In this document: in pieces, positions 1 to 64,000 of the stretch
Position numbering within the stretch: the first letter of the stretch is position 1
How the letters are laid out: each line of letters opens with the position of its first letter
From: Lentzea sp. NBRC 105346
GTDB taxonomy: Bacteria > Actinomycetota > Actinomycetes > Mycobacteriales > Pseudonocardiaceae
Length of the DNA stretch: 64,000 bases
Direction of reading: 5' to 3'
Assembly (NCBI RefSeq): GCF_030269605.1
Contig: NZ_BSTQ01000006.1
Span: 249,085 to 313,084 of the forward strand
Program-made: the position numbers and the translations under genes
Notes under the pieces: generated by a model
The model's input: only the letters and a program-made list of their open reading frames with translations
Told to the model about the DNA's origin: nothing
Database searches by the model: none

Positions 1-1
1 G

Positions 2-3000
2 CCGAACACTGCCGCACCGGCCACGCCCGTCCCGAACGCTGCCGCGCCGAATCCGGCGCCGAACACAGCCGCGCCCAACCCGGCGCCGAAGTCCTCGGCG
101 CCGAACGCTGCCGCGCCGAACAGCGTCGGTCCCAACCCGGCGCCGAGCCCGTCCGTGCCGAGCCCCAAGGTCCCGAGCCCGGCTCCGAACACCTCGGCCC
201 CGAACACCTCGGCCCCGAACCCGGCACCCGACACCGCGACCCCGAGCCCGGCGGCGAACCCGGCACCGGCCACCCAATCAGGCCCCACCCCCGCAACCCC
301 CGACGCGCAACCGGTCGTCGCCCCGATCCCGCAACAGCAGTCCCCGCAACCAACCCCGAAGAAGCCCAAGACAGAACCCCTCGACAGCGAAGCAGACGAG
401 AGCGGTTACGACGCGGACGAAGACATCGACATCCCCGTCGACCCGTTCAAGCTGACCCCCGAGCAGTTCAAGGACATGCTCAAGACCAAGCCGAACGGAG
501 CCTGGTTCTGGTCCGGCCGCTTCGCCACCCCGTTCCTCCCCCCGAACATCACGGTCAGCGTCGAGAGCATCGCCGGCCACGAGGCGTTCGGCGCCGACTT
601 CGGCACCACGCTCGAGGACAAGCTCGACGGCTGGGCGCTGGAGATGCCGGACTTCACCCAGCGCGACCCCAAGTCCACCGAGGTGTGGGAGAACGCGTCC
701 AAGTTCTTCGCCGAGGGGGCGGAGGGCGTCGTTCACGTCATCCTCGGGCCGCAGCGCCGCGAGGGCAACGTGTTCGACACGATGGAGTTGCCTGCGCTGC
801 AGGCGAACCCGAAGGTCGACGCGGTCATCGCGGTCGACCCGTTCACCGGTGAGACGAAGGTCGTCTACGCCAAGGACGGCTTCGCCACGCCGGAAACAAA
901 TCCGGCACCAGCGCCAGAACCGCAAAGCATCCCCGAAACCCCCCAAGAACAAGTAGACGACGGCTACGACGCGGACGACGACGGCTACGACAGCGACGAG
1001 GACATCGCGCTGCCGAACGCACCGCGCGGCATCGGACCGAACGCCGCCCTGCCGGCCCAGCAACTGCCGAGCTTCGTTCAGAACAGCCAAGCCCTGGGCA
1101 CGATCGCCCCGACGAACCCGACCGGCGACATCACTACCGCCGTGAACACGATGCTGCCGGGAAGCACGAACGACATCCAGACCGCGCTCAACCAGAACTT
1201 CGAGAGCTTCCTGGGCAACGGCCGCAACTTCCCGATCAAAGTCGGCAACCAGTGGTTCGAGGCGAACGTTCAGGCCACCATCCTGCCGACCGCGACGAAC
1301 CCAACGGCACCGGACATCAAGACCAAGGTCGACCTGACGACCAACAGCGGCACGAACACCGGCAACACCAACACGATCGGCACGTCGGGCAGCGTCGGAG
1401 CCGGCGCCACAATTGCCGCCCCGGTCGGCCCCTACGGCTCAGTAGCCGGCAGCGCCCAGCTGGCAACCCCGGTCCAGTCCACGAACACCGGCACCTCGAC
1501 AACGGACCAGCGCGCGATCAGGGCCGGCCTGGGCGAGAAGACGGCCGTAGTGCCCGTCGACTACAAGATCACGATCACGGACGCCAACCTCAACCCCGTG
1601 AACACGCAGCACGTCAACGGCGACGTCACGCTGCACATTCCGGACGACATCGGCGACATGACGCCGAACCCGGACGCGCAACGAGTAAACCTCCCCAACG
1701 ACGTCGGCCCGAAGATCGAGCACGCCGCACCCGAGGCCGTCGAGCTGGACACCGATCTGGCGTTCAACAACATCGCCGCGCAGCTGCACCCGTCCATCAC
1801 GAAACTCGGCGCGCCCGGACGGACAGACCTACAAAACTTCCTCGACCCCACAACGATTCGCGACAACCTCGGCGCCGCGCTGAACGGCTGGGTCACCTCG
1901 CCGGACCTGGTGAGCCCGCACGGCAGCCGCGGCGGTGTCGTGCGGATGAAGGCGACCCCGGTCAACGCGATTCTGGTCGGTACCAACACATCCACCGAAC
2001 TGCGGCTGCACGAGTCCGTCTCGACCCAAGCGGGTGTGTCGTCGTCCAGCAAGAGCGGTTTCGACGTCAACGTCGGCGTGGGCGGCGGCGCGACCGTCGC
2101 CGGACAGGTCGGTGGCACGGCTGGCCTCACAGGCGGCGTGTCCAGCAAGACGGCCGTCACCGCGAACGCGGGCACGAGCACCAGTGTCAAGACCGGCATG
2201 AAGCTCAAGGGCGACACGGGTGTCTACCAGGTCGAGATGAACCTGGAGTTCCAGACCCCGCACGGCAGCGTCACCGTCCCGGTCACGACGCACATGCGGA
2301 TGGGGCTGCCCGAAGCCAAGAACGTCGGCCTGCCGACGCCGGACGCCACGCCCGCGATCGCTACGCCCACAACCGAAACGCGTCACCTGCCGCCGTACCT
2401 CGCCTCCGCCGCGGCCGCCGGGCACGTCAAGGTCGGCGAGCTCGCCAACGCCGACCAGGTGCAGACCAGCGTCGAGAACGCGTTGCGCGCCAAGTTCGGA
2501 GACCTCCTCCCGAACTTCAACACCGGCAGCAACCCGCAGAGCACCGGCAAGAACATGGCCGACCTCGCGGAGATGATGAACAACCAGCGCAAGCTGAACA
2601 CCGAGCTGTCGCCGCTCGCCCTGAAGTCCCAAATGGACAGTCTGCTCGGGCCCGGCGTGCAGGTGCAGCTCAAGAAGCAGGGGTTCGCCACCAACGAGTA
2701 CGTCAACGTCACGGTCAAGGCGCGGCTCACCGACCCGCAGCACGTCGGCCAGGCGGACAACCGGTTCGTCCGCAACGCGGCGTCCACCGGGCCGAAGCTC
2801 GACAGCTCGGGCAACGTGCAGAAGGGCTGGAACGCGGGCATCGAGGGCCGGGTCGTCATCCCGAGCACGTCCGGCAACACGAGCGCCACGCCGACGCCCA
2901 GCGTGGGCGCGAAGTACAACAGTTCGACGAACACCAAGACCGGTGCGGGACCGACGGTCGGCAGCACCTCGCTCAACACCGGCAGCCCGAACGCGCAGCT

Positions 3001-6000
3001 CTTCACCGGCAACATCGAGTTCGACATCGAGATCACGTCGCACAACCGCAACCGGTCGTGGGTGAAGCGGCTGACACCGGGCTCGCCGTTCCGGCAGGTT
3101 CCGGCCCCGACCAAGGTCAGCCTGCCGAAGATCAACGGCACGGCGAACCTGTGGGTGTCCGACAGCGCCGCGATGAAGGCCGACCCGGCGCAGTTCCAGC
3201 CGAGCGTCCCGCCGAACCCGACGAAGATCGACAACCCGCCGTCGATCAGCGACCTGCTCACGTCGACGAAGCAGAACGCCAGCAAGATCGAGAAGTCGCC
3301 GTGGCTGCACGTCGAGGCGGTCGCGAACGCGGAAGCCGTGCGCGACGCCGCGATTCAGGCGCTGAACACCGCGGCCAAGGGCGACTCGGTGCTCACGATC
3401 CCGGGAACCGAGGCGCGCAACCGCATCGACAAGATGCTCAGCCCCGAGAGCCTGCGCGCGAACCTGCGCACCCTGGTCGACAAGGGCATGACCGAGGGCG
3501 GCATGAAGTACGACCGCCGGGTGTACGACCGCAGCGGCGCGCTCGGCGTGTCCGTCAAGCTCGGCCAGCCGCGCGTGGTGTCCATTTCGGACAACGTCGG
3601 CACGGAGAACGCGAGCACCGGCGGGTTCAAGGCCGGTGACAGCAAGACGACCTCGAACTCGGTCGACGTCACCGCCGGCCTCAACACACCGATGCGGCCC
3701 GCGACCGGGGCCAAGGGATCCGGCGCGGTCGGCGCGAACGCCAAGTGGACGCCGTACTCCAAGTCGTCGACGCAGGCGACCGAGGTCGGCGGCAGCGTCG
3801 ACCGCAACCGGGTCACCCCGGCCGACGGGCGCACGGTGCTGCTGCAGCTCGACGCCACGTTCAACCTCGTCGGCGAGAGCCGCGAGGCCAACACCGTCCA
3901 CAAGGGAGCGCCGAACAAGGCCGGTGTCTCGGTGGACCTGCCGGGCGGCGTGTACGTCCGGGTGAGCGAGGACGTCGCGCGCGACATGGGTCTGCTCGAC
4001 CCGGCGCCCGAGCACACCAGCCCGGACTTCGGCACCATGCAGCCGCCGTCGACGCTGAAGCCGGGCGAACCCGGGTCGCTGGGCCTCGGCCTCGTCGAGA
4101 ACGCGCCGAACCTCACGAACCTCGTACCGCAACTGCGCAACCAGCTCGGCACGCTCGGCCCGAACCTGCTGCCTCCGTCGGTGCTCAACGACTCGATGAA
4201 CAACCTGCGCCGGCTCACGGACCTCACGTCCGACGCGAGCGTCAAGGCGTTGATGGACAGCGCGCTCGACGGCGGGGTGCCGCTGCTCGTGCACAACCCC
4301 GGCACGTTCGGCAAGGACTCCTACCAGGTCACCCTCAAGGCCACACCCGGCACGCCGACGTTCGACTCCGCGGTCAACGACGGCGTCGAGATCGAGCACA
4401 CGATCTCGGGCACCGGCAAGGTTTCCGACGGCAGCGGCAAGGGCACCGGCTGGGGTGTCGGCGTCCGCGTGCCCGGTGCGGCGCTGCCCGGTTCCGCAAA
4501 CCCGAACATCTCGGGCAACGTCGGTGGCTTCGCGGCGGCCGGGTACAACCAGTCGCACTCGACGTCCACCACGAACTCGACCACCAACCAGGTCAACCAC
4601 CTGCGCGCGGGCAGCGGTCCCGCGGTCAAGTACAACGTGCCCGTCACGTTCGAGCTGGTCGTCGAGAAGGGCACCCAACAGGTCGGCCGCGTTACCGCCG
4701 CCGAGAACATGACCGTGCGGCTGCTCGCCGACAACCAGTCGGTCAACCCGGTCGCCTCACCCGCGTTCAACCCGACGCCGACCCCACAGCCCGCTGCGCA
4801 GGGCAACCCGAACACGGCCACGAACTGGCAGCAGCAGAACGGGACGAACCTGCCGCCGACCGCGTCCGTGGAGAACTTCCGTGGCGCGCAGGCGTTGCAG
4901 GACGCCGCCCTGCAGGCGCTCAACCGGGCCGGCGCGAACACCGGCATCACCGGCAAGGGCACCGGATCGCTGAACGCGCTGAAGTCCGGCCTGAGCTCGG
5001 AGTCGTTGCAGCCCAACCTGCCCGGCATGCTCGACGGCGCGTTCGAGGTGCCCGGCCTGCACGAGGCCGCGCTGACCTTCGGCCAGCACGCGAACGTCAA
5101 GGTGTACGCCAAGATGGTCAACCCGCGGCTCGCGGGCCTGAGCGACGGCGTGCGCATCGAGAACCCGCGCACGACCGTCAGCACGACCTCCAGCGAGGTC
5201 AAGCACTCAGAGACCGCGGACGTCACCGCCGGGTTCGCGTCCGGTGGCGTCTCGTCGAAGAACCCGGCCGTCGGCTTCACCACCGGCGGCGCGGAGGTCA
5301 AGCACGGCGGCGAGGACAGCTCCGCGGACTCCGGTGGCGCGCAGAACAACCCGGTGCGCACCATCAAGCCGGACGGCCGCACGGGCCTGGTGCAGTTCGA
5401 CGTGGAGTACCGCGTCGTCGCCGATCTCGGCGGCGGCAAGGTCGGTGTGGTCGACCTGACGGTGTCGGACTCCGCGCAGGTCCGCATGACCGCGCCGGAC
5501 GCGGAGACCGCGCTGGGCAAGCAGTTCGACAACCAGCTCGGCGATGCGCAGACCCAGGTGAAGGACGCCGCGGCGGCGTGGCGCCAGGCGGAGATCGCGG
5601 CCGACCAGGCCCGGCACGCGGCCGAGCCGACGGTGAAGGATCTCACCGGGACCCTGCGCGGCGCGAACAACGCCGTCTACTCCGGACAGGAGGCCGTGCA
5701 GACCGCCGAGGGCAACCTCACCGGCGCGCAGAACAACCTGGCCGGTCCGCAGAACGCCCAGGCGCAGGCGGCCGGGGCCGTCCAGACCCTGCAGAACACG
5801 GTGAACGACCTCGCCGCCGAGGTCGCCAACCGCGAGAACCGCAACACCATGGCAGAGCAGTTGCTGCTCGGTGCCAACCTCGACCTGCAGAGCGCTCAGG
5901 GGCCGGAGGTGGCGGCGGCGCAGCAGGCCCAGCAGAACGCGCAAGCGCTTGCGAACAGGACCGCGCAGGCGCTGCGACAGGCGCAGGACCAGCACAACGC

Positions 6001-9000
6001 GGCCGTCACGCAGCTGGGCGTGGCGCAGGGCAACCTGACGACCGCGAACCAGAACCTGCTCAACGCACAGCAGCAGGTGCAGCAGGCGCAGGCCCAGCTC
6101 GAACTGGCGCAGCAGCGGCTGCAGACCGCGCAGACGATGCGGCTGGGCATCCAGAACCAGATCGACGCGGCGCAGGCGCCGGTCGAGGCGGCGCGGAACA
6201 ACGCCGACGCCGCGCAACAGAACTGGTGGAACGCGAAGACGGCGGTCGAACAGGAGGTCGCGCGCTTCAACACGCCGCCGTCTCCCGCCGACCAGAACAA
6301 CCAGCCGCCGCCCCCGCCGCAGAACCAACCGGCGGTGGCGGGTCCGAGCACGCCGAACCAGAACACCCAGAACCAGCCTCCGCCCCCGCCGAACTCGTCG
6401 CCCCGGAGCGTCCCGCCGTCCTCGGCGCCGTCCATCGCACCCGAGTCCGCACCGAAGACCCCGGCCACGGCTCCACGCGGCCCGTCGCCGGAGCGGTCGT
6501 TCTCCGCAACGCCCACGGCCGCCGAGCTGCAACCGTTGGTCAACGACCTCGTCGACGCGAACACGAAGCGCAACCAGCAGGGCTACCTGCCGCCGGTCGT
6601 CTCGGTGACCGGTGCGAACGCGCAGGCGGTCGTGGACTCGTTGGCAGCGCACGGCATCGAGGCCGAAGCCAGGCCCGGTCCGCAGAACACGACCGACGTC
6701 CACGTGGACTGGGACCTCAAGCGGCCGGAGGGCTATGTTCCGCCCGCCGCGCCCCAGTCGGTCAAGGTGACCGACACCGTGATCACCTCACCGGCCCCGC
6801 AGTCGCCGTCACTGCTCGACGACCCGAGCTGGAAGCACAGCACCGCGGCGAGCGCCGACTGGTTCGACGCCCGCAACCCCGTGTCGTCGCAGGACATCGC
6901 GAACGCCCGCGCGAACACGCCGGTCACTACGACCGTGCGCGGCGAGGACGGCGGTGTGCTGTCCAACTCCAAGATCACGCCGGAGGGTGTGAAGCTCAAG
7001 GCGTGGCGCGGCCCGATCGCCTACGACGTCCGGACGCTGGACGTCAACGGCGTCAAGGTGCAGGACCTCACCGTCAAGCTGCACCTCGACGGAAACGCCA
7101 ACGACATCAAGGCGGTCCAGGAACGGACTCGCGCCGGTGTCGAGGAGTTGTTCAACCAGGGCAACAGGTTGCCGACCGGCGGGCAGTTGCACGTCACGGT
7201 CGAGTTCACGGACAACAAGGCCGACGCGCACGGCTCGATCAAGCTCACCGACCCGGACGGCCGCGCCAACCAGCTCAACTGGCCCGTCGACACCGACTCG
7301 CGGCGGCTCGCGCACGAGGTCGGGCACTTCCTCGGGCTGCAGGACGAGTACTTCGAGACCGGCAAGGTCAAGCCGATCTTCCAGCACCAGGACGGCAAGG
7401 GCCGCGTCGTCAACGACAACGCGCCGATGACGGCCGGCATCGACGCACCGGACGTGTCGCTGAAGCCACGCAACCTTTGGCTCATCGAGAACCGGATGAA
7501 CGCGCTCGCGTCGTCGACCACGCACGCGCCGGACATGAACGTGCCGCCACCGAACGCGCCGAGCCTGCGCGACCTGTTCGGGCGCAACAGGGTCGATCCC
7601 GCGCCGATCCCGAGCACCAGCGTCCCGGTTGACCCGCCGCAGATCGACATCGACCTCTCGCAGGACTTCGCGGCCGACGTCAACGCCGACCTCGACACGA
7701 TCTTCAACACGTTCCCGGAAACCGCCGCCGACGCGCGGCTCGCGGTGGAGAACGCGGGGCACCAGCTCGACCTCGCCGAGCGCAGCCTCGACCAGGCCCA
7801 GATCGACCTGGCCGAGAACGCGCTCGCCGTGGCCATGAACAACCTGGCGGCGTGGGAATTCCACACCGAGTTCAGCGCGGCCGAGTACAACTCGTGGCTG
7901 GAAGGCCAGTTCTCCGACACGGAGTCCCTGCACAGCACCGACGACGCGGTCAGCTCGGCGTCGGAGCCGTCCGGCCCGAACCAGGCCCGGCGGCTGGAGG
8001 ACGTGCTGCCGAAGTCCGAGTGGTGGCGGCTCTACCTCGACCCGCGTCATCACGCGACCGCGCAGCGGCTGTACCCGGACAACCCCGGTTCGTACTACGA
8101 CAACGACCTGTCGCCTGGGTTCCAGGCCAGCATGGAGGCCGCGTACAACCGGTTCCTCAACCCGGAGAACTTCGCCACGCAGCGGCTGAACTCCGGGCTG
8201 TACAAGGAAATGCACGAGGTCGTCACGTCGCGGCTGGACAAGCAGTTCGACTGGTCGGGCAGCAAGACGACCGGTTTCCCGCTGCGCGGCCAGAACCCGA
8301 GCCCGGACGTGCTGGCCGACACCGTCGCCGGCCGGCCGCTGATGATCGACGCGATGGCGTTCTTCCGGCAGGGCGGGCGCCTCACCACCCAGCCGATCGT
8401 GATGCTCGACCGGTTCAGCTTCGGCAACGTGACGATCCGGACCAACTACCACCGCAACGAGGTCGAGGGCATCGTCGACGCGGTGTTCGACCGGTTCTAC
8501 ACGGACCTGGAGAACGCGAACACCGACGCCGAACGCTTCGAGGCCATCGGCCGGGTCGTGCGCACGATCCACATCGTGCACCCGTTCGAGGACGCCAACC
8601 GGCGGCTGAACGTGCACGTGCTGCTGCCGCGGTTGCTGCTGGAGGCCGGGTTCCAGCCGGTGATCTTCCAGGACATGGACCAGCTGTTCCAGGGCGGCCG
8701 GTCGCTGGAGCAGATCGGCGACGCGCTGGCCCGCGGGCAGCAGCAGGACCTGACCGACAACAACATTCCGGCGACCGCGCCGGAGTTCGAGGAGCACTCG
8801 GATTCCGAAGAGTACGACGACTCCGACACGGATTCCGACGTCGAGCCGCCGAACGCGCCACCACGCGCGGCGCCGGAGGTGCGGGTCGCCGACCCGGTGA
8901 CCACCGCGCCCAGCCCGCTGCGGCCCTCGGTGCTGGATGACCTGAGCTGGAAGCACAGCCCCGCGGCCTCCGCGGACTGGTTCGACGCGCACAACCCCGC

Positions 9001-12000
9001 GACCTCACAGGACATCGCGGACGCGCGTAAGAACGCGCCGATCAGCAGCACGGTGCGCGGCGAGGACGCCGGCGTGCTGTCCAACTCCGAGATCACGCCG
9101 GGCGGTATCAAGCTCAAGGCCTGGCGCGGCCCGATCGCCTACGACGTGCGGACGCTGGACGTCAACGGCGTCCCGGTGAAGGACCTGACCGTCAAGGTGT
9201 TCCTCGACGGCAAGGCCGGCGACGTCCAGGGGATCCAGGACCGCACCCGCGCCGGCGTCGAGGAGTTGTTCAACCAGGGCAACCGGATGCCCGGCGGCGC
9301 GCAGCTGCACGTCACCGTCGAGTTCACCGACAACAAGGCCGACGCGCACGGCGCCATCAAGATCACCGAGCCCGGTGGGCGGGCGAACCAGCTCAACTGG
9401 CCGTCCGACACCGACTCCAGGCGCCTGGCGCACGAGGTCGGGCACTTCCTGGGCCTGCACGACGAGTACTTCGAGACCGGCAAGGTCAAGCCGATCTTCC
9501 AGCACCAGGACGGCAAGGGTCGCGTCGTCAACGACAACGCGCCCATGACCGCCGGCATCGACGCACCGGACGCGTCGCTGAAGCCACGCAACCTGTGGCT
9601 GATCGAGAACCGCATGAAGGCGCTGGAGTCGTTCAACATCGCGCCCGCGCCGGTGGCGATCGACCCGAACGCGGTGCCGCCCAACACGTTCCTCGACGAC
9701 GTGAACATCCCGACGGTGTCCGACGGGTTCGCCGCCGAGGTGCACAACGCCGTGGAGGCACCGAAGATCGACACCGAGGTGCCGAAGGTCGCGGACACGT
9801 TCGTCGAGGATCTGTTCGACGACCTGGACGCGCAGGTCGACACGGCACCGCGCCCGCCGCGCCTGCTCGAGGGCGAGTGGTCGTCGCCGCGGCCGATCAG
9901 CGGACCGCTGACGCCGCAACGGTTGCAGGACGAGTTCGGCATGCCGCAGGTGAACCAGCAGCGGTTCCAGAAGCTCGCGGACCGGTTCAACCTCGTCTAC
10001 GACGTGCGGCCGACGAACCCGGACTCCGTGCGGTGGCTGGAGGAGGGCGCGGTCCCGAAGCCGAAGGACATCAAGGCCAAGACGATCAGCAGTCTCGACG
10101 TCCACCTCGGCGCCTCGCCGGACACCATCGGCCTGGTGGGCTACTTCGATCCTCGGCAACCCGACTACGACTCGCTGGATCCGGACGTCCGGGAACGCGT
10201 GCGCCAGCGTTACGAGAACCGCAAGCGGGAGTTCGCGGAGCTGGCCGAGGAGTTCGAGTCGCTGGAGGCGCAGGGCCGGTACCGCATCGAGAACGGCATC
10301 GTGCAGGCCAACACGCCCAACGGGTTCAGGCACATCACCGGCGACCACGACGTCTACCACATCCGCCGCCCCGACGACGGCAGCGCGCTGGAGGTCGACG
10401 ACTACGACCTCGACGTGTGGCTGCTGACCAAGCGCAACATCGGTGTGCAGCACGGCGCGCACATGTATTGGGAGCCGCAGGGCGCGTTCCAGGAGAAGAT
10501 CTTCAACGACATCGTGACGCGCCACCAGCAGTCGGCGCCGGACGCGGAGCCGCTGATCAGGTTCAGCCCCGGTCAGCCGCCGGCGCTGGTGTTCGCCGAC
10601 CCGCCGCCGGTGCACACCGAGTCGCCAGTGGTGACCGGACTGCGCCGCGACGGCGGAGCCGAGGGCGCCGTGCTCGCCGACCTCGACCTGCCGCACATCG
10701 AGTCGCTGATGGTGCACGCGCAGACGTTCGTCGACCAGTTCAGCCCGAACCCCGCGGCGGCCACGCCGGCGGCGGTCGCGCACGTGGCGTTCGAGCTACA
10801 CCACAACGGCGCGGTCGCCGCCGAGACCGCGGCCCGCGAGATCGGTGACGCGCTGCCCAACGCGCCCACACGGCACACGGCGCTGGTCGCCGGCCTGGAG
10901 GCGAACCCGGCGGGGCAGGCGGTGCTGGCCCTGGGGCTACCGCCCGCCGAGCTGCAGGACCTCATGGTCCACGCGGCGACCATCGCGAACGGTGTGGACG
11001 TCGCGCAGATCGCGTTGACGCTGCACAACAGCGGTCCGGTGACGGCGCGGGCGGTCGCGGACGCGCTCGCCACGCCGTCCGGCACGTTCGACCGCGACGC
11101 CGAGCTGCCGAACTCGCCGACCCGCCGCACCGGTGACCTGTACGCCGAGTCCACTGTGTCCGATGTGGACGCCGGTCACGTCATCACGTTCAACCCGGAG
11201 ACCGGTGTCGCCGAGGTGATGGACCCCGATGGTGCGGACCGGCAGTCCATGAACTCGTTCCTCGACGACATGATCTCCGCGTACGACGCGAACTCCGACT
11301 ACGCCGCCTCGATTCTCGACGGCTACACCGCGCCGGTCGCGACGTACGACTACCAGTTCTCCAGCGACGGCGTGGAGCCGCAGTTCCTGCGGCACGCGCG
11401 CGACGTCACGATGCAGACGCGGCCGGGGCAGTTCCCGTCGGTGCTGCCGGTCGTCCAGACCGGCGTCGGCGCCCAGCCGCCGCTGATGTTCGCCGTGGAC
11501 AACACGATCGCGCTGCCACTGGGTGACAACACCACGCAGTTCAAGGAGTTCTACGCGACGCCGGAGGTGATCGCGGACGCGCAGGCGCGGCTCAAGGAGG
11601 TCGGCAGCAAGCTGCGGCTGAAGGTGGTGCCCGGCAACACGGTGACGCACGACGGCACCACGCTGCTCCAGGTCACGCCGCACTTCAACAGCACGCCACC
11701 GGGCGTCTGCAGCGAGTTCTCACAGGGCGTGATCGGCGGCTCGCACAGCCTGGCGATCATGCGCCCGCCTGGCGGGACGCCGGTCGCCGGCAAGGTCTCC
11801 AACGGCGGGCCGCTGGTGTACAACGGCACGCACGAGATGGCGTTCGCACTGGCCCAGTTCGCGCAGAACCCGTTGGGGCCAAACAGCCTCACGCCCCAGC
11901 AGGTGAGCGCCGCCATGGCCGATACCGCCATCGACCCGCCGCTCGTGGGCCGCCAGTACGGCGCCGCGCTGGTGCCGGGCACCGACGCACGCGCCCGTCT

Positions 12001-13096
12001 CGACGCCGCGGCCGAACAACTGGGCGTCAACCAGTTCGCGTGGGCGCAACCGGGTGAGGCGTACGTGATTCAGTCGATCGCGGCGCCGGACGCGCAGGGT
12101 GCCAACTACGGCCTGAACTTCGCCCGCACGGGCACCGGCCAGCAGCTGGCGCAGGTGTGGGGCTACCACTTCGGTTCGGTCGCGGTGAACAGCGCGAGCA
12201 ACGACATGCAGATCACCGTCGAGACCGTGCGGCAGGGCGGGTACCGCAAGCACCTGCTGGACCAGGCCATCAACGAGAACCTGCGCAACCACGGCCACAA
12301 CCTGCCCGCCGTCAAGGCCTGGCTGCAGTCGCAGCCGGGCCCGCCCGCGGCGGAGCTCCAGCTCGTTGACGCGCTCGCCGTGATCCAGGACAGCCGCCTG
12401 CGACTGGCCGACCCCGCCGTCGTCGGCGGTGACCGGCAGGCCGCGGAGACGGCGCTCAAGGGTGCCGACCTGGCCGCCCGGACGGCCATCAACAGCATCG
12501 CCGGCGCCCAGTTGCCGCAGCCGGGCCAGATGTGGTTCCTCGGCCAGTACAGCAAGTCGAACGGCGACTCGTTCTTCGACAAGTGGGGCCACGTCGACGA
12601 CCCGAGCGCGCAGATGCAGGTCGCCAACCCGCTCGTGGCGGTGACGGCGGCCAACCGCACGTCGGCCGAGTTCAAGATGGACATGGCGGACGCGAAGAAC
12701 CTCGACCCGGCGCGCGTGGCGTCCGGCGAGCAGCGGTTGCCGGGGATCGCGAACAACATGCTGACCGGGCTCGCCTCGACCACGGTCGAAGCCGCGCTGT
12801 GGCGGCACCGCAACGGGATGCGACTGCCCGAGATCCACCTGCACGGGTACGGCAACGACCGGCTGCACGGCACTCGTACGGGTCAGCAGCGGGCCGATGT
12901 CGCCGCGGCCTGGACTCGGGCCGAGGTTTCGCGCCTGTTGGACGAGTTGCAGAGTGACATTCCGCCGGCCTACCGGCTCGGGGCCGACCAGATCCGGATT
13001 CTGCCGATCTCGCACGGGCGGGACGTGCCGGAGGGATCCACGAACCTAGAGGTGGATCGGCGCAACGTCTACGCGAGGATGACGATTCCGGGCTGA
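2..13096 (+). CDS. Giant multidomain toxin-like protein (5' end outside window)
   Basis: The reading frame is open from the window edge to TGA at 13094-13096, over 4,360 codons, so the true start lies upstream. Order of parts: a Pro/Ala/Asn-rich linker (2-360); an acidic stretch and a small globular part; diverged beta-rich repeats (about 1180-5490); an Ala/Gln coiled coil (5521-6271); a Pro-rich hinge; zincin module 1 with HEVGH at 7313; a Fic-like domain (HPFEDANRR at 8579); zincin module 2 with HEVGH at 9431; an edema-factor/ExoY-like cyclase domain (GDHD near 10340); a region with the only Cys I find (codon 11708) and His 12167; and an OmpA-C-like tail. Several unrelated toxin folds in one chain is typical of actinobacterial polymorphic toxins or secreted effectors. 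The secretion route is not visible because the N-terminus is missing. The nearby ESX genes suggest type VII export, which is inference. Confidence 0.85.
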   Translation, partial: PNTAAPATPVPNAAAPNPAPNTAAPNPAPKSSAPNAAAPNSVGPNPAPSPSVPSPKVPSPAPNTSAPNTSAPNPAPDTATPSPAANPAPATQSGPTPATPDAQPVVAPIPQQQSPQPTPKKPKTEPLDSEADESGYDADEDIDIPVDPFKLTPEQFKDMLKTKPNGAWFWSGRFATPFLPPNITVSVESIAGHEAFGADFGTTLEDKLDGWALEMPDFTQRDPKSTEVWENASKFFAEGAEGVVHVILGPQRREGNVFDTMELPALQANPKVDAVIAVDPFTGETKVVYAKDGFATPETNPAPAPEPQSIPETPQEQVDDGYDADDDGYDSDEDIALPNAPRGIGPNAALPAQQLPSFVQNSQALGTIAPTNPTGDITTAVNTMLPGSTNDIQTALNQNFESFLGNGRNFPIKVGNQWFEANVQATILPTATNPTAPDIKTKVDLTTNSGTNTGNTNTIGTSGSVGAGATIAAPVGPYGSVAGSAQLATPVQSTNTGTSTTDQRAIRAGLGEKTAVVPVDYKITITDANLNPVNTQHVNGDVTLHIPDDIGDMTPNPDAQRVNLPNDVGPKIEHAAPEAVELDTDLAFNNIAAQLHPSITKLGAPGRTDLQNFLDPTTIRDNLGAALNGWVTSPDLVSPHGSRGGVVRMKATPVNAILVGTNTSTELRLHESVSTQAGVSSSSKSGFDVNVGVGGGATVAGQVGGTAGLTGGVSSKTAVTANAGTSTSVKTGMKLKGDTGVYQVEMNLEFQTPHGSVTVPVTTHMRMGLPEAKNVGLPTPDATPAIATPTTETRHLPPYLASAAAAGHVKVGELANADQVQTSVENALRAKFGDLLPNFNTGSNPQSTGKNMADLAEMMNNQRKLNTELSPLALKSQMDSLLGPGVQVQLKKQGFATNEYVNVTVKARLTDPQHVGQADNRFVRNAASTGPKLDSSGNVQKGWNAGIEGRVVIPSTSGNTSATPTPSVGAKYNSSTNTKTGAGPTVGSTSLNTGSPNAQLFTGNIEFDIEITSHNRNRSWVKRLTPGSPFRQVPAPTKVSLPKINGTANLWVSDSAAMKADPAQFQPSVPPNPTKIDNPPSISDLLTSTKQNASKIEKSPWLHVEAVANAEAVRDAAIQALNTAAKGDSVLTIPGTEARNRIDKMLSPESLRANLRTLVDKGMTEGGMKYDRRVYDRSGALGVSVKLGQPRVVSISDNVGTENASTGGFKAGDSKTTSNSVDVTAGLNTPMRPATGAKGSGAVGANAKWTPYSKSSTQATEVGGSVDRNRVTPADGRTVLLQLDATFNLVGESREANTVHKGAPNKAGVSVDLPGGVYVRVSEDVARDMGLLDPAPEHTSPDFGTMQPPSTLKPGEPGSLGLGLVENAPNLTNLVPQLRNQLGTLGPNLLPPSVLNDSMNNLRRLTDLTSDASVKALMDSALDGGVPLLVHNPGTFGKDSYQVTLKATPGTPTFDSAVNDGVEIEHTISGTGKVSDGSGKGTGWGVGVRVPGAALPGSANPNISGNVGGFAAAGYNQSHSTSTTNSTTNQVNHLRAGSGPAVKYNVPVTFELVVEKGTQQVGRVTAAENMTVRLLADNQSVNPVASPAFNPTPTPQPAAQGNPNTATNWQQQNGTNLPPTASVENFRGAQALQDAALQALNRAGANTGITGKGTGSLNALKSGLSSESLQPNLPGMLDGAFEVPGLHEAALTFGQHANVKVYAKMVNPRLAGLSDGVRIENPRTTVSTTSSEVKHSETADVTAGFASGGVSSKNPAVGFTTGGAEVKHGGEDSSADSGGAQNNPVRTIKPDGRTGLVQFDVEYRVVADLGGGKVGVVDLTVSDSAQVRMTAPDAETALGKQFDNQLGDAQTQVKDAAAAWRQAEIAADQARHAAEPTVKDLTGTLRGANNAVYSGQEAVQTAEGNLTGAQNNLAGPQNAQAQAAGAVQTLQNTVNDLAAEVANRENRNTMAEQLLLGANLDLQSAQGPEVAAAQQAQQNAQALANRTAQALRQAQDQHNAAVTQLGVAQGNLTTANQNLLNAQQQVQQAQAQLELAQQRLQTAQTMRLGIQNQIDAAQAPVEAARNNADAAQQNWWNAKTAVEQEVARFNTPPSPADQNNQPPPPPQNQPAVAGPSTPNQNTQNQPPPPPNSSPRSVPPSSAPSIAPESAPKTPATAPRGPSPERSFSATPTAAELQPLVNDLVDANTKRNQQGYLPPVVSVTGANAQAVVDSLAAHGIEAEARPGPQNTTDVHVDWDLKRPEGYVPPAAPQSVKVTDTVITSPAPQSPSLLDDPSWKHSTAASADWFDARNPVSSQDIANARANTPVTTTVRGEDGGVLSNSKITPEGVKLKAWRGPIAYDVRTLDVNGVKVQDLTVKLHLDGNANDIKAVQERTRAGVEELFNQGNRLPTGGQLHVTVEFTDNKADAHGSIKLTDPDGRANQLNWPVDTDSRRLAHEVGHFLGLQDEYFETGKVKPIFQHQDGKGRVVNDNAPMTAGIDAPDVSLKPRNLWLIENRMNALASSTTHAPDMNVPPPNAPSLRDLFGRNRVDPAPIPSTSVPVDPPQIDIDLSQDFAADVNADLDTIFNTFPETAADARLAVENAGHQLDLAERSLDQAQIDLAENALAVAMNNLAAWEFHTEFSAAEYNSWLEGQFSDTESLHSTDDAVSSASEPSGPNQARRLEDVLPKSEWWRLYLDPRHHATAQRLYPDNPGSYYDNDLSPGFQASMEAAYNRFLNPENFATQRLNSGLYKEMHEVVTSRLDKQFDWSGSKTTGFPLRGQNPSPDVLADTVAGRPLMIDAMAFFRQGGRLTTQPIVMLDRFSFGNVTIRTNYHRNEVEGIVDAVFDRFYTDLENANTDAERFEAIGRVVRTIHIVHPFEDANRRLNVHVLLPRLLLEAGFQPVIFQDMDQLFQGGRSLEQIGDALARGQQQDLTDNNIPATAPEFEEHSDSEEYDDSDTDSDVEPPNAPPRAAPEVRVADPVTTAPSPLRPSVLDDLSWKHSPAASADWFDAHNPATSQDIADARKNAPISSTVRGEDAGVLSNSEITPGGIKLKAWRGPIAYDVRTLDVNGVPVKDLTVKVFLDGKAGDVQGIQDRTRAGVEELFNQGNRMPGGAQLHVTVEFTDNKADAHGAIKITEPGGRANQLNWPSDTDSRRLAHEVGHFLGLHDEYFETGKVKPIFQHQDGKGRVVNDNAPMTAGIDAPDASLKPRNLWLIENRMKALESFNIAPAPVAIDPNAVPPNTFLDDVNIPTVSDGFAAEVHNAVEAPKIDTEVPKVADTFVEDLFDDLDAQVDTAPRPPRLLEGEWSSPRPISGPLTPQRLQDEFGMPQVNQQRFQKLADRFNLVYDVRPTNPDSVRWLEEGAVPKPKDIKAKTISSLDVHLGASPDTIGLVGYFDPRQPDYDSLDPDVRERVRQRYENRKREFAELAEEFESLEAQGRYRIENGIVQANTPNGFRHITGDHDVYHIRRPDDGSALEVDDYDLDVWLLTKRNIGVQHGAHMYWEPQGAFQEKIFNDIVTRHQQSAPDAEPLIRFSPGQPPALVFADPPPVHTESPVVTGLRRDGGAEGAVLADLDLPHIESLMVHAQTFVDQFSPNPAAATPAAVAHVAFELHHNGAVAAETAAREIGDALPNAPTRHTALVAGLEANPAGQAVLALGLPPAELQDLMVHAATIANGVDVAQIALTLHNSGPVTARAVADALATPSGTFDRDAELPNSPTRRTGDLYAESTVSDVDAGHVITFNPETGVAEVMDPDGADRQSMNSFLDDMISAYDANSDYAASILDGYTAPVATYDYQFSSDGVEPQFLRHARDVTMQTRPGQFPSVLPVVQTGVGAQPPLMFAVDNTIALPLGDNTTQFKEFYATPEVIADAQARLKEVGSKLRLKVVPGNTVTHDGTTLLQVTPHFNSTPPGVCSEFSQGVIGGSHSLAIMRPPGGTPVAGKVSNGGPLVYNGTHEMAFALAQFAQNPLGPNSLTPQQVSAAMADTAIDPPLVGRQYGAALVPGTDARARLDAAAEQLGVNQFAWAQPGEAYVIQSIAAPDAQGANYGLNFARTGTGQQLAQVWGYHFGSVAVNSASNDMQITVETVRQGGYRKHLLDQAINENLRNHGHNLPAVKAWLQSQPGPPAAELQLVDALAVIQDSRLRLADPAVVGGDRQAAETALKGADLAARTAINSIAGAQLPQPGQMWFLGQYSKSNGDSFFDKWGHVDDPSAQMQVANPLVAVTAANRTSAEFKMDMADAKNLDPARVASGEQRLPGIANNMLTGLASTTVEAALWRHRNGMRLPEIHLHGYGNDRLHGTRTGQQRADVAAAWTRAEVSRLLDELQSDIPPAYRLGADQIRILPISHGRDVPEGSTNLEVDRRNVYARMTIPG
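1180..5490 (+). repeat. Diverged beta-rich repeat modules inside the giant protein
   Basis: About six diverged modules of roughly 650-750 bp follow one another. Each has a short helical lead-in with an 'L...LxxxLxP' pattern, a beta strand pair, then a Gly/Ser/Thr-rich stretch of the type 'TSxSxxxGxxxxxG' and a closing 'xVxFxLxxxxxxxV' strand before the next Pro-rich spacer. Examples of lead-ins are 'IRDNLGAALNGWV' (near 1857), 'LKSQMDSLLGPGVQVQ' (near 2621) and 'LKSGLSSESLQPNLPG' (near 4980). The modules are too diverged to align confidently by eye, so their boundaries are approximate. They probably form an extended stalk or delivery scaffold in front of the enzymatic domains. No known family was recognised. 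Confidence 0.5.
5521..6271 (+). other. Coiled-coil segment of the giant protein
   Basis: About 250 residues rich in Ala, Gln, Asn and Glu with heptad-like spacing of Leu, Val and Ala, and without Pro or Gly until the end. It starts at 'QFDNQLGDAQTQV' and ends at 'VEQEVARF', just before a Pro-rich hinge (6280-6490). It separates the beta repeats from the enzymatic half, so it may serve as a rigid spacer or oligomerisation rod. Confidence 0.7.
6812..7509 (+). repeat. Zincin module, copy 1 (internal direct repeat)
   Basis: Module of about 232 residues repeated at 8930-9627, exactly 2,118 bp downstream. It holds HEVGHFLGLQDEYFE (HEVGH at 7313-7327), the HExxHxxGxxD signature of metzincin-type zinc peptidases: two His and the Glu, with Asp as the likely third zinc ligand. 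A conserved 'NDNAPMTAG' Met-containing stretch follows at the place of a Met-turn. Both copies keep every catalytic residue, so both may be active. Confidence 0.8.
8196..8745 (+). other. Fic/Doc-like domain in the giant protein
   Basis: The segment contains HPFEDANRRLN (codons from 8579), matching the Fic core HxFx(D/E)GN(G/K)R with Ala for the first Gly and Arg for the second. It is preceded by the helix 'IGRVVRTIHIV' and followed by a helix ending in 'LLLEAGFQPVIF', as in Fic folds. The catalytic His, the acidic residue, Asn and the final Arg are kept. Fic enzymes transfer AMP, UMP or phosphocholine groups to target side chains. The altered Gly positions leave activity open. Confidence 0.6.
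8930..9627 (+). repeat. Zincin module, copy 2 (internal direct repeat)
   Basis: Second copy of the 6812-7509 module, with HEVGHFLGLHDEYFE (HEVGH at 9431-9445). The two copies are nearly identical around the active site and differ by scattered substitutions elsewhere, which points to duplication with retained function. A Fic-like domain lies between them. Confidence 0.8.
9900..10545 (+). other. Edema-factor/ExoY-like nucleotidyl cyclase domain
   Basis: Features of the anthrax edema-factor/CyaA/ExoY family appear in order. First comes an arginine/lysine block 'VRPTNPDSVRWLEEG' followed by 'PKPKDIKAKT', at the place of the ATP-binding Lys/His block. Then comes 'ITGDHDVYHI' (near 10333) with the D-x-D metal pair, and finally 'NIGVQHGAHMYWEP' (near 10437), resembling the 'VQHG...' purine-binding loop. 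In this family the host cofactor (calmodulin or actin) activates cAMP or cGMP synthesis. The family assignment is from memory of motifs. Confidence 0.6.
11125..12290 (+). other. Possible papain-like toxin region of the giant protein
   Basis: The segment contains the only cysteine I found in the visible protein, in 'PPGVCSEFSQG' (Cys codon 11708-11710), and further on 'WGYHFGSVAVN' (His codon 12167-12169) followed by 'NDMQITVE'. The Cys ... His-x-x-x-V ... Asn/Asp order resembles papain-like peptidases and deamidases used as toxins. No specific family was recognised, and the assignment rests on the lone Cys and the residue order. Confidence 0.35.
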
Positions 13097-13099
13097 CGC

Positions 13100-13419
13100 G
13101 ACGGCCCGAAACTGTCAGACCCGCTGGTGCACTCCGACCAGGGCTTCCAGTACCAGCAGGCCTCCTGGCGTGCCCTGCTCGACCACGCGGGCCTGACTCA
13201 GTCGATGTCCCGGCGAGCCAACTGCCTGGACGACTCGGCGGCGGAGAACTTCTTCGGCCGTCTGAAGGAAGAACTGTTCCACCACAACAGGTCCGATACC
13301 GCCGAGGACTCACCGCGACACTGCACGAGTACATCGACTGGTTCAACACCACCCGCATCTCCACCACGCTCAAGGGCCTGAGCCCGGTTGAATACCGAGC
13401 TCAGGCCCTCGCGGCCTAA
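13100..13419 (+). pseudogene. IS3-family transposase remnant (orfB 3' end, frameshifted)
   Basis: The C-terminal part of an IS3-type DDE integrase: 'LVHSDQGFQYQ', then 'DDSAAENFFGRLKEEL' with the catalytic Glu region, then after a one-base shift near 13310 'EYIDWFNTTRIS' and 'GLSPVEYRAQA', ending at TAA 13417-13419. The N-terminal two thirds, including the first catalytic Asp, are absent. The remnant starts within a few bases of the stop codon of the giant gene, so an insertion and later deletion may have trimmed or replaced the original 3' end of that gene. Not functional. Confidence 0.85.
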
Positions 13420-13446
13420 CCTTACGAAGCCGGGCGCTTTGGTTCC

Positions 13447-14211
13447 TCAGACTGTGGTCAGCACCGAGGAGATCCGGGCGGCGATCCGCTCGTTGTCGGT
13501 GGGAGACAAGGAGAGCCACCCGTTCTCGTTGACCATCAGATACCGGCCGTTGTGCGTGTCGAACCACGTGATGAGCGCACCGGCGCGTTCGGTCCGGAAC
13601 TGCGACCAGCGAGAGACCCCGAACTGCCCACCGGCCACCCGCCCGGCGGCCAGCTCGGCGATCTGGGCGGCGTCCTGTTCGGACAGTCCGGCCTGTCGCA
13701 GCGCGTCACGTTCGTTCAGATCCGTGCCGCCCCAAGGATCGTCGTCATCCTCGGGCGGGTCCTCGTAGAGCCGCACCGCCGCGTCGAGCGTCTCCTGCCG
13801 CAACGACAACGCGATACCGGGACCGGCGGCACCGTCGGGCAACACCTCGACGATCGACCGGGCGAGGGCGGTGGGCCGGATCTCCAGCAGCCCGACCCGG
13901 TCGCTGTCGATCACGGCGAGCACCGCGCGGTCACCGGAGGAGACGGCCACCGCGCGCACCGGGCGTTCGAGGTGCGCGACGGCGTCGACCGCGATCTCGT
14001 GCTCGGCCAGCAGCCGGAGGAAGTCCGCGAGTCGTTGGTCGCCAACGAGATCAGGGCGTTCGTCCAGCAGTGTGCGGCGCATGCGCGCGCGTTCGTCCGC
14101 CGTGCCGCCGACGCTCGGCACGTCGAGCGGGTAGGGCAGCCGGCCGAGTTCGAGCTCGTGCCACAGCACGTCCAGCTCGGCGGGCGTCAGCAGGTACTCG
14201 GGAGTGATCAC
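13447..14211 (-). CDS. ESX secretion-associated protein, EspG family
   Basis: 254 residues from a GTG at 14211, the usual length of EspG proteins. The N-terminal pattern 'LTPAELDVLWHELELGRLPYPLDVP' and the C-terminal 'GWLSLSPTDNERIAARISS' match the EspG family. EspG proteins are cytoplasmic chaperones that bind the tip of PPE proteins and deliver PE-PPE pairs to the type VII secretion machine. The start codon overlaps the stop of the upstream PPE-like gene (GTGA), so the two are translated together, which fits a chaperone-substrate pair. It converges with the giant toxin gene across the IS3 remnant. No ESX core component (EccC, EccD, MycP) lies in the window. Confidence 0.85.
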   Translation of the reverse strand: MITPEYLLTPAELDVLWHELELGRLPYPLDVPSVGGTADERARMRRTLLDERPDLVGDQRLADFLRLLAEHEIAVDAVAHLERPVRAVAVSSGDRAVLAVIDSDRVGLLEIRPTALARSIVEVLPDGAAGPGIALSLRQETLDAAVRLYEDPPEDDDDPWGGTDLNERDALRQAGLSEQDAAQIAELAAGRVAGGQFGVSRWSQFRTERAGALITWFDTHNGRYLMVNENGWLSLSPTDNERIAARISSVLTTV

Positions 14212-15566
14212 GACGGGTCCGCCTTCTTCTTCTTGGCACCGCCGATGACGGGCGGCGGAAGGTCCGCGCCGGGCACCTCGAAGAGGTTGCCGCCGATGAT
14301 GTAGCCGGGCGAACGCCGTTCCTTGTCCTCGTCACCGCGACCGCCGTGCGCGCCACCCATCGGGGCGCCGCCCATGGGAGCGCCGCCACCCGCTGCCGCT
14401 GCCGCCGCGGCACCACCGGCGGGCATCACCGGACCGCGACCGGGCTGCATCACGCCGGTCGAACCACCCGGAGCCGTCTGACCACCGCCGGGACCACCGG
14501 GAACCGGCCCGAAGCCGCCACCGAACCCGGCCCGGCCGCCACCGCCCGCACCGCCACCACCAGGCATGCCCGGCCGCATGTTCTGCGGAGGAACGCCCTG
14601 CGGCGCCTTGTTCATCGGCGGCTGGCCGGACTTGGCCGCGGCGGGCGGGTACATGCCCGGCTGCTGCTGGTAGTTGCCCGAGTAAGGGTTCTGGTACGCG
14701 GGCTGCTTGGGCGGCGTGTACGTGCCGGACGGCGTCACCGTGGACGCGGCCGCCGCCGCGGTCGTGCTGTCCGGCCGGTAATACGGCTGCTCCGGCGCCT
14801 GGTACCCGCCCGGCGCGGAGGCAGCAGGTGCCGCGGGCGGGGCGTAGGACGCCGCGGTGGTGGCGGACTGCTGCTGGTACTGGGGCGGGGGAGCGGCGGC
14901 ACCGCCGGCCGGCTGCGCGGTCGCGGGCGGTGCGGCGGTGCCGAGCGTCGGGCCCTCGGTGCTGCGCAGCATCATCGGCTGCGGCGGCGCTTCTTCCTTG
15001 CCCGTCACCGGGTTGAACGGCGCGGTGAACACCGGCGTGGACTCGTCGATCGTCCGCGACGCCTGCTCCATTGTGGACATCACGGTGACGGCCTGGTCGT
15101 GCGCGGCGCGCGCCTGTTCGTTGGCGGCCTGCACGTCCGCGGCCGAGGCGCTGAACGCGGCGAGCCCGGTCCCGCTCATCGTCGCGGCCGCCTGGGCCCA
15201 GTCGAACTCCAGGGGCTCGGGCATGTTGGCCCGCGCGGTCTCCATGACGCGGCTCTGCTCGGCGACCCGGTTGCCCAGCTCGACGGCCGTCCGCGCGGTC
15301 TCGGTCACCCACTCCGCGAGCTTCTTCAACGCCAGCCGCGCACCGTCCGCGGCCTCACCGGTCCAGCCGGTCTCGGTCGCTTCGACCTGCTTGGTGATGT
15401 GCTGCGCGCACTCGGTCAGCTCGGACCCGAACTGGCCCCACTCGGAGCCGATCTGGCCGGTCTGGCCGGGGTCGTTGTTGTTGTGCACGGAGTCGTACAG
15501 CTCGCGGTGCGAGCGGGACGCCCAGTTCTGGGTGTCCTTGAGCACGAGGAAGTTCTCGGTGGCCAT
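14208..15566 (-). CDS. PPE-like type VII secretion substrate with long Pro/Gly-rich tail
   Basis: 452 residues. Residues 1-190 are helical, with a WxG turn (GWTGEAADGARLALKKLAEW) between long helices, as in PPE and WXG100 proteins. The rest is Pro/Gln/Tyr then Gly/Ala/Met low complexity, ending in a conserved-looking 'GYIIGGNLFEVPG' segment and a Lys-rich end. I did not see a strict PPE tripeptide at the N-terminus, so PPE-like is the safe call. The gene lies between a PE-like gene upstream (22 bp gap) and an EspG chaperone downstream (overlapping). The product is probably exported as a heterodimer with the PE-like protein and acts at the cell surface. Start ATG at 15566; no strong ribosome binding site is evident. 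Confidence 0.75.
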   Translation of the reverse strand: MATENFLVLKDTQNWASRSHRELYDSVHNNNDPGQTGQIGSEWGQFGSELTECAQHITKQVEATETGWTGEAADGARLALKKLAEWVTETARTAVELGNRVAEQSRVMETARANMPEPLEFDWAQAAATMSGTGLAAFSASAADVQAANEQARAAHDQAVTVMSTMEQASRTIDESTPVFTAPFNPVTGKEEAPPQPMMLRSTEGPTLGTAAPPATAQPAGGAAAPPPQYQQQSATTAASYAPPAAPAASAPGGYQAPEQPYYRPDSTTAAAAASTVTPSGTYTPPKQPAYQNPYSGNYQQQPGMYPPAAAKSGQPPMNKAPQGVPPQNMRPGMPGGGGAGGGGRAGFGGGFGPVPGGPGGGQTAPGGSTGVMQPGRGPVMPAGGAAAAAAAGGGAPMGGAPMGGAHGGRGDEDKERRSPGYIIGGNLFEVPGADLPPPVIGGAKKKKADPS

Positions 15567-15587
15567 GACTCGCTCTCAGGGGGATGG

Positions 15588-16007
15588 TCAGCTGCCGCTG
15601 AGCTTTTGCATGTCGCCGTGGTGGTCGTCGTCGACCTGGACGAAGTTCTTGATCGCCGTGTCGACCGACTCGTGCGTCTGCTCCAGCACCGTGCGGTACG
15701 CGGTCATCACGTTCATGAACGAGAGCTGGTCGCCGTCCGCGCGCGCCTCGAACTTCGAGGACATCGCGTCACCCACCGGGTTCGTGCCCAGCGGCGCGGG
15801 ACGTGCGAGCCGGCCCGCGCGCTCGAGCCACGACTCCACCTGGTCGATCTGCTCGCGCAGCAGCTTGCGCAGCTGGTCGCCGGTGGCCGGGTCGAGGGAC
15901 ACCTGACCCGCACTGACGTTGGTGCCCAGCGCGACGGCGTGGCCGTTCACGGACAACGGGGGCGGCGGCTGCTGGTCGGCGGCGTTCGCGGGCTCATCGA
16001 TGTACAT
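15588..16007 (-). CDS. PE-like / ESX-associated small helical protein
   Basis: 139 residues. After a Pro-rich start it is predicted as two long helices (about residues 40-75 and 90-130) separated by a Gly/Pro/Asn turn, 'PLGTNPVGDAM', the architecture of PE proteins that pair with PPE partners. The family was not recognised by a distinctive motif. The call rests on length, helix pattern and position directly upstream of a PPE-like gene and EspG. It is the first gene of the minus-strand operon. The 135 bp upstream up to katG hold the katG terminator and the operon promoter, which I could not place. Confidence 0.6.
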   Translation of the reverse strand: MYIDEPANAADQQPPPPLSVNGHAVALGTNVSAGQVSLDPATGDQLRKLLREQIDQVESWLERAGRLARPAPLGTNPVGDAMSSKFEARADGDQLSFMNVMTAYRTVLEQTHESVDTAIKNFVQVDDDHHGDMQKLSGS

Positions 16008-16093
16008 CGGGCTTCCCCTGGGCGCGCGGTTACTGGGTCAGCCTCGAGCTTGGGGGTAGCCGCCAACGCCGGACCAACGCGCCGCCAATGCGA

Positions 16094-16128
16094 AAAGGCC
16101 GCCCACCGGAAATCGGTGAGCGGCCTTT
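16094..16128 (-). terminator. Intrinsic terminator of katG
   Basis: AAAGGCCGC and GCGGCCTTT pair with an inner CACCG/CGGTG stem around a GAAAT loop, with one C/A mismatch between the stem blocks. Read on the minus strand the hairpin is followed by TTTT. It starts 15 bp after the katG stop. Confidence 0.9.
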
Positions 16129-16142
16129 CGGCTGGCGAGAGA

Positions 16143-18365
<2,223 letters not shown>

Positions 18366-18797
18366 TCAGGAACTGGTTGAAGTCGAGCAACCAGAGCAGA
18401 TGCCCCAGTAGATGACCTCCGCCTCGTCGATCTCGAAGCCATGATCATCCGATGCGGTCAAACAGGGTGCCTCCCCGACCGCGCAGTCCACGTCGGCGAT
18501 GACGCCGCAGGACCGGCACACGATGTGGTGGTGGTTGTCTCCGACCCGCGCCTCGTAGCGCGCCGGGGACCCTGGCGGCTCGATGCGCCGCAGCAGTCCC
18601 GCCGCGGTCAGCGCGCGCAACACGTCGTAAACGGCCTGGTGGGACACTGCGCCGAGCCCGTCGCGCACGATCCCGATGATCGAGTCCGTGTCCGAGTGCG
18701 GGTGCTGGTGCACCGCGGACAGGACTGCGATCCGCGGGCTCGTCACACGCAACGAGGCGTCGCGCAGCATGCGCTTGAAGTCGGAGGCCGTGGGCAC
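18366..18797 (-). CDS. furA: Peroxide-sensing repressor FurA
   Basis: 143 residues from a GTG at 18797. It has a Fur-family winged helix in residues 1-85 ('TSPRIAVLSAVHQHPHSD', 'SHQAVYDVLRALTAAGLLRRIEP'), then the metal-binding half with 'DNHHHIVCRSCG' and a C-terminal 'ICSGC' zinc pair. In actinobacteria FurA represses itself and katG and is released on oxidation by peroxide. Its position immediately upstream of katG identifies it as FurA rather than the iron regulator. No ribosome binding site precedes the start, which fits a leaderless transcript from the promoter at 18800-18833. Confidence 0.95.
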   Translation of the reverse strand: MPTASDFKRMLRDASLRVTSPRIAVLSAVHQHPHSDTDSIIGIVRDGLGAVSHQAVYDVLRALTAAGLLRRIEPPGSPARYEARVGDNHHHIVCRSCGVIADVDCAVGEAPCLTASDDHGFEIDEAEVIYWGICSGCSTSTSS

Positions 18798-18799
18798 AG

Positions 18800-18833
18800 C
18801 CGAAGTCTTGCCCGTTTTCTTGAATGAGTCAAG
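18800..18833 (-). promoter_or_regulatory. furA promoter and FurA operator
   Basis: On the minus strand a -35 TTGACT is followed after 17 bp by a weak -10 AAGACT, with the GTG start only about 6 bp further on. The -35 lies inside an interrupted palindrome, CTTGA-ATGAG-TCAAG on the plus strand (18819-18833). The layout resembles the autoregulated, leaderless furA promoters of mycobacteria and streptomycetes. Confidence 0.65.
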
Positions 18834-18974
18834 TTTTTGAGCCGATGTGACTCGATCGGGCGGTGTCCATTCGAGACGGACCGGTTCGTTTCAGTAATGG
18901 CTGAAAACTTCCGCGGGCTCCCCCGGAGCGTTGCTAGCTTTCGCGCGAACGCTGAGACGCACAAGGGGAGAAAG

Positions 18975-19343
18975 ATGCGAAAGTCCTTCAGGGCAGCCAT
19001 GATCGGCCTGGTAGCGGGCGTGTCGATGCTGGGAATGGTGAGCCCGAGCTCGGCCGCGACCGGCTTCGACCGCTGCCCGGCCGGCTACGCGTGCCTGTTC
19101 ACCGGGTCCAACGGCACCGGCAAGATGGCCTACTTCCGGGTCGGCTCCAGCGACCTGCGACTGCAGGGCGTCGACAACAACGTCTGGTCCATCCGCAACC
19201 GCAGCGGCAAGTGCTTCCACGGCTACAGCGACCCGAACTACCGCGGAGACCACCTGTTCGGGTGGCCCGGCAACCTGAGCGACGGCACCAACAGCACCAC
19301 CTACACCGCGACGCGGCTGAGCTCGGTCAAGGTCGGCTGCTAG
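18975..19343 (+). CDS. Secreted peptidase-inhibitor-I36-like protein
   Basis: 122 residues from ATG 18975, chosen for GGGGAG seven bases upstream and because it opens a clean Sec signal peptide ('MRKSFRAAMIGLVAGVSMLGMV', cleavage after 'SSAA'). The mature part of about 90 residues carries four Cys and the pattern 'CPAGYACLFTGSNGTG ... DNNVWSIRNRS', typical of the peptidase inhibitor family I36 and related beta/gamma-crystallin-like secreted proteins of actinomycetes. It would act outside the cell, possibly against metalloproteases such as the M36 enzyme encoded 900 bp downstream, though that link is inference. Its stop overlaps the stop of the convergent neighbour. Confidence 0.8.
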   Translation: MRKSFRAAMIGLVAGVSMLGMVSPSSAATGFDRCPAGYACLFTGSNGTGKMAYFRVGSSDLRLQGVDNNVWSIRNRSGKCFHGYSDPNYRGDHLFGWPGNLSDGTNSTTYTATRLSSVKVGC

Positions 19344-19837
19344 TACTCCTGGACCGCCGACGGGTGCAGATGCGCATTCCACACGGGCGCGGCATGGTCG
19401 TGTGAGTCGACGCCCGCGAAGAACGCATCTGCAACCGCGGCCTCGTCGAACCCGGGATCCTCCATGAACTTCGGGCTGAAAACCGCGAAGTCCGACGATT
19501 CCGTCTTCGGGAGGTACGGGACCGCCATCTTGATCGACAACGGCTCCAGGCCGTACCGCACGGCCTCGACGAGCAACGCGTCCCGGCGGCCCTCGTCGGA
19601 GTGCAGGTAGGTGTCGATCACGAGCACCGCGCGCAGTGCGCCGTGTTCGTTGGTCTCGAACGCCTCCTGCGCGGCACGCGCGGACACGCCGATGTCGTCG
19701 TCGATCAGGTAGCGGTCCCAGCCGCGTTCGCCGTCGGCGTGCTCGTAGGCGAGGATCGGGATCAGCGTCTCGCCGTCGGAGACGCTCCAGATGCCGTGGG
19801 CCGCCCAGAAGCCGGCCAGTGCCGCGGTCTCGATCAT
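19340..19837 (-). CDS. Hypothetical protein
   Basis: 165 residues, not recognised. It is acidic, has no signal peptide or membrane segment, and is rich in His near the C-terminus ('GVDSHDHAAPVWNAHLHPSAVQEY'). It starts at ATG 19837 and converges with the I36-like gene, the stop codons overlapping by four bases. Codon use is like the surroundings, so it is a plausible real gene, probably a cytoplasmic protein standing alone. Confidence 0.6.
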   Translation of the reverse strand: MIETAALAGFWAAHGIWSVSDGETLIPILAYEHADGERGWDRYLIDDDIGVSARAAQEAFETNEHGALRAVLVIDTYLHSDEGRRDALLVEAVRYGLEPLSIKMAVPYLPKTESSDFAVFSPKFMEDPGFDEAAVADAFFAGVDSHDHAAPVWNAHLHPSAVQEY

Positions 19838-19905
19838 GGCGGGCAGTGTTGCAGGCGCAAGCAGTTCATGTCAGCGAAACGACACAAGGTCCATTGTGGA
19901 GTTTT

Positions 19906-20012
19906 CGCTACCGTTGCGGGTGGTGTTCGACGGGATGGGGCACAACCTGTCGCGCGAGTTGTGGCCCGAGCGGATCGCGGCGCTGGTGAACCGGACTCGG
20001 TCGCCGAGGTGA
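19906..20012 (+). pseudogene. Remnant of an alpha/beta-hydrolase 3' end
   Basis: The only readable segment, 'GMGHNLSRELWPERIAALV', closely matches the C-terminal end of alpha/beta hydrolases, where the catalytic His sits in 'GMGHDLP'. No upstream hydrolase sequence is present, so this is a decayed fragment. It lies in the 426-bp gap before the M36 gene, which otherwise holds only a palindrome at 20167. Confidence 0.6.
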
Positions 20013-20166
20013 CCGCGTTCCGAAGTGGTCCAGGCCATTTGCAACGCGCCGGCGCGCATCCATCGGACGGCGCACCGACCCGCCGGCGTTCTGACCGGCC
20101 AGTCGTGCAAATAGTCCGCAGTGGACGGTCGCGCGTCTCGGTTGGCTGCGTCCTACGGCTACTTGT

Positions 20167-20179
20167 GGAAACGGTTTCC
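20167..20179. promoter_or_regulatory. Palindrome GGAAACGGTTTCC, possible LacI-type operator
   Basis: Arms GGAAAC and GTTTCC flank a central G. The core AAACGGTTT with an inner CG resembles LacI/CcpA-class operators. It lies 85 bp upstream of the M36 protease start, where a promoter is expected. No LacI-type gene is in the window. Confidence 0.35.
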
Positions 20180-20263
20180 TGGTCGATCGACGTCTGATGT
20201 CCCGCGGGTTCGGGCTGGTAGTGATTTCGATGCCCCGCCCTGATGAATCGAGGACATCCCGTC

Positions 20264-23008
20264 ATGCTGCGTTCAACGCGGTCACGAGTCGCGGCGTGTG
20301 CCGTGGCCGGCGCCGCGATCCTCACGCTCACGGCAGCGCCCGCCATCGGCGCCGCCGCCAAAGGCCCGGAAGACGCGAAGACAAGAACCACAAATGACTT
20401 CGACATCCGCAAGACCAGGCAACACGGGCTCGCCGCCCAGCGGGTCGCCGACACGGGCCGGATCCGCGCCGAGCTCGGGCAGCAGGCGCTCGTCGACGTC
20501 GATGAGCTGACCGGCACGCCACGCGTGCTCGGGCGCACCGACGGGTTCCTCACCGGCCCCAGCTCGCTGCCCGCGCAGGAGATCGCGCTGCGGTACCTGC
20601 GGGAGCACGAGAACGCCGTCGGCCTCACCGCGGCCGACCAGGGCAACCTCAAGCTCCGCAAGGACTACGTCGACGCCGCGGGCACGCACCACCTGTCCTT
20701 CGTGCAGCAGGCGGGCGGGGTCCCGTTGTTCGGCAATGGCCTGAAGGCGCACGTCGCCAAGGACGGCCGGCTCATCCAGCTCGACGGCTCGCCGGTGCGC
20801 GGCCTGCCGCAGCGGCTCGGCGTCGCGGCGAAGGCGGCGCCCGCCAAGGACTCGAAGCAGGTCGCGTTCTTCGACGGTGACACCGTGCGGCTCGCCTGGT
20901 CGACCATCGCCAGGCCGAAGCTCGACGAGATGTACCTCGAGGTCGTCGACGCCCGCGACGGCACCCTGTTGTTCCGCAAGAACCTCGTGCAGAAGCACTC
21001 CGACGACACCACCGGGCTCGCCTGGGGTGCCAAGCCGGGCAAGCAGCAGGAGGTCGACCTGGCCGCGCGCGGCTGGCTGCCGGCCGGCGCCAAGGTCCTC
21101 GACGGCAACGTGGCCCACGTGGGATCGGACTACAACGGCGACTACAAGATCCAGCCCGAGGAGGAGGTCGGCCGCAACGCCGACGGCACCTTCCGCTACA
21201 GGTTCAAGGACTTCACCACCAAGGTCGGCTCACCGTGCTCCGCGGCGTACCGGTGCACCTGGGACCCGAAGACCGACGGCTCCTGGAAGGTCAACCGCGA
21301 GCAGAACGCGGTGCAGGTGCTGTCCTACATCGGCACGTTCCACGACCACCTCGCGTCGTTCCCGATCGGTTTCACCAGCAGCGCGGGCAACTTCGAGAAG
21401 ACCGACGGCGACGCCGTCGAGGCGCACACCCTGCTCGGCGTGGGCAAGGACAAGGTGCCCTACAACAACGCTTTCATGGCGACGCCGCCCGACGGGCAGC
21501 CGCCCAACATGGGCATGTTCCTGACCCACAACCCGGACGACCCCAACGACACGTTGATCGCGGGCAACATGGGTGACGTGGCGGAGGTCGTCTTCCACGA
21601 GTACGTCCACGGCCTGTCGAACCGGCTCGTCGTCGACTCCTCCGGTCTGTCCACTCTGGACGCCGAGCAGTCCTATGCGATGGGCGAGGCCTGGGGCGAC
21701 TGGTACGCCTTCGACTACCTCGCCGAGAAGAAGCTGGTGAAGGACACCGCCGAGCCCGGCGAGATCGTGAACGGCGGCGCTCTCTCGGCCGGCCAGAACA
21801 ACTTCCGCAGCGAGCCGACGGACTGCCCGGTGGGCACGACCTCGCCGAAGTGCCCCGGTTCGCCCGGTGCCGGCCCAGGCGGCTACACCTACGGCGACTA
21901 CGGCCGCGTCATCGACTTCGCCGAGGTGCACGCCGACGGCGAGATCTGGGCGCAGACGCTGTGGGACCTGCGGACCGCGCTGGGCGTCCCGCTGACGAGG
22001 TCGCTGGTCACCAGGGCGATGGAGCTCACGCCCGCCAGCCCGTCCTTCCTGGACATGCGCAACTCGATCCTCCAGGCCGACTCCGTCGTCAACGGCGGTC
22101 AGGCGCACACGAAGATCTGGCAGGTCTTCGCCAAACGCGGCATGGGTTTCTTCGCGGGCTCGGTGACCGGTGCCGACGTCAGGCCGGCCGAGGACTTCAG
22201 CACGCCGCCGCCCACGGGCACGCCCACCGGGTCGGTTTCCGGCCGGGTCGTCGACTCCGAGACGGGCCTGCCCGTGACCGGCGCGGCGGTGCGGATCGCC
22301 GGCCACGACTCGGGCTTCTTCGGTGACAAGTGGGCGGCGACCGACGAGGACGGTCGCTACACGATCGAGAACGTCGTGCCCGGCACGTACCCGAAGATGT
22401 ACGCGTTCATCCCCGGCATGGACGGTCAGCAGCGCGCGGTGAGTGTGCGGTCCGGCAAGAACACCGTCGATTGGGCGCTGCGCCGCGACTGGGCGACGTC
22501 GACGACGGGTGCCGAGGTGACGGCGTTCAACGGCGCCGACTACTCCCAGTACGGCTGTGGCCCGTCCGACCTGCTGCGGCGGACGCCCACGGGCAGCGGC
22601 GGCTGGTCCACCGACGCGACGAAGGCCGCGGGCGGCGGGCTCGAACCGAGGTCCATCACGATCAAGCTCGGTCAGGCCGTCGACGTGTCGGCCGTCGAGA
22701 TCGACCCGTCGGGCACCTGCGGCGACGACTCGTCCGCGGCGGCCAAGGACGTCACGGTGGAGACGTCGGTGGACGGCACGACGTGGGTCGCCGCGGGCAA
22801 GGCGAGCTACACGACCAAGGAGCTCGGCGCGCTGCATCCGATCGCGCTGGCGTCCGGGAGCACGGCGAAGGTGCGGTTCCTCCGCTTGACCATCCTGGCC
22901 AACCAGGTGTCCCTGCATCCCGAGATCGACTGCGCTCCGGGCAAGAGCGCGGCCGGGTGCTTCTACTCGGATGTGGCCGGCCTGGCGGTGCGCGGCACCG
23001 TGGGCTGA
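20264..23008 (+). CDS. Secreted M36 (fungalysin-type) metalloprotease
   Basis: 914 residues from ATG 20264, preferred over ATG 20243 because GAGGA lies eight bases upstream and the signal peptide then starts directly ('MLRSTRSRVAACAVAGAAIL', ending near 'IGAAA'). A propeptide of about 200 residues is followed by the peptidase unit with the zinc motif HEYVHGLSNRL and the downstream Glu ligand in 'GEAWGDWYAFDY', both diagnostic of family M36. C-terminal additions are a carboxypeptidase-regulatory-like beta sandwich ('GSVSGRVVDSETGLPVTGAAV') and a discoidin-like domain of about 170 residues with three Cys. It would degrade extracellular proteins. It stands alone, converges with the DUF3152 gene and shares a hairpin with it at 23024. 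Confidence 0.9.
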   Translation: MLRSTRSRVAACAVAGAAILTLTAAPAIGAAAKGPEDAKTRTTNDFDIRKTRQHGLAAQRVADTGRIRAELGQQALVDVDELTGTPRVLGRTDGFLTGPSSLPAQEIALRYLREHENAVGLTAADQGNLKLRKDYVDAAGTHHLSFVQQAGGVPLFGNGLKAHVAKDGRLIQLDGSPVRGLPQRLGVAAKAAPAKDSKQVAFFDGDTVRLAWSTIARPKLDEMYLEVVDARDGTLLFRKNLVQKHSDDTTGLAWGAKPGKQQEVDLAARGWLPAGAKVLDGNVAHVGSDYNGDYKIQPEEEVGRNADGTFRYRFKDFTTKVGSPCSAAYRCTWDPKTDGSWKVNREQNAVQVLSYIGTFHDHLASFPIGFTSSAGNFEKTDGDAVEAHTLLGVGKDKVPYNNAFMATPPDGQPPNMGMFLTHNPDDPNDTLIAGNMGDVAEVVFHEYVHGLSNRLVVDSSGLSTLDAEQSYAMGEAWGDWYAFDYLAEKKLVKDTAEPGEIVNGGALSAGQNNFRSEPTDCPVGTTSPKCPGSPGAGPGGYTYGDYGRVIDFAEVHADGEIWAQTLWDLRTALGVPLTRSLVTRAMELTPASPSFLDMRNSILQADSVVNGGQAHTKIWQVFAKRGMGFFAGSVTGADVRPAEDFSTPPPTGTPTGSVSGRVVDSETGLPVTGAAVRIAGHDSGFFGDKWAATDEDGRYTIENVVPGTYPKMYAFIPGMDGQQRAVSVRSGKNTVDWALRRDWATSTTGAEVTAFNGADYSQYGCGPSDLLRRTPTGSGGWSTDATKAAGGGLEPRSITIKLGQAVDVSAVEIDPSGTCGDDSSAAAKDVTVETSVDGTTWVAAGKASYTTKELGALHPIALASGSTAKVRFLRLTILANQVSLHPEIDCAPGKSAAGCFYSDVAGLAVRGTVG

Positions 23009-23023
23009 GTGCGTACGGCCGGG

Positions 23024-23046
23024 CCCGTGGTCAGTACGGCCACGGG
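23024..23046. terminator. Hairpin between convergent genes
   Basis: CCCGTGG (23024-23030) pairs with CCACGGG (23040-23046) around a nine-base loop, 15 bp after the M36 stop and overlapping the last codons of the DUF3152 gene. It has no T tract and may work weakly in both directions. Confidence 0.4.
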
Positions 23047-23801
23047 TTCGGCCTGCACACCTTGCCGTCCTGCGGAATGTCCGCGCCCTGGGGCACGCCG
23101 CCGGTGATCCGGACGATCTCGTCGTTGGACACGCTGAACGTCTGCTGCATCATCACCGGCGCGGGCCCGCCGCCGGCCGGGCAGGCCCGGTGCCCCTGAC
23201 CGAAGAAGTGCCCGGTCTCGTGGTTCACCATGTAGCGCCGGTAGTTCTCCAGATCCCCGTCGAACGCCACCGCGCCGCGGATCCAGCGGGCCGCGCTCAG
23301 CACGACCGCCTGCCCGTCGCGGCACGAGACGTCGACGGGGATCTCGTAGCCGCAGATCTCCCGCGCGCTGTGCTGGGATGTCAGCCTGATGTGCAGCGCC
23401 GGCCGGCTGTCGACCCGCTGCACCGAACGCTCACCCCTGGCGGTCCAGCCGCGCGGGTCGGCGAGCGTGGTCTCCACGAACCGGGCGAACGCCTGCTCGT
23501 CGACCGTGACCCCGTCCTCCACCTCGACCGAGTAGGTGACGAGCGGCCCGGATCCCGTCTTGGCGGACGTGCCGGGCACCACGTGCCACGTGCCCGCACC
23601 GCTTGCCGGGATCGCCTCGCCGTCCGGCAGGTCGGAGCTCGACGCGTACACGCGCTTCGAGGGAGCTGTGGGAGTCGCCACAGCCGCCACCGAACCGGTG
23701 GGGGTGACCGGTTCCTCAGCGAGCGAGCGCTGCCCGAGGTGCACGCCGGTCAGCACGAGTGCGGTGACGGCGCAGGTCGAGAGAACGAGTCGGGTCCGCA
23801 T
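23031..23801 (-). CDS. DUF3152-family exported zincin-like protein
   Basis: 256 residues. The N-terminus 'MRTRLVLSTCAVTALVLTGVHLG' is a signal peptide or anchor, followed by a Ser/Thr/Pro linker to about residue 65. The remainder is the DUF3152 domain: 'GTWHVVPG', a 'YSVEVEDG' block, and 'NHETGHFFGQGHRACP' with the HExxHxxGxxH zinc-peptidase signature. Three Cys could form disulphides outside the cell. Such proteins are common in actinobacteria, and their substrates are unknown to me. ATG start at 23801; the gene is divergent from the two-component system, whose promoter lies in the 80-bp gap. Confidence 0.85.
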   Translation of the reverse strand: MRTRLVLSTCAVTALVLTGVHLGQRSLAEEPVTPTGSVAAVATPTAPSKRVYASSSDLPDGEAIPASGAGTWHVVPGTSAKTGSGPLVTYSVEVEDGVTVDEQAFARFVETTLADPRGWTARGERSVQRVDSRPALHIRLTSQHSAREICGYEIPVDVSCRDGQAVVLSAARWIRGAVAFDGDLENYRRYMVNHETGHFFGQGHRACPAGGGPAPVMMQQTFSVSNDEIVRITGGVPQGADIPQDGKVCRPNPWPY

Positions 23802-23848
23802 GGGACAGACGTTCGCCGGAACCTGTGAAGAACCTGTTTACGCCGCGC

Positions 23849-23874
23849 TTGACTCCGGTGAAGCCCGGCATACT
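23849..23874 (+). promoter_or_regulatory. Possible leaderless promoter of the two-component operon
   Basis: TTGACT (23849-23854) and CATACT (23869-23874) lie upstream of the GTG at 23881, which has no ribosome binding site. The spacer of 14 bp is short, so only the -10 is credible. Transcription starting at or near the GTG would make the mRNA leaderless. Confidence 0.35.
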
Positions 23875-23880
23875 GCCGGC

Positions 23881-24546
23881 GTGTGCGCCCACATCCTCGT
23901 CGCGGAGGACAACGAGAACCAGGCCGAGCTGATCCGTCGCTACCTGGAGCACGACGGGCACTCGGTGGTGGTCGTGCACGACGGCCGTGCGGCGATCGAC
24001 GAGGCCCGCAGACGCAACCCGGACCTGCTCGTGCTGGACGTGATGATGCCCGCGGTGGACGGCCTGGACGTGTGCCGCGCGCTGCGCGCCGAGTCCGACG
24101 TGCCGATCGTGCTGCTCACCGCACGGGCCGACGAGGACGACGTGCTGCTCGGGTTCGACCTCGGCGCCGACGACTACATCACCAAACCGTTCCGGCCCAG
24201 GCAGATGGTGGCGCGGGTGCGCACGATCCTGCGGCGCACCGGCCGGGCGCGCGAGACGAAGGCCACCGTGCTCAAGGTCGGCGACCTCGTCGTCGACCCG
24301 ATCCGGCACGAGGTCACGCTCGCCGGCGAGCCGATCAGCCTGACCCCGGCCGAGTTCCGGCTGCTGTCCACTTTGGCCGCTCAGCCGCAGCGCGTGTTCA
24401 CGCGCGGGCAGCTGCTGGAGGACGGGTTCATCACCGCGCGCACGGTCGACGTGCACATGATGAAGCTGCGCCGCAAGATCGAACGCGACCCGCGTAATCC
24501 CGAGCGGCTGCTCACCGTCTATGGCATTGGCTACAAACTGGTATGA
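23881..24546 (+). CDS. OmpR/PhoB-family response regulator
   Basis: 221 residues from GTG 23881. The receiver domain (residues 1-118) has the acidic pair 'VAEDNEN', the phospho-acceptor Asp in 'LLVLDVMMPAVDG', Thr in 'LLTARAD' and Lys in 'YITKPFRP'. A winged-helix DNA-binding domain follows (about 128-221) with 'LTPAEFRLLSTLA' and 'TVDVHMMKLRRKIE' and ends in 'YGIGYKLV'. Its stop overlaps the ATG of the kinase gene (ATGA), so the two are one operon. It probably responds to a cell-envelope signal sensed by the kinase. The target genes are unknown. Confidence 0.95.
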   Translation: MCAHILVAEDNENQAELIRRYLEHDGHSVVVVHDGRAAIDEARRRNPDLLVLDVMMPAVDGLDVCRALRAESDVPIVLLTARADEDDVLLGFDLGADDYITKPFRPRQMVARVRTILRRTGRARETKATVLKVGDLVVDPIRHEVTLAGEPISLTPAEFRLLSTLAAQPQRVFTRGQLLEDGFITARTVDVHMMKLRRKIERDPRNPERLLTVYGIGYKLV

Positions 24547-26318
24547 GTCTCCTCGGCCGGATCTTCACGATGTCGTTGCTCATCGCGGGTTGCGCCATCG
24601 GCCTCACCGCGTGGCTCGCCAGCCAGGCGACCACCGGCAGCATCCGGCAGGAGCAGGGCGACGCCCTCGCGACCGACGCGGCGTTGTACGACGAACTCCT
24701 GGGCTACGCCGCCAAGAACAACTCGTGGCACGACGTGAAGTCCACAGTGGACAAGCTGGCGAAACAGACCGGCCGCCGCATCGCCCTGACCACCCCGGAC
24801 CGCCGGCCGCTCGCCGACTCGGGCGACGCGAGCTCGCCGCAGTTGCCGGTGACCCCCAAGGCGCAGGTCGACCCGCTGAACGTCAACCTGGTGCTCAAGC
24901 CGGGAGACCGGGGCGACATCGACGAACGGGCGGTCGGCCCGTTCCGGCTCACCGAGCTGGAGCACCAGAAGCTGCGCACGGTGGCGGACCGGCTCGCGCT
25001 CTGCGACCCGATGTACAAGGTGGTCGAGGCCCCCAACGGCCACCCCAGGGCCGAGCATGGGGGCGCGAGGTTCGATGGGGACTGCACATTCGGCAACTCG
25101 CTGCTCGTCCCGACCGACACCGAACGCGCGGCGAGCACCGAGCTCATCGGGTTGCTGCGCGGCTGCGTCGACCGGCTGCCGAACCGCGTGAAGGACGACC
25201 TGGAGTGGGCGAGGCCGGAGTCGATCGACTGGTACCGCACCGCGCGCCCGCAGGAGCCCGAGGTCGCCGCGTGTCTCGCGAGTGCCCGGCGCGAGCAGCT
25301 GCGCCCGTACGTCGCACCGCCCGCGCTGCTGTTCCTCACCACGCCGACCGGTGACGAGCCGCGGCCGGTCGACCTGTCGACGGCGGGGGTCACGAGGATC
25401 GCGTTGACAGCACTCGGGATTCTCGCGCTGGCGGGCTTCGCGTCGTGGCTCACGGCCACGCAGCTGGTGCGGCCGATCCGGGCGCTGACCGCCGCGACGA
25501 AACAGATGGGCGACGGGGACCGCACCGTGCGGGTCGAGGCGGGGTCGGGTGAGCTCGGCGAGCTCGCCAGCGGTTTCAACGCGATGTCCGAGCGGCTCGC
25601 CGAGACCGAACGCCAGCGCCAGGCACTGGTCAGCGACGTGGCGCACGAGCTGCGCACCCCGTTGGGCAACATCACCGGGTGGCTGGAGGCGACGCAGGAC
25701 GGCGTGGCCAGGGCCGACCCGGCGCTGATCGCGATGCTGCTGGAGGAATCCCTTCTGCTGCAACGACTCGTCGACGACCTGCGCGACCTCGCGCACGCCG
25801 ACGCGGGCACGCTGCGACTGCACCCCGAGCCGATCGACCTCGCCGGCGTCGTCGCCCAGGTCGTGGCCGCGCACCAGAGCCGGGACCTGACGCTCACCGC
25901 GGACACGACGCCGACTCACCTCACGGCGGACCCGGTGCGCCTGCGCCAGGCGATCGGCAACCTGGTCGCCAACGCCGTTCGCTACACGCCGTCCGGCGGA
26001 ACGGTGACGGTGCGCGCCTTTCCTGACGGCGGCTCCGCGGTGGTCGAGGTGGCCGACACCGGCGCGGGGATCGCGGCCGAGGACCTGCCGCACGTGTTCG
26101 ACCGGTTCTGGCGGGCGGACAAGTCGCGCAGCCGGGCGACGGGAGGCAGTGGCCTCGGGCTGGCGATCACGCGGCACCTCGTGGAGGCGCACGGCGGCAG
26201 CGTGTCGGTCAGCAGTGAGCCGGGCAGCGGCTCGACGTTCCGCGTGACGCTGCCGAATTACCTGTCGGTTCCCCGAAAGCCCAAGGCGCCCAAACGAGAC
26301 GGCCGTCTTCCTTCGTGA
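24543..26318 (+). CDS. Sensor histidine kinase
   Basis: 591 residues. A transmembrane segment (about 5-30) and a second one (about 280-300) frame an extracytoplasmic sensor of 250 residues with four Cys. A HAMP domain follows ('LVRPIRALTAATKQMGDGD'), then the dimerisation helix with the phosphorylated His in 'VSDVAHELRTPLGNI', then the HATPase with N box 'IGNLVANAVRYTP', G1 'DTGAGI', F box and G2 'GGSGLGLAI'. It partners the upstream response regulator by overlap. The sensor has no recognised fold; its unusual size suggests a ligand-binding role. The 3' end lies 49 bp before the RiPP-cluster regulator on the same strand, so read-through is possible. Confidence 0.95.
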   Translation: MSLLGRIFTMSLLIAGCAIGLTAWLASQATTGSIRQEQGDALATDAALYDELLGYAAKNNSWHDVKSTVDKLAKQTGRRIALTTPDRRPLADSGDASSPQLPVTPKAQVDPLNVNLVLKPGDRGDIDERAVGPFRLTELEHQKLRTVADRLALCDPMYKVVEAPNGHPRAEHGGARFDGDCTFGNSLLVPTDTERAASTELIGLLRGCVDRLPNRVKDDLEWARPESIDWYRTARPQEPEVAACLASARREQLRPYVAPPALLFLTTPTGDEPRPVDLSTAGVTRIALTALGILALAGFASWLTATQLVRPIRALTAATKQMGDGDRTVRVEAGSGELGELASGFNAMSERLAETERQRQALVSDVAHELRTPLGNITGWLEATQDGVARADPALIAMLLEESLLLQRLVDDLRDLAHADAGTLRLHPEPIDLAGVVAQVVAAHQSRDLTLTADTTPTHLTADPVRLRQAIGNLVANAVRYTPSGGTVTVRAFPDGGSAVVEVADTGAGIAAEDLPHVFDRFWRADKSRSRATGGSGLGLAITRHLVEAHGGSVSVSSEPGSGSTFRVTLPNYLSVPRKPKAPKRDGRLPS

Positions 26319-26367
26319 CGGTTTGTGGCACCCTCGAAATCGGTTCATCCACAGTGCGGGGTGTTTC

Positions 26368-28572
26368 GTGGGGAGATGCGTAACGTGCGGTCGCGACCTG
26401 TCCGGACGGGGGCGCTACTGCTCGAACGCGTGTCGGCAGCGCGCCTACCGGCAACGGGAAAAGCATCCGAAACCAGTCGGCCTGGACCGGTTCGTCGGGC
26501 GGGTGGCGGAGCTCGCCGAGCTGGCGGCCGCGGTGCGCACGTCTCGGCTGGTGTCGCTCGTCGGAACGGCCGGCGCTGGTAAAACCCGGCTGGCCATGGA
26601 GTTCGCGGGCCGGTACGAGCACGCGCAGGTGGTCGAGCTCGCCTCGGTGACACGGGTCGCGGACGCGGTCGCGGCGGCGCTGGGCGTCTCGGCGTGGCAC
26701 GAGGTGGCCGAGCAGGCGTTGCTGGTGCTCGACAACTGCGAACACGTGCTGGACGACTGCAGGAACCTCGTGCCGCTGCTGCACACCGAGTGCCCTGGCC
26801 TGCGGGTGCTCGTCACCAGTCGCGAGGCGTTGCACCTGCCCGGCGAGGTGGTGCTGCCGGTGTACGGGTTGGGCACGGACGCGGTGGAGCTGTTCGCCGA
26901 CCGGGCCCGGCGGGTCACGCCGGAGTTCAAGCTGACCGACGAGACGCTCGTGCGGGTCACCGAGGTGTGCGAGCGGCTGGACGGGTTGCCGCTCGCGGTC
27001 GAACTGGCCGCGCGGCTGGTGCGGCCGTTGCCGCTGGAGGAGATCGTCGCGCGGCTCGACGAACCCTTCTCCGTGCTGGTGAGCGGATGGCGGTCCGCGC
27101 CGGGACGGCATCGGGACCTGCGGGCGGCGATCGGCTGGAGCCACGACCTGCTCACGCCCGAGGAACAGGCCGTGTTCCGGCGGCTGTCGGTGCTGGCCGG
27201 CGGGTTCGACCTCGACGCGGCCAGGGCGGTCGCGGCCGGCTCGCACCCGAGACCCGATGCGGTGGTGCGGAACCTGGAGCGCAAGTCGCTGGTCACGCGG
27301 CACGGAGCCGACCGGTTCCGGATGCTCGAGTCGATCCGGCACTTCGCCCACGAGCGACTGACCACCAGCGGCGAGGAAACCGTGGTGCGGCAACGGATGG
27401 TGGCGTGGCTGGTGGGCCTGGTCGGCGACGTCCGGCGCGCGGGCAGTCTCACCTGGCAGCGGATGCTCCTCGAGCACGACAACCTGGTGCACGCCATCGA
27501 CCACCTGATGCCGGGCGACGAGCGGCGGTTGCTGCTGGCCGGGGCGTTGGCGGCGGCTCGGATCAACTACGGCTACGCCGAGGACACGCGCCGGCTGCTG
27601 GTGCAGGAGCTCGAACACGACCATCCGGACTCGCCGAGCCGGGTCCTCGCGGTACGTGAGGCGGCCAGGATCGCACAGATGCTCGGGGACGCCGACGCTG
27701 CGAAGGAGTTGCTGCGCAAGGCGATCGAACGAGCACGCGCTTCGGGCCGGGACGAGGATCTGACCCCGTTGCTGCGCACGGCCGGGTATCTCGCGGTCAT
27801 GCGCGGCGACTACGCCGACGCGATCCGGATCGACCGCGAGCGTGCGGAGGTCGCGTGCGTGCTCGGTGACGCCAGGGAGCACGCACACGCGCTCAACGGG
27901 CTGGCGTGGGCGTTGCTCGCGCACGGCGACTGGGCGCAGGCCGCCCGGCTGGTCGAGCTCGCGAGAAGCGTCCCGGCGGAGGGGGAGGATTCGAGCTCCA
28001 CGGCCCACACCGCCGCCGTGATCGCGCTGGAACGCGGCGATCTGGCGGCCGCGCACGATCTGCTCACGGAGGCCCTGTCGGTCAACCGGGACAGCATGAT
28101 GCTCAGCCGCTGGCGGCTGGAGGGCGTCGCCATGCTCGCCCTGCGCCGCAAGCAACCCGAGCGCGCGCTCCGGCTGCTCACGGCCGTGGGGCACCTCTGC
28201 GACCAGCGGGGGATCGTCGCGGACCCGTGGTGGCGGGGCCGGGTGCGGGAGGCGGAGAGCGCGGCGGTGGCCGCCGTGCCCGCCGCGCTCGCCGAGTCGA
28301 TCGCCGAGTGGGCCCAGGAGGTCGAGCTGGCCGACGTCGTCGGCTACGCGCTGGGTACGGAGAACCCGCGAGCCGTGGACGAGCTGAGCGAGCCCGAGGT
28401 GGAGGTGCTTCGCCTGCTCGCGCGCGGCCGCACGAGCCGGGAGATCGCCGCAGGTCTGGGCCTGTCCGAGCGCACGGTCGAGAGCCGGGTCCGGAGTATC
28501 CGGACGAGGCTCGGAATCGAGTCCCGGTCTCAACTGGTCGCGTGGGCCGCGAAGACCGCAGAGCTTACGTAA
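26368..28572 (+). CDS. LuxR-family ATPase regulator with N-terminal Cys zinc motif
   Basis: 734 residues from GTG 26368. A TTG at 26323 in the same frame would add 15 residues but has no better support. Residues 2-30 form a small zinc-binding module (CVTCGRDLSGRGRYCSNAC, then basic 'RQRAYRQR'). A STAND-type ATPase follows with Walker A 'GTAGAGKTRLAMEF' and Walker B 'LLVLDNCEHVLDDC', then a TPR-like helical part, and finally a LuxR helix-turn-helix at the C-terminus ('LSEPEVEVLRLLARGRTSREI ... LSERTVESRVRSI'). Such proteins are ATP-dependent activators of secondary metabolism. It sits 113 bp upstream of the RiPP precursor on the same strand, so it is the likely pathway activator, perhaps binding the palindromes at 28628 and 28656. 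Confidence 0.85.
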   Translation: MGRCVTCGRDLSGRGRYCSNACRQRAYRQREKHPKPVGLDRFVGRVAELAELAAAVRTSRLVSLVGTAGAGKTRLAMEFAGRYEHAQVVELASVTRVADAVAAALGVSAWHEVAEQALLVLDNCEHVLDDCRNLVPLLHTECPGLRVLVTSREALHLPGEVVLPVYGLGTDAVELFADRARRVTPEFKLTDETLVRVTEVCERLDGLPLAVELAARLVRPLPLEEIVARLDEPFSVLVSGWRSAPGRHRDLRAAIGWSHDLLTPEEQAVFRRLSVLAGGFDLDAARAVAAGSHPRPDAVVRNLERKSLVTRHGADRFRMLESIRHFAHERLTTSGEETVVRQRMVAWLVGLVGDVRRAGSLTWQRMLLEHDNLVHAIDHLMPGDERRLLLAGALAAARINYGYAEDTRRLLVQELEHDHPDSPSRVLAVREAARIAQMLGDADAAKELLRKAIERARASGRDEDLTPLLRTAGYLAVMRGDYADAIRIDRERAEVACVLGDAREHAHALNGLAWALLAHGDWAQAARLVELARSVPAEGEDSSSTAHTAAVIALERGDLAAAHDLLTEALSVNRDSMMLSRWRLEGVAMLALRRKQPERALRLLTAVGHLCDQRGIVADPWWRGRVREAESAAVAAVPAALAESIAEWAQEVELADVVGYALGTENPRAVDELSEPEVEVLRLLARGRTSREIAAGLGLSERTVESRVRSIRTRLGIESRSQLVAWAAKTAELT

Positions 28573-28611
28573 CACGGGATTTCATCTTTTCTGCAATCTC
28601 TCCGATCGCGA

Positions 28612-28640
28612 TTGACGCCTCGATGCGGCGCTGCTGAAAT
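28612..28640 (+). promoter_or_regulatory. Promoter of the RiPP operon
   Basis: TTGACG (28612-28617) and TGAAAT (28635-28640) are separated by 17 bp, a good sigma-70 (HrdB-type) promoter. It lies 46 bp before the precursor start, after the regulator stop. Confidence 0.6.
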
Positions 28641-28669
28641 CGTTTGCAGCGCGCTGTTCGAATTTGAAC
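28628..28669. promoter_or_regulatory. Two inverted repeats at the RiPP promoter
   Basis: GCGCTGC (28628-28634) and GCAGCGC (28646-28652) form an inverted repeat that brackets the -10 box. Next to it GTTCGAATTTGAAC (28656-28669) is a 14-bp palindrome with one central mismatch pair. Both are plausible regulator binding sites; the first could also form a hairpin in the leader mRNA. Confidence 0.45.
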
Positions 28670-28685
28670 GACATCGGAGGATGAA

Positions 28686-28835
28686 ATGAATCGCGAGTCC
28701 CTGGATCTCAACGACCTTGACGTGTTCGACCTCACGGACACCGACGGACTGGAGATCGAGTCCCTCACGGCCGGCCACGGCACCGAACTGACGGCGTCGA
28801 GCTACCACAAGACCAGCTGCAGCACGAGCCGCTGA
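28686..28835 (+). CDS. Thiopeptide-like RiPP precursor peptide
   Basis: 49 residues from ATG 28686 with GGAGG five bases upstream. The leader (to about residue 37) is acidic and Leu/Asp-patterned, 'LDLNDLDVFDLTDTDGLEIE', ending in 'GHGTELTAS', as in thiopeptide precursors, where the core starts with Ser after a '(G/T)AS' motif. The core is SYHKTSCSTSR, or with one more Ser in front: Ser at positions 1 and 10, a single Cys, five other Ser/Thr-type sites, Tyr and His near the start and Arg last. It is directly upstream of the dehydratase and azole genes. Likely processing is thiazole formation at Cys45 and dehydration or oxazole formation at Ser/Thr. Known thiopeptides are much richer in Cys, though lactazole also has an aromatic residue at position 2. 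Confidence 0.8.
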   Translation: MNRESLDLNDLDVFDLTDTDGLEIESLTAGHGTELTASSYHKTSCSTSR

Positions 28836-28840
28836 TCAAC

Positions 28841-28877
28841 GGTGGTGCCGCCCTGCCAGCCGTGGGGCGGCACCACC
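28841..28877 (+). terminator. 13-bp stem-loop between precursor and enzyme genes
   Basis: GGTGGTGCCGCCC (28841-28853) pairs perfectly with GGGCGGCACCACC (28865-28877) around an 11-base loop, five bases after the precursor stop. It has no T tract. It probably acts as a partial terminator or as a 3' stabiliser of a short precursor mRNA, giving more precursor than enzyme. Confidence 0.75.
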
Positions 28878-28898
28878 CCCGCCATGGGGGAGAGTGCG

Positions 28899-31496
28899 AT
28901 GTCTTCAGCTGACTCCTGGCGCGTGCGGTCCGGGCCCGTGGTGCGCGTGGCCGGTCTGCCGGTGTCCGCGGTGCACGGTCTGCGGCGCGCGGGATCGATT
29001 CGACTGGCCCAGCGGATTATTCGCGAGAAATCGTGGCTCACCGGACGTGGTGCCATTCTCGCGGACGCTTTGTTCGACATCATCGGGTCCACCTCGCAGG
29101 CGCGTCCTGAGCTCGTGGGACTGCGGCGCGCGTTGCACGGCTCGAAGACGCCGCCACCTCGGGTGTGGAACGACTCGGTCGCAGAGGTGCTGGGCGAACC
29201 GTTGCGCGGGCAGGTGTGCGAGTGGATCGACCGCCTGGCCGCGGCCGCGAACGACGAGACGCGGCTCGCCGACCTGCTCGTCCTCGAACGCGACTCCGAG
29301 CTCACGGCGCTGCGCTGGACGCTCGCCGATCCCCGGCTGCGGCGCGGTCTCGCGCTGTCCGCCCCCACGCTGCTGGACGAGGCGCACCGGTGGCTGGCCG
29401 ATCCCGGACGCCGGCCGAAACCGCAGAAGCTGTTGCGGCTGGCCAAGTACGTCTCCCGCGCCGCCGCGAAGACCAGCCCTTACAGCACGTTCATGACCAC
29501 CGGCATCGGCGAATGGGCCCGGCGTGGTCCCGCGCTGGCGTTCGCCGGCCCCGGCGAGCCGGAGTGTGTGCTCGAGCTCGACGGCGCCTATCTCGACGCC
29601 GTCAAGGGTGCCCTCGTGACCTGTCCGGAGCTCGCCGACGCGGTGCGCGTGCGGGTCAACCCGAGCGTCCACGAAGCGGATGAGCGGCTGCGGTTCCTCG
29701 GCGCGCCCCCGGCCGAGCCGATCACCGGCCTGCTCGCCACCAAGGCCGTGCGGGAGTGCCTGCGCATCGCCGGGCGGGAGGGCATGACGCTCGCCGCGCT
29801 GCGCGCCGGGCTGGCGCTGGCCTGCGACGAGTCGATCCAGGTCGCGCGCCGGTTCGTCGATCGCCTCGTCACCGCCGGAGTGCTCGAGCTCTTCGTGCCG
29901 GTCGCGGACTTCTCGCTCGACTGGTGGGGCGACCTGCGCGACTGGCTGGACGCACGTTCGCAGCCGGAGACCGCCAAGCTCGTCGGCCAGCTGCACGACG
30001 AGCTGCGCCGCCCGGTGCCGGTCGCCGACATCACCGGCCACCGCGAGCGGCTGGCCGCCGTGCACAGCGCGGTCGACGAGCTCACCACCCACCTCGACGT
30101 CGCGGTCACGCCGCTCGGGGACGCGGTGCACGAGACCTCGGTCGTCCGGCACCGGCCCGCCACGCTGTCGCTGGCCCAATGGCGTCTCGCGCTGGACGAT
30201 CTCGACGTGCTGCGCCGGTTCCTGGCGATCTTCGACCGGGCCGTGCCGCTGCAGCTCGCGCTGGGCACCTACTGCCGGGAACGCTTCGGCGCCGGCAGCT
30301 CGGTGCCGTTCCTCGAGGTCTACCGGCGGGTTCAGGAGGACCTGGCTGCTGATGACCCTGCCGGGACCGCCGCCGCGGCGGACCTGCGGGCGCTGCTGAG
30401 CTCGGAGGCACCGTGGTTCGAGGGACCCGCCGAGTTCCGGCTGCCCCGGTTGCGGCTGCTGGAGAACCTGCGGGCCCAGGCCCGGCGGATCGCGCTGCCC
30501 GAGCCCGACCCGGACGGGCGGGTGCGGGTGAACCCGGCCGCGCTGGCGGAGCTCGCGGCCACCTGGCCGGAGTGGATCATCCCGCCGGACTCGGTCGGCT
30601 GCTTCGTTCAGTCCCTTGTGGACGGTGGTGGTGACGTGCGACTCGTGCTGAGCACCATGATGAGCGGGTACGGCCACGGCATCGCCCGCGTGCGGCATCT
30701 CATCGCGCAGGCAGGCGAGGCGATCGTCGACGAGGACGGCTGGGAACCGCCGCCGGGACACGCGCTCGCCGAGTTGAGCGGCCTGTTCGGCTCGACGCTG
30801 AACGCGCGGCTGCCCAGCGCCGGGCTCGAGGTGGACTACCCGTTCACGGTCGGCGACCGGCCGTCGCCGCAGCGCATCCCGTTGGCGGAGTTGACGGTCC
30901 GGCACGACGTGGAACGCGATCTCGTGTCGCTGTCCGCGCTGGACACGACGATCACACCGTTGCACCTGGGCAACCAGGCGGGCTTCGCCCTGCCACCGGC
31001 GGCACGCTTCCTCACCAAGGCGTTCGGCCCGCGCGCCCTGCTGACCCACCCGTCGTTGCGGATGCTGACCGGGTCCGGCAGCGTCGAGCTACCCGAGGAG
31101 CCGGTGCACCGGCCGCGCATCGAGGTCGGGCGGGTCGTGCTGGGCCGGGAGAAGTGGCTGATCCCCGCGGGGCTCGTGCCCGCGCGGCACAAGGGCGAAC
31201 CGGACGCCGGCCACCTGCTGCGGTTGCTGGACTGGTTGCGCGCCAACGGCATTCCGGACCGGTGCTACGTGCGCGCATGGCACGGCGGCAGCCATGCCGG
31301 CTTCTCCAAGTCGCGCAAACCGATCTACATCGACTTCTCCAGCAGCCTGCTGCTCGGCCTGTTCGAGCGGGAGACCGCGTCGGCCGCGTGCGTCGTCTTC
31401 GAGGAGGCGCTGCCGGAGTTGAGCGATGCGCGTGGTCCCGATCCGGACGACCCGAGCGTCGTGGAGTTCCTGATCGAACTGGCGGGTGCGCGATGA
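28899..31496 (+). CDS. LanB-type glutamyl-tRNA-dependent dehydratase, glutamylation protein
   Basis: 865 residues from ATG 28899, preceded by GGGGGAG at proper spacing (ATG 28884 in the same frame is an alternative). It is a stand-alone N-terminal lantibiotic-dehydratase unit, as in the split LanB proteins of thiopeptide and goadsporin pathways. Family features include 'SPYSTFMTTGIG' near residue 195, the 'SGYGHGIARV' segment, and the end pattern 'RVVLGREKWLIP ... WLRANGIPDRCYVRAW ... KPIYIDFSS'. The enzyme would use glutamyl-tRNA to esterify Ser and Thr of the core with glutamate, before elimination by the next protein to dehydroalanine or dehydrobutyrine. Its stop overlaps the next start (ATGA). 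Confidence 0.92.
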   Translation: MSSADSWRVRSGPVVRVAGLPVSAVHGLRRAGSIRLAQRIIREKSWLTGRGAILADALFDIIGSTSQARPELVGLRRALHGSKTPPPRVWNDSVAEVLGEPLRGQVCEWIDRLAAAANDETRLADLLVLERDSELTALRWTLADPRLRRGLALSAPTLLDEAHRWLADPGRRPKPQKLLRLAKYVSRAAAKTSPYSTFMTTGIGEWARRGPALAFAGPGEPECVLELDGAYLDAVKGALVTCPELADAVRVRVNPSVHEADERLRFLGAPPAEPITGLLATKAVRECLRIAGREGMTLAALRAGLALACDESIQVARRFVDRLVTAGVLELFVPVADFSLDWWGDLRDWLDARSQPETAKLVGQLHDELRRPVPVADITGHRERLAAVHSAVDELTTHLDVAVTPLGDAVHETSVVRHRPATLSLAQWRLALDDLDVLRRFLAIFDRAVPLQLALGTYCRERFGAGSSVPFLEVYRRVQEDLAADDPAGTAAAADLRALLSSEAPWFEGPAEFRLPRLRLLENLRAQARRIALPEPDPDGRVRVNPAALAELAATWPEWIIPPDSVGCFVQSLVDGGGDVRLVLSTMMSGYGHGIARVRHLIAQAGEAIVDEDGWEPPPGHALAELSGLFGSTLNARLPSAGLEVDYPFTVGDRPSPQRIPLAELTVRHDVERDLVSLSALDTTITPLHLGNQAGFALPPAARFLTKAFGPRALLTHPSLRMLTGSGSVELPEEPVHRPRIEVGRVVLGREKWLIPAGLVPARHKGEPDAGHLLRLLDWLRANGIPDRCYVRAWHGGSHAGFSKSRKPIYIDFSSSLLLGLFERETASAACVVFEEALPELSDARGPDPDDPSVVEFLIELAGAR

Positions 31497-32443
31497 CGTC
31501 GTGGGTGAGTGCGCATCTGTTCTACCAGGACAATCTGGACGGGCTGACGGTGGACCTCGCCGCTCCGGTCGCGGACGGGCTGGTCGAGGAGGGACTGGCG
31601 TCGGCGTGGTTCTTCCTGCGCTACTGGGAGCGCGGCAACCACCTGCGGCTGCGGGTGCTGCCCACGAGCGGTGCCGTCGCACGGGTGCGGGTGCGGATCG
31701 AGGAGCACGCCGAGAAGTACTTCGCCGCGCATCCGAGCGAACAACGGATGCGGCCCGACGAGTACGAGCTGATGGCCGCCGAGTTCGCCCGGGGTGAGCG
31801 ACTGGACGACTACGCGAAGTCGTTGGCGCCCAACAACTCTCTTGCCTTCATCACGTATCGGCCCGAGCACGATCGGTACGGCCGGGGTGCGTCGCTGCAG
31901 GCCGTGGAACGGCATTTCGCCGAGTCCAGCCAGATCGCGCTGCGGGTGTTGCGCGGCCGGCCCACACATGAACAGCGTGACACCGCGGCGTTCGCGCTGA
32001 TCCTCTCGACCTGGCTGTGCGGCGAACCCGGTGTCGACCGGCTAGCGCGGCTGGCCTGCGACGTACTGGACGCGGTGGCGCGCCGGGCCGACGCGGTGCT
32101 CGGGCCCGACGAGCTCAACGAGCGCTTCCACCGGCAGGCGCCGCGGTTGCTGACGCTGGGCACCCGGATCCTCCGGCATCCCGGCGCGGGCCCGCTGGCG
32201 CAGTGGCGGGCCTCGGTGCGCCGGCTGCGCGACCGGCTGGCGGAGCTCACCCTGTGCGGAGCGTTCGTGCCGCCGCAGACCGGGTTCACCGGCGCGTCCA
32301 GGCGGCTCTACGACGTGCTGCCGGTGCTGGACATCTGTGCGCATCTCGTGTGCAACCGCCTCGGACTGTCCATCACCGAGGAGATCTACCTGCGTTATCT
32401 GGCCGCGCGGACGGTCATCGAGCTGAACGAGGAGGGTTTATGA
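31493..32443 (+). CDS. Split LanB elimination protein (thiopeptide-type biosynthesis domain)
   Basis: 316 residues. The N-terminal signature 'SWVSAHLFYQDNLDGL' and 'WFFLRYWERGNHLRLRVL' is that of the thiopeptide-type bacteriocin biosynthesis domain (TIGR03891), and the C-terminal 'ICAHLVCNRLGLSITEEIYL' closes the domain. It should remove glutamate from glutamylated Ser/Thr to give dehydroamino acids, acting with the preceding protein in the cytoplasm. Both ends overlap neighbours (ATGA at 31493 and 32440). The last 50 bp or so recur, in modified form, in the two 152-bp units that follow, so its 3' end was copied in a tandem duplication. Confidence 0.9.
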   Translation: MTSWVSAHLFYQDNLDGLTVDLAAPVADGLVEEGLASAWFFLRYWERGNHLRLRVLPTSGAVARVRVRIEEHAEKYFAAHPSEQRMRPDEYELMAAEFARGERLDDYAKSLAPNNSLAFITYRPEHDRYGRGASLQAVERHFAESSQIALRVLRGRPTHEQRDTAAFALILSTWLCGEPGVDRLARLACDVLDAVARRADAVLGPDELNERFHRQAPRLLTLGTRILRHPGAGPLAQWRASVRRLRDRLAELTLCGAFVPPQTGFTGASRRLYDVLPVLDICAHLVCNRLGLSITEEIYLRYLAARTVIELNEEGL

Positions 32444-32595
32444 GCCCCGGACGGCTGCTGGCCGATTTCCACGCCACCACGGCGAAACTGGCGGCCGGTC
32501 TCGGCGGGCGCGGCGCCGCGTTCACGGGCGCGTCCTGGCGTCTCGACGTGCTGCGTTACCTGGCTGCCCGGCCGGTCATCGAGGAGGGTTCGTGA
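32440..32595 (+). CDS. 51-residue mini-gene, duplication unit 1
   Basis: ATG 32440 overlaps the stop of the elimination gene, and its own stop overlaps the next GTG. The first 30 or so residues ('GRLLADFHATTAKLAAGL') copy the N-terminus of the 201-residue protein at 32744. The last ('LRYLAARPVIEEGS') copy the C-terminus of the elimination protein, followed by the same GAGGAGGG ribosome binding site. The unit is therefore a tandem copy of the operon junction. The frame is intact, and most differences from unit 2 are synonymous, so the peptide may be made. Function unknown. Confidence 0.5.
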   Translation: MSPGRLLADFHATTAKLAAGLGGRGAAFTGASWRLDVLRYLAARPVIEEGS

Positions 32596-32743
32596 ATCCC
32601 GGACGGTTGCTGGTCGACTTTCACGCCACCACCGCGGGTCTCGCGGCCGGCCTCGGCGGGCGCGGCGCCGCGTTCACGGGTGCGTCCTGGCGCCTCGACG
32701 TGCTGCGTTACCTGGCTGCCCGGCCGGTCATCGAGGAGGGTTC
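32440..32743 (+). repeat. Two tandem 152-bp copies of an operon junction
   Basis: Units 32440-32591 and 32592-32743 are about 90 percent identical. Each joins a copy of the 5' end of the gene at 32744 to a copy of the 3' end of the gene at 31493. Both lack six bases (CTGAAC at 32422) present in the original 3' end. Since 152 is not a multiple of three, only the built-in stop and restart keeps each unit in frame. Confidence 0.9.
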
Positions 32744-32747
32744 GTGA
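32592..32747 (+). CDS. 51-residue mini-gene, duplication unit 2
   Basis: GTG 32592 to TGA 32747, exactly 152 bp after unit 1 and with the same length. Compared with unit 1 I count eight synonymous codon changes and three amino-acid changes (Ser/Asn, Ala/Val, Lys/Gly) plus ATG/GTG at the start. Translation is coupled on both sides (GTGA overlaps). It may be a functional small peptide or just a relay that keeps ribosomes moving into the downstream gene. No known domain. Confidence 0.5.
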   Translation: MNPGRLLVDFHATTAGLAAGLGGRGAAFTGASWRLDVLRYLAARPVIEEGS

Positions 32748-33349
32748 ATCCCGATCGGCTGCTGGCCGACTTCCACGCCACCACCGCGGGTCTCGCGGCC
32801 GACCTCCGCGGACCCAACGCCGCGTTCACGGTGATGATCGCGACCGCACACGGTCTCAGTGGCCTCGACGTGCTCCGGGGAGCCGTGTCGTTCCGTTCGC
32901 ACGCGGAGGCCGTGCTGCACACCGCGCGCCCGGAGGTCCGGGCGTCGTGGGACGCGCACTACGCGCGACACGCAGGGGCGCTCACCACGCGGGTCGAGGC
33001 GGTCGTCGCCGGCCGGGAACCGTTGGCGCACAGGTGGATCGAGCTGCTGCTGCCGTTGCGGCAACGGGCGCACCGGCTGGTCGCCACCGGCGAGCTGTCG
33101 TTGCCCGACATCGACGAGAACGCGTCGTGGAGTCCGTTCCACCTGGCCATGTTCGCGAACGAGCGGTGGCAGCGCACGGTCCGGCCGTCGGTGCGGTTCG
33201 CGGTCTTCCGGGTGATGTTGAACTACACCTACCTCTTCCTGGAGCGCATCGGAGTGACCGAGGCGCAACGGTTCCAGCTCTGCCACCTCGCCGCGAACGC
33301 GGTCGAGGAGGTCTATGGCGTGTCGGCACTGGAGTTGGTGAGCAGATGA
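32744..33349 (+). CDS. Short protein in the pyridine-synthase position of the cluster
   Basis: 201 residues from GTG 32744 (GAGGAGGG upstream). It is mostly helical, with 'FRVMLNYTYLFLERIGVTEAQRF' near the C-terminus, which resembles the closing 'H..hNRLGLs..eE' segment of thiopeptide elimination and pyridine-synthase proteins. The usual N-terminal strand part ('W...R') of those proteins is absent. In thiopeptide clusters this slot, after the glutamylation and elimination genes, encodes the [4+2] pyridine synthase of about 270-300 residues. It may be a trimmed pyridine synthase, a relative with a different job, or an accessory to elimination. Stop and start overlap with the SagB-type gene (ATGA). 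I cannot decide between these from sequence alone. Confidence 0.5.
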   Translation: MNPDRLLADFHATTAGLAADLRGPNAAFTVMIATAHGLSGLDVLRGAVSFRSHAEAVLHTARPEVRASWDAHYARHAGALTTRVEAVVAGREPLAHRWIELLLPLRQRAHRLVATGELSLPDIDENASWSPFHLAMFANERWQRTVRPSVRFAVFRVMLNYTYLFLERIGVTEAQRFQLCHLAANAVEEVYGVSALELVSR

Positions 33350-34614
33350 GAGAGCTCGTGGTGTTGCGGTCCGGTGTGCACGGCGTCGTCACCCCGCGGG
33401 GGCGGCGGCTGCTGGCGGCGTGGCCGCACGCGCAGGACATCGGGCCGCGCACCGCGGCTCAGGACGCCGCGCTGCGCCGGCTCGCCTCCGGCCCGCTCGA
33501 TCCGCACGACCTGGACGATGAGCTGCTGGACCGGTTGCGTTCCGGTGGCTGGCTCGCCACCACCGTTGTCGACAACGGGCATCCGATCTACACGATCATG
33601 CCACTGACCCCGCCGCCCCCGCGGCCGTTCGACGACGGCGAGCTCGTGCTGTCCCGGTTCGCGGTCATGCGGCAGGGCGACTGGGGCCTGGTCATCGAGT
33701 CGCCGCGGTCCTGGTGCGAGATCCGGGTTCACGACGCATCGGTCGTCGCCGCGCTGCTGGAGTCTACTGTGGACGGCAGAATGCGGCTGGACCTCGCCTG
33801 GGCGGGTGTGCTCGTGCCCGCGGGCAGTGAGGACGACGAGCTGCGGCTGAGTCAGTGGGGACCGCACGAGCTGTGGTTCCACCACCGCAGCCGGGGAGTT
33901 CCCGGCGACCGCACCGGTGCGACCTACTGGGCGCACGGCAGGTTCGAGCCACTGCCGGTCCGGCCGCCCGAGTATCCCGGACCGGTCGTGGAGCTGGCCA
34001 AGCCCGGCAGCGATCGTAAGGACCCGTCGCTCACCGAGGTGCTCGAGACCCGCCGGTCGATCCGCGTGCACGACGACGACCACCCCATCACGGCCGGGGA
34101 ACTGGGCGAGTTGCTGTATCGCTGTGGCCGCACCGATTCCGTGCATCACGACGGCTACCAGGAACTGGCCGCGCGGCCGTACCCGAACGGCGGGGCCGCA
34201 GGCGAGCTCGAGCTGTACCCGGTGATCCGGCACGCCGCCGGCGTCGCGCCGGGCATGTACCACTACGACTCGCACGACCATGTGCTGCGGCTGGTCCGGT
34301 CGTCGACAGATCCGGCGGTGCGGCGGTTGCTCATCGCGGCGGCGCGCGGGACCGGCGCGGCCGAGCCGCAGGTGCTGATCGTGGTCGCGGCGCGGTTCGG
34401 GCGGCTGATGTGGAAGTACGAGGCCATCCCGTACTCGGCGATCCTCAAGCACGTCGGGGTGCTGTTCCAGACCATGTACCTGGTGGCGACGGCGATGGGG
34501 CTCGCGCCGTGCGCGGTCGGGGCGGGGGACTCGCAGGCGTTCGCCGAGGCGACCGGGCGGGATCCGTTGGTGGAGAACAGCGTCGGCGAGTTCATGCTGG
34601 GGAGGCCCGCGTGA
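33346..34614 (+). CDS. SagB-type FMN dehydrogenase (azoline oxidase)
   Basis: 422 residues. Residues 1-220 form an N-terminal extension typical of SagB-type proteins. The nitroreductase fold follows from about residue 233 ('TRRSIRVHDDDHPIT', 'LGELLYRCGR', 'YPNGGAAGELELYPVI', and 'AILKHVGVLFQTMYLVATAMGL' in two overlapping helices). FMN-dependent enzymes of this family oxidise thiazolines and oxazolines to thiazoles and oxazoles. It is linked by start-stop overlaps to both neighbours, the last being the ocin-ThiF-like partner. Its presence shows that the product carries aromatic azoles rather than only azolines. Confidence 0.9.
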   Translation: MRELVVLRSGVHGVVTPRGRRLLAAWPHAQDIGPRTAAQDAALRRLASGPLDPHDLDDELLDRLRSGGWLATTVVDNGHPIYTIMPLTPPPPRPFDDGELVLSRFAVMRQGDWGLVIESPRSWCEIRVHDASVVAALLESTVDGRMRLDLAWAGVLVPAGSEDDELRLSQWGPHELWFHHRSRGVPGDRTGATYWAHGRFEPLPVRPPEYPGPVVELAKPGSDRKDPSLTEVLETRRSIRVHDDDHPITAGELGELLYRCGRTDSVHHDGYQELAARPYPNGGAAGELELYPVIRHAAGVAPGMYHYDSHDHVLRLVRSSTDPAVRRLLIAAARGTGAAEPQVLIVVAARFGRLMWKYEAIPYSAILKHVGVLFQTMYLVATAMGLAPCAVGAGDSQAFAEATGRDPLVENSVGEFMLGRPA

Positions 34615-36107
34615 GCGGCCTGTTGTTGCGGCCGGACTGGAACGTCGTCCCGTCGCTGCGCCCGTGGGTGGAGCGCCTCGCACCGCACCTCGACGGCACG
34701 CGTTCCCTGACCGACCTGACCGCGGACCTGGAGTCACCGCAACGGGAGCACGTCGAACGCCTGTTGTCGGCGTTGCTCCGCCAGGGCGTGGTGCGTGAGA
34801 TCACCGACCTGCCGCACGGCCTGTCGGCGGACGAGCTCGCCGAGTTCGCGCCCGAGATCGAGCTGGCCGGGTCGCCGCACGCCTTCGAGAAGTGGCGCCG
34901 CGGCCGGACTTTCGTGGTGGGGGAGGGACGGCTGGCGACGGCGGTCGCGCGCGCCCTGCGGCAGTCCGGGGTTCGGCACGTCGACATCGTCGGCCTGATC
35001 AGCCTCGTACGTGGCGCCGATCTCGTGCTCCACGTGGCGGACCGGCCGATGGTCGATCGCGCCCACCGGCTGGACCGCGCGCACGAGGGAGTGTGGCACG
35101 CGATGATCACCGGTGGCGCGGCATGGCTGGCGGACTGCGCGGATCCCTGGACGCGCCTGGGGGACCAGGCGCCGCGAACGGTGAGCGCGGTCGCGGTCAC
35201 CGTGGCCGCGAACCAGTTCGTGCAGCACATCTTCCGCGTTGTCACGGGTGCGGTTCCGTTGTCGCGCAAGGCGATCCGGGTGGACCTGGACGGGCTGTGG
35301 ACGACGGAACACGGCTTCCTGCGGTCCGGCGCGCCACGGGACCGGATCGAGCAGCTGACCGACGAGGAGTTCTCGCGGCGGATCGCGCCGCTGGTGGACG
35401 AGTGGCTCGGCGTGCTCCACGAGCTGGACGAGCACGACTTCACGCAGTCGCCGTTGCACGTGACGCGCGCCCGAGTCGGGGACGAGCACGTCGTCGGCAG
35501 CGCGCTCGACTTCGCACGGGCGCGGTACGACGCGGCGTTGCGCGGGCTGGAGCTGTACGCCGCACGGCGGGAGGGCGTGCCCGCGTTCGCCGGTTACAGC
35601 TGGAAGGAGTCCGTGACGGCCGGGCTCGTCGCGCGATGTCGGACGCTGACGGTCGCCGAGCCGCCGGGACTCTTCCCGGCGGTCGATCCGGCCACGCTGC
35701 CGGAGGCCGGGCCGTACGTCACGCTGCTGAAGGCGACCGGCCTGCCGCTCGAGGTGTACGACGTGACCGGCTCGCTCGGCGTGCCGACGTTCGCGTGCTG
35801 CCTCGACGGCCGGACCGTCGCCTACGGCTGCGGGGTGACGGCGGCCGAGGCGTTGCGGGACGGGTTGCACGACACCTTGTTGTCTTATCAGGCAACGAAG
35901 AACGGCGAGCCCTACGCTCCACCGCCGGTGCCCGACCTGCCGCCGGCGGCGCGGGGCCCGGTGCAGCCGGTTCGCACAAGAGCGGTGCACGACGCGCGGA
36001 CGTTGATAAAGGCCTTGGAAGGCCAGGGACATCACGTGTCGGTCGAGGCTTTGGACGCGGGGCTGCACGAGGTGATGCCGTTCCTGGTGACCGTGGTGAT
36101 CACGTGA
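34611..36107 (+). CDS. Ocin-ThiF-like cyclodehydratase partner with leader-binding domain
   Basis: 498 residues from GTG 34611. The N-terminal 80 residues ('LRPWVERLAPHLDGTRSLTDL ... LLSALLRQGVV') have the winged-helix pattern of a RiPP recognition element, which binds the precursor leader. A degenerate ThiF/E1-like segment follows ('FVVGEGRLATAVARALRQSGV'), lacking the classical zinc Cys tetrad, then a C-terminal half that is YcaO-interacting in known homologues (TIGR03693-type). It presents the precursor to the YcaO enzyme encoded next. GTGA overlaps join it to both neighbours. Confidence 0.85.
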   Translation: MSGLLLRPDWNVVPSLRPWVERLAPHLDGTRSLTDLTADLESPQREHVERLLSALLRQGVVREITDLPHGLSADELAEFAPEIELAGSPHAFEKWRRGRTFVVGEGRLATAVARALRQSGVRHVDIVGLISLVRGADLVLHVADRPMVDRAHRLDRAHEGVWHAMITGGAAWLADCADPWTRLGDQAPRTVSAVAVTVAANQFVQHIFRVVTGAVPLSRKAIRVDLDGLWTTEHGFLRSGAPRDRIEQLTDEEFSRRIAPLVDEWLGVLHELDEHDFTQSPLHVTRARVGDEHVVGSALDFARARYDAALRGLELYAARREGVPAFAGYSWKESVTAGLVARCRTLTVAEPPGLFPAVDPATLPEAGPYVTLLKATGLPLEVYDVTGSLGVPTFACCLDGRTVAYGCGVTAAEALRDGLHDTLLSYQATKNGEPYAPPPVPDLPPAARGPVQPVRTRAVHDARTLIKALEGQGHHVSVEALDAGLHEVMPFLVTVVIT

Positions 36108-37723
36108 CCATGACGGCCGCCATCGAACGGTCGCTGGGCGGATACCGCGGGCTGCCCGTGCGGGAGGAACCCGGCCGGGTCGTCATCGGGCCGTCGACCT
36201 GCCCGGTGTGCTTCGAGCTGCGGCGTTCACTCGACCACCGGCCGCCGGTCGCACCGACCGCGCTGGCGTGCGACACCGTGGCGGCCCTGGTCGCCGACGA
36301 GATCGAGGCGCTCGAGCGCACGACGGACGCCGTGCTGTTCGTGGATCTGGCGTCGCTCCGGGTCACCCGCCACCGCTTCCTGCCCGAACCGCTGTGCCCG
36401 CGGTGCGGCAACCTGCCCGACGACGGGCCCGAGGTGCTTTCCCTGCGGTCCCGGCCGAAGCGGGCCCCCGACAACTACCGGGTCGGCACGCTGCCGGACG
36501 TCCTCGACACCTACTTCGACGCGGAGACCGGCATGATCCGCGTGCTGGAGCGGGCGACGCTGGGCGGCCTGGCCGTGACGAACGCCGTCCTGCCGACGCG
36601 CGACGGCGACATCGAGGTCGGGTGCGGGCAGACCCGCGACTACCGGTCCAGCGAGCGGACCGCCGTCCTGGAGGCCCTGGAGCGGTGGGGCGGCTTCCAG
36701 CCGGGCGGCAAGCGGACGTCGGTCCGGTCGAGCTACCGGGAGCTCGCCGGCCAGGCGCTCGACCCGCGGCAGCTGGGCACGCACGCGCCCGAGGACTACC
36801 TGCGGCCCGGTTTCCGGTACCGGCCGTTCGACGCCGACGAGGTGCTCCCCTGGGTGTGGGGCTACTCGTTCGGCCGGGCGGAGCCGATCCTCGTGCCCGA
36901 GTCCGTCGCGTACTACCGGACGGGCGGCCGGCTGGTCTACGAGTGCTCCAACGGGTGTGCGCTGGGCGGATGCCTGGAGGAGGCGATCCTGCACGGCATC
37001 CTGGAGGTCGCCGAGCGTGACGCGTTCCTCTACTCCTGGTACACCCGCACGCCGCCTTTTCGGGTCGACCTGGACAGCGCGCGGGACCGGTCCGTGCCGG
37101 TGCAGGCCGCCGCGATCGAGCTGGCGACGGGCTACCGGCTGTCGGTGTACGACACGACGACGGAGACCGGCGTGCCGTGCGCGTGGGCGATGGCCGTGAG
37201 CCCGTCCGACGCCTTCGACATCCCCAAGGTGGTGTGCGCCGGCGGTGCGCACCTCGACCTGGAACGAGCCGTCCTCAACGCGTTGGGCGAGGTCGGGCAC
37301 GTCACGGCGGTGCTGCGCGCGACCTTCCCGGCGTTGGCGGCCAAGGCACGGCTAATGATCGACGACCCGGACCTGGTGGTGGAACTGGAGGACCACACCA
37401 CGTTGTACGGCGCCCACGAGGCGTTCGACCGGTTCTCGTTCCTGGACTCCTCGCCGGTGCGTGCGTTCGGTTCTCCCGTGCCTGGCGCGGCGGATCTGCG
37501 CGACGACCTCCTGTTCCTGGTGGACAGGTACCTGTCCCGCGGTATGGACGTGATCGTGGTCGACCAGACCACGCCCGAGCACCGGATCTCCGGCCTGTCG
37601 TGCGTCAAGGTGATCATCCCCGGCACCGTGCCGATCACGTTCGGGCACGCCAATCGCCGTCTGCACGGCCTGCCGAGGCTGGCGGGGTTTTCGCTCAACC
37701 CGAATCCTCACCCGTTTCCGTGA
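36104..37723 (+). CDS. YcaO azoline-forming cyclodehydratase
   Basis: 539 residues from GTG 36104 (ATG 36110 is also possible). ATP/Mg-binding motifs of YcaO proteins are present: 'SSERTAVLEALERWGG' near residue 183 and 'CSNGCALGGCLEEAILHGIL' near 281, continuing with 'EVAERDAFL'. The C-terminus 'NPNPHPFP' carries the proline-rich end required by azoline-forming members. An N-terminal part has 'CPVCFEL' and 'CPRCGN', a possible zinc site often seen in this subfamily. It phosphorylates the backbone amide while Cys, Ser or Thr side chains cyclise to azolines, which the SagB-type enzyme then oxidises. Last gene of the RiPP operon; no terminator is evident in the 107 bp downstream. Confidence 0.95.
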   Translation: MTMTAAIERSLGGYRGLPVREEPGRVVIGPSTCPVCFELRRSLDHRPPVAPTALACDTVAALVADEIEALERTTDAVLFVDLASLRVTRHRFLPEPLCPRCGNLPDDGPEVLSLRSRPKRAPDNYRVGTLPDVLDTYFDAETGMIRVLERATLGGLAVTNAVLPTRDGDIEVGCGQTRDYRSSERTAVLEALERWGGFQPGGKRTSVRSSYRELAGQALDPRQLGTHAPEDYLRPGFRYRPFDADEVLPWVWGYSFGRAEPILVPESVAYYRTGGRLVYECSNGCALGGCLEEAILHGILEVAERDAFLYSWYTRTPPFRVDLDSARDRSVPVQAAAIELATGYRLSVYDTTTETGVPCAWAMAVSPSDAFDIPKVVCAGGAHLDLERAVLNALGEVGHVTAVLRATFPALAAKARLMIDDPDLVVELEDHTTLYGAHEAFDRFSFLDSSPVRAFGSPVPGAADLRDDLLFLVDRYLSRGMDVIVVDQTTPEHRISGLSCVKVIIPGTVPITFGHANRRLHGLPRLAGFSLNPNPHPFP

Positions 37724-37830
37724 CACCGGCTGAAGTCGCGAGGTAGTAACTGTCGAAAGCTGCGTGCCGTCGTTCGACGCGGACGTGACGGCAGGTCAGC
37801 GGGACCGGCCAGAGACATACGGGAGCGGCA

Positions 37831-38193
37831 ATGCGGTTTCTGATGGTGCACCGGGTGGACGAGGCGGACCCCGTCGCGTGGAACCCCACGCCGGAGTTCA
37901 TTGAGCAGATGGGCGAGTTCATCGAGGACTGGACGAAGCGGGGCATCCTGATCACGGCCGAGGGCGTTCACCCGTCCGAGCGTGGCGCGAAGGTCCGCAA
38001 GGCGCGCAACCAGGCGATCTCGTCGGTGGACGGTCCGTTCACCGAGGCCAAGGAGGTCATCGGCGGGTTCGCGCTGGTGAACGCCAAGGACAAGGCGGAG
38101 GCCGTCGCGCTCGCGAAGGAGTACGCGGCGCTCTTCGACGAGATCGAGGTCGAGGTCCGGGAGATCGTGGAGTTCCACGACCTGCCCGAGTGA
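37831..38193 (+). CDS. YciI-like (DGPF-domain) protein
   Basis: 120 residues from ATG 37831 with GGGAG upstream. It is a single YciI/YCII-related alpha+beta barrel domain: 'MRFLMVHR', central 'SSVDGPFTEAKEVIGGFALV', and 'EIEVEVREIVEF' at the end. The DGPF motif and its conserved Asp mark the family. Such proteins are small dimeric enzymes or stress-related proteins of uncertain function, often paired with ECF sigma factors, though none is adjacent here. It follows the YcaO gene by 107 bp on the same strand but is probably independent, with its own start signals, and ends in a strong terminator. Confidence 0.85.
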   Translation: MRFLMVHRVDEADPVAWNPTPEFIEQMGEFIEDWTKRGILITAEGVHPSERGAKVRKARNQAISSVDGPFTEAKEVIGGFALVNAKDKAEAVALAKEYAALFDEIEVEVREIVEFHDLPE

Positions 38194-38200
38194 CCGGCTC

Positions 38201-38231
38201 GTGGGGGACCTGGCACGCCCAGGTCCCCCAC
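38201..38231 (+). terminator. Intrinsic terminator after the YciI-like gene
   Basis: GTGGGGGACCTGG (38201-38213) pairs perfectly with CCAGGTCCCCCAC (38219-38231) around a five-base loop, starting seven bases after the stop codon. No T tract, as is common in high-GC actinobacteria. Confidence 0.8.
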
Positions 38232-38271
38232 GGTGCGTGTTGAGTCGATCATTCACTGTCACACTGGGCGG

Positions 38272-38826
38272 ATGCAGCCGCCGGAGTCGTCGTCGCCGTC
38301 GTCGCGCGAGTTGTGGATCGTCGCGGACGAGGAGACCAGGGTCCGGATGCGGGGCAAGGGCCTGCGCCTGGCGATCGCCTACTTCGAACGCGACACGGCG
38401 AGCCTCGAAGCCCTGATGCCGACCGAGGAACTGCCCCTCAAACTGCACATGGCCGCGCTCTCGTTCACGCTGTCCGCGATGAACCAGGTCGAGCCGCCGG
38501 ACACCCCCGAGGTCGTCTGGACGCGCGTCTCCCCGATCATCGACTCGACGACGCCGCGCGACGTGCGCCCGCGGGTCCGCGCCCTGCTGGCGTTGATCTC
38601 GCACACCATGCGCACGGCCGAGCTGAACCGTGCCTATCTGGCCGAGGAGGGCGATCCGGCCGCGTCGGCTCACTTGTACGCGGCGGTCATGGCGATGCGG
38701 GTGGCGGACCGTCCGGACGGGATCGTGCTGTTGCGGCAGAAGGCGGATGAGCTGGATCCGCCGACTAGGCGTGGCTTGCAGGCCGCCACGACGTGCGCCC
38801 GCGGGTTCGCGCCCTGCTGGCGTTGA
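38272..38826 (+). CDS. Hypothetical protein with 3' end altered by duplication
   Basis: 184 residues from ATG 38272. The protein family was not recognised: it is helical, soluble, and has 'GLRLAIAYFERDTASLEALMP' and 'LLALISHTMRTAELNRAYLAEE' segments. The natural C-terminus probably was 'LRQKADELDPPD', as encoded in the downstream partial copy. Here one G is missing at 38764, so the stop is lost and the frame continues into 20 residues of junk from the spacer and from copy 2 read in another frame. An original length of about 164 residues is inferred. A leaderless start is likely, since no ribosome binding site is visible. Confidence 0.6.
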   Translation: MQPPESSSPSSRELWIVADEETRVRMRGKGLRLAIAYFERDTASLEALMPTEELPLKLHMAALSFTLSAMNQVEPPDTPEVVWTRVSPIIDSTTPRDVRPRVRALLALISHTMRTAELNRAYLAEEGDPAASAHLYAAVMAMRVADRPDGIVLLRQKADELDPPTRRGLQAATTCARGFAPCWR

Positions 38827-39003
38827 TCTCGCACACCATGCGCACGGCCGAGCTGAACCGTGCCTATCTGGCCGAGGAGGGCGATCCGGCCGCGTCGACT
38901 CACTTGTACGCGGCGGTCATGGCTATGCGGGTGGCGGAACGTCCGGATGGGATCGTGCTGTTGCGGCAGAAGGCGGATGAGCTGGATCCGCCGGACTAGG
39001 CGT
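38561..39003 (+). repeat. Tandem duplication of a gene 3' end (period 230 bp)
   Basis: 38561-38772 and 38791-39003 are nearly identical, with a few substitutions and a one-base indel (CCGCCGACTAG in copy 1, CCGCCGGACTAG in copy 2), separated by 18 bp. The unit runs across the convergent stop codons, so each copy also carries the last codons of the GH15 gene. Confidence 0.95.
38790..38999 (+). pseudogene. Partial second copy of the hypothetical gene
   Basis: Encodes the C-terminal 68 residues of the gene at 38272 with its original stop TAG (38997-38999), but lies in a different frame from that gene (offset 230 bp) and has no start signals. It probably marks the original 3' end, with copy 1 the newer or degraded one. 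The stop overlaps the stop of the GH15 gene on the other strand. Confidence 0.7.
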
Positions 39004-40801
39004 CGAGCGCCCGGTCCAGCGTGATCGCCGCGTCCACGAGCGCCAGGTGCGTGAAGGCCTGCGGGAAGTTGCCCAGCTGCTCCCCGGTCGGCCCGATCTC
39101 CTCGGCGAACAACCCGAGGTGGTTGCTGTAGGTCAGCATCTTCTCGAACACCAGCCGCGCCTGCGTCAGCTCACCGGCCCGCGCCAGCGCGTCGACATAA
39201 CCGAAGGTGCACAAGGAGAAAGTCCCCTCGCAGCCGCGCAACCCGTCCGGCGACGAAGCGGGGTCGTACCGGTACACGAGGCTGTCGGTGACGAGTCCGG
39301 TCCGCATGGCGCTGAGCGTGGAGAGCCACTGGGGATCCGTCGGCGCCACGAAGCCGACCTTCGGCATGCGCAGCAACGACGCGTCGAGCACGTCGGAGTC
39401 GTACTGCTGCACGAACGCCTGCCGGCCCGGATGCCAGCCGCGTTCCCAGATCTGGGCGTACACCGAGTCGCGCAGCGAGCGCCAGCGTTCCAGGGGACCG
39501 GGCCGGCCGTGGCGGGCGGCCAGGCGGACCGCGCGGTCGAACGCCACCCAGCTCATCACGCGGCCGTAGGTGAAGTCCGCGCGACCGCCGCGCGTCTCCC
39601 AGATGCCTTCCTCAGCGCGGTCCCAGTTCTCGGCCAGCCAGTCGAGCAGCGACACCACGGCCTGCCAGCCGCGGTGGCCGATGTGCAGGCCGTTGCGTTC
39701 GGCGTCGTGCAGGCTGTCGAGGGCCTCGCCGTAGATGTCGAGCTGCAGTTGACCCGCGGCGTCGTTGCCGACGCGCACCGGGCTCGATCCCCGATAGCCC
39801 TCCCAGTGGTTCAGCACCTCCTCGTCCAGGTCCGGGGTGCCGTCCACGCGGTACATGATCTGCAGTGGACCGTCGGAGTGCTCCGGGCGTTCGCGGTAGC
39901 GCCGGCCCAGCCACTGCGCGAAGTCGCGGGCCTCCGACGTGAAACCCAACGCCAGCAACGAGTTCACGGAGAACGACGCGTCCCTGATCCACGTGTAGCG
40001 GTAGTCCCAGTTGCGCTCGCCGCCGATCTGTTCCGGCAGACCGGCGGTCGGCGCCGCGACGATCGCGCCGGTCGGGGCGTAGGTCAGCAGTTTCAACGTG
40101 ATCGCGGACCGGTTCACGGCCTCGCGCCAGCGGCCGCGGTACGTCGAACCGGCCAGCCAGTCGTGCCAGAAGGCAACGGTCTCGTCGAACAGTTGCTGGA
40201 ACCGCTCCGGCGAGATCGCGCTGGGCGGACCGGGCGCGTCGGACTCGAGCACGACGCCACGCACCTCGCCCGCGGCGAGCGTGAACGAGCCGCGCACGGT
40301 CTCGCCGTCGGTGACGGAAGCGTTGTCCGGCAAGCCATGCAGCGTCAACGTCTGTGATCCGCTGTCCAGCACCACGCCCGCACCCGTCAGGTGGACCGCA
40401 TGCCCGCGGCGGCCGTAGTCGAAACGCGCGGCGATCTCCACGTCGAACTCCATCCGGCCGCGCGCACACCGGATCATCCGCACCAGGCGGTGGTTTCCGG
40501 TCGGCTGCCTGCCCGCCGGCGGCATGAAGTCCACGACCTCGCCGGTCCCCGACTCGGTGGTGAACCGGGTGATCAGCACCGCGGAGTCCGGGTAGTACAG
40601 CTGCCTGCTCTCGTACGACTGGTACAGCGGCGACACCTGGAAATGGCCACCGCGCTCGTGGTCCAGCAGCGAGGCGAAGACGCTCGGCGAGTCGAACCGG
40701 GGGCAGCAGAACCAGTCGACGGTGCCGTTGGCAGACACCAGCGCCGCCGTCTGCAGGTCGCCGATGAGGCCGTGGTCCGCGATCGGGGGGTAGAGGTCCA
40801 T
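38996..40801 (-). CDS. GH15-family glycoside hydrolase (trehalase/glucoamylase-like)
   Basis: 601 residues from ATG 40801, chosen because homologues begin 'MDLYPPIADHGLIGDLQTAALVS'; an in-frame GTG at 40840 would add 13 atypical residues. N-terminal beta domain ('WFCCPRFDSPSVFASLLD'), then an (alpha/alpha)6 barrel with 'RNWDYRYTWIRDASFSV', the conserved substrate-binding block, a first catalytic Glu in the 'LNHWEGYRGSSPVRVGN' region and a second around 'LDIYGEALD'. Cytoplasmic members of this group in actinobacteria are often acid trehalases that split trehalose to glucose. No signal peptide. It is divergent from a small membrane protein, and its 3' end overlaps the tandem duplication. Confidence 0.9.
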   Translation of the reverse strand: MDLYPPIADHGLIGDLQTAALVSANGTVDWFCCPRFDSPSVFASLLDHERGGHFQVSPLYQSYESRQLYYPDSAVLITRFTTESGTGEVVDFMPPAGRQPTGNHRLVRMIRCARGRMEFDVEIAARFDYGRRGHAVHLTGAGVVLDSGSQTLTLHGLPDNASVTDGETVRGSFTLAAGEVRGVVLESDAPGPPSAISPERFQQLFDETVAFWHDWLAGSTYRGRWREAVNRSAITLKLLTYAPTGAIVAAPTAGLPEQIGGERNWDYRYTWIRDASFSVNSLLALGFTSEARDFAQWLGRRYRERPEHSDGPLQIMYRVDGTPDLDEEVLNHWEGYRGSSPVRVGNDAAGQLQLDIYGEALDSLHDAERNGLHIGHRGWQAVVSLLDWLAENWDRAEEGIWETRGGRADFTYGRVMSWVAFDRAVRLAARHGRPGPLERWRSLRDSVYAQIWERGWHPGRQAFVQQYDSDVLDASLLRMPKVGFVAPTDPQWLSTLSAMRTGLVTDSLVYRYDPASSPDGLRGCEGTFSLCTFGYVDALARAGELTQARLVFEKMLTYSNHLGLFAEEIGPTGEQLGNFPQAFTHLALVDAAITLDRALDA

Positions 40802-40887
40802 GAATCGAGCCGACCACGCGTTACCCGGCGGTGACATCACTCGGGCCGGGTGATGCGTCCCCGCCGGATTCGCGCCGATCGTGGACT

Positions 40888-41286
40888 ATGACCAAACAGA
40901 CCGAGTACTCGACCGACACCCGCTGGGCCGCGGGGTTCGCGCTGTTCGCCGGCGTCCTGATGGTCTGCGTCGGGATCTATCAGGGGCTGGCCGGGCTGGT
41001 TGCGTTGTTCCGCAACGAGTTCTACGTGGTCACCGACAACTACCTCTACTCGCTCGACGTCACCAGCTGGGGCTGGATCCATCTGGTGCTCGGAATCCTC
41101 ATAGCGCTCACGGGGTTCGGTGTGGTCCGGGGCGCCCTGTGGGCGCGCATCGCCGGGATCACGCTGGCAGGGCTGAGCATGATCGCCAACTTCGTGTTCC
41201 TCCCGTACTACCCGTTGTGGTCGATGCTGATCATCGCGTTCGACGTCGTGGTGGTCTGGGCGTTGTGCTCGTACAAGGCCGACTGA
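40888..41286 (+). CDS. Small four-helix membrane protein (DUF7144-like)
   Basis: 132 residues from ATG 40888. Four transmembrane helices: about 12-35 ('AAGFALFAGVLMVCVGIYQG'), 57-78 ('WIHLVLGILIALTGFGVV'), 83-105 and 108-128. The second contains the conserved 'WGWIHLVLG' segment of a family common in actinobacteria (DUF7144). Function unknown. It stands divergent from the GH15 gene with an 86-bp gap between starts; no ribosome binding site is obvious, so it may be leaderless. Confidence 0.8.
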   Translation: MTKQTEYSTDTRWAAGFALFAGVLMVCVGIYQGLAGLVALFRNEFYVVTDNYLYSLDVTSWGWIHLVLGILIALTGFGVVRGALWARIAGITLAGLSMIANFVFLPYYPLWSMLIIAFDVVVVWALCSYKAD

Positions 41287-41298
41287 TGGCTTGGCTCG

Positions 41299-41306
41299 CA
41301 ACGTTG
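41299..41306. promoter_or_regulatory. CAACGTTG half of a LacI-type operator pair
   Basis: The eight-base palindrome CAACGTTG repeats the core of the longer site at 41449, 150 bp further on. It sits 175 bp upstream of the GH3 start. Confidence 0.4.
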
Positions 41307-41448
41307 TCGTGGGATTTCGCGCAATGTGACGAGTCACGCCGCTAGCAGACCTGGCTCCCGGTCCAGTCCCGCAAAACCCGCACCAATGGCGGATGCCGGG
41401 GTAGTGGGGGGAGCGGGAAGGATCGGGAGCCCGCCGCCGCGACGTGCC

Positions 41449-41460
41449 GACAACGTTGTC
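41449..41460. promoter_or_regulatory. Perfect palindrome GACAACGTTGTC, LacI-family operator
   Basis: A 12-bp perfect palindrome with central CG, typical of LacI-family repressor sites, placed three bases before the AAGGAG ribosome binding site of the GH3 gene, where binding would block transcription. Confidence 0.65.
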
Positions 41461-41473
41461 AGAAGGAGCATGC

Positions 41474-43960
41474 ATGTTGCGCACGGCCGTGGTGCTCGTG
41501 TTGGCCGCAAGCACTCTGACCGCGCCGGCTCACGCCGACGCGCGCGCGGACTGTCCCTGGGTGGGGTCGTCCGCGCCGATCGAGGAACGGGTTCGCGACG
41601 TACTGGGCGCGATGACGATCGACGAGAAGCTGTCCGTCGTGCACGGCGCGAACGGCGCGAGCCCGTTCGCCGGGGTGATCCCGGCGATCCCGCGCGTGTG
41701 CGTGCCGTCGTTCCTGTTGCACGACGGGCCGAACGGCGTGGGCGGGCTGCTCTCCGGCGTCACCCAGCTGCCCGCACCGGTGGGGGCCGCCGCGACGTGG
41801 AACACCGGGCTCGTCCGGCAGTACGGCGAGGTGGAGGGCGCCGAGCACAAGACGAAGGGCACATCCGTCGCGCTCGCGCCGATGGTCAACATCATCCGTG
41901 ATCCCAGGGCGGGAAGAAACTTCGAGACATACAGTGAAGATCCTTATCTGACGAGCCGGATGGGCGTCGCGAACATCCAGGGCATGCAGAGCAAGGGCGT
42001 GCTGGCACAGGTCAAGCACCTCGCCGCGTACAACCAGGAGACCGACCGGTTCTCGCCGTCCGACAACTCGGTGGTGAGCGAACGGACGTTGCAGGAGATC
42101 TACCTGCCGCAGTTCGAGGCCGCGATCCGCGAGGGCGGGGCCTCGTCCGTGATGTGCTCGTACAACTGGGTCAACGGCGTGAACGCCTGCGAGAACCGCT
42201 ACCTGCTCACCGAGGTGCTGCGCGACCAGTGGAAGTTCGACGGGTTCGTCACGTCGGACTGGGGCGGCACCAAGTCCACCGTGCCGGCGGCGAACAACGG
42301 GCTCGACATGGAGATGCCGACGGGCGACCACTTCGGCACCGCGCTGAAGACCGCGCTGCGCAACGGACAGGTCTCCGGTGCCCGGCTCGACGCCATGGCG
42401 GGCAACGTGTTGCGCCCGCTGTTCCGGTTCGGGCTCTTCGAGAACCCGATCGTGCGCAACCCCGGCGCGCCCGCCGCCCGGCCCGAGCACGCCACGATCG
42501 CCCGGAAGATCGCCGACGAGAGCGCGGTGCTGCTGAAGAACGACGGGAAACTGTTGCCGCTCAACGCACCCCGGTCGATCGCGGTCATCGGTGAGGGCGC
42601 CGAGGCGAACGTCAAGACGACCGGCGGTTTGGGCAACCCGGTGGCGACGCCGCCCGGTGTGGTCAGCCCGTTGCGTGCCATCCAGGACCGGGCCGGCTCC
42701 GACGTCCGGGTCACCTACAGTCCGGGCACCGCTTCCGCCCTGCCCGCCGTGCCCGCGAACCGGTTCAGTGGCCTCACCGGGAAGTTCTTCGCGGGCAAGG
42801 ACCTCTCCGGTCCGGAACTGCTGACCCGGCCGGAACGGACCGTGGACTTCAACTGGGGCACCGGAAAGCCCGCCAACGAGGTGCCCGCGGACAACTGGTC
42901 GGCGTCGTTCGGCGGCAGGCTCACGCCACCGGAGTCGGGCACGTTCACGTTCTCGCTCACGAGCGACGACGGCTCGCGCCTGTACGTCAACGGGAAGCGC
43001 GTGATCGACAACTGGCGCGACCAGGGCGCGCACACCGAGGTGGCCTCGGTCGACCTGACCAAGGGCGAGCCGGTCGACATCCGGGTCGAGTTCTACGAGA
43101 ACGGCGGCGACGCGAGCGTGCGCCTCGGGTGGGGCCTGCCGGGGTCCTCGCCGGTCCAGGAGGCCGTCCGGCTCGCGCGCGAGGCCGAGGTCGCGGTGGT
43201 GTTCGCGGACGTCATCAGCGCCGAGGGCTCGGACCTGAGCAACATGGACCTGCCGCGCGGCCAGAACGAGCTGATCTCGGCCGTGGCCGAGGCGAACCCG
43301 AACACCGTCGTCGTCCTGCAGTCCGGTAGCCCGGTCTCGATGCCGTGGATCGGTTCGGTCAAGTCGGTGCTGGAGGGCTGGTTCCCCGGTCAGTCGATCG
43401 GCCCGGTGTTCGCCGGACTGCTGTACGGCGACACCGTGCCGTCCGGGAAGCTGCCGGTGACGTTCCCCCGCTCACTCGCCGACGCGCCGACCGCTGCCAA
43501 GTCCCGGTTCCCCGGTGAGAACGGCGAGGTGCGCTACGACGAGGAGCTCGGTGTCGGATATCGCTGGTACGACCAGGAGAACATCGAGCCGTTGTTCCCG
43601 TTCGGGCACGGGCTGTCGTACACGACTTTCCAGGTCGACCGGCTGACCGTGTCACGGACCGGGCCGCCGGTGTCGGTGTCCGCGACGGTCACCAACACCG
43701 GTGATCGGGCCGGCTCCGAGGTCGTGCAGGTGTACGTCGGGTTCCCGTCGGCGGCCGGCGAACCGCCGAGGCAGCTCAAGGCGTTCACGAAGGTGCGCCT
43801 GGAACCGGGGCAGTCGAAGCGGGTGACGATGCGGCTCGACGCGCGGGCGTTCTCGATGTGGGACTCCGGATGGAAGGTCGTGCCCGGTGCGCACGAGATC
43901 TCGGTCGGCACCTCTTCGCGCAACCTTCCGCTGCGGTCCTCGGTGACGATCCGGGGGTAG
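41474..43960 (+). CDS. Secreted GH3 beta-glucosidase with PA14 domain
   Basis: 828 residues from ATG 41474 (AAGGAG five bases upstream). Signal peptide 'MLRTAVVLVLAASTLTAPAHA'. The GH3 N-terminal barrel includes 'DGPNGVGG' and the nucleophile Asp in 'GFVTSDWGGTKS' (about residue 262). The GH3 C-terminal domain is interrupted by a PA14 sugar-binding insert (about 420-555, 'GTFTFSLTSDDGSRLYVNGK'). A fibronectin-III-like domain ends the protein. It releases glucose or other sugars from beta-linked oligosaccharides outside the cell. Two LacI-type operator palindromes upstream suggest repression relieved by a sugar. A strong terminator follows. Confidence 0.95.
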   Translation: MLRTAVVLVLAASTLTAPAHADARADCPWVGSSAPIEERVRDVLGAMTIDEKLSVVHGANGASPFAGVIPAIPRVCVPSFLLHDGPNGVGGLLSGVTQLPAPVGAAATWNTGLVRQYGEVEGAEHKTKGTSVALAPMVNIIRDPRAGRNFETYSEDPYLTSRMGVANIQGMQSKGVLAQVKHLAAYNQETDRFSPSDNSVVSERTLQEIYLPQFEAAIREGGASSVMCSYNWVNGVNACENRYLLTEVLRDQWKFDGFVTSDWGGTKSTVPAANNGLDMEMPTGDHFGTALKTALRNGQVSGARLDAMAGNVLRPLFRFGLFENPIVRNPGAPAARPEHATIARKIADESAVLLKNDGKLLPLNAPRSIAVIGEGAEANVKTTGGLGNPVATPPGVVSPLRAIQDRAGSDVRVTYSPGTASALPAVPANRFSGLTGKFFAGKDLSGPELLTRPERTVDFNWGTGKPANEVPADNWSASFGGRLTPPESGTFTFSLTSDDGSRLYVNGKRVIDNWRDQGAHTEVASVDLTKGEPVDIRVEFYENGGDASVRLGWGLPGSSPVQEAVRLAREAEVAVVFADVISAEGSDLSNMDLPRGQNELISAVAEANPNTVVVLQSGSPVSMPWIGSVKSVLEGWFPGQSIGPVFAGLLYGDTVPSGKLPVTFPRSLADAPTAAKSRFPGENGEVRYDEELGVGYRWYDQENIEPLFPFGHGLSYTTFQVDRLTVSRTGPPVSVSATVTNTGDRAGSEVVQVYVGFPSAAGEPPRQLKAFTKVRLEPGQSKRVTMRLDARAFSMWDSGWKVVPGAHEISVGTSSRNLPLRSSVTIRG

Positions 43961-43997
43961 AGCGGCCCCTTGACACGCGAATCCGCTTGACCAGGGC

Positions 43998-44028
43998 GTT
44001 CGCGCCGCGCGAAAGGCGCGGCGCGAAC
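43998..44028. terminator. Terminator shared by convergent genes
   Basis: GTTCGCGCCGCGC (43998-44010) and GCGCGGCGCGAAC (44016-44028) form a perfect 13-bp stem with a GAAAG loop between the GH3 and GAF-ANTAR genes, 37 and 11 bp from their stops. Confidence 0.85.
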
Positions 44029-44039
44029 ACCTCACCGCC

Positions 44040-44795
44040 TCACCCGTCCCGTGTGAGGTTGAGCGTGGTCCACAACTCACTGGCCACTCGACGCGCCTTC
44101 GGATGCGTGATCGAGACGGCGCCGGGATCCCCGACGAACCGGACGAGCTCCGCCGCCAGCTCGCCCGGCAGCAATGCCGACCGGTTGCTGATGTCGTGCA
44201 ACAGAGCCGCGGCGGTCAGCGGATCGGTCCGGCACAGAGCCATGATCACGCCCTGAGCCTGCTGGACATCGGCCCGCGACTGCAGCACCGAGAGCACCCG
44301 CCGGGTCCGCTCAACGGGCCCGGAGAACGCGGAAGCGGCAACGATCGCGGCCGCGACGAGGCGCTCGTGCCGCATGACGACACCGACCACGTCATCATCG
44401 GGCGCCTCGGAAAAGTAGGCCGACACGACGATCTGACTGCCGTTGTCGTGCAGCCCGGGCAACGCGACGGCACCGCGGGTCGAGTGCAGCAACCCCGACG
44501 ACTGCGGAAAGGACGCACAGGCACCGGCCAGACTGAGCCGCGGCCACCGCTGGTCGTGCCACACGTCCTTGCTGACAATCGGCCGATGTCCCTGCGCGGC
44601 GCACAACGTTGGGCCCGAAACGTTGCGCATCTGCAGGTCCTGCAGATCCACGGCCACACCGTGCGCGGCGAACACGACGGGTGCGTGGTGCGGCTGGCGT
44701 GGGCGTAACGCCGCGATGTCGACTCCTCGCAACCCCGGCAGGTCGCGCACGATGGCCTGCACGACCTTGCCGAGGAACTCCTCCAGCGAGAACAC
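44040..44795 (-). CDS. GAF-ANTAR regulatory protein
   Basis: 251 residues from GTG 44795. A GAF-like sensory domain in residues 1-165 is followed by an ANTAR RNA-binding domain (about 170-230: 'VLQSRADVQQAQGVIMALCRTDPLTAAALLHDISNRSALLP', the usual three-helix pattern starting with an Ala-x-Gly-hydrophobic-hydrophobic-Met helix). ANTAR proteins bind paired hexaloop hairpins in nascent mRNA and prevent termination. The gene follows the large LuxR-type regulator by 16 bp and is probably co-transcribed with it. Its RNA targets could not be identified here. Confidence 0.85.
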   Translation of the reverse strand: MFSLEEFLGKVVQAIVRDLPGLRGVDIAALRPRQPHHAPVVFAAHGVAVDLQDLQMRNVSGPTLCAAQGHRPIVSKDVWHDQRWPRLSLAGACASFPQSSGLLHSTRGAVALPGLHDNGSQIVVSAYFSEAPDDDVVGVVMRHERLVAAAIVAASAFSGPVERTRRVLSVLQSRADVQQAQGVIMALCRTDPLTAAALLHDISNRSALLPGELAAELVRFVGDPGAVSITHPKARRVASELWTTLNLTRDG

Positions 44796-44811
44796 GGATC
44801 CTCCAAGGAAT

Positions 44812-47418
44812 TCAGATGAGTCCTCGTTGCCTGGCGACGATCACCGCGTCCCGGCGCTGGTTCACGCCGAGCTTGCGGTAGATGCCGCGCAGGTGGGTTT
44901 TCACGGTGTTGACGGACACGAACATGGCGTCCGCGATCTCCTCGGCCGTGCGCATCGAGGGCAGTTCGACGAGTAGGTCGCGTTCGCGGCTGGTGAGTAC
45001 GTCGACCGAGTCGGCGGCCACGGGTGGGAGCGCCGTCATCGTTGTCGTCGCGAACGGGTCCAACCGGCCGAACCGCCCGGCGCCCGACGCCAGCAGGTCG
45101 CGGATCGGCTTGCCCGCGTTGTGGAACGGGCGGATCGCGTCGATCGGTTCGGCCAGCGCCAGCGCCTTGCTGACCGCCTGGTGCGCCTGCTGGGGACTGC
45201 CCGCGCGGTCGACGAGAGTCGCCTCCAGCAGCCACGCGTCGACCGCCGTGGTGGCGACGACCGGGCGCAGCTCGCCGCTGAGCACCGGCGCGATCGCCTT
45301 GCGCGCCTGGCTCGTGCGGGCGTGGTGGGTGTGCAGGACCGCTTGCAGCAACGCGTGTTCGCCGCACGGGCCGAGCATCGACTCCAGCTGGTCCGCGATG
45401 CCGGCCGCCCACTGTTGTTCGCCCACGCGCAACGCCATCCGTTGCGCGGCGGGGGCCACGTAGGCGACCAACGGTGGCGCGACCTCTATGCCGTCCAGCT
45501 CACGCCACTTGCGCCACAGGTCGGCCGCGACCGCGTGCGGGTCCGCGGTGTGTTCGAACGACACCACCGTGTCCAAAATGGACGCCGACAGCTCGACTGT
45601 CGGGTCACTGCGCCTGGTCAGCGTGGACACCGCCCGCGCGGCCAGCTGCCGGGCCTCCGCGTCGGCCAGCCGCTGGTAGGCGTGCGTGCCGAGCAGTGCG
45701 TAGGCCAGGCCGCATACCGGTTCGGACTCCCATCCCTTCTCCTCCGCGAACGACACCGCCGACTGGGCTCGCGACACCGTGGACGCCACGTCGCCGGACG
45801 CGATCGCCAGCGCGGCGAGATGCACCTGGCACTGCAGCACGGCGTGGTCGTACCCCTCGGTGCGCGCGAGCTCGAACGCGCGCGTCAGGTCGGCTTCGGC
45901 CTGCCGGTGTTCACCACGCCACAACGCCGCGACACCGCGGTTGAGCAACGCGATCCCGTCCAGCTCGGGCTGGCCCGTGCTGCCCGCCGGCGTCCGGCTC
46001 ATGATCTTCAACGGTTCGGCGTGGTTGCCGTCGAACCGCGCCCGGTGCACCAGGACCGTCGCGTGCAACGCGCGCAAGTGGTCCGACCGCAACGGATGCG
46101 CCGACCGGCCCACTTGATCGAGCACCCGGTCGGCCGCCGCGGGGTCACCGGCGTCCAGTGCCGCCAACGCCGCGACCAGCCCGACGACCGGACGGCCGAG
46201 CAGGTGCTGCGGCACCGTGGTGAGCAGCTCGTGCAACCGTTCCCCGCCCTGCAACAGGATCTCGCGCAGCCCGGACTGTTCGATCAGCTCGCCGATCAGC
46301 TCCCCGTCCGACGCGCTGATCGCGTGCTCCAGCGCGGCGATCGGCTCGTCGCGGCCGGCGTACCACCGTGCGGCGGCGAGGTGTAACCGCTCCCGGTCCG
46401 CCGGACGGGTGCGCCGCAGCTCCGCGCTCAGGAACCCGCGCAGCACCGGGTGGTATCGGTACCGCTCGCGGGAGTCCATCTTCGTCACCAGCGAGTTGGT
46501 GCGGTCCAACAGGTCCAGCACCGCGCCGGCGTCCTCGCAGCCGGCGACCGCGCCCGCCAGGTCCGCGGACAGCGAGTCGCACACGCTGGTGGCGACGAGG
46601 AAGTCCCGGACGTGCTCGGGGTGCTGGGACAGCACCTCCTCGACCAAATAGTCCGCCACCCGTTCGTCCTCGCCGTCGAACATCGGCAACGCCGCCGCTG
46701 AACCGCCGTCCTTCAGCGCCATCGCCGCCAGCCGCAGTCCGCCCGTCCAGCCCTCGGTGTCACGCAACAGTCCGGCGACCTCGTCCGGTGTCACGCGCAC
46801 GAGGTGGTTGGCGAACAGTTCCTCGGCCTCCGGTTGGCGGAACGCCAGCTGCTCCGCGCCGACCTCCCGCAACCGTCCTTCGACGCGTAGCCGGGACAGA
46901 TGCAGCGGTGGTGGATACCGAAACGCGAGCACGAGTCTCAGTTGGTCCGGCGTATGGCGCACGAGTAGGTCCAAACTGACCAGCACGTCGCCCTCACGTA
47001 GCTCGTGCGCGTTGTCCAGCACCAGGCACACGGGCGTGGTGACCTGCTCGAACGCGGCGATGATCGCGGACGCGAAACCTGGTTCCCGCAACGGAACCGC
47101 GTCCAGCACGCCACGGTCCGGCCAGGCCTCGCTGAGTACGAGTGCGTCCCGGACGGCGGACCACAGGTGTGGCGGCCGGTTGTCGTGCTCGTCGACCGTC
47201 ACCCACGCGACACGCTTCCCCGACGCTCGCGCCCAGTCCGCCAGCAGCGTTGTCTTGCCTGCTCCGGCGGGTCCGGTGACCACCGTGACCGGTGGCGGTG
47301 AGCTCGTCACACATTCTTCCAATGTGGACAGAAGTCGTTCCCTGCGCACGAGCGGCACGGCCGAGGACGGGACGCGCGACTTCGGAGGCACCGCGGGGGA
47401 CTCGTCATCCCTTGGCAT
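44812..47418 (-). CDS. Large LuxR/MalT-type (LAL) transcriptional activator
   Basis: 868 residues from ATG 47418, chosen for AGGAG upstream; longer in-frame starts would overlap the preceding gene completely. STAND ATPase with Walker A 'GPAGAGKTTLLADWA' and Walker B 'VCLVLDNAHELREGD', a helical winged region, a long TPR-like part (about 430-780), and a C-terminal LuxR helix-turn-helix ('LTSRERDLLVELPSMRTAEEI ... VSVNTVKTHLRGIYRKLGV'). These are ATP-dependent activators with a ligand-binding TPR part, similar to MalT. Its 5' end overlaps the small membrane-protein gene by 14 bp, and the GAF-ANTAR gene follows after 16 bp, so the three form an operon. Confidence 0.92.
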   Translation of the reverse strand: MPRDDESPAVPPKSRVPSSAVPLVRRERLLSTLEECVTSSPPPVTVVTGPAGAGKTTLLADWARASGKRVAWVTVDEHDNRPPHLWSAVRDALVLSEAWPDRGVLDAVPLREPGFASAIIAAFEQVTTPVCLVLDNAHELREGDVLVSLDLLVRHTPDQLRLVLAFRYPPPLHLSRLRVEGRLREVGAEQLAFRQPEAEELFANHLVRVTPDEVAGLLRDTEGWTGGLRLAAMALKDGGSAAALPMFDGEDERVADYLVEEVLSQHPEHVRDFLVATSVCDSLSADLAGAVAGCEDAGAVLDLLDRTNSLVTKMDSRERYRYHPVLRGFLSAELRRTRPADRERLHLAAARWYAGRDEPIAALEHAISASDGELIGELIEQSGLREILLQGGERLHELLTTVPQHLLGRPVVGLVAALAALDAGDPAAADRVLDQVGRSAHPLRSDHLRALHATVLVHRARFDGNHAEPLKIMSRTPAGSTGQPELDGIALLNRGVAALWRGEHRQAEADLTRAFELARTEGYDHAVLQCQVHLAALAIASGDVASTVSRAQSAVSFAEEKGWESEPVCGLAYALLGTHAYQRLADAEARQLAARAVSTLTRRSDPTVELSASILDTVVSFEHTADPHAVAADLWRKWRELDGIEVAPPLVAYVAPAAQRMALRVGEQQWAAGIADQLESMLGPCGEHALLQAVLHTHHARTSQARKAIAPVLSGELRPVVATTAVDAWLLEATLVDRAGSPQQAHQAVSKALALAEPIDAIRPFHNAGKPIRDLLASGAGRFGRLDPFATTTMTALPPVAADSVDVLTSRERDLLVELPSMRTAEEIADAMFVSVNTVKTHLRGIYRKLGVNQRRDAVIVARQRGLI

Positions 47419-47674
47419 ACCTGCACTTCTCCTGTTCCGCCGATCCGGATTCATCTTCAGAGGTGATTCTGTGCTCGCCGGGCTCGAATACGTGTGCCAG
47501 GAATAATCCGGCGCGCACCACCGGTGCCAGCAGTCTCGGCAGGCCGAACGGGAGCAGTGCCGTTCCCACAAACGCAGTGCAGCTGTTGGGTCCGGTCTGC
47601 GTGAGAGCCAGCGCGAACAGCAGCACGACGAGTACGACACGACGTGATCTTTTGCGATCGGGTTGTCGGCTCAT
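47405..47674 (-). CDS. Small membrane protein, first gene of the LAL operon
   Basis: 89 residues from ATG 47674 with a strong GAGGAGGGG ribosome binding site. A basic N-terminus (RQPDRKRSRR) is followed by one or two membrane helices (about 13-30 'VVLVVLLFALALTQTG' and 33-62), and then an acidic, soluble C-terminus with a Cys near the end. No family recognised. Its last 14 bases overlap the LAL gene in another frame, so translation is coupled. It could sense or anchor something for the regulator, but that is inference. Confidence 0.7.
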   Translation of the reverse strand: MSRQPDRKRSRRVVLVVLLFALALTQTGPNSCTAFVGTALLPFGLPRLLAPVVRAGLFLAHVFEPGEHRITSEDESGSAEQEKCRYAKG

Positions 47675-47821
47675 GACAAGCGACCCCTCCTCAAGGCCGC
47701 CCGATCGATCGTCAACACACGTGTGGCGCGCCACTTCGTCCGTGACAGGTGAGTTTGCTGATCGGCATTCACCCCGGTGGTGTGACGACCGCCGGACGGA
47801 CCGGCCGCCAGGCTCTGCGCC

Positions 47822-48694
47822 ATGACCTCTCACCTGGCTGACCTCGCCGAGATCCTGGACACCGGGGAACCCGTCGCGTCCGTCTACATGGGAGCGTCGG
47901 CGGTGCCGTGGAGCGTGCGCTGGATCCGGGTCGCGGACCAGCTGCGCAGCGACGGCGCCGACCCGCCCACGATCCGGGCGCTGCACGACGCGATCGCGGG
48001 CCGCGCCGAGGTAGCGGCGTTCGCCGGCCGTTCCCTGGAACCACGCGTGCTGCCCGTGTCCGGCTTCACGCAGCCCGACCTAGGCCGCTACACCTGGCCG
48101 GCACATGTCCTTCCGGTGCTTGCGTGGTTGCAGGAACGCCCGGCGTGCGTCATCGCCGTCGTCGGGCAAACCGGCGCCGAGCTCTACGCGGTGCCCGCGG
48201 GCGAGCACACCGGTTGTGCGGCGTCCTCGGTGCTGCGGACGTGCGAGGCGGTGCTGGACCGGACGGGCTCGCGCCTGCTGGTCGTGTGCGGCGACCGGCT
48301 CACCGCGCACGCGCTCGCCCGGCGGCTGTCCCCGGTGATCGAGGTGCACCACCTCACCTCGGGCCCACGCTCCCGCGCCCGCCGCGTGGCCGACATCATG
48401 CGGGCGGCCGCCCGCCGGTGGACCGACGACGCGGTGGCCGACTTCAGCGGCCGGTGCCGTGACCGCGGGCTGGGGGTCGAGGGCCCGCGGTCGACGTTGG
48501 ACGCACTCGCCACCGGCCGCGTGCAGGAACTGCTGGTCGTCCACCCCGACCCGACGTGGTGCGCGGACGAGGCCGTGCGCACGGCGTTGCTCGGCGGCAC
48601 CCGGATCCGAGTGCTCCGTCCGGACACGCCGGGCGCGCCGCTGGGCGGCATCGGTGGCCTGTGCCGCTCGACGCTGGGTGTGGTGCGCGCATGA
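47822..48694 (+). CDS. Vms1/Rv2629-like (eRF1-fold) protein
   Basis: 290 residues from ATG 47822. The start 'LADLAEILDTGEPVASVYMGAS ... VRWIRVADQLRSDGAD' and the central domain ('VIAVVGQTGAELYAVPAGEH') match the Rv2629 group of eRF1-like/Vms1-like proteins of actinobacteria, which have an RNase or tRNA-hydrolase-like fold connected with ribosome rescue and hypoxia. The C-terminal third ends in 'LRPDTPGAPLGGIGGLCR', the usual glycine-rich closing loop. Its stop overlaps the next start (ATGA). It is divergent from the LAL operon with a 147-bp intergenic region. Confidence 0.7.
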   Translation: MTSHLADLAEILDTGEPVASVYMGASAVPWSVRWIRVADQLRSDGADPPTIRALHDAIAGRAEVAAFAGRSLEPRVLPVSGFTQPDLGRYTWPAHVLPVLAWLQERPACVIAVVGQTGAELYAVPAGEHTGCAASSVLRTCEAVLDRTGSRLLVVCGDRLTAHALARRLSPVIEVHHLTSGPRSRARRVADIMRAAARRWTDDAVADFSGRCRDRGLGVEGPRSTLDALATGRVQELLVVHPDPTWCADEAVRTALLGGTRIRVLRPDTPGAPLGGIGGLCRSTLGVVRA

Positions 48695-49383
48695 CGACCG
48701 AGGAGCTCCTGCCGTTACGCACCGGCTTCGACACCGCTTGGCCGGGGTACCGCCGCGACCAGGTGCGGTTCTACGTCCGCAACGTCGAGAACGAGCTGCG
48801 CACCCTCATCGCCGACCGCGACGCGGCGCTGACGCGCGCAGACGCACTGGCCGCCCAGCTGGAGGCCGCACGCCGCGAGAACTCCTCGCTTCGCGGCCCG
48901 CTGGACCTGGACCGTGCGACCGCACACGCCCGCCAGATGATCGAACAGGCTCAGGCCGAGGCCGAGGAGATCACCGAACGCGCGCTCGCGCTGGCCGAAC
49001 GCGGCTGGACCGCCACCCGCGAGGCGCAGGAACGGCTGCGCCGCCGGTACGACTGGCTGGTCAACGGGATCGAGGCGCTGCGCCGTGAGGCCCAGTCCGA
49101 GCACACGACGCTGATGCGCAACGCTCACCAGCAGGTCGCCTCGATGACTGAGGACGCGGTGCGGCGGCGGCACGAGCTCGATCACGAGGCCGCTGAGCTG
49201 CGCCGCCAGATCATGTCCGACTTCGACACGGCCATGGTCGCGCGGCGGGCCGAGCAGAAGTCGGCGCTGGACCGGTTGGTGGGGGAGGCGGCGGAACGCG
49301 TGCGGGTGTTGTGCGCGCATCGGGACCGGGTGGCGGCGGGGTTGCTGGCGGTGCGGGATTTCCTGGACGGGGCGGAGGTCTGA
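48691..49383 (+). CDS. DivIVA/Wag31-like coiled-coil protein
   Basis: 230 residues from ATG 48691. The N-terminal motif 'FDTAWPGYRRDQVRFYVRNVENEL' is the DivIVA lipid-binding pattern, followed by an almost continuous coiled coil to the end, rich in Ala, Glu and Arg ('IEQAQAEAEEITERALALAE'). Similar proteins are cytoskeletal or polar scaffolds in actinobacteria. It is translationally coupled to the Vms1-like gene upstream. The 168 bp to the next gene hold a repeated GAGCCCGCGGG element (49389 and 49458) and no clear terminator. Confidence 0.75.
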   Translation: MTTEELLPLRTGFDTAWPGYRRDQVRFYVRNVENELRTLIADRDAALTRADALAAQLEAARRENSSLRGPLDLDRATAHARQMIEQAQAEAEEITERALALAERGWTATREAQERLRRRYDWLVNGIEALRREAQSEHTTLMRNAHQQVASMTEDAVRRRHELDHEAAELRRQIMSDFDTAMVARRAEQKSALDRLVGEAAERVRVLCAHRDRVAAGLLAVRDFLDGAEV

Positions 49384-49551
49384 CACCACGAGCCCGCGGG
49401 CCTGGGTTCCGGCGTTTCGGCGGAGCTGACGGGTTCGCGGCGGAAGTTTGACTCCGCGAGCCCGCGGGGGCGCCCCCCGATTCCAGCCTATCGACTGGGT
49501 CTGACAGTTCTGGCGCGGAATCCGGGGCTGCAGCCGAATCTGTGGACAGGT

Positions 49552-50394
49552 CTAGTTCCGGCCGTCGAGCAGGATGCGGGCGACCTCCGTGTCGGTCGCC
49601 CGCCCCTCGTCATACCCACCCTTACCAGCCAGGTTGTTCATGATGGCCAACGTGTACCGCCGCCCCGGCCCGGCGAACCCGACGGAGTTCATCACCCACC
49701 CGCCGTCCTCCTCGGACCACCCGTTCTTGGCCCCGGCGCCGGACCGCCACACACCCCACTGCTGCTCAGGCCCGACCCCTTGCATCTGCGACAGGATGTA
49801 GTCACGCTCAGGAGCCTTGTCCAGCACGTAGGTCATGAGCCGGTCGAGATCGTTGGGAGTGCACTTCTCGAACCCCCAGTAGGGGAACGTCGACGAGTAC
49901 CCGCGCTGCGCCACCAACGACGTCATGCCATACGCGGGAAAAGCGGCGTTGAACGTCGGCCCGGAGTAGCGCTTCCACAAAGTATCGGCGGCCTTGTCGT
50001 CCGAGCTGTGCAGCATGGCCTGGATCAGCCCGCGGTCCTCGGCGGTCAGCGTGATCTTGCCCGCGGCGTTGCGCTCGAACAGGTTGACGACCATCGCCAG
50101 CTTGATCGTCGACGCGGTCCACACCATGTCGTCGGCGTGCGCGTTGCGCCACACCGCACCCGTCTTCCGGTCGCGCAGCACGATGCCGACGGTGCCGGGC
50201 CGAGTGAGGACGTACTTCTCCACAGCCGCGATCCGGGTCTGCATGTCGCAGTCGAACCCGGTGTCCGGGCAGTTCGGCGTCAGCGACGGCACGGACACCG
50301 ACGAGATCGGGGCAACCGGACCGGATGGGGCGGACGCGGCGTGACCGCAGCCCGCGGTCAGGACGCAAGCGGCAACGATCAAGGCACGACGCAC
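49552..50394 (-). CDS. Lipoprotein serine hydrolase of the class A beta-lactamase type
   Basis: 280 residues from GTG 50394; longer in-frame starts would run into low-complexity sequence. The lipobox LTAGC gives a lipid-anchored mature protein of about 262 residues. Active-site Ser-x-x-Lys 'STIK' (about residue 95) is followed by 'SSDDKAAD' at the place of SDN and by 'KNGW' where class A enzymes have KTG. The altered second and third motifs make a true beta-lactamase unlikely; a carboxypeptidase- or esterase-like enzyme of the same fold is more probable. It follows the toroid protein gene (10 bp gap) on the same strand and may be co-transcribed. Confidence 0.8.
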   Translation of the reverse strand: MRRALIVAACVLTAGCGHAASAPSGPVAPISSVSVPSLTPNCPDTGFDCDMQTRIAAVEKYVLTRPGTVGIVLRDRKTGAVWRNAHADDMVWTASTIKLAMVVNLFERNAAGKITLTAEDRGLIQAMLHSSDDKAADTLWKRYSGPTFNAAFPAYGMTSLVAQRGYSSTFPYWGFEKCTPNDLDRLMTYVLDKAPERDYILSQMQGVGPEQQWGVWRSGAGAKNGWSEEDGGWVMNSVGFAGPGRRYTLAIMNNLAGKGGYDEGRATDTEVARILLDGRN

Positions 50395-50404
50395 GGCCGC
50401 GAGC

Positions 50405-51310
50405 TTAGCCCGCGAGATCCGCCGAGATCTCGAGCAGCCAGAGCGCGACCTCGGCGGTGTCGTCGAACTTCTGCACGTCCTCGGCGTCGGGGGACCAGCA
50501 GCCATCGGCGGCCTGAGCTGCGACGAGGTTGTCGGCGATGGCAGTGGCGAGCCGGGCGTAGCGCTGTTCACCGGTGGTGCGCGCGAGCACGGCGGCACCC
50601 CACGCGACCTTGTGCGCGAGCCGCGAGGTGACCAGGCGGTCGCCGCAGCGGAAGGCGTAGTCGGCGAACGCGACGGCCGCCTGCAGCGCCTGCATGTCGC
50701 CGGTGACCTGGTAGAGCTTCGCCAGGAACGCCATCGGGTAGCCGAGCATGAAGTACGCCTGGTCCGGTTCGTCCGGATGCACCACGTGCAGGAAGCTCGT
50801 GTCCTCCACCAGCCCGCGGACGCGGAACTCGGGCCCGTTCTGGCGTGTCAGCAGCTCGCTCAGCCAACGCCCCGCGTCGCGGGCGGTGGTCACGTCACCG
50901 AGCTGCAGCGCGACGCAGCCCAGGTGTGCGGTCGACAGGGCGTCCGGGATGCCCAGGCGGTTCGCGCAGCAGCCGCCCGCGGGCGCCTCGTAGGTCAGCA
51001 GGTGCCGGTAGGCACGCCGGGCCAGGACGAACGCGCCACGCCGGTGTGCGGCCAGCGCGATCCAGCCGTTCGGGTAGCACCAGAACTCCTGGAACGCCTC
51101 GTGCGAGCTCTTCACGCCCGGCGCGGTGACGAAGTCGCCGTCCTCGGTGCCGAAGCGCGCCTCGATGAAGTCCAGCCGTCGCTGCGCCTCCCGCGGGTAG
51201 CCCGCGAGGCAGAACAAGGCGGGCACCTTGTAGTGCGCCACGACGTCCTCGGGTGGCGTGTGTTCCAGCAGCCACTCGACGGCACGCCGCGCGGACTTCT
51301 CGTAGAGCAT
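50405..51310 (-). CDS. Alpha/alpha-toroid protein of unknown function
   Basis: 301 residues from ATG 51310 (an upstream GTG at 51313 adds one residue). Repeated paired helices with 'LLEHTPPEDVVAHYKVPALF', 'WCYPNGWIALAAHRR', 'DTSFLHVVHPDEPDQAYFML' and a closing 'FDDTAEVALWLLEISADL' give an (alpha/alpha)-toroid pattern like terpene cyclases, glycoside hydrolases and uronyl hydrolases. No catalytic motif of these families was found, so no function is given. It lies divergent from a P450 gene with 68 bp between starts, and upstream of the lipoprotein hydrolase. Confidence 0.6.
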   Translation of the reverse strand: MLYEKSARRAVEWLLEHTPPEDVVAHYKVPALFCLAGYPREAQRRLDFIEARFGTEDGDFVTAPGVKSSHEAFQEFWCYPNGWIALAAHRRGAFVLARRAYRHLLTYEAPAGGCCANRLGIPDALSTAHLGCVALQLGDVTTARDAGRWLSELLTRQNGPEFRVRGLVEDTSFLHVVHPDEPDQAYFMLGYPMAFLAKLYQVTGDMQALQAAVAFADYAFRCGDRLVTSRLAHKVAWGAAVLARTTGEQRYARLATAIADNLVAAQAADGCWSPDAEDVQKFDDTAEVALWLLEISADLAG

Positions 51311-51378
51311 CACGGCACGAAGGATCCCTTACCGCATCCAAGGCATCAATCCGCAGGTCGTCGGTAGGGTCGAGGCTC

Positions 51379-52482
51379 GTGGACTATCCGATGCCGCGCT
51401 CCCACGGTTTCGACCCGCCCGCCGGCCTGCGCTCTCACGAAGGCCTGGTCCGGCTGCGGCACGGCCAGGACGCCCACCTGGTCACCAGGTACGCCGACGT
51501 GCGCGCGGTGCTGCGCGACCACGCGCGGTTCAGCTCGGACCCGAGCCGGCCCGGCTACCCGCAGTTGCGTCCGGTTGTGGACAAGAAGGCCGCACCGGGC
51601 AGCTTCCTCGTGACGGACCCGCCGCTGCACACCCGCTATCGCCGGCTGCTGACCGGCGAGTTCACCGTGCGCCGGATGGAGGCGTTGCGGCCCGAGATCG
51701 AACGCATCACGCACGCGCGGCTCGACGCGATGCTCGCCGGTCCGCAACCGGCCGACCTGGTCGCCGGGTTCGCGATGCCGGTGCCGTCGGACGTGATCTG
51801 CCTGCTGCTCGGCGTTCCACCGGAGGACCAGGAGTTCTTTTCCTCACGCAGCCGCGCGCACCACGACCGCACGCGGTCCGCCGCCGAGGTCCAGGCGGCG
51901 CTGGACGAACTGCACGACTACATCCGCGCGCTCCTGCCCGGCCAAGGTCTGCTGAAACGCCTTTCCGAGGCGTTGACCGAGGACGAGGTTGTCGGGATGG
52001 TCGTGCTGCTGCTCGTCGGTGGCCACGAGACCACGGCCAACTCGATCGCGATGTCCGTGCTGGCGCTCGCGGACCAGTGGGCGACGCTGCGGCCGTCCGA
52101 TGTGGACGGTGCGGTGGAGGAGTTGCTGCGCTACCTCAGCCCCGTGCACCAGGGCGTGGTGCGCGCGGTGACCAGCGACGGCGACGGGATGCGCGCCGGC
52201 GACGGTGTGATCGCGTCGTTGTTCGCGGCCAACCGGGATCCCTCGGTGTACCCGGATCCCGACGTGCTCGACATCCGCCGCAAGGCGCGCGGTCACCTCG
52301 CGTTCGGCGACGGTGTGCACCAGTGCCTCGGCCAGACGCTCGCGCGCGTCGAGATGCGGGTGGCGTTGCGGGCGTTGCTGGAACGCGCTCCCGGGCTGCG
52401 GGTCGCGGTGCCGTTCGAGGAGGTCCGGTTCAGGTTCGACGCGCCCATCTGCGGGCTCTACGAGCTGCCCGTCACGTGGTGA
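51379..52482 (+). CDS. Cytochrome P450
   Basis: 367 residues from GTG 51379, somewhat short for a bacterial P450. A -10-like TAGGGT lies eight bases upstream and no ribosome binding site is visible, so the mRNA may be leaderless. Diagnostic motifs: I-helix 'LLLVGGHETTANS' with the oxygen-activating Thr, ExxR in 'VEELLRYLS', and haem-binding 'LAFGDGVHQCLGQTLAR' with the Cys ligand. Such soluble class I enzymes hydroxylate or couple small molecules using ferredoxin partners. Partners and substrate are not in the window. The short N-terminus may mean a missing first helix or a start further upstream. Confidence 0.95.
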   Translation: MDYPMPRSHGFDPPAGLRSHEGLVRLRHGQDAHLVTRYADVRAVLRDHARFSSDPSRPGYPQLRPVVDKKAAPGSFLVTDPPLHTRYRRLLTGEFTVRRMEALRPEIERITHARLDAMLAGPQPADLVAGFAMPVPSDVICLLLGVPPEDQEFFSSRSRAHHDRTRSAAEVQAALDELHDYIRALLPGQGLLKRLSEALTEDEVVGMVVLLLVGGHETTANSIAMSVLALADQWATLRPSDVDGAVEELLRYLSPVHQGVVRAVTSDGDGMRAGDGVIASLFAANRDPSVYPDPDVLDIRRKARGHLAFGDGVHQCLGQTLARVEMRVALRALLERAPGLRVAVPFEEVRFRFDAPICGLYELPVTW

Positions 52483-52846
52483 TCTCGGCCCACACCGTCT
52501 TGCCGTCGGGGCGGTCGATGACGCCCCAGCGGGTCGAGAGGCCCTGAACGAGCACGAGACCGCGTCCTCGGGTGCCGTACACGCCCAGCTTCGGCCGTTC
52601 CACGCTGCTGTCGTGCACCTCGATCCGGACCGTGCGCCCGGTGCGATGCAGCTCGACGCCACGCGGTCCTGCCGCGTGCTCGTAGGCGTTGCTGACGAGC
52701 TCGGTGGAGATCGTCATGACGTCGAGCTTGAGATCGTCGGAGAGGTCGTGAAGCCAGGTGGCGACCCAGCGGCGGACTCTGATCAACGAAGGGGCCGAGT
52801 CCGGAAGTTCATGCGTCAGTGGCACACCGGTCGTCGTGTCCTCCAC
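52472..52846 (-). CDS. RsbW-like ATP-binding regulatory protein
   Basis: 124 residues from GTG 52846, chosen for AGGGG upstream. Single HATPase_c_2 domain: N box 'TELVSNAYEHAAGPRGVEL', then 'VEVHDSS'-like G1 region 'IEVHDSSVERPKLG' and G2 'GRGLVLVQGLSTRWGV'. Such proteins are anti-sigma factors or light regulatory kinases in streptomycetes and relatives. Its target is unknown; the ECF sigma gene lies 1.1 kb away on the same strand, but ECF factors are not usual RsbW targets. The 3' end overlaps the 3' end of the P450 gene. Confidence 0.85.
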   Translation of the reverse strand: MEDTTTGVPLTHELPDSAPSLIRVRRWVATWLHDLSDDLKLDVMTISTELVSNAYEHAAGPRGVELHRTGRTVRIEVHDSSVERPKLGVYGTRGRGLVLVQGLSTRWGVIDRPDGKTVWAEITT

Positions 52847-52918
52847 ATGAACCAACCCCTCTTGTCCTGTCTTCTCAAGACGACAGGCGAATACCCGAGG
52901 TTCGACGCGCGCCAAACG

Positions 52919-54007
52919 TCATGTGGCGCACGCCAACCTGGCGGCGATCCGGTCCGCGAGCTCCTCCGCCTCCTCGCCGAGCGCCCGCAGGTGGTCGTTC
53001 GCCCGTTGCGACCGGAGCCGCGCCGACACGTCCAGCGCGCGTTCCGCCAGCTCAGCGGCCGCGCGGGAGTCGCCGTCGGCCAGCCGGTTCCGGGCGAGTG
53101 CCGTGAGAACAATCGTCTGTCCACGCACCCGTTTCTGTTGCCGCAGAGCCGTGAGATCGATCTCCGGCGGACACCCGCGTGCCTGTTTCTCCAGCGCGGT
53201 GAGCTTGGCGATCGCGGCCGCGGAACCCGAGTTCCGCGCGTGCAGCTGCCCGAGCTGGAAGAGCTGCAACGCCGTGTCGCGCTCGTCGTGGTGCAGGTAC
53301 ATCCGGCCCGCGTGGGACATGATGTCCGCCATCAACGCGGTGTTCTCGCCCGCCAGCGACATGGCGGTCGCGAAGTACGTGTGCGCGGCGGCCGGCTGAC
53401 CGGCGTCGAACGCCGTCCAACCGGCCAGGTCGTACGCGTCGGCGATCGCGGCGTTCAGCCGGTCGTTCCGGGTTCCGCGGAAGGGGTCGAGCGCGCGCAC
53501 GTGGTCGAGGACTGCGGCGTGGCACGCGATGCCGCCGTACTGGCGGTCGAGCGTGCGCAACGCCCGCGTGGCGGCTTCGATCCGGCTCACCTCGGCGGGG
53601 CTGACGTGGGCGCGGTTTCGCAGGGGCTTCGTGATCCCGACCGTCACGGCCGCGGCGTGCTGGAGAAACCGCTCGCGGGGGAACGTCGTGAAGCCCTCCT
53701 GTTCGGCGACGGCGAACCACTCGTCGGCCTCGGCCTCACCGAGCTCGGACAGCAGGGTCGCGAGCCGGACCGCCGCGTCACCGATGTTCTGGTCGGCCGC
53801 GACCCGGAAGTACGTGGCGGCGTCGATCGGCCTGCCGAGCCGTTCGGCCTGCTCCGCGGCCCGGTAGGCGCGTTCGAGCGCACCCATCAGTTCGACGTCG
53901 TCGTCGAGCTTGCGCAGGGTCTCCGCGTTCGTCCGGAGGGGGACGAACGTCGTGTCGGGCTCGCGGATGGCGACGGCGGCGTCGTGCAGGAGGTCGTCGA
54001 GGTTCAT
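52919..54007 (-). CDS. TPR-like regulatory protein coupled to an ECF sigma factor
   Basis: 362 residues from ATG 54007, almost entirely paired helices with TPR-like spacing ('DAYDLAGWTAFDAGQPAAAHTYFATAM', then 'AGRMYLHHDERDTALQLFQLG'). No enzymatic motif. The start overlaps the stop of the sigma-factor gene (ATGA), so both proteins are made together. It may sense a ligand or control the sigma factor, as some TPR proteins do, but no such case is established here. Codon use is ordinary. Confidence 0.7.
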   Translation of the reverse strand: MNLDDLLHDAAVAIREPDTTFVPLRTNAETLRKLDDDVELMGALERAYRAAEQAERLGRPIDAATYFRVAADQNIGDAAVRLATLLSELGEAEADEWFAVAEQEGFTTFPRERFLQHAAAVTVGITKPLRNRAHVSPAEVSRIEAATRALRTLDRQYGGIACHAAVLDHVRALDPFRGTRNDRLNAAIADAYDLAGWTAFDAGQPAAAHTYFATAMSLAGENTALMADIMSHAGRMYLHHDERDTALQLFQLGQLHARNSGSAAAIAKLTALEKQARGCPPEIDLTALRQQKRVRGQTIVLTALARNRLADGDSRAAAELAERALDVSARLRSQRANDHLRALGEEAEELADRIAARLACAT

Positions 54008-54483
54008 CGCAACCTCGCCTTCAGGTCGGCGCGGCCCAGGCTGAGATGGGTGCGGACGGTGTTCTCGGTGACGCACAGGACCTCCGCGACCTCGGCGATC
54101 GAGTAGCCCAGCAGGTGGTGCAGGACGATCACCTCGGCCCGCCTGGGTGAGAGGCCTCGGATCGCGGCGAGCAGCTCGTCGAGGTCGTCGCGCTGCGCGA
54201 TCGGGTCGTGCGGCACGTCGTGCACGGCTTTGAGCGTGGTCTCGCGGTGGCCGGCCTGCCAGCGGCGCATCCGGCGCAGCGCCACCTTGATCACCCAGGC
54301 CTCGGGTTTGTCGTACCCGCCGACCTCGGCCCAGCGGTGGCCCGCGATGAGCAGCGACTCCTGCACGACGTCCTCGACGATCCGGGTGTCGTCGGTCAGC
54401 GCGGTCAACGTCCTGGTCAGCAGCGGTCGGGTGCGGCGGAAGAAGTCGGCGAAGCCGTCGTCGTCCTCGAGTGCCTCGGGCAC
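54004..54483 (-). CDS. ECF-type RNA polymerase sigma factor
   Basis: 159 residues from GTG 54483 (GGAGAGAGG upstream); an in-frame GTG at 54519 adds 12 residues. Region 2 ('FRRTRPLLTRTLTALTDDTRIVEDVVQESLLIA ... KPEAWVIKVALRRM') and region 4 ('LSPRRAEVIVLHHLLGYSIAEVAEVLCVTENTVRTHLSLGR') are complete. No anti-sigma factor gene is adjacent; the next gene encodes the TPR protein translated in concert, which may take that role. Target promoters were not identified. Confidence 0.92.
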   Translation of the reverse strand: MPEALEDDDGFADFFRRTRPLLTRTLTALTDDTRIVEDVVQESLLIAGHRWAEVGGYDKPEAWVIKVALRRMRRWQAGHRETTLKAVHDVPHDPIAQRDDLDELLAAIRGLSPRRAEVIVLHHLLGYSIAEVAEVLCVTENTVRTHLSLGRADLKARLR

Positions 54484-54606
54484 GGCGTCGCCTCTCTCCG
54501 GGATGGGGGTTGTGCACAACCGTTAATCGGCCGCACACGGCGTTCACCCGTAACAGGCACCAAACCACCGCCGTGCCTAACCCACCCCTCACCTTCACCC
54601 AATCGG

Positions 54607-54667
54607 ATGTGCCATGAGGGGAGCTTTGCAAGCGCTGACCGCTATGAAGGGTCCCCTCATGCCACAT
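54607..54667. repeat. Inverted repeat, ATGTG(C/G)CATGAGGGGA arms
   Basis: 16-base arms (54607-54622 and 54652-54667) pair with one mismatch around 29 bases that contain a smaller near-palindrome. It lies between the sigma-factor promoter region and the 3' end of the DinB gene, and may be a dispersed repeat or a large terminator. Confidence 0.7.
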
Positions 54668-54675
54668 GCGGGCAC

Positions 54676-55188
54676 TCAGCCCATCGTCTTCTGGCCGTCG
54701 AGGGTCTCGCGGATGATGTCGGCGTGCCCCGCGTGCTGGGCCGTCTCCGCCACGATGTGCACGAAAACGCGGCGCGCGGACCGCTTGGAGCCCTTGGGGA
54801 ACCACGGCGCGGGCGGCAGCTCGTGGCTCAGGTCGAGGTCGACCGTGCGCACCAGTTCGTCGGTGGCCGCGGCGATCTGCTCGTACTCGGCGATCACACC
54901 CGCGAGCGTCTCGCCCTCCAGCAGGCGGAACTGCCGCTCGTGCTCGGCGTACATCTCCTCGTTGAACTCCATCGCCTTCGGGCCCTCGACGATGAACTCG
55001 TACCAGCTCTTCTCGGTCGCGGCGACGTGCTTGATCAGGCCGCCGATGCACAACGCGCTCGCCGTCGGGGTCGCCTTGGCCTGCTCGTCGGTCAGGTCCT
55101 TGGCGGTGAACAGCAGGAACCTGCGGTGCGCCTGCAGGGTCTCGAGCAGGTCCGCACGCTCGCCCGTGAGCTGTTCGGTGCTGGTCAT
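54676..55188 (-). CDS. DinB-family protein
   Basis: 170 residues from ATG 55188 with AAGGAG upstream. A four-helix bundle of the DinB/YfiT type with metal-binding His in 'GGLIKHVAATEKSWYEF' and 'VFVHIVAETAQHAGHADI' (the 'H...H...H' triad of DUF664-like members). These may be thiol-dependent hydrolases or transferases (bacillithiol or mycothiol-linked). It is divergent from a WYL regulator with a 93-bp gap that holds an inverted repeat, so the regulator probably controls it. Cytoplasmic. Confidence 0.85.
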   Translation of the reverse strand: MTSTEQLTGERADLLETLQAHRRFLLFTAKDLTDEQAKATPTASALCIGGLIKHVAATEKSWYEFIVEGPKAMEFNEEMYAEHERQFRLLEGETLAGVIAEYEQIAAATDELVRTVDLDLSHELPPAPWFPKGSKRSARRVFVHIVAETAQHAGHADIIRETLDGQKTMG

Positions 55189-55247
55189 CGCGGGTTCTCC
55201 TTCTCGCTTCGGTTCGACAGGAACTACAGTAAGACGCCCTCCGGTCA

Positions 55248-55271
55248 GTTTCTGTCCTAAATTTGAGAAAC
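55248..55271. promoter_or_regulatory. Inverted repeat GTTTCT-N12-AGAAAC, candidate WYL-regulator site
   Basis: Six-base arms (55248-55253 and 55266-55271) lie in the intergenic region of the divergent DinB and WYL genes, 11 bp before the WYL start, where an autoregulatory site is expected. Confidence 0.5.
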
Positions 55272-55281
55272 CCTGAAGAAC

Positions 55282-56241
55282 ATGGCGAACACGAGCTCCA
55301 GGACGCTGCGCCTGCTGTCGTTGCTGCAGACGCACCGCTACTGGCCGGGTGAGGAACTGGCCACCCGGCTGGGCGTCTCCGTGCGCACGCTGCGCCGGGA
55401 CGTCGACCGCCTGCGCGAGCTGGGCTATCCCGTCGAGGCCAACCGCGGCGTCGACGGCGGCTACCAGCTCGCAGCGGGTGCGGCGCTGCCGCCGTTGGTC
55501 GTGGACGACGACGAGGCGGTCGCGATCGCGGTCGGAATGCAGGCCGCGACCCAGGGCGCGATCCCTGGGATCGAGGAGTCCGCGATCCGCGCGCTGACCA
55601 AGGTCGTGCAGGTCATGCCGCCGCGGCTGCGCCGACAGGTGGACGCGCTGCGGGCGGTCACGGTGCCGTCGGGGTTCGGCCAGTACGCCGGGCCGCCGCC
55701 GCTGGAACCCGAGGTGCTGATCGTGGTCGCGCAGGCGTGCCGCGATTCCGAACGCATCGAGTTCGGCTACACCGGGCACGGCGCGGCCGCGACTGAGCGG
55801 CACGTCGAACCCCATCGGCTGGTGCCCCTCGGCCGCCGCTGGTACCTGGTCGCCTATGACCTGACCAGGCACGACTGGCGCACCTTCCGGATGGACCGGC
55901 TGACGTCACCGCGCCGCACCGGCGCCCGGTTCGCGCCGCGCAAGCTGCCCGGCGAGGACGCGGCGGCGTTCGTCCGCGCCGGCCTCAAGGAGCGTCAGGC
56001 GGGTTACGCGGTCGAGGTGGTCGTGCACGCGACGGCCGAGGTCGTGCGGGCGCGGCTCGAGCGGTGGGCGACGATCGAGGAGATCGACGCGGGGTCGTGT
56101 CTGGTGCGGATGAACACCGACTCGCTGGACTGGCCCGCGATGGCTCTGGGCTCGATCGGAGCCGAGTTCGAGGTGCGTTCCCCGCCCGAGTTGATCACGA
56201 TGCTGGCCGAGTGGAGCGCCCGCTTCGGCCGTGCCGTCTAG
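55282..56241 (+). CDS. WYL-domain transcriptional regulator
   Basis: 319 residues from ATG 55282. N-terminal HTH_11 ('LSLLQTHRYWPGEELATRLG' and 'SVRTLRRDVDRLRELGYPVEA'), then the WYL domain with 'VEPHRLVPLGRRWYLVAYD' and 'WRTFRMDRL', and the WYL C-terminal extension. WYL domains bind nucleic acid fragments, nucleotides or other small ligands and control nearby genes. The divergent DinB-family gene is the likely target through the repeat at 55248. It ends at a large hairpin that includes the stop region. Confidence 0.92.
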   Translation: MANTSSRTLRLLSLLQTHRYWPGEELATRLGVSVRTLRRDVDRLRELGYPVEANRGVDGGYQLAAGAALPPLVVDDDEAVAIAVGMQAATQGAIPGIEESAIRALTKVVQVMPPRLRRQVDALRAVTVPSGFGQYAGPPPLEPEVLIVVAQACRDSERIEFGYTGHGAAATERHVEPHRLVPLGRRWYLVAYDLTRHDWRTFRMDRLTSPRRTGARFAPRKLPGEDAAAFVRAGLKERQAGYAVEVVVHATAEVVRARLERWATIEEIDAGSCLVRMNTDSLDWPAMALGSIGAEFEVRSPPELITMLAEWSARFGRAV

Positions 56242-56288
56242 CGAACGTGACGTTTGTGGACATCCATGTCCCCGAACGTCACGTTCGC
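56241..56288. terminator. Long hairpin after the WYL gene
   Basis: A 23-base stem (arms 56241-56263 and 56266-56288, only two non-Watson-Crick positions, one of them G-U) with a two-base loop begins at the last base of the stop codon. GAACGTGACGTT and its complement form the main part. It acts as a terminator or as a dispersed repeat. Confidence 0.75.
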
Positions 56289-56361
56289 CAGCCATCTGAA
56301 CCGACCGGGGTGCGTGGGGCGTTTCCCCTAAAGCAAGCCGCCGTTAGAAGGGTCTGGGGAT

Positions 56362-57981
56362 TTGTCCACGCATGAAGGCGAACGTCCGCGCTGGCGCGGG
56401 ATCGCGGCCAAGGTGACCACGGTCCTGGCGTGCCTGCTGGTGCTGTTCGCCCTCGTCGTGCCGTACGACCTCGAACGCTTCTCGCTGGAGGAACTGGCGA
56501 AGCTGCCGATCGAGGGCATCCTCGGCGTCGGCCTGCTGCTCCTGCTGCCCGGCCGGGCCCGCAAGATCGGCGCGATCCTCGGAGGCGCGGTCCTGGGCGG
56601 CCTGCTCCTGCTGAAGATCATGGACGCGGGCTTCGACCTCGTGCTCTACCGGCCGTTCGACCTGGTGCTGGACTGGCCGCTGTTCAAGCCGGCGGTCGAC
56701 TTCCTGGACGTGACCGTCGGAAAGGGAGCCGCCGTCGGTGCGGTGATCGCGGCGATAGTCCTGGCGTTGGGCGTGATCGCGCTGGTCACGGTGTCCGTCG
56801 TGCGGATCACCAAGGTCGCCTCCCGGCGGCACGTGCTGGCCACGCGCACGGTCCGGGTGCTGGGCATCGTGTGGCTGGTCTGCGCGATCCTCGGCGTTCC
56901 CGTCGCGTCGCAGAGCGCCGCCGCCCTCGCGTACAGCCACGCGACGCAGGTCCGTGACGGCATCAAGGACCAGGAGGAGTTCGCGAAGGAGGCCGCGATC
57001 GACGCCTACCGCGACACTCCGGGCAACGAGCTGCTGCAGTCGTTGCGCGGCAAGGACGTCGTGGTCACGTTCGTGGAGAGCTACGGCCGCAACGCCATCG
57101 ACGACCCCGGTGTCTCCGCCACCCTGACCCAGGGCACCGCGCGCCTGAAGGCGAAGGGATACGAGTCCAGGAGCGGTCTGCTGACCTCACCGACCGCGGG
57201 CGGTGGCAGCTGGATGGCGCAGGCCACGCTGCTGTCCGGCCTGTGGATCGACAACCAGCAGCGCTACCGCAACCTGACGACCAGCGACCGGCTGACGCTG
57301 AACGGCGCCTTCAAGCGCGCGAACTGGCAGACGGCCGGTGTCTACCCCGGCATCACGCAGGCGTGGCCGGAGGGGAACTTCTTCGGCTACAACGAGATCT
57401 ACACCGCCAACGACCTCGGCTACCGCGGCCCGCGGTTCAGCTACGCGACGATGCCCGACCAGTACACGCTGTCGGCGTTGCAGAAGCAGGTGCGCGACAA
57501 GCAGCAGGGCCCGATCATGGCCGCGGTCCCGATGGTGTCGAGCCACGCGCCGTGGTCGCCGATCCCGCAGCACGTCGACTGGAAGGACGTCGGCGACGGC
57601 ACGATCTTCAACCCGATGGCGGGCAACGGCGCGCCGCCGGAGTCCATCTTCGGCCGCGACCCGCAGCAGGTGCGCGCGGACTACGCCAAGTCCATCCAGT
57701 ACTCCGTCGACAACCTGGTGTCCTATGTGGAGGAATACGGCGACGACGACCTCGTGCTGGTCTTCCTCGGCGACCACCAGCCGGCGTCGATCGTGACCGG
57801 CGAGGGCGCGAGCCACGACGTGCCGATCACGATCGTGGCCCGCGACCCCAAGGTGATGGAGCGCGTGTCGTCCTGGGGCTGGAACGACGGCATCAAGCCG
57901 GGCCCGCAGGCGCCGGTGTGGAAGATGAGCGACTTCCGCGACCGCTTCATCAGCGCGTTCTCGGACAAGCGCCGCGACTAG
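56362..57981 (+). CDS. LTA-synthase-like membrane sulfatase/phosphotransferase
   Basis: 539 residues from TTG 56362; GGGGA precedes it and no better start is in frame. Four transmembrane helices in the first 175 residues, then an extracytoplasmic alkaline-phosphatase-superfamily domain with 'VVVTFVESYGRNAI', the nucleophile region 'LTSPTAGGGSWMAQATLLSGL' and metal-binding 'LVFLGDHQPASIV'. Proteins of this type in actinobacteria are sulfatase-like hydrolases or transferases that modify the envelope (polysaccharide, teichoic acid or phosphoglycerol). The specific substrate is unknown. It converges with the YeeE-type transporter gene, with overlapping stop codons. Confidence 0.88.
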   Translation: MSTHEGERPRWRGIAAKVTTVLACLLVLFALVVPYDLERFSLEELAKLPIEGILGVGLLLLLPGRARKIGAILGGAVLGGLLLLKIMDAGFDLVLYRPFDLVLDWPLFKPAVDFLDVTVGKGAAVGAVIAAIVLALGVIALVTVSVVRITKVASRRHVLATRTVRVLGIVWLVCAILGVPVASQSAAALAYSHATQVRDGIKDQEEFAKEAAIDAYRDTPGNELLQSLRGKDVVVTFVESYGRNAIDDPGVSATLTQGTARLKAKGYESRSGLLTSPTAGGGSWMAQATLLSGLWIDNQQRYRNLTTSDRLTLNGAFKRANWQTAGVYPGITQAWPEGNFFGYNEIYTANDLGYRGPRFSYATMPDQYTLSALQKQVRDKQQGPIMAAVPMVSSHAPWSPIPQHVDWKDVGDGTIFNPMAGNGAPPESIFGRDPQQVRADYAKSIQYSVDNLVSYVEEYGDDDLVLVFLGDHQPASIVTGEGASHDVPITIVARDPKVMERVSSWGWNDGIKPGPQAPVWKMSDFRDRFISAFSDKRRD

Positions 57982-59216
57982 CAGACGCTGTCACTCGGCT
58001 TCGGGTTCTCCAGCCCGAACAACGGCCGCAGCCGCAGCCCGATCCACGTCCCACCCAGCGCGAACACACCCCACAGCCAGCCGTGCAGGCTGCCGACGGA
58101 GATGCCGCCGAGGTAGGCGCCGATGTTGCAGCCGTTGGCCAGCCGCGCCCCAACACCCATCAGAACACCACCCAGCACGGCCGCAAGGGCCGTGCGCCAA
58201 GGAATCTGGCTGTGGATCTTCCACGCGCCGGCGGCGGCCGCGGCGATCGCGGCGCCGATCATGATGCCGATGTTGGTCAGGCTGGTCTTGTCCACCCAGA
58301 TCGACGCCGCCAGAGCCTTCGCGTTGGCCGGGTTCTGCCAGAACTCCCACGCCTCCGGGTGCAGACCGAAGAGCTGCAACAGCTTCGCGCCCCACAGGGC
58401 GAACGCGAAGGTGACGCCCCAGATGCCGCCGGACACCAGGAACACCGCCGCGGCCAGCACACCGAGCACGACCGCGCCCGCCAGCGCGGGCCACGAACCG
58501 CGGAACACACGCGCGATGCCGTGCGCGGTCGGGACGACGTCCGCGGGCGGCGGGTTGCGGCGCGCTTGAACAACCCGAGTCACGAAAACAATCCCCACCA
58601 GAACAGCGATCGTGATCAGCCACGACCCGAACCAGCCGACGTGGTCGGCCAGCAGCACGCCGGGCAGCGACGGCCAACCGTTGAACAGCGGGAACGCCCA
58701 CGTGTAGAGGATCGACCCGGCGATGAACCCGCCCAGCGTCAGCACGATCGTCGACTGGCCGGAGCCGACCGCGAACAGGGTCCCGGACGCGCAAGCGCCG
58801 CCGAGCTGCATGCCGATCGCGAACAGCACCGCGCCGACGAACAACGCGAGCCCGATCGGTCCGCCGGTCGCCTTGGGCACGGAACCGAAAAGCCCTGATC
58901 CGGTCGAGATGATCAGTGCGATCAGAGTTGCCGCGGTACCAAGGAGAACCGTGTGGGCCCGCAGGCCCTGGCCGTTGCCGACCGCGATCAGTTGCCGCCA
59001 CGCGGACGTGAAACCGAAGCGGGAGTGGAACAACGCGAGGCCCAGTCCGAACCCGATGGCGAGCAGCACACCGGACTTCGCGCCGAACGAGGCCCACACG
59101 TAGATCGTCAAAACCGCAGCCAGCAGGGAAGCGACAAGCAGGGGAACGGCGCGCACCGGTCCCTCCGGCTTCGCTGCCGGTGCGGCGCACGAGGTGGGGA
59201 AGCTGAGGAGGGACAT
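57978..59216 (-). CDS. YeeE/YedE (TsuA-type) sulfur-compound transporter
   Basis: 412 residues, about ten transmembrane helices. Characteristic Cys motifs: 'LGGACASGTLFAVGSGQ' (about residue 140) and 'LANGCNIGAYLGGISVGS' (about 365), which in YeeE/TsuA line the thiosulfate channel. It imports thiosulfate or related sulfane-sulfur compounds. Last gene of an operon behind a small exported protein, a membrane protein and a methanethiol-oxidase-like enzyme, which fits a role in sulfur metabolism. ATG start at 59216 with GAGGAG upstream. No TusA-type or YeeD partner gene is seen here, which is unusual for this family. Confidence 0.9.
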   Translation of the reverse strand: MSLLSFPTSCAAPAAKPEGPVRAVPLLVASLLAAVLTIYVWASFGAKSGVLLAIGFGLGLALFHSRFGFTSAWRQLIAVGNGQGLRAHTVLLGTAATLIALIISTGSGLFGSVPKATGGPIGLALFVGAVLFAIGMQLGGACASGTLFAVGSGQSTIVLTLGGFIAGSILYTWAFPLFNGWPSLPGVLLADHVGWFGSWLITIAVLVGIVFVTRVVQARRNPPPADVVPTAHGIARVFRGSWPALAGAVVLGVLAAAVFLVSGGIWGVTFAFALWGAKLLQLFGLHPEAWEFWQNPANAKALAASIWVDKTSLTNIGIMIGAAIAAAAAGAWKIHSQIPWRTALAAVLGGVLMGVGARLANGCNIGAYLGGISVGSLHGWLWGVFALGGTWIGLRLRPLFGLENPKPSDSVC

Positions 59217-59237
59217 CGGTGCGCTCCGCTCTCTCGA

Positions 59238-59441
59238 CTAGATGGGCAGGATGCGGCCGGGGGCCTTGGTGATCGACTCGATGAGCCCGTTCACCGGAAT
59301 GCCGCCGGGCGCGAACGTGTACGGGTTCTCGAGGCCGCCGGTGTCCGGCTCGTCGACGATCACGGGGTCGGCGAACGCGGGCCCGGCGAAGCCGGTGAGC
59401 ACCAACCCGGTCAGGAACGTCGCGACAAGGGTCTTCTTCAC
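59238..59441 (-). CDS. Small secreted protein of 67 residues
   Basis: GTG 59441 with AAGGA seven bases upstream. Signal peptide 'MKKTLVATFLTGLVLTGFAG' and cleavage after 'AFA', leaving a mature peptide of about 44 residues beginning 'DPVIVDEPDTGG' and ending 'ITKAPGRILPI', with no Cys. Not recognised. It sits 11 bp after the membrane-protein gene and 21 bp before the transporter gene, inside the sulfur operon, so it may be a periplasmic or secreted accessory of that system. Confidence 0.75.
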   Translation of the reverse strand: MKKTLVATFLTGLVLTGFAGPAFADPVIVDEPDTGGLENPYTFAPGGIPVNGLIESITKAPGRILPI

Positions 59442-59452
59442 AGGGATTCCTT

Positions 59453-61036
59453 TCAGAGAACTGCGCTGACAGGGACGACAGTCGCCTGCGGGATCCATTG
59501 CCCCGCAAGCTCTTCGGACATCGAATGGGTGGTTTCGTTCGGCATCACGCTCACCTGCGCCACGGCGAAGATCTGCACGGCACCGGAGGGCTTCCGATCA
59601 CCGAGCCACGCGTGGAACCCGGCAGGGGTGGGGTTCTCGCCGCCGAACCGGTTGCCGACCGCGATCGCGTACCCGACGGCCAGCTGCTCCCGCGGGTCGA
59701 ACCGCAGCGGCACCGACGCGCTGGTGATCGCCGTGGCGATCGGCGCGTGCAGCAGCCACGGCGCCAGGTACAGGCCGTGCGCGTAGACCGGGGCCTCCGA
59801 CTGCCGGGCGGCCGCCCTGGTCAGCGCTTCGTACGCCGAGGTCCAGCCGGACACCGCGACCAGCGCGTTGTCCGGTCGTTCCTCGGTGTCCACACGCAGA
59901 CCGGACGAACGGATCACCTTCTCCGCGGCCGTGGATCGCGGCGAACCATCGGTCGCGAGGGTGATTCCCGGTACACCCCTGGCCTTGAGGAACCCGACGA
60001 GCTTGACCAGGGCATCGGAATCCTCAGTGGACAGTCGCTGGGACGGGCACTCGGTCAGCACCGAGCGCCGGTTGTCCAGCAGGGCACCCAGTGCGGCACC
60101 AGCGCACTCGGGATCGACCGACGGGCCCGACCGATCGCCGGGATCCACCTCGACGCGGGCGGAGTCGTTGATCACGAGCGTGCTCCGCCCCGGCGGCAGG
60201 TCGACCTCGGCCCACGTGCCCTCGGCACCCGCGATCGGCACCGCGGGCACGTCGTTCACCCTCAGGTCCTTGCCCGCCGAAGCCGGAAAGTGCACGAGGT
60301 TGCGGCCCGGCCGGTGCGGGCTGACCAGTACCGGCACCGAGCGATCGTCCAGCCGCACGTCGGTGAGCACCGGGACACCCGCGACGGGCAGGTCGGGCGG
60401 CGTGGCGATCGCGGGCAACGCACCCCACGCCACCAGCGCCACCGCGACACCGGCCGCCGCGATCCGGTTGCGCACCACCAGGGTCGCCAGTGGCACCAGC
60501 ACGATCGCCAGCAACACCAACCCGAGCAGCGTCTCGTAGATCCGCCGGTCGAACGCGATCCCGGACGTCACCAGCCGGGCCGCGCCGGCGACCGCGAGCA
60601 CGATCCCCAGCGACAGCACCAGCTTGCGGTCGTCCGGCCGGAACACGGCGAGCCCGAGCCACGCGACGGACGCGGCCACGAACACCGTGTTGAGCACGAA
60701 CCAGATGCCGGAGTCCCCCACGGAGGTCTCCACCACGAGCAACAGGACGAGCGCCGCCGCTACCCACCTGGTGGCGGGTTTTCCCTGCAGCAACGGCACG
60801 GCGACGACCAGCGCGACGTGGATCACCGCTCCGATCAGTCCCACGTCCTGTGTCACCACCGACGCGCCCACCAGCAGCGCGGCGAGTGCCGAGGCGAAGA
60901 TCGGCACCTTCCGGGCGGGCGCGGGCACCAGGCCGGCCCCGGCGACGAACGCCGTGGTCAGCAGCAGTGCCAGTCGCAGTACCAGTGCGAGCGTCGACGT
61001 GCCCGCGGCGTCGAGACCTCCGTGGGGGTGGTTCAT
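59453..61036 (-). CDS. Polytopic membrane protein with extracytoplasmic domain
   Basis: 527 residues. About eight transmembrane helices in residues 15-225 are followed by an extracytoplasmic domain of 290 residues with a beta-sandwich-like start ('VPVLVSPHRPGRNLVHFPA') and a later alpha/beta part with 'ITLATDGSP' and two Cys. The protein is not recognised for certain. Its start directly abuts the stop of the methanethiol-oxidase-like gene and it precedes the small secreted protein gene, so all are one operon. The outer domain could work together with the exported oxidase-like protein. No catalytic motif seen. Confidence 0.7.
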   Translation of the reverse strand: MNHPHGGLDAAGTSTLALVLRLALLLTTAFVAGAGLVPAPARKVPIFASALAALLVGASVVTQDVGLIGAVIHVALVVAVPLLQGKPATRWVAAALVLLLVVETSVGDSGIWFVLNTVFVAASVAWLGLAVFRPDDRKLVLSLGIVLAVAGAARLVTSGIAFDRRIYETLLGLVLLAIVLVPLATLVVRNRIAAAGVAVALVAWGALPAIATPPDLPVAGVPVLTDVRLDDRSVPVLVSPHRPGRNLVHFPASAGKDLRVNDVPAVPIAGAEGTWAEVDLPPGRSTLVINDSARVEVDPGDRSGPSVDPECAGAALGALLDNRRSVLTECPSQRLSTEDSDALVKLVGFLKARGVPGITLATDGSPRSTAAEKVIRSSGLRVDTEERPDNALVAVSGWTSAYEALTRAAARQSEAPVYAHGLYLAPWLLHAPIATAITSASVPLRFDPREQLAVGYAIAVGNRFGGENPTPAGFHAWLGDRKPSGAVQIFAVAQVSVMPNETTHSMSEELAGQWIPQATVVPVSAVL

Positions 61037-62839
61037 CTACTTCACATCCGCATCGGCGACGACGAACAGCTCGGAGTGCGGCTTGGCATTGCCCCACGAC
61101 CCGTGCGGCCAGTCCTTGCGGTTGAAGTTGATCCCGGTTTGGCCGGTGAACTCGTCCCTAAAGGCAGAGTCCAAAGTGGCCTTTCCGTCCGGTCCGACCT
61201 TCAGGATGTTGACCTTGTGGTCACCGTCCAGGCCGGTCCGCGCGACGAAGTAGTTCGACACCGCGAGCCGCCTGGGCGACAACGTCTCGTGGTAGAACCC
61301 GTCGGCACCGAGGTCGAAGTTGTCGTACGCACCCCAGTGCGGACCCGACGCGGCCTTGCCGGGGTTGATCGGCACCGCACCCGCGACGGTCGGGCAGTCC
61401 GCCTCGGCGCCACCGTTCTGCGCCTCGGCCAGCGTGTCGATGCGGCACTGGAACCCGGTGCCCGCAGCGACCAGCTTCTGAATGTCCAAGATGTACACAC
61501 CGCCGGTCGCGCCGGGGTCGTCCGGCCCGAGCGCACCCTTGCCACGCCCGGAGATCGCCCGGTACAGGAACCGGTCGTCGGGCGAGGTCTGGATCCAGCC
61601 ACCATTCGAACCGCCGCCGTTCGAATCGTTGCCCGCGTAGATCGCCTTCGACGCCGCGCCGTCGTCGAACACCTCGTACCAGTGCGGTTCGGCCGCCGTG
61701 ATGTCCGGCGTGTAGTGCACCGCGCCACCCTGCATGGTCTGGGCGAACGCGCCCTTGTGACCGGGCAGGTTCGTCACGGTCGTCTCCATGACCGCGCGGC
61801 TCTCCTGGTGCAGCGGGTCGGCGGGATCGGACCGCGGCCCGTTCTGCAGGTACGACACCGCGCGCAGCTTCGGGTTGTTCCGGTCGCTGATGTCCCACGT
61901 CCGGACGGTCGGCCGGCGGAGGTAGGGAGAGGGCGCCTTGACCGGATCGAGAATGATGTTGCGCGGCTCGGCGTAGTCGCTGGTGAGCAACGTGTTCAGG
62001 TCTTCACGGGCCTGAATGCCGTGCGGGTTGGCACAACTCGGCGCGCCGAGCCGCGGCAGGTTGAGGCACAGCTTCTCGTTGTCGCCCTGCGGGGTCGCCG
62101 CACTGGTCTGCGACAACACCTTGCCGTTCTGGTCGAACCGCAGCAGCGCACCGGGACTACCGGCGAACCCGTTGCCCACCACGGTCTGCCCGTTGGCGTA
62201 GGTGTACGGACCGGGCACGACCGGCCCGCCCATGTACGTGCCGTACGCGGTGCCGTCCTTCAACGTCCAGTACGCGTCCGGCACGCTGCCGCCGAGCGTG
62301 TTCGTGGGCAGACTGATGCCCTTGAGCTTCAACTCCGGCAACGCACTCACGTCGAACGCGTACGTCGCCGCCGCGAACAACGCGCCCGCGTAGACCGTGT
62401 CTCCCTTGTGCCACACGTACTGCATGTGGTGCGGCTCGTTCTCGACCAGCGGCCCGACGGTCGCGGTGTTGACCACCTTGCCGTAGCTCGGTGAACCTTC
62501 GGTCGCGTCGATGACGGCCAGGAAGTCCGGACCGGGCAACGGATCGAGGCCCAGTGGTTTGCCCAGCAGGGAACCGGGCAGCCCCTTGACGTCCTTGACG
62601 ATCGTGTCGGCGATGTTCTCGTCACCGGCCCACACGAGCAGCCACTTCTTACGGCCTTGGGCCTGAGCCTGCGGCGTCAGGTGGTTCTTCACCCAGTACT
62701 GCTTGCCGTCGCTCGCCGTCGTGCTGCTGACCACCTCCCGCACATCGGCGTAGGCGCTGCCGCCACTCGTGTACGTCAACGCGCCAAAAGTGAGCGCCGC
62801 TATCAATGCTATTCGCCAGGGCGGCGAGTTCGACCACAT
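61037..62839 (-). CDS. Exported methanethiol-oxidase/SBP56-like protein
   Basis: 600 residues from ATG 62839 (GGAG ten bases upstream; an upstream GTG at 62848 would be too close to the ribosome binding site). Signal peptide ends near 'GGSAYA'. Matches to the SBP56 (selenium-binding protein, methanethiol oxidase) family: 'NEPHHMQYVWHKGDTVYAGAL', 'CANPHGIQAREDLNTLLTSDY' and 'SGPHWGAYDNFDLGADGF', supplying the His metal ligands of the beta-propeller. The bacterial enzyme uses copper to oxidise methanethiol to formaldehyde, sulfide and peroxide. At 600 residues it is longer than the usual 430-460, so its substrate may differ. First gene of the operon that ends in the YeeE-type transporter. Confidence 0.75.
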   Translation of the reverse strand: MWSNSPPWRIALIAALTFGALTYTSGGSAYADVREVVSSTTASDGKQYWVKNHLTPQAQAQGRKKWLLVWAGDENIADTIVKDVKGLPGSLLGKPLGLDPLPGPDFLAVIDATEGSPSYGKVVNTATVGPLVENEPHHMQYVWHKGDTVYAGALFAAATYAFDVSALPELKLKGISLPTNTLGGSVPDAYWTLKDGTAYGTYMGGPVVPGPYTYANGQTVVGNGFAGSPGALLRFDQNGKVLSQTSAATPQGDNEKLCLNLPRLGAPSCANPHGIQAREDLNTLLTSDYAEPRNIILDPVKAPSPYLRRPTVRTWDISDRNNPKLRAVSYLQNGPRSDPADPLHQESRAVMETTVTNLPGHKGAFAQTMQGGAVHYTPDITAAEPHWYEVFDDGAASKAIYAGNDSNGGGSNGGWIQTSPDDRFLYRAISGRGKGALGPDDPGATGGVYILDIQKLVAAGTGFQCRIDTLAEAQNGGAEADCPTVAGAVPINPGKAASGPHWGAYDNFDLGADGFYHETLSPRRLAVSNYFVARTGLDGDHKVNILKVGPDGKATLDSAFRDEFTGQTGINFNRKDWPHGSWGNAKPHSELFVVADADVK

Positions 62840-63071
62840 GAACAACACACTCCTGTTTTCGGGCAGGGCGAATAACCCGGTAAACGGGTTGGAGGGAAAT
62901 GTGAGAACGCCTCAGGCGTGACAGAGTGCGCTGGCCTGCAGCCGCAGGTCCACGTGTAGACGCCCTACCAGGGCGACAGTTCTGCACATGCTGGGAAGGG
63001 TCTCGGGGTCACGCAGTGCAGTCAATTGGTGACCAAAGTATGGGACGAAGTGCCGCGTCTTATTTCAAATT

Positions 63072-63740
63072 TCAGCCGAACGTGCTGGCGAACGCCAATG
63101 CACCTAATACGGGGACGGCGATGGCGGTCAGCACAAGGGAGCGACGGCTCGGGCGTGGTGCGCCGCGCATGAGCCGGACACCTTCGGGCAGGAACGCCAC
63201 GCACAGCCCGATCGTGCCCACGATCGACAGCAGCTCGGTGCCCTTCAGGACGCCCAGCGGCAGCAGGCCCATGCTCGCCAGGCCGATCGAGCGGACTACG
63301 CCCAGCGCCTTCGCGCGGTACGCCTCGAAGGCGAGGACGAACCAGCCGAACATGATCGTGAACGACAGGAAGCTGAACAGGTGGATGTCCTGATAGGACT
63401 GTGCGACCAGATCGGTTGCGAAGGACGCGCCGTGCCTGTAGGCGAGGTTCAGTGCGAACTGGTCGATGCCGGCGTGGAAGGTGCGTTCGAAGAGGCCGAA
63501 CATCACCAGCGCGCCACCCCAGTACGACCTGATCCGTGAGCTCAACGCCAGCACCGCCGGCCACATGAGCACGTTGCCCGCCAGGAAGCACGTGTAGGCG
63601 GCGGTGGTCAGGCCGGGGTGCGTGGTCATCGCGGCGAGCTGGTCGGGGAAGAAGAAGTTGAACTGCGACCGCAGGAGTGTTCCCGTCAGCAGCAGGAGCG
63701 AGCCTAGGATCATGGCGACCGCGGTGAGTCGTTGCGTCAT
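63072..63740 (-). CDS. Seven-helix membrane protein, unknown function
   Basis: 222 residues from ATG 63740. Seven transmembrane helices spaced evenly, the first 'LTAVAMILGSLLLLTGTLL', later 'HLFSFLSFTIMFGWFVLAF' and 'LLSIVGTIGLCVAFLP'. No known family was recognised. It follows the DedA-type gene by 34 bp and may be co-transcribed. The 232 bp between its end and the methanethiol-oxidase-like gene (62840-63071) show no clear terminator or promoter motif. Confidence 0.7.
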   Translation of the reverse strand: MTQRLTAVAMILGSLLLLTGTLLRSQFNFFFPDQLAAMTTHPGLTTAAYTCFLAGNVLMWPAVLALSSRIRSYWGGALVMFGLFERTFHAGIDQFALNLAYRHGASFATDLVAQSYQDIHLFSFLSFTIMFGWFVLAFEAYRAKALGVVRSIGLASMGLLPLGVLKGTELLSIVGTIGLCVAFLPEGVRLMRGAPRPSRRSLVLTAIAVPVLGALAFASTFG

Positions 63741-63774
63741 GGCCCCAGGCTGCCCCTCCCGAAGCGCGAAGAGA

Positions 63775-64000
63775 TCAGACCCTGGTCCGAACTCGCGACA
63801 CCACGAACAGGACGACGGCCACCCCGACCCCAGCCAGCACGACGGTCTGGAACACACCCGCGTACCGCTCGACCAGATGCCAGTTGTCACCGAGCACGTA
63901 GCCCGCGCCGACGAACACGGTGTTCCAGATCAGGCTGCCGAACGTCGTCAACGCCAGGAACACCATGAAGTTCATCCGCTCCACCCCCGCGGGCAGCGAG
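63775..64000 (-). CDS. DedA-family membrane protein, 3' part
   Basis: The C-terminal 74 codons or so; the start lies beyond the window end. 'LPAGVERMNFMVFLALTTFGS' followed by 'LIWNTVFVGAGYVLG' is the hallmark of DedA proteins (Pro-Ala-Gly before the membrane helix and the T-x-x-G ... W-N pattern). They are flippases or transporters for undecaprenyl phosphate or other lipids. One more transmembrane helix follows, and the protein ends in basic 'SRVRTRV'. Confidence 0.85.
   Translation of the reverse strand, partial: SLPAGVERMNFMVFLALTTFGSLIWNTVFVGAGYVLGDNWHLVERYAGVFQTVVLAGVGVAVVLFVVSRVRTRV

Follow-up and report, generated by a model that had tools for sequence, protein, structure and literature searches.

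The locus described here raises the question of what a thiopeptide-type operon makes when half of its pyridine synthase is missing and its precursor carries a single cysteine in the core, and whether such an operon is still maintained. It lies in a stretch of 64,000 nucleotides from Lentzea sp. NBRC 105346, called the window below. The host genome is 9.4 Mb in an assembly of 67 contigs, and the operon (28686-37723) is inside a 437-kb contig. The genes are on a single strand and are linked by 4-nt overlaps or short gaps (Table 1), so that the gene list and coupled arrangement given in an earlier note, made from the sequence alone, are borne out. The answer that we tentatively favor, at somewhat less than even confidence, is a remodelled and still maintained operon of the thiomuracin/GE37468 lineage that would make a linear peptide with one thiazole and dehydroalanine (Dha) and dehydrobutyrine (Dhb) residues, with D acting as a binding or scaffolding subunit.

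Table 1. Features of the operon and its upstream neighbor. Positions are those of the window.
Feature	Position	Strand	Basis of assignment
LuxR-type regulator with ATPase-like and TPR regions	26323..28572	+	GerE 51.4 bits, TPR_12 38 bits; AAA_16 below cut-off
A, precursor peptide	28686..28835	+	NCBIfam NF033399 thiazolyl_GetA, 40.9 bits, cut-off 29
B, glutamyl-tRNA-dependent LanB glutamylation protein	28899..31496	+	PF04738 Lant_dehydr_N, 106.7 bits
C, stand-alone glutamate-elimination protein	31493..32443	+	PF14028 Lant_dehydr_C, 140 bits
m1, 51-aa chimeric mini-ORF	32440..32595	+	152-nt tandem repeat, codon comparison
m2, second mini-ORF copy	32592..32747	+	152-nt tandem repeat, codon comparison
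D, 201-aa half pyridine synthase	32744..33349	+	NF045556 positions 135-353 of 354
E, SagB-type azoline dehydrogenase	33346..34614	+	TIGR03605 SagB, 150.9 bits, cut-off 78.4
F, ocin-ThiF-like protein	34611..36107	+	TIGR03693 over part of model; homologous to F of relatives
G, YcaO cyclodehydratase	36110..37723	+	PF02624 275.3, TIGR03604 296.8, TIGR03882 76.1 bits

The enzyme set is that of a thiopeptide pathway. TIGR03604 and TIGR03605 are matched above their cut-offs, TIGR03693 is matched in part and below its cut-off (48.5 bits for F, cut-off 561.9), and the pair of a glutamylation LanB and a separate elimination protein is present (PF04738 and PF14028). The family models thus agree with the leader-type precursor, the glutamylation LanB, the SagB dehydrogenase and the azoline-type YcaO protein that the earlier note had named, and the partial match and homology of F agree with its ocin-ThiF-like label. 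F, whose role we take to be leader binding, is the probable partner of the cyclodehydratase. The elimination protein had been described as split; it is an elimination protein, of the ordinary stand-alone type seen in related A-G operons and not of any special split form. For G, a GTG at 36104 is in frame and offers an alternative start.

The truncated enzyme in the pyridine-synthase slot is D, the "short third protein" of that note. Its match to the pyridine synthase model NF045556 falls short of the 325-bit equivalog cut-off, at 196.5 bits, and takes in the helical C-terminal domain only, without the alpha/beta N-terminal domain. The D frame begins at about synthase residue 135, directly after the end of C. 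A profile of the N-terminal half gives -2.2 bits on the D frame, compared with 131.7-197.2 bits in 35 of 36 relatives, from 19 of which the profile was built. The one other exception is the relic L015, a D frame of 71 amino acids with no other cluster enzyme gene in 20 kb. Since no full-length pyridine synthase was found, the operon is not classed here with thiopeptide producers. A hidden N-terminal half between C and D was rejected, as only repeat copies lie there. One elsewhere in the genome was also rejected: besides C (the homologous part), one search gave a 1031-codon frame on contig 24 that matched in part (E 2e-4) and a further match at E 0.7, and a second gave C and the contig-24 frame only. 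Nor is C accepted as a chimera that absorbed the synthase N-terminal half, for it scores 48.7 bits where other C proteins score 40.6-65.8.

The remaining half of D is well conserved. The catalytic Tyr (TbtD Y319, PbtD Y293) is retained as Tyr163. After removal of 8 similar sequences from 25 relatives, 28 positions are conserved at 90% in the remaining 17, and D retains 26 of them: 9 of 11 in residues 1-60 and all 17 farther on, in residues 61-201. In the leave-one-out set described below it keeps 28 of 34 invariant columns, with five of the six losses in residues 1-60; we claim no special decay near the cut because only two losses remain at 90% conservation among the 17 relatives. The retained positions and the catalytic Tyr are points in favor of a D that, by itself or together with another protein, still works as a [4+2] cyclase and that would join Ser1 or Ser2 onto Ser7 in a 17- or 14-atom pyridine macrocycle with one thiazole, releasing the leader amide. 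C carries a homologous alpha/beta half and could supply the missing part. We regard a working half cyclase as unlikely. The N-terminal half is present in nearly every relative, the C protein of the window is no more synthase-like than those of relatives, and we know of no pyridine synthase that works without its N-terminal half. The rings of known thiopeptides have 26 atoms or more and are therefore larger than either ring considered here. The more specific proposal of a naturally minimised cyclase, in which the helical half alone or on the alpha/beta half of C forms the pyridine of such a single-thiazole ring, is in our judgment unlikely too, slightly more so than a working half cyclase in general.

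Two mini-genes had been noted between C and D. They are present, and are more accurately described as a 152-nt tandem repeat in which each mini-ORF joins the D start to two segments resembling C at 32280-32312 and 32390-32422 (82-88% identity). Family-library profile scans of m1 gave no family match. All three repeat copies carry the fused junction of the C end with the start of D, and since this junction with D residue ~135 occurs in every unit, D was truncated before the duplication took place. Divergence between copies at synonymous sites (pS) is 0.21 for m1-m2, 0.30 for m1-D and 0.17 for m2-D. Between m2 and D, pN is 0.139 and pS 0.173, with no synonymous excess; m1 and m2 do show an excess (of 14 changes about 5 are non-synonymous; binomial P 0.007), in changes that are few and clustered, and it may reflect copying from D. 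The C end in each copy carries a ribosome-binding site, GAGGAGGG, ahead of the next start. Most probably the mini-genes arose as a side effect of duplication and repeat the ribosome-binding site and the D start. Tandem repeats can mislead short-read assembly, and the genome is in many contigs, so that the short D and the repeats might be read as an assembly or sequencing error. This is very improbable: the locus is well inside its contig, D has a clean coupled start behind m2, and 11 of the 50 codons after the start differ between m1 and m2, which shows that they are not one sequence assembled twice.

The precursor is altered as well. A is the sole match to NF033399 above cut-off in the genome, and reaches only 14.3 bits against Pfam Thiopep_pre, below the cut-off of 23.5. 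The leader ends in ...SLTAGHGTELTA, and the predicted core is SSYHKTSCSTSR, whose boundary (12 or 11 residues) is inferred from alignment at TE(V/L)xA|S. The core is short, rich in Ser and Thr and, as the earlier note had read it, contains one Cys, where thiopeptide cores are Cys-rich and have Ser1 and a downstream Ser-Cys for ring closure; Ser1 or Ser2 and Ser7-Cys8 are present. A second precursor of the A family for these enzymes was rejected (three weak genome matches only, E 0.4-5.6), as was a frameshift that conceals a Cys-rich core (on inspection by eye, neither of the two alternative frames of the core contains Cys). That note had made conservation of the precursor in homologous operons a point to check. 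The leader is conserved, matching in all 11 homologous A-G operons (tblastn). The core is not: it is common to none of the 10 precursors read from these operons (L091 was left out), whose cores include SCNCFCYICCSCSPSA, SCNCVCGLCCSCSPSA, SCTTCVCVCSCCTS and long Gly/Ser/Cys cores and hold 5-8 Cys each. In the family as a whole, NF033399 was matched at 47 places (E <= 0.001), and 28 precursor-model frames were read, that of the window included. In three other frames, L126, L127 and L129, the last 25 residues contain a single Cys. L127 has four Cys in its core and L129 is not a precursor; L126 has the core SCTIGDAASGFLPEDWDWADA, in a genome absent from the family D matches at E <= 1e-10. A single-Cys core with such a leader is therefore rare, not unique.

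Within the genus (24 genomes searched) a strong match to D was found in only 1 of the 23 other genomes, and 24 of 390 family genomes have a match at E <= 1e-10, the host of the window included. Eleven further loci came from a scan of named genomes (best 44% identical) and three D relatives from plasmid records (34-50% identity). Fourteen of 23 family relatives were fetched with wide flanks, of which nine, L048 to L056, have the A-to-G order. An order-wide search with SagB (397 genomes, 13 loci fetched) added two full operons, L090 and L091, so that 11 related loci share the order A-B-C-D-E-F-G; the other 11 SagB loci have SagB without B, C or D, several being short or cut by contig ends. In FastTree phylogenies built without an outgroup from ten sequences, of which four differ little, the window groups with L048 and L050 for B (support 0.99), D (0.88), E (0.86), F (0.86) and G (0.93); the C tree does not resolve its placement. 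L048 and L050 have the cores SCNCFCYICCSCSPSA and SCNCVCGLCCSCSPSA, which we take to be thiomuracin-like, in agreement with the family name of NF033399. The terminal branch of D, 0.68 compared with 0.54 and 0.60, is not unusually long.

The missing domain of D, the few Cys in the core and mini-ORFs that resemble duplication debris could mark a decaying thiopeptide cluster, in which damage began with the truncation of D and no useful product is made any longer. The scarcity of strong D matches in the genus and the existence of relics such as L015 point the same way. Retention of columns invariant in six relatives was measured by a leave-one-out test on 7 of the 10 sequences, three near-identical ones having been dropped. 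The window keeps 109 of 121 columns in B (0.90), 49 of 53 in C (0.92), 101 of 112 in E (0.90), 51 of 62 in F (0.82) and 139 of 153 in G (0.91), and the share for D is 0.82. Relatives range from 0.80 to 0.97 over all genes, and the window is within their range for each of the six enzymes, with D and F at or near the lowest relative; the low position of these two is a further point for decay. Against it, the operon ORFs contain no premature stops even though divergence among the repeat copies has reached about 10-22%, and the D branch is of ordinary length. Simulated drift at 0.05 substitutions per site (about half of the m1-m2 difference, with a fixed substitution bias and no indels) produced a mean of 8.0 stops over eight ORFs, and none of 1000 runs was stop-free; at 0.02 substitutions per site the mean was 3.4 stops and 4% of runs were stop-free. 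For D alone the test is weak, with 55% of runs stop-free at 0.05 and 34% at 0.10. Given the absence of stops, the retained columns, terminal branches of ordinary length and the grouping of the window with operons having thiomuracin-like cores, the enzymes have, on sequence evidence, probably been under selection since D was cut. We consider decay an unlikely account. No close relative showing selection on the altered core or on the truncated D was found.

The LuxR-type regulator directly upstream is, by its position, a possible pathway regulator. A Pfam scan of 20 of the neighboring ORFs between 13447 and 56241 found no tailoring gene among them, in accord with the earlier note, and at E 1e-5 no peptidase-type ABC transporter or GNAT acetyltransferase; no leader peptidase or exporter was seen within the operon or next to it. 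The closest peptidase gene detected, for an M36 metallopeptidase, lies 5.7 kb upstream. Families of the flanking sensor kinase and glycosidase are present in 24 of 24 genomes of the genus, and in an empty-site comparison their best matches sit on different contigs in the relatives compared.

Comparison with relatives shows that D lacks its alpha/beta domain, with the frame now opening at about residue 135 behind C, and that the junction was later duplicated in tandem. Under the reading that we prefer, F would bind the leader, G and E would convert Cys8 to a thiazole (the single Cys allows a single thiazole, at position 8), and B and C would dehydrate several Ser and Thr residues. With the helical half only, normal [4+2] closure and the leader release coupled to it would probably be lost. 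The product would be linear and short, with a single thiazole and several Dha or Dhb residues, and trimmed by a host protease, and D would persist as a binding or scaffolding subunit. D may still have a task in the pathway, and the product may be in use. A half cyclase and a much altered peptide may mean a product different from those of the relatives.

Two features of the window speak against a linear product and for ring closure by the half cyclase. A linear product would need a leader peptidase or exporter, and none was seen in the operon; in thiopeptide biosynthesis, as set out in the accessible text of PMC10676384 and PMC9247985, the YcaO protein and dehydrogenase act first and form the azole, the LanB and elimination protein next form Dha, and [4+2] closure of the ring finally sheds the leader. 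The core also keeps Ser1 ... Thr6-Ser7-Cys8, an arrangement that would lend itself to ring closure. Thr6-Ser7-Cys8 resembles the azole-Dha-thiazole motif of lactazole, and the authors of the LazC work suggest that an oxazole-Dha around the 4-pi component may suffice (PMC7210931, accessible text), although an oxazole at Thr6 is an assumption. Rings of 14 and 17 atoms are natural for pyritides (PMC9247985, accessible text), and rings of 14-17 atoms are known from MroD and, at the small end, from LazC. The linear product remains somewhat the likelier of the two because the missing domain is present in all relatives but the relic.

Pyridine synthases and glutamate-elimination proteins share a two-part fold, and the roles of the parts are usually probed by point mutation. 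Here a synthase has lost one whole part, cut off at the domain boundary, in a pathway that is otherwise kept, which makes the operon a natural case of domain deletion. It could show that a half enzyme suffices for [4+2] closure, or how a thiopeptide pathway becomes one for linear peptides with azoles and dehydroamino acids; were the minimised cyclase true, it would reveal which half of the enzyme carries the chemistry. No description of a halved or split pyridine synthase was found in the open-access literature searched (titles and starts of abstracts), nor was the same cluster with a known product, a case the earlier note had allowed for, met there.

Among known systems, goadsporin (GodA-H) shares the split LanB and azole enzymes with the window, and its own product is a linear peptide with azoles and Dha; it has a putative peptidase-transporter, GodB, and an acetyltransferase, GodH, neither of which is seen in the window, and the accessible text mentions no synthase remnant comparable to the half synthase of the window (PMC5303826). 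The dehydrazoles (carnazolamide) resemble the proposed pathway in combining azoles and dehydroamino acids in one peptide, and differ from it in a LanM- or LanKC-type dehydratase and a long NH-like leader (PMC10676384, accessible text). Pyritides (MroA-D) have a short Cys-poor core and a possible ring of 14-17 atoms as in the window; as described in the accessible text of PMC9247985, their cluster has MroD and lacks azole genes, whereas the window has YcaO, F and SagB genes and a halved synthase. Lactazole (LazA-F) has a similarly compact gene set and a Ser-Ser-Cys motif close to Thr6-Ser7-Cys8, with LazC and the elimination/dehydrogenase fusion LazF, unlike the window (PMC7210931, accessible text). 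The closest systems are those of thiomuracin, GE2270 and GE37468 (TbtA-G, Pbt), which match the window in precursor family (NF033399), leader motif (ESLTAGHG), gene set and gene order; the half synthase, the single Cys in a 12-residue core and the mini-genes set the window apart from them. The thiopeptide or goadsporin-like set proposed in the earlier note thus stands as a thiopeptide-type RiPP operon, with goadsporin a poorer parent than thiomuracin/GE37468. Gene content and descent, as judged from sequence, indicate that the operon belongs with thiomuracin-type operons.

Among the loci fetched from other genomes for comparison with the window's thiopeptide-type operon, several carry complete operons whose precursors have long cores. 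The precursors read in L053-L056, which are A-G operons all from one genus, are of thiopeptide type, with cores extended by long Gly/Trp/His tails, e.g. SSSSHCSGSCSCGGGSCSCGDGGWDGGWGWGGGHGGGHGHW; this core type is unusual and is common to the 4 genomes. The precursor read in L049, also a complete thiopeptide operon, has the core SCSAPGGGCSGCSGTTWDCCCSCGTD, whose length would imply a product with a large ring. A nearly identical core, (F/Y)CCAPPPNCCNCSCS, recurs beside thiopeptide genes in the 6 loci L005-L010, whose hosts are Streptacidiphilus, Catenulispora and Streptomyces.

The precursor-like frame of L126 combines a thiopeptide-type leader with a core, SCTIGDAASGFLPEDWDWADA, that contains one Cys and several acidic residues. 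Its genome had no match at E ≤ 1e-10 to the pyridine synthase gene D in the search of 390 genomes of the family. At L015, a 71-aa frame (9968-10168) is 82% identical to the pyridine synthase gene of another Herbidospora, and the other enzyme genes of the cluster were not found within 20 kb. The frame is a pyridine synthase relic, and the locus a decayed thiopeptide cluster.

Two YcaO genes besides the operon's G are present in the genome carrying the window (G000).

Other genes of the window and of G000
Feature	Location	Coordinates
Uninterrupted open frame, 4313 codons	window	155-13096
Adjoining EspG-family and PPE-family genes	window	13447-15566
Additional YcaO gene	G000:C33	11775-12755
Additional YcaO gene	G000:C7	152201-153133

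The EspG-family/PPE-family pairing in the window resembles that of ESX secretion loci.
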